Shown here in pieces: positions 1 through 38,710 of a stretch of DNA of 38,710 nt. The DNA is from a bacterium. Lineage in GTDB: Bacteria; Electryoneota; RPQS01. Where the stretch lies: NCBI GenBank assembly GCA_018812265.1, contig JAHJDG010000030.1, positions 1 through 38,710 of the forward strand, written 5' to 3'. The notes under the pieces are model-generated. The model was not told the DNA's origin, did no database searches, and saw only the letters and a program-made list of their open reading frames with translations. Within the stretch, counting starts at the first letter, position 1; each line of letters opens with the position of its first letter. A program made the position numbers and the translations under genes.

Positions 1-495
1 CACTTCATCTCCGGCTACACGGCCAAAATGGCGGGAACCGAAAAAGGACTCGGTCAGGAACCGAAAGCGGTGTTCTCGGCCTGCTTCGGTGCTCCGTTCA
101 TGCCGCTTTCTCCAACGTCCTATGCCAACCTCCTCGGCGAGAAAATCCGCAAGCACGGTGTGAACTGCTGGCTCATTAATACAGGTTGGACGGGCGGCCC
201 CTTCGGCGTGGGCAAACGTATCTCTATCGCCCATACGCGCGCAATCGTCAAGGCGGCTCTTTCCGGCGCTCTCGACAAAGTACCCACTCGGAAAGACCCG
301 ATCTTCAAGGTCGAGGTGCCACAAAGTTGTCCAGGAGTTCCTGAAAAAATCCTGCGTCCCGCCGAGACCTGGCCGAACGCCGCCGACTATGAGAATAAGG
401 CGCGGAAACTGGCGGAGGACTTCCACAAGAATTTCGAGGCCTACGCCGTCGACGCCGGCCCGGAGATTGCTGCCGCCGGCCCAACCGGGTCGTAA
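1..495 (+). CDS. pckA: Phosphoenolpyruvate carboxykinase (ATP), C-terminal part
   Basis: The frame is already open at base 1 and ends with TAA at 493-495, so the gene starts upstream of the window and only the last 164 codons are seen. The protein reads HFISGYTAKMAGTE near the edge, then ACFGAPFMPL and NTGWTGGPFGVGKRI, which are conserved C-lobe segments of ATP-dependent PEP carboxykinase. The family converts oxaloacetate and ATP to PEP and CO2 (gluconeogenesis), or runs in reverse in fermenters. The catalytic P-loop and metal-site residues lie outside the window. The C-terminal tail after LAEDFHKNFEAYA is Ala/Pro/Gly-rich and poorly conserved. A hairpin terminator lies about 170 bases downstream. 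A later gene in the window, ppdK, acts on the same metabolic node. Confidence 0.95.
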   Translation, partial: HFISGYTAKMAGTEKGLGQEPKAVFSACFGAPFMPLSPTSYANLLGEKIRKHGVNCWLINTGWTGGPFGVGKRISIAHTRAIVKAALSGALDKVPTRKDPIFKVEVPQSCPGVPEKILRPAETWPNAADYENKARKLAEDFHKNFEAYAVDAGPEIAAAGPTGS

Positions 496-663
496 TTGCC
501 ATCAGCCCGTTGATTCGCCCGGCTGCAAAAAACGGTTGATCTTGATTGGAGAAATGCCTATTTTCGAGTGTGTTGCCTGAACCTCACACCGGTTCGCCTG
601 ATCGAAAGCTCACGGGCTGATTTCCGATGATTTCCGTCACTTCCTAACTAACAGATACCTCGC

Positions 664-699
664 GTCCCCGTTGTTCCTCCGGCAACGGGGACTTTTGTT
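664..699 (+). terminator. Rho-independent terminator downstream of pckA
   Basis: A perfect 10-bp stem, GTCCCCGTTG (664-673) with CAACGGGGAC (683-692), has a 9-base loop and is followed by TTTTGTT (693-699). It lies about 170 bases after the pckA stop and before the next reading frames, so it most likely ends the pckA transcript. Confidence 0.7.
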
Positions 700-729
700 C
701 CGGATTCCGCCCGAAACCTTGGATTGCCC

Positions 730-886
730 ATGAATGTAGTGAACACCCCCGTCTTCGGTCTGGTTCTCTACCTGGCGGCGGTGCTCGTCGTGGGAGCCCT
801 ACGTGGGGGATGAATCGCACCAAAGAAGATTTCATCATCGGCACGCTCCGCGGCAAACCAGGAGTCGTGTCGGACGATCATTGAGA
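730..886 (+). pseudogene. Possible remnant of a sodium:solute symporter N-terminus, frameshifted
   Basis: ATG at 730 opens a 27-codon frame (MNVVNTPVFGLVLYLAAVLV...) that forms one hydrophobic helix and stops with TGA at 811-813. An overlapping ATG at 810 opens a second 24-codon frame beginning MNRTKEDFIIGTLRGK. Read across the overlap with a one-base shift, the two give a transmembrane helix followed by a basic stretch and a K-E-D-F-I-I-G segment. Sodium:solute symporters begin in much the same way (TM1, then an ExFxxGGR-like motif). The rest of such a protein is missing because the frame ends at 886. Alternatives are two tiny overlapping membrane-peptide genes or chance. The homology is inferred by eye from a short stretch. 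Confidence 0.3.
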
Positions 887-914
887 ATTCACATCAACCA
901 ACTTCAGCGCAAAC

Positions 915-2678
915 ATGAAAAACCAAGACCCCCATTCGAGCTGGATTCCCGGCTCACCCCAAATCAAGCACGTCGTGTTCGATCTCGACGTTGATTTCGA
1001 CAGTCACGCGCTTGCCGGAAGCGCCGTCTATCGCTTCAACGCTCCGCTCAGTGTGTCGCTCGTTCTTGACACGCGCAGTCTGAAAATCCGTCGCGTCACG
1101 ACCGACACCGGAGTGGAACTCGGCTGGAAACTCGGCGAGGAAAACTACCTCGGCCAGGTGCTCACCGTTCAGGATACGTCGGGACTATCCTCCATCCGCA
1201 TTGAGTACTCCACCTCCCCCGATACGCCCGCTCTGCAATGGCTGGCTCCCGAGCAAACGGCGGGAAAGAAGCATCCCTACGTATTCAGTCAGTGTCAGGC
1301 GATTCTGGCCCGCTCCGTTTTTCCCTGTCAAGACACGCCTTCGGTTCGCTTCACGTATCAGGCGACGCTCCGCGTTCCCCGGGGACTCGTAGCCGTCATG
1401 GCGGCGCGGCAGGAGGGTAGGGAAGACGCAGGTCGTCACACCGTCTGCAAGTTTCACATGCACCATCCGATTCCATCCTATCTGCTTGCGCTCGCGGCGG
1501 GCAATATCGTTTCCGAGAAAATCGGCGCGATTTCCCGCGTGTACGCCGAGCCGGAGAGTCTCAAGGAAGCGGTGTGGGAATTTGCCGAAGTGGAAGGCAT
1601 GATCACCGGCGCGCAGGAGCTCTTCGGTCCTTATATCTGGGATGAATTCAATCTGCTCCTCATGCCGCCGTCGTTTCCTTATGGAGGGATGGAGAATCCA
1701 ACGCTCACGTTTCTGACTCCCACGCTCATCGCGGGAGACCGCTCGCTGGTTTCGGTGGTGGCTCACGAACTGGCTCACTCGTGGACGGGCAACCTCGTCA
1801 CCAACGCCACGTGGGAGGATTTCTGGCTGAACGAAGGCTGGACGGTCTATGCGGAAAGGCGGATCATCGAGCGACTCTATGGAGAAGCAATGGCCAATCT
1901 GCAGGCGGTTAGTGGACGTAACGACCTGTTCACGGCTTTCAAGAACTTCGCTGATAAGCAGGAGTACACGAAACTCAAGACCGATCTTTCCGGTATTGAT
2001 CCCGACGAAGTGTTTTCCTCCGTGCCTTACGAGAAGGGCTTTCTGCTTTTGGTGGCGGTTGAACGCGCCGTTGGTCGCAAGCGATTCGATCCCTTCGTTC
2101 GCGCCTACATTGATGATTTCCGCTTCACTTCCATTACCACCGACGTCTTTGAGGACTATCTGAAGCGGCACTTCCCGGACATCGAGCGGAAGGTGAATCT
2201 GGCGCAGTGGATTCACGAACCCGGTTTGTCCGAATCGGCTCCCGAGTTCACATCGAGTTTGATTGACGATGTCCGCGCCGCACAAAGACGTTGGAATGCG
2301 GGCGAAAGATTGATCGCCGACGTGATTGCCGGCTGGAACGTTCATCAGCGTGTTCTGTTTCTCGATGAACTTCCCCAGCAGATGAGTTCTGAGGATTGCG
2401 TACATGTCGAAAAACTGTTCGCAATCGAGACGACCCGCAACTGCGAGATTCTGCTTCCGTGGTACTGTATTGCCGCCGCGAGTACCTACGAAAAGGCGTT
2501 CCCGTCCATCCGCGATTTTCTCGGTGTGGTCGGACGCGGGAAATATCTGCGTCCGCTCTATCGCGCACTGCACTCGAATCCCAACACAAAGAAAATGGCC
2601 GCCGAGCTCTTCGCTGAATTCCGGCTGCGCTATCATTCGGTGGCACAGGGAGCCGTGCAGCGGATTCTCTCCACGTAA
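915..2678 (+). CDS. M1 family aminopeptidase, leukotriene A4 hydrolase-like
   Basis: This 587-residue zinc aminopeptidase has no signal peptide and is probably cytosolic. It shows the exopeptidase motif PYGGMEN (G257-N261), the zinc site HELAH (H284, E285, H288) with the third ligand E307 in WLNEGW, and the transition-state tyrosine Y372 in PYEKG. Spacings match leukotriene A4 hydrolase (H295/H299/E318, Y383) with a constant offset of 11. The order is an N-terminal beta-sandwich (about 1-200), the catalytic domain (200-445), and a helical C-terminal domain containing the FLDELP and NTKKMAAELF segments. The family removes N-terminal residues from short peptides; epoxide hydrolase activity cannot be assumed. 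No Shine-Dalgarno is visible before the ATG. It converges on the aminopeptidase P gene, with a shared hairpin between them. Confidence 0.93.
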   Translation: MKNQDPHSSWIPGSPQIKHVVFDLDVDFDSHALAGSAVYRFNAPLSVSLVLDTRSLKIRRVTTDTGVELGWKLGEENYLGQVLTVQDTSGLSSIRIEYSTSPDTPALQWLAPEQTAGKKHPYVFSQCQAILARSVFPCQDTPSVRFTYQATLRVPRGLVAVMAARQEGREDAGRHTVCKFHMHHPIPSYLLALAAGNIVSEKIGAISRVYAEPESLKEAVWEFAEVEGMITGAQELFGPYIWDEFNLLLMPPSFPYGGMENPTLTFLTPTLIAGDRSLVSVVAHELAHSWTGNLVTNATWEDFWLNEGWTVYAERRIIERLYGEAMANLQAVSGRNDLFTAFKNFADKQEYTKLKTDLSGIDPDEVFSSVPYEKGFLLLVAVERAVGRKRFDPFVRAYIDDFRFTSITTDVFEDYLKRHFPDIERKVNLAQWIHEPGLSESAPEFTSSLIDDVRAAQRRWNAGERLIADVIAGWNVHQRVLFLDELPQQMSSEDCVHVEKLFAIETTRNCEILLPWYCIAAASTYEKAFPSIRDFLGVVGRGKYLRPLYRALHSNPNTKKMAAELFAEFRLRYHSVAQGAVQRILST

Positions 2679-2684
2679 CAGAGA

Positions 2685-2712
2685 ACGGGACACCGCGTTT
2701 GCGGTGTCCCGT
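2685..2712. terminator. Hairpin between convergent genes, probable bidirectional terminator
   Basis: A perfect 12-bp stem (2685-2696 with 2701-2712) closes a 4-base GTTT loop in the 65-base gap between the converging M1 and M24B genes. Neither strand has a clear U-run after it, so it may act as a weak or Rho-assisted terminator, or as an mRNA-end stabiliser. Confidence 0.5.
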
Positions 2713-2743
2713 CGGAATCGCGCGTTTTCGGAACTACGTATGT

Positions 2744-4537
2744 CTACTTTATGGGCCGTGTGGCTTTCGCCAGCCACGCGGCCTCTTTCCTGCTCAAGAA
2801 ACGCGTCAGCGTACGTCGCACTCGCGAGTGATACGAGTTGAGATAGCGAAGCTCCGCCGGTGTAAGCAGCTTCGTATCAATCAGGTTGCGGTCAATCGGG
2901 CAGAGTGTCAGATTCTCGAACGCGAGAAACTTCCGGCCTTTCTGAGACCGTTCCTTATCGGGCACGATGTACACAAGGTTCTCGATACGGATACCGTACT
3001 CACCGGCTTTATAGAATCCCGGTTCGTTCGAGCAAATCATTCCCGGTACGAGCGGAGCGCCCGTATCGCGCGTCGGCGAAATGGACTGCGGGCCCTCATG
3101 GACGCTCAGATATGAACCCACTCCGTGACCCGTTCCGTGGCCGTAATCGAGTCCGACGTCCCAGAGCGCCTTACGGGCCAGAGTGTCAAGTTGCTTGCCG
3201 CTGGTTCCGACCGGAAACGAGGCGGTCGCCAGATGAATATGACCCTTGAGAACGCGCGTGAAATGCTCTTTCTGCTCCCGCGTCGGCCTACCCAGAGCAA
3301 TCGTGCGCGTGATATCGGTGGTGCCGTCAATGTATTGCGCGCCCGAGTCGAGAACCAGAAGGCCGCGTTTACGAAGCCGAACATCGGTTTCGGGCGTGGC
3401 CGAGTAATGGATGATCGCGCCGTGAGCGGCGTACCCGGCAATCGTGTCAAAGCTCAAGCCGCGGAATAATTTGCTGCGGCTGCGAAACCCTTCCAGTTCT
3501 TCCGCAGCCGTGATTTCGGTTACAGGCTCGCGGCCAACGGCATTTTCCAGCCAATGGAGGAACCGGACCATCGCCACTCCGTCGCGCACATGAGCGGCTC
3601 GCGCGCCGCGCAATTCCGCGGCGTTTTTCGCAGCCTTGAGCGGAGTGATCGGCGACGGTTTGAACTGAATCTTTCCCCGGCTCCGCAGCGAGTTGGCAAT
3701 CCACTGATTGGTTGTTCCGCCGTCAATCCACCACGGACTCCCGCTCTTCGCCGCGCGTTGTAATGCGGAACCGAACTGCGAATAGTCGCGGATCTGCACG
3801 GACGTTCCCAACGCACGCCGGACTTCGGGGCTGATCTTTCGACGATCCACGAATAGCATGGCCGAGCGGTGCGTGACGATCGCATAGGCAATGACCACGG
3901 GATTGTGCTGGACGTCCGATCCGCGAACGTTGAAAAGCCACGCGATCTGATCCAAGGCCGCGACGACGTGACCGAGCGCGCCGCCGTCCTTCATGGCTCG
4001 CCTGAGCTTGCGGAGTTTAACGGTGACGCTTTCACCGGAGTATCGGAGCGGGTGTACCTGAGCCACTCCGTCCGGAGCCGGCATACGATCCAACCACACA
4101 GGATCAATCAGGTTGTCTTCGATGCCGACGAGGATAAGTCCGAAATCATCCAGTTCCTGTCGCAGCTTCTGATAGGCGGCAACGGATAGGACACGCGGAT
4201 CAACGCCCACACGATTTCCTCGTTTGAGCGTCTTGCTCAACCACATCGTCATGCCGGGCGTTTCGGGCAAGCCGAGTTTCATCAGTTTGATTCCCGATCC
4301 GGCGAGCTGCGCATCGGCTTGCAGGAAATACCTTCCGTCCGTCCACAACGCAGCCTTGCGTTCGGTGATGATCACGTCACCCGCCGAGCCGGTGAATCCG
4401 CTGATCCACTCGCGCCGCCGCCAGAACTCGGGAACGTATTCGCTCTGATGCGGATCGGTGCTCGGCACCAGATAGGCGTGGACCTTGTATTTCTTCATGA
4501 GCCGCCGAAGTGCGGCCAGTCTTTCACGTACATTCAT
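2744..4537 (-). CDS. Xaa-Pro aminopeptidase (aminopeptidase P, family M24B)
   Basis: This three-domain XPNPEP1-type enzyme removes an N-terminal residue that precedes proline. Counting from the upstream ATG at 4564, the dinuclear metal ligands are D406, D417, H480, E514 and E528. Their spacing (11, 63, 34, 14) is identical to human XPNPEP1. Family segments include PSTDPHQSEY, WISGFTGSAG, WTDGRYFLQA and YGHGTGHGVG. Two starts are possible. ATG 4564 overlaps the stop of the upstream transporter (ATGA). ATG 4537 has GGAGAGAG at 4548-4541 with good spacing and gives the usual family N-terminus (MNVRERLAALRRLM), so it is preferred here. The gene is translationally coupled to the POT transporter, which suggests imported proline-containing peptides are its substrates. 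There is no signal peptide, so it is cytosolic. Confidence 0.93.
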   Translation of the reverse strand: MNVRERLAALRRLMKKYKVHAYLVPSTDPHQSEYVPEFWRRREWISGFTGSAGDVIITERKAALWTDGRYFLQADAQLAGSGIKLMKLGLPETPGMTMWLSKTLKRGNRVGVDPRVLSVAAYQKLRQELDDFGLILVGIEDNLIDPVWLDRMPAPDGVAQVHPLRYSGESVTVKLRKLRRAMKDGGALGHVVAALDQIAWLFNVRGSDVQHNPVVIAYAIVTHRSAMLFVDRRKISPEVRRALGTSVQIRDYSQFGSALQRAAKSGSPWWIDGGTTNQWIANSLRSRGKIQFKPSPITPLKAAKNAAELRGARAAHVRDGVAMVRFLHWLENAVGREPVTEITAAEELEGFRSRSKLFRGLSFDTIAGYAAHGAIIHYSATPETDVRLRKRGLLVLDSGAQYIDGTTDITRTIALGRPTREQKEHFTRVLKGHIHLATASFPVGTSGKQLDTLARKALWDVGLDYGHGTGHGVGSYLSVHEGPQSISPTRDTGAPLVPGMICSNEPGFYKAGEYGIRIENLVYIVPDKERSQKGRKFLAFENLTLCPIDRNLIDTKLLTPAELRYLNSYHSRVRRTLTRFLSRKEAAWLAKATRPIK

Positions 4538-4540
4538 GCG

Positions 4541-4548
4541 CTCTCTCC
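4541..4548 (-). promoter_or_regulatory. Ribosome binding site that decides the aminopeptidase P start
   Basis: GGAGAGAG on the minus strand lies 7 bases (from GGAG) before ATG 4537. No comparable site precedes the alternative ATG at 4564, although that one overlaps the preceding stop codon. Confidence 0.55.
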
Positions 4549-4560
4549 AGAGTTTCACGA

Positions 4561-6690
4561 TCATTCCATCTTACCCTTGCCGATGATGAGACGGTCGTAC
4601 AGCATCAGAATCACGGCGGTGAGCAAACCGAGACCGCCGAAGATGATCCACATGATGTCCGGTCGTCCCGCGTCGCGCGCCAGCGATCCGTAAAGCTCTC
4701 CGGAAAGCCGTCCGCCGAAGATATTACCCAATGCCACCGTCCAGAAGTAGAATCCCATGAACATCGCCACCTTCTGCTGCGGGGCGATCCGGCCTACGTA
4801 TTCCTGGCTCTTGGGCGATGCCGCCATCTCGCCGAATGCGAAGATCGCAATCGCCAAAGTGACCAGCCAGCCGGTGTAGGTCCAGGCGGCCATTCCGATT
4901 CCGATCGCTGAGATCACGATGCCGATGACCATAGCCGAGAGCGGGGGAATGAAACCGATCAGGAAGGACACCAGAACCTGAAAGATGACAATCGCTCCCG
5001 CGTCCACGTTGATGATGTACTCCGGATTTACCTGTCGGTACGCTTCGGCAAGCTGATGCGCCTCGCCGCGGAGATCGGCGGGCATGGCGAAGGCGATTCC
5101 ACCCAGCGCGTAGGAAAGCTTCGTTCCGTCAAGCTGACTTCGCTCATCGAAAGCCCAGTTGCCGAGTTTCAGCACCAGTGCCTCGGAAATTCGTCTCTCC
5201 TCGGCCGGCAGAGGTCTTGCGCCGCTGGGAGCTTGGGTTCCTCGAGCCGTTTTCACTTGACCGCTGACGAAGACTTCCATCTTTTTCAGGGCCGCATCAC
5301 GATCCTGTTCAGAGCGAAGCTCACGCACCAGCCCGTCTACCATCGTCTGATCCACAGCCAGCACCGAAACCGGCAGACGGTTCAGGTGCGCGATCAAGGT
5401 ATCGTTGGGAATGCGCACCTTGAAATGATAGAGCTCCCAGATCATCGGCTTCACCTCGGGAGCCGTCATCCTCACCCGTTGCGGTGAACGAGTAGCCGCC
5501 AAGTCGTTGTGCGGAATCGTATCGAGGTCCGCCAGATAGGAACCGTTCTTCAGCGCAGCGATCCGCTCGTCCATGCTCGACCGCGTGTCCGTCGCGAATA
5601 CTCCCAACTCATTGGCCAGGAGTTCCTCGTTCACGGCCGCGACCACTCGCGCGAAATCATCGCCGAACCATTTGCGCGCGGAGTTCACCATGTCCCGCGT
5701 GTCCACGAAATCCCGAATGAACTCGGGATGCGTCAGGAATATCTGATTGAATGAAGTCCAGAATCCCGAGAGAATCAACAGATACAAGGCGAACTTCCAG
5801 TTGCCCAGTTTCATCGGAGCGCGCAATCCCTTGGCCGCCTGGCCCGACCTCTTCTCGCGGGCCCGGAGCGGAATATCAAGCAGAAGATTCAGGATAATCC
5901 ACCCACCGGTGATGAGCGCCATGTCCGTCCACGAGATGTCCCGTCCGGAAATGGCCAGTAGCAGGAGGATACCGAATACCATGATGAAGAATCGGCCGTT
6001 CCCCAGCACTTGTACGATCCCGCCGAAGACTTGCCGCAAAGTCCGTTTCTGCCCGCTGGTAGCCTCGGTGGTCGGCTCTTTGTAGAACAGGAGCAGCCAA
6101 ATGAAATTGCAGGCAATCCAGAACGACGATGCGGCAAACACCCAATCCCAACCGTATCGTACCCGCACGAATCCCGCGACGACCGGGCCAACAAAACCGC
6201 CGACGTTCACCATCATGTAGAAGATTCCGAATCCCATCGAGGAATTCGTCTCGTCCGTCGTTCGCGCCACCGTTCCCACGACCACCGGCTTGAAGATGGC
6301 CGCCCCGATGGCTACGAACAGGAACGACATGAAGAACGTTCCGAAGGCGGTGAACTGCCCGAGCAGGTAGTAGCCGGGAACCAGCAGTGAGTAGGCGACG
6401 ATAAACGTCTTCTTGTACCCGAACCGATCACCGAGAGCGCCGAATACCACCGGCAATAGATAGAGGATAAACGGAATGACGCCCTGAAGAATGCCTCGCT
6501 GTTCGGAGGTGAATCCCAACGCGCCTTCGCTGACCGAGCCGGTTATATACAGCGATGACACGGCAAAGAAGCCGTACCAGGCCAGCCGCTCGAAGATCTC
6601 CATCGTATTGGCCACCCAGAAGCTCTGGGGGAACTTGGAGCGGGTTCGCTTCGTCGGTGCAGTAGACTGATCTGATTGAGGTGTGTGCAT
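4561..6690 (-). CDS. POT/PTR-family peptide transporter with large inserted loop domain
   Basis: This 709-residue polytopic membrane protein carries the POT signature E31-x-x-E-R-L-A-W-Y-G40 (ExxERFxYYG in the family), a FYMMVNVGGFVGP segment near 157-169, and NPEYIINV before TM8. Twelve core helices plus the two extra HA/HB helices of bacterial POTs (about 233-248 and 257-273) can be traced. POTs couple proton entry to uptake of di- and tripeptides. Unusually, a soluble stretch of about 230 residues (321-553) lies between TM7 (300-320) and TM8 (562-580), a loop predicted to face the periplasm; typical bacterial POTs are near 500 residues. AGGA lies about 10 bases before the ATG. The stop overlaps the upstream ATG of the aminopeptidase P gene. 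The exact substrate is inferred. Confidence 0.88.
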   Translation of the reverse strand: MHTPQSDQSTAPTKRTRSKFPQSFWVANTMEIFERLAWYGFFAVSSLYITGSVSEGALGFTSEQRGILQGVIPFILYLLPVVFGALGDRFGYKKTFIVAYSLLVPGYYLLGQFTAFGTFFMSFLFVAIGAAIFKPVVVGTVARTTDETNSSMGFGIFYMMVNVGGFVGPVVAGFVRVRYGWDWVFAASSFWIACNFIWLLLFYKEPTTEATSGQKRTLRQVFGGIVQVLGNGRFFIMVFGILLLLAISGRDISWTDMALITGGWIILNLLLDIPLRAREKRSGQAAKGLRAPMKLGNWKFALYLLILSGFWTSFNQIFLTHPEFIRDFVDTRDMVNSARKWFGDDFARVVAAVNEELLANELGVFATDTRSSMDERIAALKNGSYLADLDTIPHNDLAATRSPQRVRMTAPEVKPMIWELYHFKVRIPNDTLIAHLNRLPVSVLAVDQTMVDGLVRELRSEQDRDAALKKMEVFVSGQVKTARGTQAPSGARPLPAEERRISEALVLKLGNWAFDERSQLDGTKLSYALGGIAFAMPADLRGEAHQLAEAYRQVNPEYIINVDAGAIVIFQVLVSFLIGFIPPLSAMVIGIVISAIGIGMAAWTYTGWLVTLAIAIFAFGEMAASPKSQEYVGRIAPQQKVAMFMGFYFWTVALGNIFGGRLSGELYGSLARDAGRPDIMWIIFGGLGLLTAVILMLYDRLIIGKGKME

Positions 6691-6740
6691 GGAACGTTTT
6701 CCTGCAACTTATTAGGGAGAATTTATTGGTCGGGAAGGGG

Positions 6741-6780
6741 ACCAAGAACCCAAATATGCCTCGCGAGAGGCGTTCTTGGT
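6741..6780 (-). promoter_or_regulatory. Stem-loop in the probable 5' leader of the transporter operon
   Basis: Arms ACCAAGAAC (6741-6749) and GTTCTTGGT (6772-6780) are perfect complements. They stack on an inner 5-bp helix GCCTC/GAGGC (6758-6762, 6767-6771) with a four-base loop, leaving an 8-base bulge at 6750-6757. The element ends 51 bases before the transporter ATG. There is no U-run on either strand, so it is not an ordinary terminator. It could be an operator palindrome, an attenuator or an mRNA-stability structure. Function is inference. Confidence 0.45.
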
Positions 6781-6830
6781 GGAGAGATCAGGGAAAGTAC
6801 CTGTCGAGTGAGTTGCCTACTAATCGCAGA

Positions 6831-6859
6831 AATCTAACTCATTCTTTTACAAAACGCAA
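6831..6859 (-). promoter_or_regulatory. Weak sigma-70-like promoter candidate for the transporter operon
   Basis: On the minus strand TTGCGT (6859-6854) and TAGATT (6836-6831) are 17 bases apart. Match to consensus is partial (3/6 and 4/6). It would give a leader of about 130 bases that contains the stem-loop at 6741-6780. Confidence 0.25.
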
Positions 6860-7104
6860 GTCGAAACGAGAAGGGGTATGTCATGGGGTTGTGACGATGC
6901 GCCAGTGGTTGCTGTACATATGTGCAATCGGTTGTTCGATGAGCCTCACCATGCTTAAGTCGGATTTCGCATTAACTTGCTGATGCCAACGACCTGCCGA
7001 TTTGCTTGAATTTCCGTGTGTTGTTTTGTACCTTGAACTGATACATGAAACGCGGCGGACACTTTGGTTGTTTCGGCCAAAGTCCCATGACCTCATAGAA
7101 GGCG

Positions 7105-8454
7105 ATGATCTCACGATTCTATCGGCACATTGCACTGCCGATTGTTGACGCTTCGCGCCGAACGGACAGCCTAAGCGCGTTCCGCGAGCTGGACCGGACT
7201 CAGTGGCGTACGACTGAAGAGCTCCGGCAGATCCAGCTTGACAGGCTGCGCACACTCCTGATTCATGCGGCGAAGCAGGTACCCTACTACCGTGATCTAT
7301 TCCGGGAATGCGGATTCGATCCGTCGGCATTGCGCTGCGTCGAAGATCTTTCGGTGGTTCCGCTTCTCACGAAGGATATTATTCGCCGTGAGGCCTCACG
7401 TTTGGTCGCCGACAATGCACGGCGGTTCCAGCCTCGTCCGCATCGTTCCGCCGGCACTACCGGTCAGCCCATTGTCATTCAGATGGATCGTCGGCGTCAT
7501 TCGGTGGCGTGGGCAGACATGTATCGTTGGTGGAGTGCCGGAGGATGGAGACTTGGCGACCGCCAATTCGTCGTCGCCGGCGCCGCCCTGCACCCGCGGC
7601 AGATTTCCGGATTCAAGGCCCGGCTCTATTCTAAACTGAACCACTTCGTGGAATACACCTCCTTCGGCCTTTCCTGCGACTTGCTCGATCGGATACTGGA
7701 TCGCTTGGAAAAGGAGCGGCAACCAATCTTCCTACGCGGTTACGCATCCTCCATCTTCGAGCTGGCCCGTCGAGCCACTGATCGAAATTGGCAGGGCAGC
7801 GTGAAAGCAATCTTCACTACCGCCGAGACTCTTTTTCCCGAGCAACGTCGGCTCATCGAACGCGCGCTTAACGGACCGGTCTTCGATCAATGGGGCTGTC
7901 GAGACGGAGGAATCAGCGCCTTCGAGTGTGACCATCACCGGGGTCTTCATCTTGCCGTTGAGAACACGGTGGTCGAGATCTGCCGGAACGGTGCACCGTT
8001 GCCGCCTGGTGAATCCGGCGACGTCGTGGCCACGGATCTTTTCAGCTTCGCCATGCCTATCATCCGCTACGAAGTAGGCGATGTGGCCACGACGGCAACC
8101 GAACTCTGTCCCTGCGGCCGGGGTTTGCCTTTGATCGCATCCGTGCAAGGCCGCGTATCCGGATTCCTGATCGGTTCCAGAGGCCGCCGCATTCACGGCG
8201 AGTTCTTTTCCCACGTCTTCTGGGAAGCGTCGTGGGTGAAACACTTTCAGGTCGTTCAAGACGCTCTGGACGAAATTGTCGTCCGTATCGTTCTTAATCG
8301 CTCTCCCGAATCAGTCGAGGTGGAAGCGGCGTGCCGCATCATGCAGGAGCACGCCGGACCGGATTGCCGCATTCGCCTCGATTTTGTAGATGAAATTCCG
8401 CCCGGCCCTATGGGCAAACGCCAGTTCATTATATGCCGAATTCCGACCCCCTGA
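7105..8454 (+). CDS. AMP-forming adenylate ligase, phenylacetate-CoA ligase (PaaK/CapK) family
   Basis: The 449-residue protein has an early QVPYYRDLF segment typical of PaaK/CapK proteins. The ATP-binding motif SAGTTGQP lies at 115-122, FDQWGCRDGG in the middle, and MPIIRYEVGDVA (the adenylation-core hinge motif) near 315-327. The C-terminal small domain runs to the end. The family activates a carboxylate as an acyl-adenylate, usually on to CoA. In surface-polysaccharide loci such ligases (CapK-like) are found with unknown substrates. AAGG lies just before the ATG. The 3' end overlaps the DUF362 gene by 22 bases, so they are translationally coupled. The neighbouring glycosyltransferase and CapA-like gene suggest a role in envelope polymer synthesis rather than phenylacetate breakdown; no other paa genes are present. 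Confidence 0.87.
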   Translation: MISRFYRHIALPIVDASRRTDSLSAFRELDRTQWRTTEELRQIQLDRLRTLLIHAAKQVPYYRDLFRECGFDPSALRCVEDLSVVPLLTKDIIRREASRLVADNARRFQPRPHRSAGTTGQPIVIQMDRRRHSVAWADMYRWWSAGGWRLGDRQFVVAGAALHPRQISGFKARLYSKLNHFVEYTSFGLSCDLLDRILDRLEKERQPIFLRGYASSIFELARRATDRNWQGSVKAIFTTAETLFPEQRRLIERALNGPVFDQWGCRDGGISAFECDHHRGLHLAVENTVVEICRNGAPLPPGESGDVVATDLFSFAMPIIRYEVGDVATTATELCPCGRGLPLIASVQGRVSGFLIGSRGRRIHGEFFSHVFWEASWVKHFQVVQDALDEIVVRIVLNRSPESVEVEAACRIMQEHAGPDCRIRLDFVDEIPPGPMGKRQFIICRIPTP

Positions 8455-9986
8455 ACGGGCCCAGCCCCTCGCCCGACAAATCATCTGCGGTTGCGCTGTT
8501 TCATGATCCGCGGCTGACGTCGTATCCTTCTGAGCCGCCCTTTGATCCTGCGGATCTTTATCCCGAAAATCCCAGTCGTGGTTGTGTTGCCGCTGGGGCG
8601 AATCCTATTTATGCCTATGTGCGTCAGTTGCTGGCCGATTTGGGCTTGGATGCGAAAAACTTCGGATCCGGGCAATGGAATCCATTGTCTGATTTGGTCG
8701 CTCCCGGCGGCACCGTGGTCATCAAGCCCAATCTGGTGGATTTGAAACAAGGCTGGATTGCTCTCGGGGGCGAGCGGGTGCTCGATATGGTCACGAATGG
8801 ATCGGTGCTCCGGCCGCTTATTGACTACGCCTATCATGCGGTGGGACCGAATGGTCGTATTGTCGTCGGGGATGCACCTCTTGTTCATGCCGGTTTTGAT
8901 GCGATTGTCGAGGGGGCCGGAATCAAACCGATGATGGAAACGTTGTCGGCTCGCGGGATCGCCGTGGAACTGATGGACTTCCGCGAAGAATTTTTCGCGC
9001 GCTGGTCGGGCGAACGCTATGAGCTGCCGGGGGATCGTCTCGGGAATAGCGTTCTGGATATTGGAAACCGCAGCGCCCTCGATCCCCTCGATAGCGATCC
9101 GCCCGCGCACTACTTCACGCTCGCTGACCAGACCGTTCATCGCACCGAGCCTCAGCGACATCACTTTAAGGGCTGCCACGAGTACTGCATTCCCAACACG
9201 ATATTGGGATGTGATCTGTTCATCAACGTTCCAAAGCTCAAGACTCACGTCAAGACCGGCGTAACCCTTTCATTGAAAAACTTGATGGGGATCACGCACT
9301 ACCGCCGCTGGATGCCCCACCATCGAACCGGTGCGCCGCCCGAGGGGGATGAATTCCCCATGGATCCGGGAACGATCCTGCGTCATCGGGAACGGATTCT
9401 TCGTCGCGTCAGCAGACTACCCGGCGGTGAGTTGTTCATTCGCATGGCAGCCTACCTCCGCCACAGCACAGCGCGGCTCGTCGGGCACCGCGATCGAACG
9501 ATCATTCATGGCGGATGGTATGGAAATGACACCCTGTGGCGAACACTGGTTGATCTTAATCGAGTTCTCTTCTACGGCCGACCCGGTGGCCAATTCGTAC
9601 CGGAGCGCCGAAGCTATCTCTCGATCGTGGATGGCGTCATCGCCGGTGAAGGCAATGGGCCGGTGAAGCCTACGACCAAGCCCGTGGGCGTCCTCGCCGC
9701 CTCGATGGATCCCGTTGCGCTTGATACGGTTCTCGCGTGGATCATGGGCTACGAGCCGACCCGTATCCGATTGCTGCAGGGAGCGGCTGCTTCGCGGGAT
9801 ACCCTCTGGCTCGGACATACGGACTTCAACCGTATTGATGTGAAAACCAACATCGAGGATTGGCGTAGTCTCGATCTCGATTTCCGCGAGCCTTTGGGAT
9901 GGGAAGGTTATCTCAAACGCGGATCCGCGCTGACTCTCGAAATGCAGGAACGGCTCCGCTTCATGGGTCCGGCCGTGCTGCCGTAG
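8433..9986 (+). CDS. DUF362 domain-containing protein
   Basis: The 517-residue protein has the DUF362 hallmarks. GGTVVIKPNLVD surrounds K98-N100. NVPKLKTH (V266-H272) is followed by SLKNLMGITHYRRW. Near the C-terminus come DGVIAGEGNGP and SMDPVALDTVLAWIMGY. No ferredoxin-type CxxCxxC cluster is visible, unlike many DUF362 proteins that carry Fe-S domains; the only close cysteine pair is in GCHEYC. The biochemical role of DUF362 is not established in general. The start at 8433 overlaps the ligase gene, and the next gene begins one base after this stop, so the three form one operon. There is no signal peptide. A role in making or modifying a surface molecule is inferred only from context. Confidence 0.88.
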   Translation: MPNSDPLNGPSPSPDKSSAVALFHDPRLTSYPSEPPFDPADLYPENPSRGCVAAGANPIYAYVRQLLADLGLDAKNFGSGQWNPLSDLVAPGGTVVIKPNLVDLKQGWIALGGERVLDMVTNGSVLRPLIDYAYHAVGPNGRIVVGDAPLVHAGFDAIVEGAGIKPMMETLSARGIAVELMDFREEFFARWSGERYELPGDRLGNSVLDIGNRSALDPLDSDPPAHYFTLADQTVHRTEPQRHHFKGCHEYCIPNTILGCDLFINVPKLKTHVKTGVTLSLKNLMGITHYRRWMPHHRTGAPPEGDEFPMDPGTILRHRERILRRVSRLPGGELFIRMAAYLRHSTARLVGHRDRTIIHGGWYGNDTLWRTLVDLNRVLFYGRPGGQFVPERRSYLSIVDGVIAGEGNGPVKPTTKPVGVLAASMDPVALDTVLAWIMGYEPTRIRLLQGAAASRDTLWLGHTDFNRIDVKTNIEDWRSLDLDFREPLGWEGYLKRGSALTLEMQERLRFMGPAVLP

Positions 9987-9987
9987 G

Positions 9988-11124
9988 ATGTCCATGCCGA
10001 TGCGCGTCGTCATTACCACTACCCTGAACGCGAATCTCTTCCGCGCCAAGCTCGTGCCCCTCATCCGCGCGCGACCCGACGTCGAGGTTGTCGTCGTCAC
10101 GGATCGTGAGGGACCGGCGCTTGACCGTGTGCGCTGGATTTGGCCACGCGGGCTGTGGCGATGTTTCGGAAGACTCGGCGGGCGCTGGCTGCTGCTGCTG
10201 CGCGAGGTCATGGATCCCCGCACGAAGCTGGTCATGGCCTACAACGTGATCCCTCACGGATTCTTCGCCGTCACGACCGCCCGAATCCGCCGACTGCCGG
10301 TCTTCCTCCATCTGATTGCCGGTGCGGCGGATGTTCGCTTCGCGCATAACGTTAAGGTGGCCGACAATCGTCTCATCACCCGCACCCGGAATCCACGTCG
10401 GATCGAGAAACTTGCCGAATGGACAATCCGCCGCGCCGCCAAGCTCTGTGTTCCGGGCACCAACACGGAAAATTTCCTCCGCTCACTCGGATTTCCCGCC
10501 GAACGCATCGTCCGCCTTCACAGCACGATTGATCCCGAGGTTTTCCACGCACCGGGGGGCGGCGAACGCGATATTGATGTGCTCGTCTCCGCGCAACTTC
10601 GCGTGCGGAAACGTCCGGTTTTCACGCTCGAAGTCTTCCGTCGAATTCTCGACGCCCGCCCGAACACCCGCTTCTGCTGGCTCGGCGACGGCCCGATGCA
10701 AACCGAATTCGAGGAGGCTCTCGACCGTCTCGGCTTGCGCGACGCCGTCTTGTGGACCACGACCGACGGCGTGGCCGATTACTACCGCCGCGCCCGCATT
10801 TTCCTGCTGTGCTCCATGAATGAGGGACTCTCTTTGGCCTGCATGGAAGCGATGGCCTGCGGAATGGTTCCCATTACCACTGATTGCGGGGACATGGCCG
10901 AGATCGTTCGTCCCGGCCAAACCGGAGAACTGCTGTCCGTGGCCGCCTCATCAGAGGAGTTTTCCGAGGCTGTTCTTCGCTTGCTCGAGGACTCCGACCT
11001 CTGGCAGAATTTCTCCTCCTCATCTCAGGAACTGATCCGGAGTGAGCATAGCTATCCCTCTGCTATCGAGCACTGGCGGGCGCTGCTCGCTCCGTTTGCT
11101 GAAAAGGCCAAAGACCTTATCTGA
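9988..11124 (+). CDS. Glycosyltransferase, GT4 family (GT-B fold)
   Basis: This 378-residue protein has an N-terminal Rossmann-like half and a C-terminal Glycos_transf_1 half. The latter shows LVSAQLRVRKRP, the GDGP turn (233-236), and the donor-binding E-x7-E motif E279...E287 in NEGLSLACMEAMACG, followed by ITTDCGDMAEIV. GT4 enzymes transfer a sugar from a nucleotide-sugar with retention of configuration; donor and acceptor cannot be read from sequence. Three in-frame ATGs (9988, 9994, 10000) follow each other, and the third, giving MRVVITTTLN, could be the true start. It begins one base after the DUF362 stop and is the last gene of the tight three-gene run. The CapA-like gene follows after 200 bases with its own promoter candidate. 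Confidence 0.9.
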   Translation: MSMPMRVVITTTLNANLFRAKLVPLIRARPDVEVVVVTDREGPALDRVRWIWPRGLWRCFGRLGGRWLLLLREVMDPRTKLVMAYNVIPHGFFAVTTARIRRLPVFLHLIAGAADVRFAHNVKVADNRLITRTRNPRRIEKLAEWTIRRAAKLCVPGTNTENFLRSLGFPAERIVRLHSTIDPEVFHAPGGGERDIDVLVSAQLRVRKRPVFTLEVFRRILDARPNTRFCWLGDGPMQTEFEEALDRLGLRDAVLWTTTDGVADYYRRARIFLLCSMNEGLSLACMEAMACGMVPITTDCGDMAEIVRPGQTGELLSVAASSEEFSEAVLRLLEDSDLWQNFSSSSQELIRSEHSYPSAIEHWRALLAPFAEKAKDLI

Positions 11125-11272
11125 AGTAGCCGAAAGGCCGATATTCGCCGAACAGGGTCGTCTGCCGGAATTTGAATGATCGAAGGTAGTTACATGTCAC
11201 CGAAAACACACGAGATAGTACAATTATCGCCATTCATAATTATAAACCACCGTAATTCGTATACAGACCGAC

Positions 11273-11302
11273 TTGACTTCCCGGTCAATTTACCCCTACA
11301 TT
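11273..11302 (+). promoter_or_regulatory. Sigma-70-like promoter candidate for the CapA-like gene
   Basis: TTGACT (11273-11278) and TACATT (11297-11302) are 18 bases apart in an AT-rich part of the 200-base gap after the glycosyltransferase. The position is 35 bases before the ATG at 11337. No other candidate of this quality was seen in the gap. Confidence 0.5.
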
Positions 11303-11336
11303 AGGAATTAAGCATCCGAAGCCGGTGTGGCCGACC

Positions 11337-14288
11337 ATGAACTGCAAACGAGCTTCTCAAAAGATCGGTTTGACTCTACTGCTGGCGCTGACCGCGACCT
11401 GCGCCGTAGTCAACGCCGGTCCTCGCCGCCCGCCTCGTACTCCCGGTCTCGATGAGTGCGATTCCCTCTTTGCCGTAGTCATCCAGCCCGAGGGCGGTAC
11501 TGTGCGCTTGAGCTGGTACGATATGCCGGGTGTCAGCGAGTGGATCGTGTATCGCGGCACGCGGGCGGACATGTCCGACTGCGAAATCGCCGCGGTCGTT
11601 TCCGATACCTGCACGTGGCGGGAGTCCTCTACGGTTATATCCGAGAGGATTCGTCTTTTCTACTGGGTGGCGGCGCGCTGGTTTGGCGGCACGCCCGAAA
11701 ACTACTCGATCATTGCCGATTTCGAGGAACCGGTTGCGCTGCTGAGCTACTCCATGGATGAAGACCTTGAACCGAGTGCATGGCACCGCATCGTAGACGG
11801 CGGCTACAATCCGTACGGATACAGTCTCGAGCTCTACGGCAACACTTGGAAACGTCATCCGATTGACACGGTCTGGCTCGAGGCGGGAACCATCTGGCGA
11901 GTGGCGGCCAAGGCGGAGACAATCGGCGAGGGACAGGCGATTGGAATGGCCGACTCCGCCAATGAAATGTGGTACGGTTTGTGGGGTACTGAAGTCAGGC
12001 AGCTCGCGTCGTGGAACAACATCTATCAGGGGTGGGAGCCTGCCGGAACATGGGCGTATTTCGATTTGCCGGTGGGGGAAGACTGGATGGGCAGATTTGG
12101 CTACTATCCGGCCGTCACCACGCTCCTCTATGCCAATGATTCCGACAACCGACGGGGCGTTTTCCGGATTGACCAGATTCGCGATGTTACCGGCACCATC
12201 AGCCTTCCGCCCGATGCGCGTTTCCGCTGGCGCATCACCGGGTATCCGCATCCCGATACGATGGAGGTCGCTTTCTGCTCGATGGGTTGTGATCCCGAAG
12301 GTCCCCTCTATCGGCACTTCTGGTCCTTGGGTGATGGCACCTTCTCCACTCAAGCTCATCCGGTTCATCGCTTTCCCGCACGCGGAGTGTTTTCCGTGGC
12401 TCTCAGTATTCGCGATACATCCAACCGGGTGGACTGGATTGTACAGGAGGTGGCCGACACCGTTGCCGATGCCAGCCGCCGGATTACCGCGCTGTTCGGC
12501 GGAGACGTGATGATGGCCCGCCGCTATGAGGAAGCGGGAGGGATCATCCCTACTCGCGGCGTCAACGCCATTTTCGAGAATATCCGCCCGCTGGTCTCGT
12601 CCGTAGAACTTGCCATGTGCAATCTTGAGTGCCCGCTCACCAACGCGACCGAGCACCATCCCACCAAGATGTACTATTTCAAGGGTCGTCCCGAATACGT
12701 GGAAGGGCTAACGTTCGCGGGCTTCGACTACTGCGCGCTGGCCAACAATCACACCTATGATTATCTCGATTCGGGCATGTTCCAGACCATGCACGTGCTC
12801 GATTCGGTCGGACTCCTGCATTCCGGCTGCGGAGAGACCGACGGGATCGCCCGGCAGCCCGTCTTCTTCAGCCTGAATGGTCTGTCCGTTGCCATCGTAT
12901 CCTTCTGCAATCGCGACGGCTCGTGGGACAATGAACAACCCTTCCTCGGCGCTGGGCCGTCGCGTCCGGGCTTCGCCATGTGGAACCGGCCCAACATGGA
13001 GCAGGCCATTCCCGCGCTCCGCGATGAAGCCGACGTCGTGATCGTCCAGGTGCATTCGGGATTCGAATATGCCACTGAGCCTCCCTACCTCAGCCAACCG
13101 GACAACGACCGAGCCGAATGGGATGAAGTCATCTCAGCGGTGATTCCCGATACCAGCGACGTGGACCTTCGCCGCTACGCCATTGATCTGGGCGCGGACC
13201 TTGTGGTCAATCACCATCCGCATGTGATCCAGGGCTGCGAGTTCTACGACGGCAGGCTGATCGCGCATAGCATGGGCAACTTCGCTTTCGACCAGTACCT
13301 CTCCGAGACGTTCTTCACCATGGCAATCAAGACTCAGCTCGTCGGAGGCGTGGGAGCGACCGGATTCGTGATGCATCCGGTCTTCATTGACCGCTACATC
13401 CCCGGCCCCGCCCGCGGCGAATTGGGGGGAGCCATTATTGACTATGTGGCCGATCTTTCGCGTCCGATGAATACCTGGGTCATGCGCGCGCCCGAGGCTG
13501 ACACGGCGCGGATTATCCCGGCAGGCAATCGAGCCAGTTGTCAGAGGCAAGACTACGGAGCCGAACTACGATTGGAGAATCGAAGTGGATTGGCGATTTC
13601 CGCCCCGTTCCGATTGGAGGGAGGTGGCTATCTTACACGGATGTCTCTGGATAGCATGAACATGCAGTTCCGGGTGGGTCGGGAATTGTTGTGGTATGGC
13701 AACATGGAGGATGAGGGGGCTACCCCGTGGGACTTGAATAGCAACTTTGAACGGTATGATACGCAGCTTGTCTGCCGGGGTGAACGGAGCCTGCGCTTGA
13801 ACCGAGCCGGTGGGGGGAACAATAGCGTCAGCACAAATCTGCTCAATCGCTGGCCGTGGACGGCTGGCTCTTACACCATGTCCGGCTTTGCGAGGGGTGA
13901 AAATACACGTGAGGTAAGACTTGAAGTTCGCTTCTGGAACCAGCGGACGGGCGGGGTTTTAGTGAATACGCAACTGATTGGCGAAGAGCTCAGCGGATTG
14001 TTTTTTTGGAAGCAGTCGTGGGACGACGTCGTCCGACCGGAGGGGGGCTGGTACTACGATGTCCGGGTCAACTTGCGATCCCCTGCGTCCGGCGAGGGAT
14101 TCGCCTGGTTCGATGATTTGGCCTTGATTCGGTGGGAGGATTGGCAATCGGGGATGGCTGAACTTCCCTTTCCCAATAATCTGACCTACGTTCAGGTACG
14201 TGGGCCGGAAGACTCCGAAAGTGCCCCGATCTCCTACCGCAGGGAATGGTACTATCCGATTGACATCGGAGGCGGTAGTCCGGATTAG
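11337..14288 (+). CDS. Secreted CapA-like metallophosphatase with PKD and jelly-roll modules
   Basis: ATG 11337 gives MNCKRASQKIGLTLLLALTA, a clear signal peptide; a GTG at 11325 is also in frame but less likely. The 983-residue protein has these modules in order: fibronectin-III-like (about 40-120), jelly-roll like a carbohydrate-binding module (125-285), PKD (about 300-370, WSLGDGTFS), and a CapA/metallophosphatase core (385-690). The core has GGD (D390), CNLECPL, ALANNHTYDY, QVHSGFE and VVNHHPHVIQG, then HSMGNFAFDQ. A second jelly-roll (about 770-945, ending WFDDLALI) follows. CapA belongs to poly-gamma-glutamate export/attachment systems, but CapB and CapC are absent here, so the substrate is open. 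No YPNPFNP tail is present. It may act on the polymer made by the upstream operon. Confidence 0.85.
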   Translation: MNCKRASQKIGLTLLLALTATCAVVNAGPRRPPRTPGLDECDSLFAVVIQPEGGTVRLSWYDMPGVSEWIVYRGTRADMSDCEIAAVVSDTCTWRESSTVISERIRLFYWVAARWFGGTPENYSIIADFEEPVALLSYSMDEDLEPSAWHRIVDGGYNPYGYSLELYGNTWKRHPIDTVWLEAGTIWRVAAKAETIGEGQAIGMADSANEMWYGLWGTEVRQLASWNNIYQGWEPAGTWAYFDLPVGEDWMGRFGYYPAVTTLLYANDSDNRRGVFRIDQIRDVTGTISLPPDARFRWRITGYPHPDTMEVAFCSMGCDPEGPLYRHFWSLGDGTFSTQAHPVHRFPARGVFSVALSIRDTSNRVDWIVQEVADTVADASRRITALFGGDVMMARRYEEAGGIIPTRGVNAIFENIRPLVSSVELAMCNLECPLTNATEHHPTKMYYFKGRPEYVEGLTFAGFDYCALANNHTYDYLDSGMFQTMHVLDSVGLLHSGCGETDGIARQPVFFSLNGLSVAIVSFCNRDGSWDNEQPFLGAGPSRPGFAMWNRPNMEQAIPALRDEADVVIVQVHSGFEYATEPPYLSQPDNDRAEWDEVISAVIPDTSDVDLRRYAIDLGADLVVNHHPHVIQGCEFYDGRLIAHSMGNFAFDQYLSETFFTMAIKTQLVGGVGATGFVMHPVFIDRYIPGPARGELGGAIIDYVADLSRPMNTWVMRAPEADTARIIPAGNRASCQRQDYGAELRLENRSGLAISAPFRLEGGGYLTRMSLDSMNMQFRVGRELLWYGNMEDEGATPWDLNSNFERYDTQLVCRGERSLRLNRAGGGNNSVSTNLLNRWPWTAGSYTMSGFARGENTREVRLEVRFWNQRTGGVLVNTQLIGEELSGLFFWKQSWDDVVRPEGGWYYDVRVNLRSPASGEGFAWFDDLALIRWEDWQSGMAELPFPNNLTYVQVRGPEDSESAPISYRREWYYPIDIGGGSPD

Positions 14289-14307
14289 TGGCGGTTGCTG
14301 TCCGCGA

Positions 14308-14859
14308 TCATGGTTTTCGGAAGAGAAAAGCCGACAGTCCCGTAAGTGAAGCACTGCCAATCAGGGCGGCCAGAAGTACGGTCCACCAGATACCCTCTTG
14401 GCCGCCGCTTTCTTCCATCGCGGCTGCTCGGGCCGGCTTGGCCAGAACAAGGTACTGCCGGCCGCTGGTCTTGACCCGATATACCAGAGCATGATTCTTC
14501 CCGCTATCCGCAGTAGACTCCACAAATAGCGACTTTCCCGGCTCAAGCAGTTTGATGGCCTCCGCCTGCGGCCTGAATTCCGAAACCATCGCCACTACTT
14601 CCCCCGCGCTTTGCCGCAGTCGAATCGTTGTCCCGAGGGCTTTCTCCCACTCACCGGGTATGGCCGGCTGTCCGAAGGAGGGCGGAATGCGGCTCAGACA
14701 GAAGTACTCGATCAGCCGCACTTCCCGGAGCAGCCACTCTTGAGCCATGCTTCCCCCCCCCGCACTTTCAGACGGATGCGCGAAGTGAATGCCCGTCAGA
14801 AGCGAAGCCACACCCACCACCACGAACGAGACCAAAAAGACCACTACAAGTCGTTTCAT
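14308..14859 (-). CDS. Small membrane protein of unknown function, two terminal helices
   Basis: This 183-residue protein is not recognised. It starts MKRLVVVFLVSFVVVGVASL, an uncleaved helix or signal peptide, and ends with a second hydrophobic helix (about 157-178) and FLFRKP. The approximately 130 residues between are polar and probably periplasmic. They contain EWEKALGTTIRLRQSAGEVV and a short beta-rich stretch ending YRVKTSGRQYLVLAKPA. It converges on the CapA-like gene with only 19 bases between stops and is divergent from the gamma-carbonic-anhydrase-like gene. The codon usage and GC-rich third positions match the neighbours, which supports a real gene. Confidence 0.65.
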   Translation of the reverse strand: MKRLVVVFLVSFVVVGVASLLTGIHFAHPSESAGGGSMAQEWLLREVRLIEYFCLSRIPPSFGQPAIPGEWEKALGTTIRLRQSAGEVVAMVSEFRPQAEAIKLLEPGKSLFVESTADSGKNHALVYRVKTSGRQYLVLAKPARAAAMEESGGQEGIWWTVLLAALIGSASLTGLSAFLFRKP

Positions 14860-14964
14860 AGGTCAACACCACTTTCTTTGGCTGCCACAAGAAACGGCTT
14901 CCATCCGACAATTGCAAACGAATCTCGGATTGACGCGCAACTTTTCAAAGGCATTAATCGTACA

Positions 14965-15492
14965 ATGAGCACGGACGGATCCATTCTGCTTCCTTTCAAG
15001 GGTATTCTGCCGAGGATTCATCCGACCGCCTGGATCGCTCCCGGCGCGGTGGTCATCGGAGACACGGAAATCGGCGCCGAGTCCTCGGTGTGGTTTGGCT
15101 GCGTTATTCGCGGTGACGTGAACTTCGCCCGCATCGGCAGCCGCGTGAATATCCAGGACGGCGCCATCTGTCACGTCAATCACGATGAGTTTTCTCTCGT
15201 CATCGAGGATAGCGTTTCGGTCGGGCATTGCGTGATGCTTCACGGCTGCCGACTCGAGCGAGGTTGTCTGATAGGCATCGGTGCGCGGATTCTCGACGGT
15301 GTGGTGGTGGGAAGCGAGAGTCTGGTGGCCGCGGGTTCGGTGGTTCGCGAAGGCACCATCATTCCCGCCGGCGAACTCTGGGCCGGCATCCCCGCCGTCA
15401 AGAAACGCGATCTGACGCCGGAAGCCCGCCGCGAGATCTTGGCCACCGCCGATCACTACGTGCAATACCGTCTCCATTATATGGAGAAGTGA
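14965..15492 (+). CDS. Gamma-carbonic-anhydrase-like hexapeptide-repeat protein (YrdA/PaaY type)
   Basis: The 175-residue protein is a left-handed beta-helix of the LbetaH superfamily with repeats such as IAPGAVVIGDTEIG, GARILDGVVVGSESLV and AAGSVVREGTII. Candidate zinc histidines are H70 (GAICHVNH) and H88/H93 (GHCVMLHGC); the five-residue spacing of the last two is that of the Cam family. Family members bind metal, and many have weak or no carbonic anhydrase activity, so the reaction is not certain. The open frame extends upstream to 14611, but that part overlaps the divergent gene and has no family match, so ATG 14965 is chosen. The ending WAGIPAVKKRDLTPE is typical of the family. Confidence 0.9.
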   Translation: MSTDGSILLPFKGILPRIHPTAWIAPGAVVIGDTEIGAESSVWFGCVIRGDVNFARIGSRVNIQDGAICHVNHDEFSLVIEDSVSVGHCVMLHGCRLERGCLIGIGARILDGVVVGSESLVAAGSVVREGTIIPAGELWAGIPAVKKRDLTPEARREILATADHYVQYRLHYMEK

Positions 15493-15571
15493 TTTCGCAC
15501 GGTCAAGCCGGCCCCCAAAAGAAACGCTTGTTCGCCATCGCTATTCACATAACACAGGTTATCGCCGCATC

Positions 15572-15805
15572 ATGAATCAGTCTTCCGGCCAGCCCACCAG
15601 TACGGGCACCGTGAAATGGTTCTCTATGAAAAAAGGATTCGGTTTCATCGAGGCGGAGAACGGAGAAGAAGTATTCGTTCACTATTCCTCGATTACCGGC
15701 CGCGGCTATCGGGTGTTGCAGCCCGGTGACCGCGTCAGCTTCGAGAAAGTCCCGGGTCCCAAAGGTCAACAGGCTTTCCACGTCGTGGTATTGAGTCCGC
15801 AATAG
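15572..15805 (+). CDS. Cold-shock domain protein, CspA family
   Basis: This 77-residue single OB-fold protein binds single-stranded RNA/DNA. It shows GTVKWFSMKKGFGFI with RNP1 (K21-I26) and RNP2 VFVHY (34-38), then GDRVSFE and a C-terminal VVVLSPQ. A short Ser/Thr/Gly-rich N-terminal extension of about 10 residues precedes the domain. Family members act as RNA chaperones and transcription antiterminators. The gene is followed directly by a strong terminator and appears monocistronic. Confidence 0.95.
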   Translation: MNQSSGQPTSTGTVKWFSMKKGFGFIEAENGEEVFVHYSSITGRGYRVLQPGDRVSFEKVPGPKGQQAFHVVVLSPQ

Positions 15806-15825
15806 TTCCGCGTTTCTTTCGCGCG

Positions 15826-15863
15826 AAGGGTCGCCTGCCAAAGCAGGTGACCCTTTCTGTTTT
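15826..15863 (+). terminator. Rho-independent terminator of the cold-shock gene
   Basis: A 13-bp stem with one G-U pair (15826-15838 with 15843-15855) and a CAAA loop is followed by the U-rich run TCTGTTTT. It begins 21 bases after the csp stop codon. Confidence 0.85.
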
Positions 15864-15946
15864 GTATATTGTGGGGGCAGAGATTTTGCACGATTCCGCT
15901 GGCTGTACGGCTGATTACGATTTGACGTTGACGCTTGGCAACACCG

Positions 15947-18900
15947 ATGAACCTCTTCCCGCGATTCATTCCTTTGATACTCCTGCTGGTCACGCTTTCC
16001 GGACGGGCCGCCACCGTCGTCGTGGACTCGGCGGGACCGTTCCGCGCGCAAGTTGAACTGATCTCGCAAGAGCCCCACGATCTGGTCATCGAGCTGCGGA
16101 TCGGTTCCGTGCAGGTGGACTCGCTCCAGGTTGCCGGACGGTTGTGGACGGCAATTTCGATCGCGGGCATGGGTCTCGCTTCGGAAAGTGGTATGCCCGA
16201 GCTGCCTCAGCACTCCCTATGGCTGCGAGTGGCTTCCACCGAGCCTGAGCTCAGCATCATCGAAGACCAGACCGCGCGTTTCGAGTGGGCGGCGATTCAA
16301 CCGGCACCGGAAGTAATGAATCGTCTGCCCGAAGTCGAGATCCGCCGGATTCCCGATCCCGCTGCATATCGTGCTACAACTGTCTATCCCGAGTCTCCGG
16401 TGACCGTCACCGTGCGGGGTGACGTGGGCAAGAGTCGCGTCGCGCTGCTCACGTTCCATCCGGTTCAGTACCGCGCGCGCACTCAAGACTATGTCGTGCA
16501 TACTCGGCTCCGGGTTCGTTTGTCCGGTCGAGAGCGAGGTTCGCTCGATCAATCGGTTGGTGTTCCCCGCGCCACCCGAGATTTGCTCGCGAGGCTGGTG
16601 CTGAATCCCGCTCCCGACGAAACCACCGACGTTCCGGTCTCGCCGCGCCTGCTGATCTTCACCGAGCCGCAGTTTGTTTCCGCGCTTCAGCCGTTTGTCG
16701 AGTGGAAACGACGCTCGGGGCTGCCGGTGCGAACCGTCATCTACTCGGAGGTCGCGTCCGGCGCAGCTTCACTCCAAGCCTTCATCCGCCGCTTCGCCGA
16801 CAGTCTCGATACTCCTCCGGAATTTGTTCTCATCGTCGGAGACGTGGACGTCATCCCTCCGTTCTACGGTGTGGCCGGCAGTCTGACCGATCATCCCTAC
16901 AGTCTACTCACCAACACCGACTACCTGCCCGATCTCTCCGTCGGCCGGATTCCCTGTCAGAACGTGCAAGGCTGTTCGGACTGGGTACAGCGGGTGCTGA
17001 GCTACGAACGTGATGCCGTCACGGCGAGTCACACCGGATCTGTCTTTGCCAGTGCTCATGCTCTCGATCCGCAACACGGAATATATGTTCGCTCTCTCTT
17101 CGAACGTCGCGGCATGACAGTGGATCGCCTCCAGCAGCCCGAGAGCAGCGCACTCTCCCTATTGCTCGGCTCGCTGAACGCGGGCCGCCAATGGGTGTTC
17201 TACATCGGTCACGGCTACTCGCAAGCGTGGTCGTCCGTGCAACCATATTTCACCAACACCTCGGTCGGCCAAGTGACGGCGGAGAGCACTCCGATTGTGA
17301 TTTCGGTCGCCTGCGAGACCGCCGACCTCGATTACCCCGGAATGTCCATTGCCGAGTACTGGCTAGCCCGGCAAGGCCATCGCGGGCCGTTGGCCTATTT
17401 CGGCGCAACCGAGAGCACCGCCTTCTTCCGCTCCGACACCATCGGCATCGGAGCGCTCCGCGCGATCTTCGAGAGCGGATGCGATCGCCTCGGAATCGCT
17501 GCCGATCTCGGCCGCTTCGAGTGCGTTCAGTGTTTCCCGCAAGCTCCGGGCGGGCTGACGGAGGAGACCGTTCAGCAGTTCATCCTGCTGGGCGATCCGT
17601 CGCTGCGAGTGTTCACGGCTCAGCCGCTCGCGCTGAATGTCCTCTTTCCCTCGGTCGTGCATGCCAGCGAAGACGGATTCACCGTTTCGGTATCGCAGGA
17701 CAATCGTCCGCTTCGCAACGCAACGGTCTGCGTCTCGGGCGACTCGACGAGCTTCTATCGGGTGCTGCAAACCGACGTCAATGGTATGGTCCGATGCTCG
17801 AATCTGCCGACCGATCCCTGCCGGCTGCGCGTCGTCGTGACGGCGGCGAACAGCGTACCGTATCAAGGAAGTATCACGGTGGTTTCCGGATCTGCCCCCT
17901 TCCTCAGCGTAGTTGGTCTTCGCGTGTTCGATGAGGCGGGCGATGACGACGGTCACGCCGACCGTTCGGAATCGTGCGAACTCCGAATCTCGGTTGTCAA
18001 TCGCGGCCGGACTCCTTCCCAGTCTGGAACCGCGGACATCCTGCCGCCCCAGTGCCTTGATTTCTCGACGCTCAGTCTCGCTCTGCCCGTCGTAGCGGGC
18101 GGTGACACGGTGAATCTCGATCCCGTATCCGTGACGGTATGCGACTCGGCCAGTGATCAGAGCGTAGCCATGATTCGGATTCGATTCCGGCAGCTTGGCG
18201 ACACGACCGAGGATGTTGTGCCGCTCACCCTCCACGCGCCGCTGATGGAGTACCGGGGTAGAGAGGTGGAGGTGGACACGGCGGAAAGCGGCGAGCTTGT
18301 GCTGTCCACGGATTTGCGCTTCACAAATAGCGGCAGCGACCGCGCCGTTGCTCTCTCCTGTTCGTTGCTTTCTCTGCCGTCGGAGATTCAATTCGTGCGA
18401 ATGGAACCTCCGGTAGCGATTGCCATGCCCGGTGACACAATGGAGTTCACCGCGCTGCTCTCGGCAGCGAGCACTCTGCCGCGCGGCTTTCCGCTCTCCT
18501 TCGGTTATCGGATTTCCGGCACCAACGTTCCCGCGCAGACCGGCAGTGACGTACTGCGAGTCGGTCAGGTGCCCGTCTATCTGTATGAGGTAGACTTGAT
18601 TCCGCAGCAAGTGGACGGAGTGGCGGCGGCTCTGACTTCCCTCGGCATCGAGTTCGAGCGAGGGGACGTGTTGCCTCAAGACCTCTTCCGCTTTACTTCG
18701 GTGTGGGTGTTCTGCGGCACTTGTCCCAACGCCTGGCCACTGCCTTCGGTGGATGCTTCGCGATTGGCCGGGTACTTGGACGGCGGGGGGCAATGCTATC
18801 TCGAGGGCGGCGACTTCTGGGCCTATGACACACCGACGAGCTTGCATCCCTACTTCCGCATCAACGGCCTGAGCGATGGTTCTTCGAATGCGGGACCCGT

Positions 18901-20290
18901 CGTCGGGCGGGAGAGTACCCTCTGTCGGGGGATGCGCTTCGAATACGTCGGAGAAAACAACTTCATTGACCAGCTTGCGCCGGGCGATGGGGCGGAGGTG
19001 TGGCTGCGAAATAATCGAACCGGAGCCGGCTACGCGGTGTGCATTGCCTATGATGGCGGTAGCTACCGAACCGTCGGCAGCTCCATTGAACTCGGCGCGC
19101 TTGCCGATTCTCTCTTTCCATCCACAAGAGTGAATCTCTTTCATGCGATCGCCCAGTGGTTCGGAATCGTGAGTCGCACCGATGTTTTCCCGCCCGTGAT
19201 CGAACATACTCCCGTGACCGTATACACCCGGCCGAATTTCCCGATCCCCATCGGGGCGGATATTCAGGATGCCAGCGGAGTCGCGAGCGCCGAGATCGAG
19301 TATCGTCGCAATGGCGGAGCGTCGCAAACTGCGCTCATGTCCCTTCAGGATGGCGTGTACACGGGAGAACTCGCCGGAGCGCCTTTCGGATTCGTAATCA
19401 GCTATCGAATCCGGGCCACCGACGCCAGCACAAATGCCAATACAACCGCCACTGCCGAATACTCGCTGCGAATCGTGGCGCGACCGAATCTGTGTCTTCA
19501 CACACAGTTCAACACCTCGCATCGTGTGCAGCTCATTCCCCGCGTGCAGGCGGGCGAGGGCTGCTCGTGGTCGGTGACGAACTATCCCGAAGACGTCCCC
19601 GTTCTGGAACTCCACGGCCGGAGAGGAAACGCGATCTCCTACACGACAGAAGCCTTCGATTGCTCAAGCCTGCAATCGGTCCAGCTTGCCTTCGGGCATT
19701 ATCTCCGCGAAGCGACTCCGGCCGAGGGAACTCTGGCCCGTGTCCTCGGAAGCACCGACGGAGGAGTCACCTTCCCCTACACGGCTTGGGAAAAGGAGCA
19801 ACGGGGAGGAGGAGTTCTCCTCGAAGGAAACACCGTCATTTCCGAACTGGCATGGGCGGCCGGACAGTCGAACGTCGTACTCAAGTTCGAGTATTTGGGA
19901 AACTGGTACTGGCGTCTCCGTGACATCATCGTCGCCGGCACCACGGTTCCCATCTTCGCGCCCATCCGCGACCTGACCATATCTCCTGCGCCGCCCGGAG
20001 TGCTGCTTTTATGGGGCGCGGTGCCGGGAGTCGTTCGTTACGACGTCCTCGGCACAATAGGCGAGCGCCGTGATTCCGGATGGGAAGTGATTGCCCGAAC
20101 GAATGACACTCTATTCCACGATGTTGATATCCCCTTTACGGTCAGGTACTATACCGTACGGGGAGTCATCGAGGAGAGCATCCCACCTCCCGGCTGGGCG
20201 ATCCCGTTGAATCCGGTTCTGGGAAACGGTCAGTTGCGGATGCCGGACCTGATCTGGAATCGCAAGCTCGGAGCCGTAAATCCAAGATGA
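15947..20290 (+). CDS. Large secreted gingipain-like cysteine peptidase (family C25)
   Basis: ATG 15947 gives MNLFPRFIPLILLLVTLSGR, a signal peptide; an in-frame TTG at 15935 is unlikely. The 1447-residue protein has a C25 propeptide-like region (to about 210). The catalytic domain follows (about 225-560), with H422 in FYIGHGYS and C456 in ISVACETADLD. The His-Cys spacing of 34 is close to the 33 of gingipain R. A C25_C/Ig-like module (about 565-645) is next, then CARDB-like Ig modules (to about 875). A flavodoxin/glutamine-amidotransferase-like domain (about 880-1080, YLDGGGQCYLEGGDFW) follows, then an Ig domain, a jelly-roll (about 1185-1340) and a final fibronectin-III. It lacks the YPNPFNP sorting tail of its neighbour. 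The family cleaves after Arg or Lys; specificity here is unknown. Confidence 0.88.
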   Translation: MNLFPRFIPLILLLVTLSGRAATVVVDSAGPFRAQVELISQEPHDLVIELRIGSVQVDSLQVAGRLWTAISIAGMGLASESGMPELPQHSLWLRVASTEPELSIIEDQTARFEWAAIQPAPEVMNRLPEVEIRRIPDPAAYRATTVYPESPVTVTVRGDVGKSRVALLTFHPVQYRARTQDYVVHTRLRVRLSGRERGSLDQSVGVPRATRDLLARLVLNPAPDETTDVPVSPRLLIFTEPQFVSALQPFVEWKRRSGLPVRTVIYSEVASGAASLQAFIRRFADSLDTPPEFVLIVGDVDVIPPFYGVAGSLTDHPYSLLTNTDYLPDLSVGRIPCQNVQGCSDWVQRVLSYERDAVTASHTGSVFASAHALDPQHGIYVRSLFERRGMTVDRLQQPESSALSLLLGSLNAGRQWVFYIGHGYSQAWSSVQPYFTNTSVGQVTAESTPIVISVACETADLDYPGMSIAEYWLARQGHRGPLAYFGATESTAFFRSDTIGIGALRAIFESGCDRLGIAADLGRFECVQCFPQAPGGLTEETVQQFILLGDPSLRVFTAQPLALNVLFPSVVHASEDGFTVSVSQDNRPLRNATVCVSGDSTSFYRVLQTDVNGMVRCSNLPTDPCRLRVVVTAANSVPYQGSITVVSGSAPFLSVVGLRVFDEAGDDDGHADRSESCELRISVVNRGRTPSQSGTADILPPQCLDFSTLSLALPVVAGGDTVNLDPVSVTVCDSASDQSVAMIRIRFRQLGDTTEDVVPLTLHAPLMEYRGREVEVDTAESGELVLSTDLRFTNSGSDRAVALSCSLLSLPSEIQFVRMEPPVAIAMPGDTMEFTALLSAASTLPRGFPLSFGYRISGTNVPAQTGSDVLRVGQVPVYLYEVDLIPQQVDGVAAALTSLGIEFERGDVLPQDLFRFTSVWVFCGTCPNAWPLPSVDASRLAGYLDGGGQCYLEGGDFWAYDTPTSLHPYFRINGLSDGSSNAGPVVGRESTLCRGMRFEYVGENNFIDQLAPGDGAEVWLRNNRTGAGYAVCIAYDGGSYRTVGSSIELGALADSLFPSTRVNLFHAIAQWFGIVSRTDVFPPVIEHTPVTVYTRPNFPIPIGADIQDASGVASAEIEYRRNGGASQTALMSLQDGVYTGELAGAPFGFVISYRIRATDASTNANTTATAEYSLRIVARPNLCLHTQFNTSHRVQLIPRVQAGEGCSWSVTNYPEDVPVLELHGRRGNAISYTTEAFDCSSLQSVQLAFGHYLREATPAEGTLARVLGSTDGGVTFPYTAWEKEQRGGGVLLEGNTVISELAWAAGQSNVVLKFEYLGNWYWRLRDIIVAGTTVPIFAPIRDLTISPAPPGVLLLWGAVPGVVRYDVLGTIGERRDSGWEVIARTNDTLFHDVDIPFTVRYYTVRGVIEESIPPPGWAIPLNPVLGNGQLRMPDLIWNRKLGAVNPR

Positions 20291-20320
20291 AGGAACATAC
20301 GCGCGGATGAGTATCACCTG

Positions 20321-20349
20321 GGCTGCCTCTGCGGCAGCCTATTTATATG
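20321..20349 (+). terminator. Hairpin after the C25 peptidase gene, probable terminator
   Basis: GGCTGCC (20321-20327) pairs perfectly with GGCAGCC (20333-20339) across a 5-base loop and is followed by the AT-rich TATTTATAT. It lies 30 bases after the C25 stop. The U-run is interrupted, so strength is uncertain. Confidence 0.45.
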
Positions 20350-20364
20350 GGTAGAAAACATCAC

Positions 20365-20393
20365 TTGATTGTTGACCGGAACATTCGTATAGT
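20365..20393 (+). promoter_or_regulatory. Sigma-70-like promoter candidate for the secreted M1 peptidase
   Basis: TTGATT (20365-20370) and TATAGT (20388-20393) are exactly 17 bases apart, in an AT-rich stretch between the hairpin at 20321 and the ATG at 20433. Confidence 0.5.
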
Positions 20394-20432
20394 ATTTATT
20401 CAATAGACCCAGTGTAATGAGAATGTAACCAC

Positions 20433-22415
20433 ATGAAAAACATACTATTCCTCTTGATCGCCGCCGGGACGCTTTACGCCGCCCCGCGCTGGCCAAATAC
20501 ATGGGATACTACCTATCCGCCCATCCCACATTCGGAGCGGTCGCGCTTACCGTCCGCACTCGACGAGGATCCGTTCCATTTTTACGATGCCCTGAAATAC
20601 GAGTGTCACCTCAGTCTCGATTTCGCGAATACGGAGATTTCCGGTTTCGTGATTCTGCAGATCGTCGCCGACGAACAAGCCCTGAATTGCATTGATCTTC
20701 GCTTCACCCAATCGCTGACCATTGATTCCGTCCGGACGGACCGCGACGACGTTACCGCCACCCATACGACCGATGGCTTGGACAGCCTGCAAATCCTGCT
20801 GGTTCCTATGCTGTCCTTCGGCGATACGGTTGCTATCGGAATCGCCTATCACGGAAATCCGGCTTCCATAGACGGTTGGGGGGGATTCCGGTGGGCACAA
20901 CTGGCCGGTTGGCGCCCGCAAATTGCCTTCAGTATGGGAGACGGCTTCGCACTCGACCCACCGCCTTCCAACTACAACTGGCTTCCGTCCTATGCCGATC
21001 CCACCGACAAGGTGCTGTGGGAGGCGTGGTTCCGCGTTCCCCAGAACCGGGTCGTTTCCTCCGGCGGCCTGCGCATAGACACTACTCATCACGGAGACGG
21101 CACGGTTTCGTGGCACTATCGGCTCGATCAACCCGTATCCACGTATCTCCTGTTCGTGGCCGCTTCCGACTATGTCATCATGACCCAGCGCGAGTCCGGT
21201 CCGCTGATCGAGAATTTCGTGTATCCCAGCCGTCAGTCCGTGGCGGAGACTCACTTCTCCAATGTCCCGGCCGTGCTGGACGGTTTCGTCGAACTCTTCG
21301 GCCCCTATCCGTTCGAGCGCTTCGGTTTCTGTATGACTCGACTGGGCGATATGGAGCACGCCACCTGCGTAGCCCATGATGATCGTGTCGTGGTGAGTAA
21401 CCATACCTACGACTGGCTGCTCTTTCACGAGCTATCTCATCAATGGTGGGGAGACTGGGTGACCTGTGGCGATTGGCGGGATCTCTGGATCAATGAGGGC
21501 TTCGGCACTTACTGCGAAGCTCTGGCGATGGAGATTCTCTATGGCCGGCAGTCCTATAACGAGTATGTGGTGCAGAATATCTTCGCGCCGGCGCTGTCCA
21601 CGCCCGAATCTTTTCCCATCTACGATCCGGATTACTATTGGGGCGAGACGGTTTATGAGAAAGGCGCGAGTGTCATGCACATGCTCCGCTGCCTGCTCGG
21701 AGATTCCGCGTTCTTCGCGGCTTGGCGCGAATTCGGGCAGGAACATGCGTTCGGCAATGCCGTCACCGCCGATTGGCAGGCCAAACTCGAAGAACACTAC
21801 GGGGATAGCCTCGGTTGGTTCTTCCAACCGTGGGTGTACGGCGTGCTTTATCCTCAATATCGGGTCACGCTTGACCTCGGTGATGTTGCGTATCTCCACG
21901 TTGAGCAGGTACAAGGAACCGGCACCTACTTTCGTATGCCCATAGATCTGCGCGTGATCGGAGTGGAAGGCGATACTTGTGATGTTACCGTTTGGAATGA
22001 CGCGACCGCGGAGCAAACCTGGTGCCTGCATGACTTACCGGGTGTTGAAGTCTGGCCGGCTTCCGTGCAGATTGACCTCGAGAACAAGATACTGAAGACG
22101 GTGACGTATCATATCTTGGGTGTACCGGAAGTGGAAGACGTTGCCCGGCCTCAGGCGTTCAGAATTACATCCGTCTATCCAAATCCGTTTAATCCGCTGG
22201 CCGAGATTCTCTTTAATCTGCCTTCGACTTCAGCCGTTCACCTGCGGGTCTTCAATATCGCTGGTCAGGAAATTGCTACACGGGAGCTTGGCCGCTTGGC
22301 TGCCGGCTCTCATCGAGTAAACTGGGATGGATCCAACGCGGCCTCCGGGCCGTATCTGTTCTCGCTCGAAACTCCCCGGGAAACCCGAATCGCCAAGGCG
22401 ATTCTTCTGAAATAG
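20433..22415 (+). CDS. Secreted M1 family metallopeptidase with C-terminal sorting tail
   Basis: The 660-residue protein begins MKNILFLLIAAGTLYAAPRW, a signal peptide. The catalytic domain has zinc site HELSH (H332, E333, H336) and third ligand E355 in WINEGF. The substrate-binding motif is the variant GDMEH instead of GAMEN, and the catalytic tyrosine lies in VYEKG. From residue 574 a C-terminal module begins, with YPNPFNP at 582-588, NIAGQEI, a VNWDGSNAASGPYLF segment, and the end ...KAILLK. This matches the FlgD-like/type IX secretion (T9SS) type A sorting domains, so the enzyme is probably exported and surface-attached or released. It follows the C25 peptidase on the same strand but has its own promoter candidate. 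It is expected to trim N-terminal residues of extracellular peptides. Confidence 0.92.
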   Translation: MKNILFLLIAAGTLYAAPRWPNTWDTTYPPIPHSERSRLPSALDEDPFHFYDALKYECHLSLDFANTEISGFVILQIVADEQALNCIDLRFTQSLTIDSVRTDRDDVTATHTTDGLDSLQILLVPMLSFGDTVAIGIAYHGNPASIDGWGGFRWAQLAGWRPQIAFSMGDGFALDPPPSNYNWLPSYADPTDKVLWEAWFRVPQNRVVSSGGLRIDTTHHGDGTVSWHYRLDQPVSTYLLFVAASDYVIMTQRESGPLIENFVYPSRQSVAETHFSNVPAVLDGFVELFGPYPFERFGFCMTRLGDMEHATCVAHDDRVVVSNHTYDWLLFHELSHQWWGDWVTCGDWRDLWINEGFGTYCEALAMEILYGRQSYNEYVVQNIFAPALSTPESFPIYDPDYYWGETVYEKGASVMHMLRCLLGDSAFFAAWREFGQEHAFGNAVTADWQAKLEEHYGDSLGWFFQPWVYGVLYPQYRVTLDLGDVAYLHVEQVQGTGTYFRMPIDLRVIGVEGDTCDVTVWNDATAEQTWCLHDLPGVEVWPASVQIDLENKILKTVTYHILGVPEVEDVARPQAFRITSVYPNPFNPLAEILFNLPSTSAVHLRVFNIAGQEIATRELGRLAAGSHRVNWDGSNAASGPYLFSLETPRETRIAKAILLK

Positions 22416-22460
22416 CTACGCTCTGTTCGACACAAGACATCACGGGAGACGAATCCTTCC

Positions 22461-25238
<2,778 letters not shown>

Positions 25239-25254
25239 GATTTCCTGTCGGCCA

Positions 25255-25866
25255 ATGACGCCGAACCGATTCCGAACCATCGCGGAGCCCGGCGACGCGC
25301 AGACCCGCGTGCTGGGCTCGCGCTTTCTCGGCACGGCCGTGAAAGTGAATAATGCCGTAGAAACCGCCCGCTTCATCGAGGAGGCTAAGCGACGGTATCA
25401 CGACGCCACCCACTGGTGTTTCGCGGTGCGCCACGGGGTCGGAAACGAGCAGGTTGAAAAGTCAAGTGACGCGGGCGAACCGCGCGGAACCGCTGGTGTC
25501 CCCATTCTGCGGGAAATCCAGAATCGTGATTTAACCAACTGTTTGGTGGTGGTTACGCGCTACTTCGGCGGAACCAAGCTCGGAACCGGAAATCTGGCTC
25601 GCGCCTACGCCGAGTGTGCCGCTCTCGCCCTCGATACCGCCGGATGGGTCGAAGAAGAAATCACCTCTCGGATTCATATCGAGTGCGACTACGACGACCA
25701 GTCCATCGTGTATCACGTCGCGCGCCGATTCCGCGCCGTTGTTGAACCGTGTTCGTCTTCGATGCGGGTTTGCCTCCTGCTCCACTTGCCCCCCGATGCC
25801 GTTCCCGCGGCGACCGCTGCTCTGCAGGAGGAAAGTCGGGGTCGAATTCTTGTGAGAGAACCATAA
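25255..25866 (+). CDS. yigZ: YigZ/IMPACT family protein (UPF0029)
   Basis: This 203-residue protein has the UPF0029 signature SDAGEPRGTAGVPIL (71-85), then VVTRYFGGTKLGTGNLARAY (99-118). A C-terminal DUF1949-like ferredoxin-fold domain follows. Bacterial YigZ is a conserved cytosolic protein of uncertain function, related to the eukaryotic translation regulator IMPACT. It lies 16 bases after ppdK and its TAA stop is two bases before the GTG start of the next gene, so the three may form an operon. Confidence 0.92.
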   Translation: MTPNRFRTIAEPGDAQTRVLGSRFLGTAVKVNNAVETARFIEEAKRRYHDATHWCFAVRHGVGNEQVEKSSDAGEPRGTAGVPILREIQNRDLTNCLVVVTRYFGGTKLGTGNLARAYAECAALALDTAGWVEEEITSRIHIECDYDDQSIVYHVARRFRAVVEPCSSSMRVCLLLHLPPDAVPAATAALQEESRGRILVREP

Positions 25867-25868
25867 CC

Positions 25869-27101
25869 GTGGATGCTGCCACCGCCCTCATTCTCGCCTT
25901 TGTCTTGTCGGCCTACTATTCGGGAATGGAGACGGCGTTTACTTCATTCGACCGAATTCTGATCACCGGTTGGATTCGCCGACGCCGGATCGGTGCTCGT
26001 GTGGCACGTTTCCTCGGTGCTCACCCGGCCCGATTCCTGAGCACGGCTCTCATCGGCACCAACATCTCCAACGTGGCTCTCACCACCCTCGTGGTGGTCT
26101 TGGTCGAAGCGTCCGATATTCACACCGCCTGGGTCGTGGTGGCCACGCCCTTTGCGATTCTTATCTTCGCCGAACTCCTTCCCAAGATGTTCGGCTACTC
26201 TCTTGCCAATCTCGCGGTTCGCTGGACCTCACTGCCGCTTCTCGTTTCCTACTATATTTTCGCACCCTTTCGCGCGCTCTATGCGCCCGTGACCCGGCCC
26301 CTCGCGGGAAGGGGTACGCCCGGTGGCACTCCCTGGAAACGACAGGACCTGGATCAGATTCTGGTCGGCGCCGAAGCTGAGGGAGCCGTTTCGCCGGAAG
26401 AGGGCGCGCTGTTGACGCGCTATCTGGATGCTCGTGAGCTGAAAGTCCGGCAGATCATGACTCCCCGAACGCAACTGGTGGCCGTCAGTCGTGATACCCC
26501 GCCTGATGAAGTCCGCGAGCTGTTCCGCACCACGAGATACAACGTCATCCCGGTCTATGATGGCGATCTCGACCACGTCATCGGCTACGTGAGCGCCAAG
26601 CAGTTCCTGGAACCGTCTCAGTCACTCGATGACCTGATTCGGCCTCTCCATGCCGTCCCCGAGTCGAAGCGGATCGTAGAATTGCTGCATGAGTTCAAGA
26701 CCGAGCATCGTCAGGCCGCGTTGGTGATTGATGAACATGGCGGAACCGACGGATTCGTTACGTTGAAGGATATCTTGGAGGAGCTCATCGGGTCGGTGGC
26801 TGAACGGATAGATCCAAGCCAGCCGGTTATCAAGCGAATCGCGATTGGAAAATATCTCGTCAGCGGGTCAGCCTACCTTGATGACATCGAGCAGATAAGC
26901 GGTTGGAAGCCTCCCAAGACCGAGGCTATCACTCTTTCGGGATTATTGTCGGAAGTCCTCGGACGGATCGCCAATGTGGCCGAAGAAATTGAATTTGATA
27001 AGGTTATGATTCGAGTCATCCGTCGAACCCCGCGTCGCGTAGAGGCCTGTTTATTCAAGATTAAACAAGAACCATCGCCAGAAGCCGAGGATCGTGGTTG
27101 A
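25869..27101 (+). CDS. CNNM/CorC (HlyC) family membrane protein with CBS domains
   Basis: GTG 25869 lies two bases after the yigZ stop. The open frame upstream of it overlaps yigZ and has no family match. The 410-residue protein has a DUF21/CNNM transmembrane domain (about 1-165; SAYYSGMETAFTSFDR, LIGTNISNVALTTLV, IFAELLPKMFGYSLA). Two CBS domains follow (about 190-310; QIMTPRTQLVAV, YNVIPVYDGDLDHVIGYV, ALVIDEHGGTDGFVTLKDI). A C-terminal CorC/HlyC domain (about 325-410) completes it. Homologues take part in magnesium or cobalt efflux/homeostasis, with nucleotide sensing by the CBS pair; the ion here is not known. An older hemolysin label for this family is misleading. Confidence 0.92.
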   Translation: MDAATALILAFVLSAYYSGMETAFTSFDRILITGWIRRRRIGARVARFLGAHPARFLSTALIGTNISNVALTTLVVVLVEASDIHTAWVVVATPFAILIFAELLPKMFGYSLANLAVRWTSLPLLVSYYIFAPFRALYAPVTRPLAGRGTPGGTPWKRQDLDQILVGAEAEGAVSPEEGALLTRYLDARELKVRQIMTPRTQLVAVSRDTPPDEVRELFRTTRYNVIPVYDGDLDHVIGYVSAKQFLEPSQSLDDLIRPLHAVPESKRIVELLHEFKTEHRQAALVIDEHGGTDGFVTLKDILEELIGSVAERIDPSQPVIKRIAIGKYLVSGSAYLDDIEQISGWKPPKTEAITLSGLLSEVLGRIANVAEEIEFDKVMIRVIRRTPRRVEACLFKIKQEPSPEAEDRG

Positions 27102-27126
27102 CAAGCTGCTCTGGGGTTGCTATATT
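27098..27126 (+). promoter_or_regulatory. Strong sigma-70 promoter of the initiator tRNA gene
   Basis: TTGACA (27098-27103) is a perfect -35 box and TATATT (27121-27126) lies 17 bases later, 10 bases before the tRNA 5' end. It overlaps only the stop region of the CNNM gene. It is the best promoter match in the window. Confidence 0.8.
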
Positions 27127-27136
27127 ATAGTTCTAT

Positions 27137-27213
<77 letters not shown>

Positions 27214-27220
27214 CAACACC

Positions 27221-27259
27221 GAAGACCGGTTCAGGACTGGACCGGTCTTCGCTTTTTTT
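27221..27259 (+). terminator. Rho-independent terminator of tRNA-fMet
   Basis: A perfect 10-bp stem GAAGACCGGT (27221-27230) / ACCGGTCTTC (27241-27250) with a 10-base loop is followed by seven T (27253-27259). It begins 7 bases after the encoded CCA. Confidence 0.9.
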
Positions 27260-27360
27260 GATTTGGCGGAGGTTCTACCGCGCTCCCGTGAGGAGACTCA
27301 AACCTCTTGTGGTGAACGACTTCGCTCGGCGGTACATTATTCAAGGAGAAGGAGGTTTCC

Positions 27361-28845
27361 GTGTATAGTACGAGCCTGTTTCGCAGCATTGTCAATGATT
27401 CGTGGGCTCACCCCGAGCGTTTGAATGCCACGTTGGAGCGCATCCAGGAAGTCTTGGAAGTGGTTTTGAAGCAAGATGCTCCGCCCGTCATTGCGGAATG
27501 TGTGCAAGTCACCGACAAGAAACGGGATACTCTTACCGACGGCGAAGGAATTCAGATCGCCAAAATCATCAGTCGCTGCTGCAGCGTGAACCAGATCAAA
27601 CTGATTACCTCGCTGCTTGCGGACAGCGAGATTTCGACTGCGGAAGCGATTGACCTCCACGAACGATTCAAGATTCCGGTTTCCCGCCTGGAAAAAGACA
27701 TTGTCCCGGTTCGGGGTGATGGAGCCTGGATTACTGACATCGAAGGCCGAGCCTACCTGGACATGGACAGCAACTACAGCGCGACAAATCTCGGGATGTC
27801 CAATCCGGAAATCGCCAAAGGAATCAGTAATCAGGCGCGGCAACTCATCTCTATGAAAGAAGACCGAGTCCACATCCCCCGCGCTCGGTTTCTCAAGACC
27901 ATCCATTCGATGCTTCCTGCGGGATTGACGCAATTCTATTGGCAGAATTCGGGCGGCGAAGCGGTGGACAAAGCCCTCAAGATAGCCAAAGCGTATACCG
28001 ACCACAAGGGCGTAGTCGCCATGAAGGGTGGATTTCACGGCCGCACCCATGGCGCCGTGGCAGTTACCTTTGAACCCAAGTACCGCAAGCCGTTCTTTCT
28101 TGATGAGCAAGACTGGGTACACTTCGTGGACTTCAATGACGTAGCCGCCGTCGAGAGTTTGTTTGTGGCCGGGAAGGCGCGGACGGTCATTCTGGAACTC
28201 GTGCAGGGCGAAGAAGGCGGAATCCGCCCCGCCGATCCTGAGATACCCGCGGAACTCCGACGCATATGCAATTCGCACCAAGCGGTGATGATCGTGGACG
28301 AAATCCAGACCGGATTCGGGAGAACAGCCGAAAAGGAGGGACAGTGGTTTGCCTCCGACGTCTACGGGATTGTCCCCGATATCATGACGATCGGCAAGAG
28401 TTTCGGAGGCGGCTATCCGGTTACGGCTGTGGTCACCAATAAGACTATCAGCGACGCGATGATACCGGGCTACGATGGCAGCACATTCGGAGGTAATCCG
28501 ATGGCGATGGTCGCGGCTATGATTGCCACCCGCCAGATGCGCGAACTCAACATCACCCGCAACGTGGTGGAACGCTCCGCACAGATCATGAAGGGTCTGA
28601 CCACACTGAAAAAACGCCATCGTTGTATCACCGATATCCGTGGGCTCGGTCTCATGATTGCCTTCCAACTTCCGTCTGCCGGCGAAGTAGACCACTTTCA
28701 GCAGGGAGTTGCCAAGCGCGGCGTCAAGACTTCGCTGTCCACCCGTGAATGGGTTAGGTTCTTGCCATTGTTGGTCATCTCTCAGGAGGACGTTGATTTT
28801 CTCTTGGAGGCTGTAGACGAAACTCTCGAGGACATGTACCGGTAG
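27361..28845 (+). CDS. Class-III PLP-dependent aminotransferase with N-terminal extension
   Basis: The GTG start at 27361 is fixed by a strong AGGAGG at 27350-27355, five bases upstream. The 494-residue protein has the class-III core from about residue 115: YWQNSGGEAVDKALKIAK (phosphate cup), GGFHGRTHGAV, D313 in VDEIQTGFGRT, which binds the pyridine nitrogen, and the Schiff-base lysine K346 in MTIGKSFGGGYP. STFGGNPMA follows. Members transfer an amino group from ornithine, lysine, GABA or other omega-amines to an oxo-acid; the substrate cannot be assigned. The first 110 residues are a helix-rich extension absent from short ArgD/GabT enzymes. A terminator follows. The gene stands alone, between tRNA-fMet and the convergent secreted protein. 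Confidence 0.9.
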   Translation: MYSTSLFRSIVNDSWAHPERLNATLERIQEVLEVVLKQDAPPVIAECVQVTDKKRDTLTDGEGIQIAKIISRCCSVNQIKLITSLLADSEISTAEAIDLHERFKIPVSRLEKDIVPVRGDGAWITDIEGRAYLDMDSNYSATNLGMSNPEIAKGISNQARQLISMKEDRVHIPRARFLKTIHSMLPAGLTQFYWQNSGGEAVDKALKIAKAYTDHKGVVAMKGGFHGRTHGAVAVTFEPKYRKPFFLDEQDWVHFVDFNDVAAVESLFVAGKARTVILELVQGEEGGIRPADPEIPAELRRICNSHQAVMIVDEIQTGFGRTAEKEGQWFASDVYGIVPDIMTIGKSFGGGYPVTAVVTNKTISDAMIPGYDGSTFGGNPMAMVAAMIATRQMRELNITRNVVERSAQIMKGLTTLKKRHRCITDIRGLGLMIAFQLPSAGEVDHFQQGVAKRGVKTSLSTREWVRFLPLLVISQEDVDFLLEAVDETLEDMYR

Positions 28846-28874
28846 TCAGTATGGATCAAAACACGTTTCGATGT

Positions 28875-28912
28875 AAAGAAGCGGCTTCCACATGGAAGAC
28901 CGCTTCTTTGTT
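28875..28912. terminator. Bidirectional terminator between convergent genes
   Basis: A 15-bp stem (28875-28889 with 28894-28909) has one bulged A at 28899 and an ACAT loop. It carries AAA on one side and TTT on the other, so either strand ends in a short U-run. It sits in the 97-base gap between the aminotransferase and the minus-strand GH20-like gene. Confidence 0.7.
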
Positions 28913-28942
28913 AACCCTGAGGCGAAAGGACGAGTCACTCAC

Positions 28943-31681
28943 TCATTTGCGCATGACCGCTCTTCGACCGGGGCGGTCATCCGGCCGAGTGACAATCGCG
29001 AACACCTGATACGCGTCGGTTTCCCCTTCTCTCCGCGCAAAAACCGGCAGCATCAGACGCGGACAATCGGTGCTCTGCCGGGCGACGATCGTGGGTGAGT
29101 TCTCGCGAAACTCCGGACATGGACCGCGGTGGATTTCATAATACAAGGCTCCGCTTCGTTCCTCCCACTCGAGCAGGGTGTTTCCGAGCGTCGTTCGCGT
29201 CCGATGAGGGATTTCTTCATGCCGGAGGTCCCCCGCAGGACCCGATTCCAGAGGAAGTGCTACTACGAACGTTCGTCCCGGAGCGTCGGCCGGAGCCTTC
29301 GAAGTCATGGTTCGGCTGTCGGTGACCGTCAGGTAGTACTCGAACGCCGTGGCGTTCGGGCCGACGAGCGCCACCTGAGTCATGTACTGATCGGTTGCGG
29401 TTGGCGTCATCGTCGCCTGAGTCCAGTTCCCGCTTGGCAATAGTCGGTAGGATAGCTGACACGATACAATCGTGGGGGAGAGATATCCGGAGAAAGGATC
29501 GCTCCATGCTTCAGCGCGAATCACCAGAGTATCGGGCCGATAGGAATAATCCAGCGGCTCGTGCATGATGTACGGTCCGCTGTTCCAGGCCATTCTCCCC
29601 AGCTCGGCAATTCGCGATGAAATCGTCGAGGTATCACCGCCCCAGTGATAGGACTCCACTCCGTCGCACATCGGATACCGCGCGGCCTTCTGTACATAAG
29701 TCAGCCAATTCTGAACGTCTAATGGCAGATAGACGGCCAAGACCGAACGATGATTGCTATTGCTCAGAAAGGTGAACGTCGAATCGAGATTGGAGGAGTA
29801 GTCGGTCATGGCCATGACCTCGACGGGATCCGGCAGTTGCTCGATCATCCCCGGTGTCCAAGATCGAGTGCTGACCGGCATGGCGCGCGGATCGTACACG
29901 AAGATATCCACCGGATCTCCATAGATTCGTACCGGAGCTCCCGGCCGACGGGCTTGTATGATCTGATACATCTGCCGGCAGTAGCTTCCCACCAATGCCC
30001 CGGGAGTCAGATTTCGACGAGTGCAGGCGTCATCGTAGTTGGCGTATGACACCTCATTTATATGGATCTTGAAACCGTCAGGACGAAATACGGAATCGAG
30101 TACGGCGATGCGATCCTGATACTCGATAAGCGGTTCGATCTGGCTGAAGCAGTTCGTTTGCCGGACTCCCTGATAGCGGAAAGCCCACGACCAATTTACC
30201 CGAATCGTGTCGCCCACCACCAACCGACCGCCGGATAGACGTTCGAATCGTGGCTGTGAAACGTACCGGTCGTACGAGTATTCGCCCGTCTCGACCACCC
30301 GATAGTCAATCCCCTCCGAAAGGAGGAGATTTGTCCGTTGAGAGTATACCTCGAGCGGGGTGTCGGTACGACGGACAACCTTCTCCGGTTCGATGGCTTC
30401 CATGCTCACGTCGTCAAGCCACACCGTTCCCTGCGTGGCCGAGTACGGCCCGATAAAAAGATACATGCTGTCCAGACGAAACGTGCAAAACACCACTTCG
30501 ACTTTCGTCCAGTCGGTCGTCGTCGGAGTCGGGAACTCTCCGTACCACGACGTAGACTTGTTGTACGGTATGGTCGCCCCTTGGTCGAAAGCGCGAATCT
30601 TGCCGACATATCCTTCGGTCTTGTACCAGAAGGAGATCTTGAAGGCCCGCCATGCTCCGGGACGAATCAATTGCCGGAGTTCCGGGGTGACCGAAGTTCC
30701 GGAAAATCCGCTGAACTTAACGCTGCTTGCTCCCGAACGTTTCACGACGGCGTCTCGACTCACATAGGCGTACCAGCTCTCGCTGTGCGTGGTCCAGTTG
30801 TTGGGCCGGTTGTTGGTCCAATCCTCATATCCATTGTTGGAAATGATATTGCTCCCGAAGCTCGTCGGGATTACCGTGCAACCGGCGCTTCCCACCTTCA
30901 GGAGGGTTCCGCGAATGGGGATGCCCTCCTGCCAGCAAGGCTGATTGACCTGATAGGCTGTTTTGTCCACCGACATGGTGAGAGCCATGCCGTAGTTCTT
31001 AATCTTGTTTCGCAGCAGCAAGGCTTGCTCAAATGAATACGCCCGACGATCGCGAATCCCGGCGTCACCATCGTTCCATTCGATCTCGTTCATCCGCGCC
31101 CGGTAACCGCAATCTACGAGGAAGTTCGCTTCCGCAGTCTGCGAACTGGTGCGCACCATAGCGTTGACGGTCGTGATTCGCTTCGAGAAATCGGGCCAGT
31201 CGCGAATGTAGACGCGGTCGGCGACCAGTTGCCCCATCACGTCAGCCATCAGTTCCATAAGTGAGAATAATCCCCAGCGAACCGCCCGCAGGTCGCTGCC
31301 TCCCAGAAGTACCCGACGATCCTGCACCAACAATTGATATTCCTCTCCATGCAGTGGCGTGCCCAATCCTCCATAGCCCGCCGAGTCGAGAGCGGCCGCC
31401 AGCGCGGGCAGGCGCGAAAAAGTTCCCATCCAGATCATCGGATAGAGATTCGTGCGTTGCGACCACGTGATCACCTCCGGCACTCGCCCGAATCGTTCCG
31501 CGAATAGTCGCAAGGCTTCGTCACGCACCACCAGCTCTTCCCCGGTCGGATTGTCGGGAATGAGCAATACGGGAGTTCCTCCGAGGAAAGCCGGGCCTCC
31601 GGGAAGCGTGCCCATTTGTTGCGGACGGGGAGAGATATTGCGAAGTCCCGCTACCGCGGCCGATGCGATTAGCGTCGCCAC
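28943..31681 (-). CDS. Secreted GH20-like protein with inserted carbohydrate-binding-like module
   Basis: The frame gives 912 residues from GTG 31681. Residues about 35-165 resemble the N-terminal alpha/beta domain of GH20 hexosaminidases (GEEYQLLVQDRRVLLGGSDLRAVRWGLFSLMEL). A TIM-barrel-like part begins near RITTVNAMVR and is interrupted at about 280-432 by a CBM4/9-type jelly-roll (NNGYEDWTNNRPNNW ... TVWLDDVSMEAIEP). It resumes to about 720 with FKIHINEVSY and VRIYGDPVD. An Ig-like module (about 730-820) and a short tail follow. The canonical GH20 catalytic D-E pair was not identified, so enzyme activity is uncertain. GTG 31681 lacks a ribosome site and a charged n-region; the true start appears to lie upstream in another frame (see 31669-31725). 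It ends convergent with the aminotransferase. Confidence 0.75.
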   Translation of the reverse strand: MATLIASAAVAGLRNISPRPQQMGTLPGGPAFLGGTPVLLIPDNPTGEELVVRDEALRLFAERFGRVPEVITWSQRTNLYPMIWMGTFSRLPALAAALDSAGYGGLGTPLHGEEYQLLVQDRRVLLGGSDLRAVRWGLFSLMELMADVMGQLVADRVYIRDWPDFSKRITTVNAMVRTSSQTAEANFLVDCGYRARMNEIEWNDGDAGIRDRRAYSFEQALLLRNKIKNYGMALTMSVDKTAYQVNQPCWQEGIPIRGTLLKVGSAGCTVIPTSFGSNIISNNGYEDWTNNRPNNWTTHSESWYAYVSRDAVVKRSGASSVKFSGFSGTSVTPELRQLIRPGAWRAFKISFWYKTEGYVGKIRAFDQGATIPYNKSTSWYGEFPTPTTTDWTKVEVVFCTFRLDSMYLFIGPYSATQGTVWLDDVSMEAIEPEKVVRRTDTPLEVYSQRTNLLLSEGIDYRVVETGEYSYDRYVSQPRFERLSGGRLVVGDTIRVNWSWAFRYQGVRQTNCFSQIEPLIEYQDRIAVLDSVFRPDGFKIHINEVSYANYDDACTRRNLTPGALVGSYCRQMYQIIQARRPGAPVRIYGDPVDIFVYDPRAMPVSTRSWTPGMIEQLPDPVEVMAMTDYSSNLDSTFTFLSNSNHRSVLAVYLPLDVQNWLTYVQKAARYPMCDGVESYHWGGDTSTISSRIAELGRMAWNSGPYIMHEPLDYSYRPDTLVIRAEAWSDPFSGYLSPTIVSCQLSYRLLPSGNWTQATMTPTATDQYMTQVALVGPNATAFEYYLTVTDSRTMTSKAPADAPGRTFVVALPLESGPAGDLRHEEIPHRTRTTLGNTLLEWEERSGALYYEIHRGPCPEFRENSPTIVARQSTDCPRLMLPVFARREGETDAYQVFAIVTRPDDRPGRRAVMRK

Positions 31682-31725
31682 AACAGGAAGACTATGGGGA
31701 AGGGGAGGAATCGAAATCGGAACAT
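31669..31725 (-). pseudogene. Frameshifted signal-peptide start of the GH20-like gene
   Basis: ATG 31725 is preceded at 7 bases by GAGGG (31737-31733) and encodes MFRFRFLPFPIVFLLWRR before a TAA. Its charged n-region and hydrophobic core read directly into the hydrophobic VATLIASAAVAG of the main frame if one base is added near 31681. The likely original product is therefore one continuous signal peptide, now split by a one-base shift. Sequencing or assembly error is an equal possibility. Confidence 0.5.
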
Positions 31726-32031
31726 TACTTTGCCCTCATCACCCCCGGCGCCGGTCGGCGCCGAGGGTTCATCATCGAATGGCGCAATCGAGTCTATCGT
31801 CGCTCGCCCCGAATAGGTCAAATGTCGTGCCATCCATGACCTGCTTCTCTTCAAATGGAAGTGGTGAGATTGCACCGGAATAAGCTGATTCTTTGCGCGA
31901 GTTCGAGGTGCTTTTTGCAGAATGCAAATCACTCCGCATCCGAATGCGATCAATGAGAGCGAACGGGCGTTGCGGCTGTCCATCGAAAGGTTGCGACGCC
32001 ACAGCAACGTGCGCCGGGAACCGCGTCACAG
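31726..32031. other. Intergenic region upstream of the GH20-like gene
   Basis: About 300 bases with no recognisable gene on either strand. The minus strand carries TTGACC (31822-31817) with GATAGA 17 bases on, a poor promoter match. Nothing else stands out. Confidence 0.35.
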
Positions 32032-32061
32032 AAAAGCAGGGCGAGCCGAAAGCCCGCCCTG
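32032..32061 (-). terminator. Rho-independent terminator of the C1B peptidase gene
   Basis: On the minus strand a 10-bp stem with one G-U pair (32061-32052 with 32046-32037) and a 5-base TTTCG loop is followed by CTTTTC. It lies 22 bases beyond the peptidase stop codon. Confidence 0.75.
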
Positions 32062-32082
32062 AGGTCATCCTCGTTCTCGATC

Positions 32083-33486
32083 CTACCAGCGCAAATCTCG
32101 CCACGCCGGATCCCATACCGGCAGCTTCGTCGGCGGTCGCTCGAGCGCCGCCAGCAAGTCCGGCGGCAGATAACTTCGTGGAACGATGATATTGAGCACG
32201 TACTCGTCAAACCAGTCGTCGGACATCACGAAAAATCCTCCGTCGCCGCGATCCTTCCCCCAACTGTTCTCCACTCGCCACCGTAGCGGTTTGCCGTCCA
32301 CCATGTCCACGCCGACCAGAACCATCGCGTGATTGCTGGCGCTATGCCGGTAGTCCAGACGCTCCTGCTTCGTCATATCGAGCTTGACGCCGAACAGTTC
32401 CTCATAGTCGTACAATCCCTTGACCATCAGTCCCTTCTTGCCGTGAACGTCATGTCCCATGTCGCAGCCGAACCACACTCGATTGCTGTCGAGAAGAGCC
32501 CGCAAGGCCAGGCTCTTCAGTTGCGAGCCGTCCACGTTCACGAAGGTGATGTCCGGCCGGTCCGCCATCGAACGGGTAAGATCAATGGAATAGTATTCGC
32601 CGAAGGGATGAATCGGATAGTGGGCCAGCGAGACGTAGTCCGCGAGATCCGTTGCCGCCACCTGCCGATAGAATTCTCGGGGAGTGTAGGTGATCGGCTC
32701 ACTCACTCCTCCGCTGTCACTGGCCGTTCTCCAGACGAACTCCGCCGGTGGCATGCCGTAATTGATAATCAGGACTCGCAGCACGTCCTGCAACATGGCG
32801 GTTTTCGCCGTGCGAAGGTCGTTCACGCGCTTCCCCTCGCGACTCATCCCGCGCAGAATCGTCGCATCACGGCGCAACTGGGTTTCGAGCAGGTAGTCCA
32901 TCCGTCCCGTGTTCGCCGAACTCTGAGTCTCGCCCATGAACTTCTTCGGTACGACTCCATGCTTCTCCACGAGGTTCACGACGTATTCCCAGTAGCCGCC
33001 GTCCGATACCGGGTACTCGAGCATATGGCTGAGCTCGCGATCCAGAATGTCGCGATCTCGCGATTCGATGATGAATTCAAGAAAGACGTTGGCCTTCTCG
33101 AACTTGTCCCAAAAGGCGAGATAGCTCTGCGACAGCTCGAATTCGTCGAGTTTCCACTTCCGGATCGCATTCTGGCGGAGGATATTCATGCCCGCGAACA
33201 GCCAGCATCGTCCGGTCTTTTCCTGATCGGTGATTCCCTTGGTGGGAAGCTTGAACGAAAATACATCGTCGCTTCGTGCCGCGACGTCTCGGTTCAAAAC
33301 CAAATCACGGATGTCGTTGTTGGTGACGGCGTTCATAGCCGCCCGTGTGGGAGCGTCCATAATAATGCCGTTCATGAGGTGGTGGATTTGGCTCTCGGAT
33401 AATCCTCCGGCGCGATCGGCCGCTGCCGTCGTGGAAACGCCGATCGCCAAGAGGAAAAGCAAAATCGCGAAGCCTGTCTTCAGCAT
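32083..33486 (-). CDS. Secreted C1B peptidase (aminopeptidase C / bleomycin hydrolase-like)
   Basis: ATG 33486 is chosen because GGAGAGG lies just upstream (33495-33489) and it gives MLKTGFAILLFLLAIGVSTT, a signal peptide. An in-frame TTG at 33510 is unlikely. The 467-residue mature-plus-signal protein has the papain-like triad of family C1B: C94 in KTGRCWLFAGMN, H386 in SASNHAMVLVGV and N407 in VENSWG. The His-Asn spacing of 21 equals that of lactococcal PepC. Classical PepC/bleomycin hydrolase is a cytosolic hexamer with its C-terminus in the active site; here the protein is exported, and its C-terminus (after LPPDLLAALERPP) is extended. It would release N-terminal residues from peptides outside the cytoplasm. 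A terminator follows at 32061. Confidence 0.92.
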   Translation of the reverse strand: MLKTGFAILLFLLAIGVSTTAAADRAGGLSESQIHHLMNGIIMDAPTRAAMNAVTNNDIRDLVLNRDVAARSDDVFSFKLPTKGITDQEKTGRCWLFAGMNILRQNAIRKWKLDEFELSQSYLAFWDKFEKANVFLEFIIESRDRDILDRELSHMLEYPVSDGGYWEYVVNLVEKHGVVPKKFMGETQSSANTGRMDYLLETQLRRDATILRGMSREGKRVNDLRTAKTAMLQDVLRVLIINYGMPPAEFVWRTASDSGGVSEPITYTPREFYRQVAATDLADYVSLAHYPIHPFGEYYSIDLTRSMADRPDITFVNVDGSQLKSLALRALLDSNRVWFGCDMGHDVHGKKGLMVKGLYDYEELFGVKLDMTKQERLDYRHSASNHAMVLVGVDMVDGKPLRWRVENSWGKDRGDGGFFVMSDDWFDEYVLNIIVPRSYLPPDLLAALERPPTKLPVWDPAWRDLRW

Positions 33487-33637
33487 ATCCTCTCCATCGG
33501 TGGGATTCAAATGAGGGGGAATGATTGGACTGAAGGTACGGATTCCGGAACCGAGATGCTATAGGCTGCTACCGCCACTCGGCTGGAAAGCGATTGGCTT
33601 TCGATTGAACAAATGAACACCGTGGATCGTTTGGATG

Positions 33638-33672
33638 AAAAAAGAAGATCAGACCCAAAGCCTGACCTTCTT
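33638..33672 (-). terminator. Rho-independent terminator after the 33714-34994 gene
   Basis: On the minus strand an 11-bp stem with one G-U pair (33672-33662 with 33652-33642) and a 9-base loop runs into TTTTTT (33643-33638). It lies about 40 bases after the stop of the sorting-tail protein. Confidence 0.8.
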
Positions 33673-33713
33673 GTTATATCATGGTCCGCCGCGATCCGCA
33701 GCCGTGCCCGCGC

Positions 33714-34994
33714 CTATTTCAAAAGGATCATACGCCGGACCATCGAGCGTTCATTGAGCCTGATTTGACAAAGGTAGATGCCCGATGGATGCCCGGAACC
33801 GTCCCAAAGAATCGAATAGTCTCCGGCGGCCTGGAAACCGTGAACAACCTCATCGAGCGTTCGTCCCGTCAGGTCGTAGATCGTGACCCGCACTGGTCCC
33901 GCTTCGGGCGTACGATAGCGTATTGTTGTCGTCGGATTGAAGGGATTCGGATAGTTCTCCACGATCAGGTAGCGTAGGGGAACCGCCACCTCCGGACCGC
34001 GTGCGCCTCCAACGGTAATATCCCCCAGTCCCGTCGTGTCTCCCGGTTGCCGCCAGAACTGCCCGTTGATTTCGTAGACGATAACGCGCAGAAGCGGCGA
34101 ATACGTGCATTGGATAAGCCCGCCCACAATGTGCAATTGTCCGAAAGTTAGCGGTCGCTGTACTCCATTTCCCGGATCGTATTCCGGCGTGCCGAAATCG
34201 AGATACGCCTGAAGGCTGTCATCCATCATGCTGAAAAAATAGGCCACCGTGTCAATCAGCGGTTCCACCTCGCGCTGCAACTCCACGGTTCCGGCGGCTT
34301 CAAACCGAATCGGCGCTCGCTCGGCACATCCCAATGTGTAGTGAATTCCACCCTGTTCGCCGCCGTGACTCAGCGAGTCCCTCCAGAATTGTCCATTCAA
34401 CTGGTGTACGATCACCATCGGCGGATATCCGTAGCTGAACGGCGCTCCCGCTATGGAAATCGTGTCGCCGGCCTCCGGCCGTGGAACGGTATCGCCGGAT
34501 GGAATGTACCACGGTGATCCGAAGCAGAGATGATAGTCCAGGACGGAGTCGTTTCCCACGTCGAGAAAATACTCCTCGACTCCGCCGCCGGTACTCCATC
34601 GCATCACAACCACCCCTCGCGCCGACAGACTGCCGCCGTACTCGCCGACGCCCTCGCCGCTCGATAGTGCCAGCGAAATGTGCGTGGGAATGCGCTCGTT
34701 TACCTCGACGATCTCGGTCGCGAAGCCCAAATTCGGGGCGCGTGCCGTTACGGAATACACACCCGTCGGCAGATTATCGAACGAGAACTGACCTTGCGAG
34801 GACGTTACTCCATCGCGGGCCAGTCCGGCCACGTCGTCGAGATAATCCAGATGAACCACTGCGCCGCCGATCGTGTCCCGGGTACCGCCCACCTCGTGAG
34901 TCACGACACCGATCAACCAGCCGACCTGTGCATTCGCCGACTGCGCACAGAACACCAATAAGACCAGCCCGACTGCCTTGCGGATTGCCTTCAT
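33714..34994 (-). CDS. Secreted sorting-tail protein with duplicated module, unknown function
   Basis: ATG 34994 gives MKAIRKAVGLVLLVFCAQSANA, a signal peptide cleaved before QVGW. The open frame extends upstream to 35171 without signal or family resemblance. The 426-residue protein has a carboxypeptidase-regulatory-like (CnaB-type) module at about 25-115 (GQFSFDNLPTGVYSVTARAP). Two related segments follow, containing VIVHQLNGQFWRDS and VIVYEINGQFWRQP, evidence of internal duplication. The C-terminal sorting module has YPNPFNP at 348-354 and ends MVRRMILLK. No enzymatic motif was seen. The likely role is structural or binding at the cell surface. It is in the same direction as the neighbouring 35125-36414 gene, which has the same tail. 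Confidence 0.8.
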   Translation of the reverse strand: MKAIRKAVGLVLLVFCAQSANAQVGWLIGVVTHEVGGTRDTIGGAVVHLDYLDDVAGLARDGVTSSQGQFSFDNLPTGVYSVTARAPNLGFATEIVEVNERIPTHISLALSSGEGVGEYGGSLSARGVVVMRWSTGGGVEEYFLDVGNDSVLDYHLCFGSPWYIPSGDTVPRPEAGDTISIAGAPFSYGYPPMVIVHQLNGQFWRDSLSHGGEQGGIHYTLGCAERAPIRFEAAGTVELQREVEPLIDTVAYFFSMMDDSLQAYLDFGTPEYDPGNGVQRPLTFGQLHIVGGLIQCTYSPLLRVIVYEINGQFWRQPGDTTGLGDITVGGARGPEVAVPLRYLIVENYPNPFNPTTTIRYRTPEAGPVRVTIYDLTGRTLDEVVHGFQAAGDYSILWDGSGHPSGIYLCQIRLNERSMVRRMILLK

Positions 34995-35037
34995 GAGTCT
35001 TGATTCCATTCGAAAAACATCATGTTGTGCAGCGCGT

Positions 35038-35079
35038 GGTGACCGGCACGAAGTCCCCCCGATTTCCGTGCCGGTCACC
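35038..35079. repeat. Long inverted repeat between two sorting-tail genes
   Basis: GGTGACCGGCACG-type arms at 35038-35050 and 35067-35079 are perfect 13-bp complements around a 16-base spacer with six C in a row. There is no U-run on either strand. It may be a Rho-assisted terminator after the 35125-36414 gene, an mRNA processing or stability element, or a binding palindrome. Confidence 0.5.
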
Positions 35080-35124
35080 TGCTGCTTAGTTGGACAAGTT
35101 ACAGTCGCGGCCCGTTTGCGACAA

Positions 35125-36414
35125 TCACTTGAGTAGCACCAGCTTGCGGACCTGAATATGGCCGCTCGCATCGGTCACGCTCAGAAGATAGAGGCCGGCC
35201 GGACCATTCGCCTCCCAAGCAAGCTGATGGTAGCCCGCACCGAGAAATCCGTCCACCAGCGTCGCCACGCGACGACCGAGAACATCGAATACTTCTGCCC
35301 GTACAAGCCCGGCCATCGGAACCGCCAGTCGAATTTCCGTCCGTGGATTGAACGGATTCGGATACACCGACTCAATCGCAAATTCCGTGGCCGCGCCGAA
35401 AAAAGGATCATCACCACTCAGAGGCGGCACTTCATCTCGATCAAGAGTGAACAGCCACATGTCGTCGGAGTACACATCGTTCCCCACCACGTACCACAGA
35501 TACTCGACGTGATTGGCCAGCAGATTCATGTCCACCGTGTACTGAGTCGCGTTTCCGGCGTTGAAAGACCGTGGCGGATTCTCTCGAATGCTGTCCATCG
35601 GGATAATCCAGAGCGTGAATGTGACCTCGCTTCCGTTGTCATCCAAGGGTTCCCACTCGAACGCAGTCTGCGATCCGGTAAGGATGCTGCCGTCCTCGGG
35701 TGCAATGAGCCCGAAGTGGGGCGGCGGTGGCGGTGGATCCCCGATGAAAAACGTCCAAGCCTGCTCCGATCTCTCGACCATCCCGCCGTACCGGGCGTCC
35801 ACCCACCACACGTATAGTCCGGCAATCGGCAGGTCTCCTTGATTAACCACGCAGGTTGTGTTTCCGTCAGGGAAGAACTGCCGAATCGGATCCGGAACAC
35901 CTTCCGAATCCGCCGCCACCGTCAACACGTACTCCACTTCGCCGGGAACGTCGAGAGCTTCCCACTCGAACGTGATCGGGTAGTCAACAAAGGCCCGGTT
36001 TTCCGGTGCAATCAGATCGAATCCGACCGGTGGCGGCGGCGACTCGATTCCTACACCGAGTAAGGGTACCGCAACCGTCGGATGAGTGGGATCGTTACTC
36101 GTAATGGTCAGTTCGCCGGAATAGGTTTCCTCTTCGAGAGGAACGAACGTTACCCCGAGAATGAATCCCGAGTCACGTGGTTGCAGCGTAAAAACTCCCG
36201 GACCGTCCCAATAGAATCCATCCCCCGCGATGGCAATGGTGCCGGTCAGGTCTTCATCTCCGACGTTGATGATCATTCCGGTAATAGTGGCTTCGGTCCC
36301 CAGGGGAATTTGCCCAAAATCCATCTCGTCGGGTCGAACTACCATAGCTGGCTGCGCGAATGCGGCGTTCACCACCAATAGGCATAGGAACCCGAACAAA
36401 GCTCTGCGAATCAT
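35125..36414 (-). CDS. Secreted sorting-tail protein with choice-of-anchor D and Fn3-like modules
   Basis: ATG 36414 is fixed by AAGGAGGG at 36426-36419 and begins MIRRALFGFLCLLVVNAAFA, a signal peptide. The frame open up to 36594 is not used. The 429-residue protein has an ASPM/SPD-2/Hydin-type (choice-of-anchor D) Ig module at about 25-125 (MDFGQIPLGTEATITGMIIN ... TSNDPTHPTVAVPL). Two fibronectin-III-like modules follow, each introduced by a proline run (PPPP, PPPPPP) and a LIAPE segment. The C-terminal sorting module has YPNPFNP at 351-357, VFDVLGRRVATLVDG, and the end KLVLLK. No catalytic motif is visible, so it is probably a surface or extracellular binding protein. Confidence 0.85.
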   Translation of the reverse strand: MIRRALFGFLCLLVVNAAFAQPAMVVRPDEMDFGQIPLGTEATITGMIINVGDEDLTGTIAIAGDGFYWDGPGVFTLQPRDSGFILGVTFVPLEEETYSGELTITSNDPTHPTVAVPLLGVGIESPPPPVGFDLIAPENRAFVDYPITFEWEALDVPGEVEYVLTVAADSEGVPDPIRQFFPDGNTTCVVNQGDLPIAGLYVWWVDARYGGMVERSEQAWTFFIGDPPPPPPHFGLIAPEDGSILTGSQTAFEWEPLDDNGSEVTFTLWIIPMDSIRENPPRSFNAGNATQYTVDMNLLANHVEYLWYVVGNDVYSDDMWLFTLDRDEVPPLSGDDPFFGAATEFAIESVYPNPFNPRTEIRLAVPMAGLVRAEVFDVLGRRVATLVDGFLGAGYHQLAWEANGPAGLYLLSVTDASGHIQVRKLVLLK

Positions 36415-36418
36415 TATG

Positions 36419-36426
36419 CCCTCCTT
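36419..36426 (-). promoter_or_regulatory. Ribosome binding site that decides the 36414 start
   Basis: AAGGAGGG on the minus strand, 4 bases before ATG 36414, is among the strongest Shine-Dalgarno matches in the window. It places the start at the signal peptide rather than at the upstream end of the open frame. Confidence 0.75.
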
Positions 36427-36595
36427 GCCGGTTGTTGCGTTGTCTCTGCTCCCGCGGAGCATGTCTTCTCTCGCAGCTTCATTAAGGCAAGCATGGGGCC
36501 AATTTGCGAAATCGTTGCGTAACAAATGCGTAGCCGTCTTCCGCCGATAGGGAATCGTAACCATCGTAGTCAATCGTGTGCACAAGGTAAACACT

Positions 36596-37438
36596 TCACC
36601 AGCAAATCTTCAAACTCGCCCTCGCGCCTCCCGGGCACGGGATAACCTCGAGCGAACCAAATGCCTTGGCATCGTCAGGCTGCGGCTTTCGAAACAGCGC
36701 CAGGTCCGCCTGAGCGGCGACGTAAACTGCGCCCATGGCGATGCCGCTGATCCAGACCGTTCGGTAATCATCGTAGTATTTATCGTATGCCGAACTGACG
36801 CGAGAGCGATCTTGCTCGGCGATGTATGCATCCTGCGAACGGTGGAATTCATCCAATCTCCACGCGAAGACTCCGGCCGCGAGAAGTTGTGTGCCGAAGA
36901 CGATAGCGCCTCGCCATCGGTTTCCCTCCAGCCAGTGGCCGCTGCCCGGAACCACCAGATTCGTGAGCACCGAGCGCGTCCGCGGACCCGCCATGAGAAT
37001 CACTTGATGGGGGGGATTGCTGTGGATCCGGTCTTGCGCGCGATAGGTTCCCTTCACCTCGTCGAAGATGACGCGGAATTTGGGACTGATCCGAATCGGA
37101 TCGAGTCGCACCGTCGGATCGGCGTCCAGAGCCCGTCGAAAATATTCCCGCGCGTCGTTCTCCCGTTCCAACATGATCATCGCGAAACCGGCCGTCAGAT
37201 TGATGGTGACGCGATCCTCGACGGCGAGTTCGGGAAGCAGCGGTCCCGCCCGCAGTACCAGAAGCTCCACGCGTTCATATTGTCCGGCGGTGAAAGCCGA
37301 ATCCACCTCCGACCGCAGCGGAGACGACGCCCATGCCGCGATGTTGAATCCCAAGAGGAATATCGTCGCGCCGAACAGCGCGCGTGCCGACCGGAACGGC
37401 CGATGACCGGCGACGTTGCGAGATCGCGCCTCTCGCAT
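36596..37438 (-). CDS. TPR-like / DUF5683-like exported membrane protein
   Basis: The 280-residue protein starts with a basic region followed by FGATIFLLGFNIAAWASSPL, a signal peptide or anchor. A TPR-like helical part (about 45-125; AFTAGQYERVELLVL ... AREYFRRALDADPTVRLDP) follows. Then come two hydrophobic segments after VPGSGHWLEGNRWRGAIVFG and before FRKPQPDDAK, resembling the DUF5683 arrangement. It has no catalytic motif; DUF5683 proteins are of unknown function. Its ATG overlaps the TAA of the kinase gene (TAATG), so the two are translationally coupled and may work together at the membrane. Confidence 0.7.
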   Translation of the reverse strand: MREARSRNVAGHRPFRSARALFGATIFLLGFNIAAWASSPLRSEVDSAFTAGQYERVELLVLRAGPLLPELAVEDRVTINLTAGFAMIMLERENDAREYFRRALDADPTVRLDPIRISPKFRVIFDEVKGTYRAQDRIHSNPPHQVILMAGPRTRSVLTNLVVPGSGHWLEGNRWRGAIVFGTQLLAAGVFAWRLDEFHRSQDAYIAEQDRSRVSSAYDKYYDDYRTVWISGIAMGAVYVAAQADLALFRKPQPDDAKAFGSLEVIPCPGGARASLKICW

Positions 37439-38607
37439 TACTCGGTGGTCTCGCGAGTGCGGCGCATGGCCAGTTCCGTTCGATCCAAATTGGCAATCAC
37501 CATAATCGTATCACCCGCTTGAGCTTCAAAACTTTTCTCCACGGCCCTCAAGGTTGGATGCGATACTCGCACATTGTGCAGTCCGGGACGGAAAAAAAGC
37601 GGGTGCGCCAGAGGAGAACTTCCTACCGGTTCCCCGTCCAGATACACGTTTCCCCACGGACTCACCTCGATCTCGAGCATTGCCACGTGCTCGGCCAGAT
37701 TTACGCGAATGCTGTCGTGGCCTTGCGCGAGATCCATTGTGAGATGGATTTCAGGAAATGCCGGATTGTGGAATGAAAAAGTTTGACGCCCCGCCGGCAG
37801 CCGCACCGAATACCGCATGGGAGTTGTGCCCAACCGTCGTCCGTTGTAATACACGTGTGCCCAGGGAGAAACGTCCAGCCACAACTCGGTGCTGTCGGTT
37901 GCTGTGTTCTGCCGGATCGCTCTATCTATTCTCGCGACCGTTTCTTCGCCGACGTGTTCTGCAACGGGTGCTGGATCAATTGTCGAGGCAGTGTCGTGGC
38001 TTGCCGTCTGTTTTTCTGCGGGTAATTTCTCATCATTTATTGGCTGTTCCGCTGACAGATTATCTGACATGATTTCTGATCCCCGAGGAGTCGTATGCGA
38101 CAAATTCAAGCCACCATCGCGCCTCGGCCAAAACGAAATGACCATTGCCAAACACATTATTACCACAATTGATAAGGATAGGACAATGCGAGTTTGCTTC
38201 CTTTCACGATGGCGCGGCTGCTCGACCGCATTTGTGCCGTCCGCGATAAGCTTCAGCGCATCGGCTGCGCTGTTCGGTCGGGCTGACGGATCCTTTCGCA
38301 AACACGATTGGATTAAACTGTGAACGCTTTCAGGAAGGGCTTGTAGCTCCTCCGTATCGAGCGGCGGATCCATCTGCCGAACCCGCCGCATCGCTTCCAG
38401 CATGTCGTCGCAGGTGAACGGATTGGCGCCCGTCACTGCTTCATGCAGCACGACTCCCAGCGCGAACAGATCGGATCGCTCGTCGGGCGGTTGTCCGGCG
38501 GCTTGCTCCGGAGACATGTAGGCGGGTGTGCCCGAGATCGCTCCGGCCGCCGTCAAGCGGTCAAAGGTGGTATCCCCCAGCAGCTTGACCAGGCCGAAGT
38601 CGAGCAC
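37438..38607 (-). CDS. Ser/Thr protein kinase C-lobe with TM helix and two PEGA repeats
   Basis: Counted from GTG 38607, this is the downstream part of a kinase. It has DFG (3-5), the activation-segment end GTPAYMSPEQ (26-35), DLFALGVVLHEAVTG (46-60) and KDPSARPNSAADAL. A single TM helix follows (140-160), then a Ser/Thr/Glu-rich linker. Two PEGA domains (about 241-305 and 311-375) have the motifs SPWAHVYYNGRRLGTTP and SPWGNVYLDGEPVGSSP. PEGA repeats are extracytoplasmic surface-layer-type modules often fused to Hanks-type kinases. GTG 38607 is inside the kinase fold, so this piece alone cannot be an active kinase. The N-terminal part is separated by an in-frame TAA at 38634-38632. The stop overlaps the next gene start. 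Confidence 0.85.
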   Translation of the reverse strand: MLDFGLVKLLGDTTFDRLTAAGAISGTPAYMSPEQAAGQPPDERSDLFALGVVLHEAVTGANPFTCDDMLEAMRRVRQMDPPLDTEELQALPESVHSLIQSCLRKDPSARPNSAADALKLIADGTNAVEQPRHRERKQTRIVLSLSIVVIMCLAMVISFWPRRDGGLNLSHTTPRGSEIMSDNLSAEQPINDEKLPAEKQTASHDTASTIDPAPVAEHVGEETVARIDRAIRQNTATDSTELWLDVSPWAHVYYNGRRLGTTPMRYSVRLPAGRQTFSFHNPAFPEIHLTMDLAQGHDSIRVNLAEHVAMLEIEVSPWGNVYLDGEPVGSSPLAHPLFFRPGLHNVRVSHPTLRAVEKSFEAQAGDTIMVIANLDRTELAMRRTRETTE

Positions 38608-38631
38608 CTTGACACCAATCTGCTCCCCGAG

Positions 38632-38710
38632 TTAGCGCTGCTTGGTGACGATCATGATGTTCTCGGGCTTGACATCTCGGTGTACGACCCCTTGCATGTG
38701 CGCATCATCG
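38632..38710 (-). pseudogene. Upstream kinase fragment ending at a premature TAA
   Basis: In the same frame as the following C-lobe, the minus strand reads MQGVVHRDVKPENIMIVTKQR and then TAA (38634-38632), before LGEQIGVKVLDFGL. The catalytic loop HRD is at 38682-38674. Nothing else differs from a normal kinase between HRDxKPEN and DFG, so a single codon change or a base-call error interrupts the gene. The start of the gene lies outside the window. Confidence 0.75.

Follow-up and report, generated by a model that had tools for sequence, protein, structure and literature searches.

A conserved ligase-DUF362 gene pair of surface-polysaccharide loci: a possible carboxylate-tailoring module with a LarA-like component

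The locus analysed here raises the question of whether four neighbouring genes, encoding an adenylate-forming ligase, a DUF362 protein, a glycosyltransferase and a CapA-like protein, work together. They lie in the window (the whole stretch of DNA analysed, 38,710 nucleotides), on contig C30 of a genome, G000, that comprises 3.5 Mb in 235 contigs and is 97% complete. The initial annotation had read them as one possible undescribed envelope polymer system, in which an acid is activated, transferred to a glycan and exported or attached. The four open reading frames are as it described them, all on the plus strand and at the positions in Table 1, with an overlap of 22 bases between the ligase and DUF362 genes (8433-8454; the overlap is 4 bases in the relatives G003 and G011) and a one-base gap (9987) between the DUF362 and GT4 genes; a further 200 bases separate the GT4 gene from that for CapA. 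The identities assigned to the four proteins likewise held in Pfam and NCBIfam scans and through PDB relatives of PaaK, with the PGA_cap/CapA assignment, together with a PKD domain, reaching E 1e-58. Only one glycosyltransferase gene stands beside the ligase-DUF362 pair in the window, and no sugar-nucleotide or export gene adjoins it, which speaks against the glycan-tailoring role proposed below. A promoter scan gave nothing above chance, terminator-like sites numbered 8 against 4.8 expected, and an Rfam scan found a single tRNA and no further family.

Table 1. Positions of the four genes and of the variable slot within the window.
Feature	Position	Strand	Basis
PaaK-like (ANL) adenylate-forming ligase, module gene 1, 449 aa	7105..8454	+	motifs, PaaK fold
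DUF362 protein, LarA-like fold, module gene 2, 517 aa	8433..9986	+	PF04015, invariant residues
GT4 glycosyltransferase, 378 aa; family-wide, partner of CapA in relatives and not of ligase-DUF362	9988..11124	+	
CapA-like secreted protein, 987 aa, PGA_cap and PKD domains; independent of the module	11325..14288	+	
Variable slot, MFS transporter flank on the left, CapA flank on the right	6691..11324	.	other genomes compared

The ligase has no Pfam match, and its matches to PaaK-type NCBIfam models all fall far below their cut-offs; PaaK relatives in the PDB match it at E 1e-29. An A3-type GTTG motif (residues ~117-120), RYxxGD (321-326) and G437-K438 near the C-terminus are kept across 25 aligned ligase sequences, with Lys438 invariant. 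The structure model (pLDDT 89) has the PaaK fold, with a Foldseek E of 1e-29 to PDB 4r1m. Its adenylation motifs, C-terminal catalytic lysine and fold place the protein among the PaaK-type ANL enzymes. With the ligases of this type (PaaK1/PaaK2; BT_0428, PDB 4r1m) it shares all three of these features and a CxCGR segment, but its identity to them is only ~23%, its score is far under the PaaK equivalog cut-off, and its linkage is to DUF362 and glycan genes, not to a paa pathway.

The second protein matches PF04015 with 105 bits against a gathering score of 24 (E 7e-30) and is thus a member of the DUF362 family, whose motif KxKTHxxxGxTxxLKN it conserves. An alignment of its subfamily has Lys98, Asn100, Asp147, His244, Lys268, Lys270, His272, Lys282, Asn283 and His296 invariant, as is a WYGNDTLWR block (residues 362-370, Trp362 to Arg370) that is specific to this subfamily. 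Lys270, His272, Lys282, Gly286, Pro410 and Asp431 are kept in 28/28 other DUF362 proteins, and Lys98, Asn100, Asn283 and His297 in nearly all of the 28.

The ligase and DUF362 genes form a conserved module, their adjacency being far above chance. Scanning the DUF362 protein against 84,980 species genomes gave 44 loci, from Lachnospiraceae, Planctomycetes, Elusimicrobia, Acidobacteria, Bacteroidetes, Patescibacteria and others; with the window's own order left out, the external set comprises 42. Of these 42 external loci, 26 have a PaaK-like ligase gene within 10 kb of the DUF362 gene, without exception on the same strand; 20 of the 42 have it adjacent or at most 800 bases away. As a control we took 40 UDP-sugar-dehydrogenase loci from genomes carrying this type of DUF362. 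Among those without DUF362 a ligase was present in 1/34 (P 3e-8 against the external set), and among those without DUF362 but with glycosyltransferases in 1/15 (P 2e-4); six of the 40 do contain DUF362, five of them with a ligase, some of the six overlapping loci already counted. A second, separate sample of 291 genomes yielded a further 11 DUF362 loci whose flanks could be read, all outside the order; seven of these loci have a ligase adjacent or one gene away on the same strand. Four genomes of the window's order have this DUF362 (G000, G002, G003 and G011), each with the ligase directly upstream. Pairwise distances between the ligases and between the DUF362 proteins are also correlated in a mirror-tree comparison (r 0.83, 0/5000 permutations; 0.81 without the window's own order), although part of this correlation can stem from the shared ancestry of the genomes.

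Most of the loci are glycosyltransferase-rich surface-polysaccharide clusters. GT4 or GT2 genes occur in 38 of the 42 external loci, and other genes found at DUF362 loci encode UDP-sugar dehydrogenases, epimerases, AsnB/asparagine synthase, heparinase II/III and TupA-like ATP-grasp proteins; next to the pair in G002 and G011 are genes for a UDP-sugar dehydrogenase and a GT4. This conserved linkage within such loci (26/42 against 1/34, with glycosyltransferases in 38/42) is what a surface-polysaccharide tailoring module would be expected to show. The proposed envelope polymer role thus survives in part: genomic context assigns the pair to surface-glycan biosynthesis, but not to a single four-gene system.

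TupA-like genes occur in 9 of the 16 external DUF362 loci without a ligase and in 0 of the 26 with one (P 3e-5), and in 0 of the 34 control loci, an exclusion that is partly a clade effect, the TupA loci being mostly from Clostridia. In the Campylobacter capsule, glucuronic acid is amidated at its C6 carboxylate by a TupA-like domain (PMC11800379). This amidoligase (the C-terminal domain of Cj1438 of Campylobacter jejuni) likewise activates a carboxylate within a glycan locus, but it is an ATP-grasp enzyme, unrelated to the ANL ligase of the window. The TupA exclusion, the amidation of glucuronate by a TupA-like domain, and the replacement of the pair by an AsnB gene in one relative (G006, described below) make carboxylate activation a common theme.

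A GNAT acyltransferase gene is present in seven external loci, typically between the DUF362 and ligase genes, and also in locus L204. The order DUF362-GNAT-ligase recurs in L040, L042, L049, L050, L054, L066, L073 and L204, several of these loci continuing with a 341-residue protein that has no Pfam match. As a subtype of the module, this arrangement suggests acyl transfer.

The pair probably alters an acidic group of a surface polysaccharide. The reading that we prefer, and to which we give an even chance of being right, is that it constitutes a portable tailoring module for a surface glycan, consisting of a carboxylate-adenylating enzyme and a LarA-fold, cofactor-free protein, and independent of CapA. 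The ligase substrate, the reaction order and the DUF362 reaction that we infer are as follows. With ATP, the ligase would adenylate a carboxylic acid: a hexuronic acid at its C6 carboxylate, or else a small acid that is to be joined to a sugar. This carboxylate, or the acyl group once activated, would be the target of the DUF362 protein, which would transfer it to a sugar or alter the alpha carbon, in a reaction cleft expected to hold His272, Lys282 and His297. Since its gene lies directly downstream of the module in a variable slot, the GT4 enzyme, long a neighbour of CapA, may use the tailored glycan or lengthen it.

The main rival is a route through CoA and a GNAT acyltransferase. Here a small hydroxy or amino acid, made or isomerised beforehand by the DUF362 protein, would be turned by the ligase into its CoA thioester, which would serve to N- or O-acylate a sugar. 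The DUF362-GNAT-ligase order of the seven external loci and L204 fits this route equally; the folds closest to the ligase are those of CoA ligases, including 2-hydroxyisobutyryl-CoA ligase; and relatives of LarA act on 2-hydroxy acids (PMC11770544). However, no acyltransferase gene lies beside the pair in the window, G002, G003 or G011, and DUF362 is also found without the ligase, in company with ATP-grasp or AsnB genes. On this evidence we consider the CoA route unlikely, though well worth keeping in mind.

In predicted fold the DUF362 protein resembles the LarA racemases. Its structure model (pLDDT 87, pTM 0.90) gave LarA chains as the only PDB matches at E <= 0.001 in a Foldseek search, with low TM-scores of 0.2-0.3; sequence searches of the PDB, with the single DUF362 sequence or a profile, returned nothing useful. 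His272, Lys282 and His297 align with the second catalytic histidine, the cofactor lysine and the nickel-ligand histidine of LarA (residue roles from PMC12611868), in weak alignments with hhalign probabilities of 3% and 29%. The LarA nickel-pincer 2-hydroxy-acid racemases belong to the same Pfam clan (CL0471, PMC11770544) and share the predicted fold and apparently a His/Lys/His set at comparable spacing. Unlike LarA systems, the window's genome has no detectable LarC or LarE, the DUF362 protein adds the WYGNDTLWR block, and its partner is an adenylating ligase.

The fold matches and the aligned site residues would also suit a nickel-pincer-dependent 2-hydroxy-acid racemase feeding the ligase, as would the presence of LarC in 21 of 32 DUF362 carriers outside the order and in 9 of the 11 genomes of the second sample. 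Such an enzyme is nonetheless improbable. LarC and LarE were not detected above cut-off in G000, G002, G003 or G011, three of these four being 96-97% complete; LarC is absent from 15 of 36 carriers overall, and LarE above cut-off was found in 0/12 LarC-negative carriers searched. With both LarC and LarE missing from G000, nickel-pincer dependence is disfavoured there, and the DUF362 protein probably works without that cofactor, as judged from gene content. Carriers elsewhere may use it, given LarC in 9/11 of the second sample. Two Lar_N (LarA-type) proteins are encoded in G011 (loci L114 and L120), yet LarC and LarE went undetected in that genome too; in this group it may be common for LarA-fold proteins to exist where the nickel-pincer pathway is missing.

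The GT4 and CapA genes are a separate pair, apart from the ligase and DUF362. GT4 relatives occur in 13/13 genomes of the window's order and CapA relatives in 12/13, and the two genes are adjacent in G000, G001, G004, G006 and G009, the last four of which have GT4-CapA without ligase and DUF362. One of them, G001, which is 91% complete and of the window's genus, yielded neither a DUF362 nor a ligase match. Ahead of the GT4 gene in G004 come a GT2/GT4 fusion and a WecG-type transferase. Conversely, each of the three relatives with the ligase-DUF362 pair (G002, G003 and G011) has its CapA on a different contig from the pair. Their closeness and common direction in the window agree with the idea that the four genes make up a single undescribed system for an envelope polymer, exported or attached by way of CapA. 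But CapA is unlinked from the pair in relatives and GT4-CapA occurs alone, so that the proposal fails the linkage test which the initial annotation had itself set; we reject the four-gene linkage and hold such a system to be decidedly improbable. Since the link between CapA and the pair is not conserved, export or attachment by CapA forms no part of the module.

The position occupied by the pair is itself variable. Flanks of this slot are conserved in G006, G008 and G009. One consists of an M1 peptidase gene (at 915 in the window), an M24 peptidase and the MFS transporter; the other comprises CapA and a C25 peptidase, joined in G006 and G008 by an M1 peptidase. Between the flanks stand ligase, DUF362 and GT4 in the window, an AsnB-type amidotransferase and GT4 in G006, GT4 without ligase, DUF362 or AsnB in G009, and none of these four in G008; a phosphorylase-family gene is also in the slot of G006 and G008. 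Because the contents differ in this way between conserved flanks, the pair has the look of a cassette that can be inserted. The protein in the G006 slot is similar to the AsnB-type amidotransferase of XrtA/PEP-CTERM exopolysaccharide systems (TIGR03108), similarly placed beside GT4, but scores 479 bits against a cut-off of 817; the window itself has no such gene.

Several genes around the slot deserve mention in their own right. The POT/MFS transporter (4561-6690, minus strand, 709 residues) appears on sequence inspection to have a long hydrophilic insertion between membrane segments. A 183-residue protein (14308-14859, minus strand) without a Pfam match is kept at the same place in G001, G002 and G009. 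At 15935-22415 (plus strand) a C25 gingipain-type peptidase precedes an M1-type peptidase whose Por-type C-terminal sorting domain suggests type IX secretion. A 912-residue protein (28943-31681, minus strand), also without a Pfam match, is conserved in G002 (764 bits), with the same genes around it.

The window CapA shares its PGA_cap domain with CapA/PgsA of poly-gamma-glutamate capsules; unlike these, it is a protein of 987 residues with extra domains. A CapBCA capsule locus has capB and capC beside capA, and no such arrangement was found here. The absence of CapB and CapC that the initial annotation remarked on is true locally, but not genome-wide: contig C101 of G000 carries a CapC gene and an adjacent Mur-ligase-type CapB candidate, the window CapA being on C30. 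This C101 locus (L184) has three unassigned genes downstream, an HTH_25 protein gene upstream and no CapA alongside, and may be an operon akin to those for poly-gamma-glutamate, from a group that is uncultured.

A substrate other than a glycan, namely a lipid or a secreted small molecule, might be imagined for the pair, as PaaK-type enzymes occur in secondary metabolism too (AjiA1, NatL2 and ClxA are among the structural relatives of the ligase), but most loci hold glycan-synthesis genes and the scanned neighbours include no carrier-protein, polyketide or peptide-synthetase gene, so that we find it very improbable. That the ligase is a catabolic phenylacetate-CoA ligase present here by chance, an identity that would have undone the original proposal, is barely credible in spite of its PaaK-like sequence and fold, and is rejected on its score (87.5 bits against a cut-off of 646 for the PaaK equivalog TIGR02155) and gene context, the window having no paa pathway and the ligase-DUF362 linkage being conserved in polysaccharide loci.

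Among open-licence papers we found none joining DUF362 with a ligase, glycosyltransferase, polysaccharide or capsule, and no functional description of PaaK-like, CapK, coenzyme F390 synthetase or exosortase-associated ligases in polysaccharide loci. The earlier suggestion of an undescribed system accordingly stands for the ligase-DUF362 pair, within that literature. Rather more tentatively than for the module as a whole, and at clearly less than an even chance, we propose that this DUF362 protein has the LarA fold with its His/Lys/His site kept, dispenses with the nickel-pincer cofactor, and with the ligase carries out previously undescribed carboxyl chemistry on surface glycans across many phyla. 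DUF362 is a widespread family to which none of the papers that we found assigns a reaction. A linked, co-varying partner of known general chemistry (acid adenylation) and a defined setting offer a concrete assay for it, and loci of the pair type include some from gut bacteria that can be cultured, for instance Schaedlerella and Hungatella. If our proposal is true, the module would show what the LarA fold does without the nickel cofactor.
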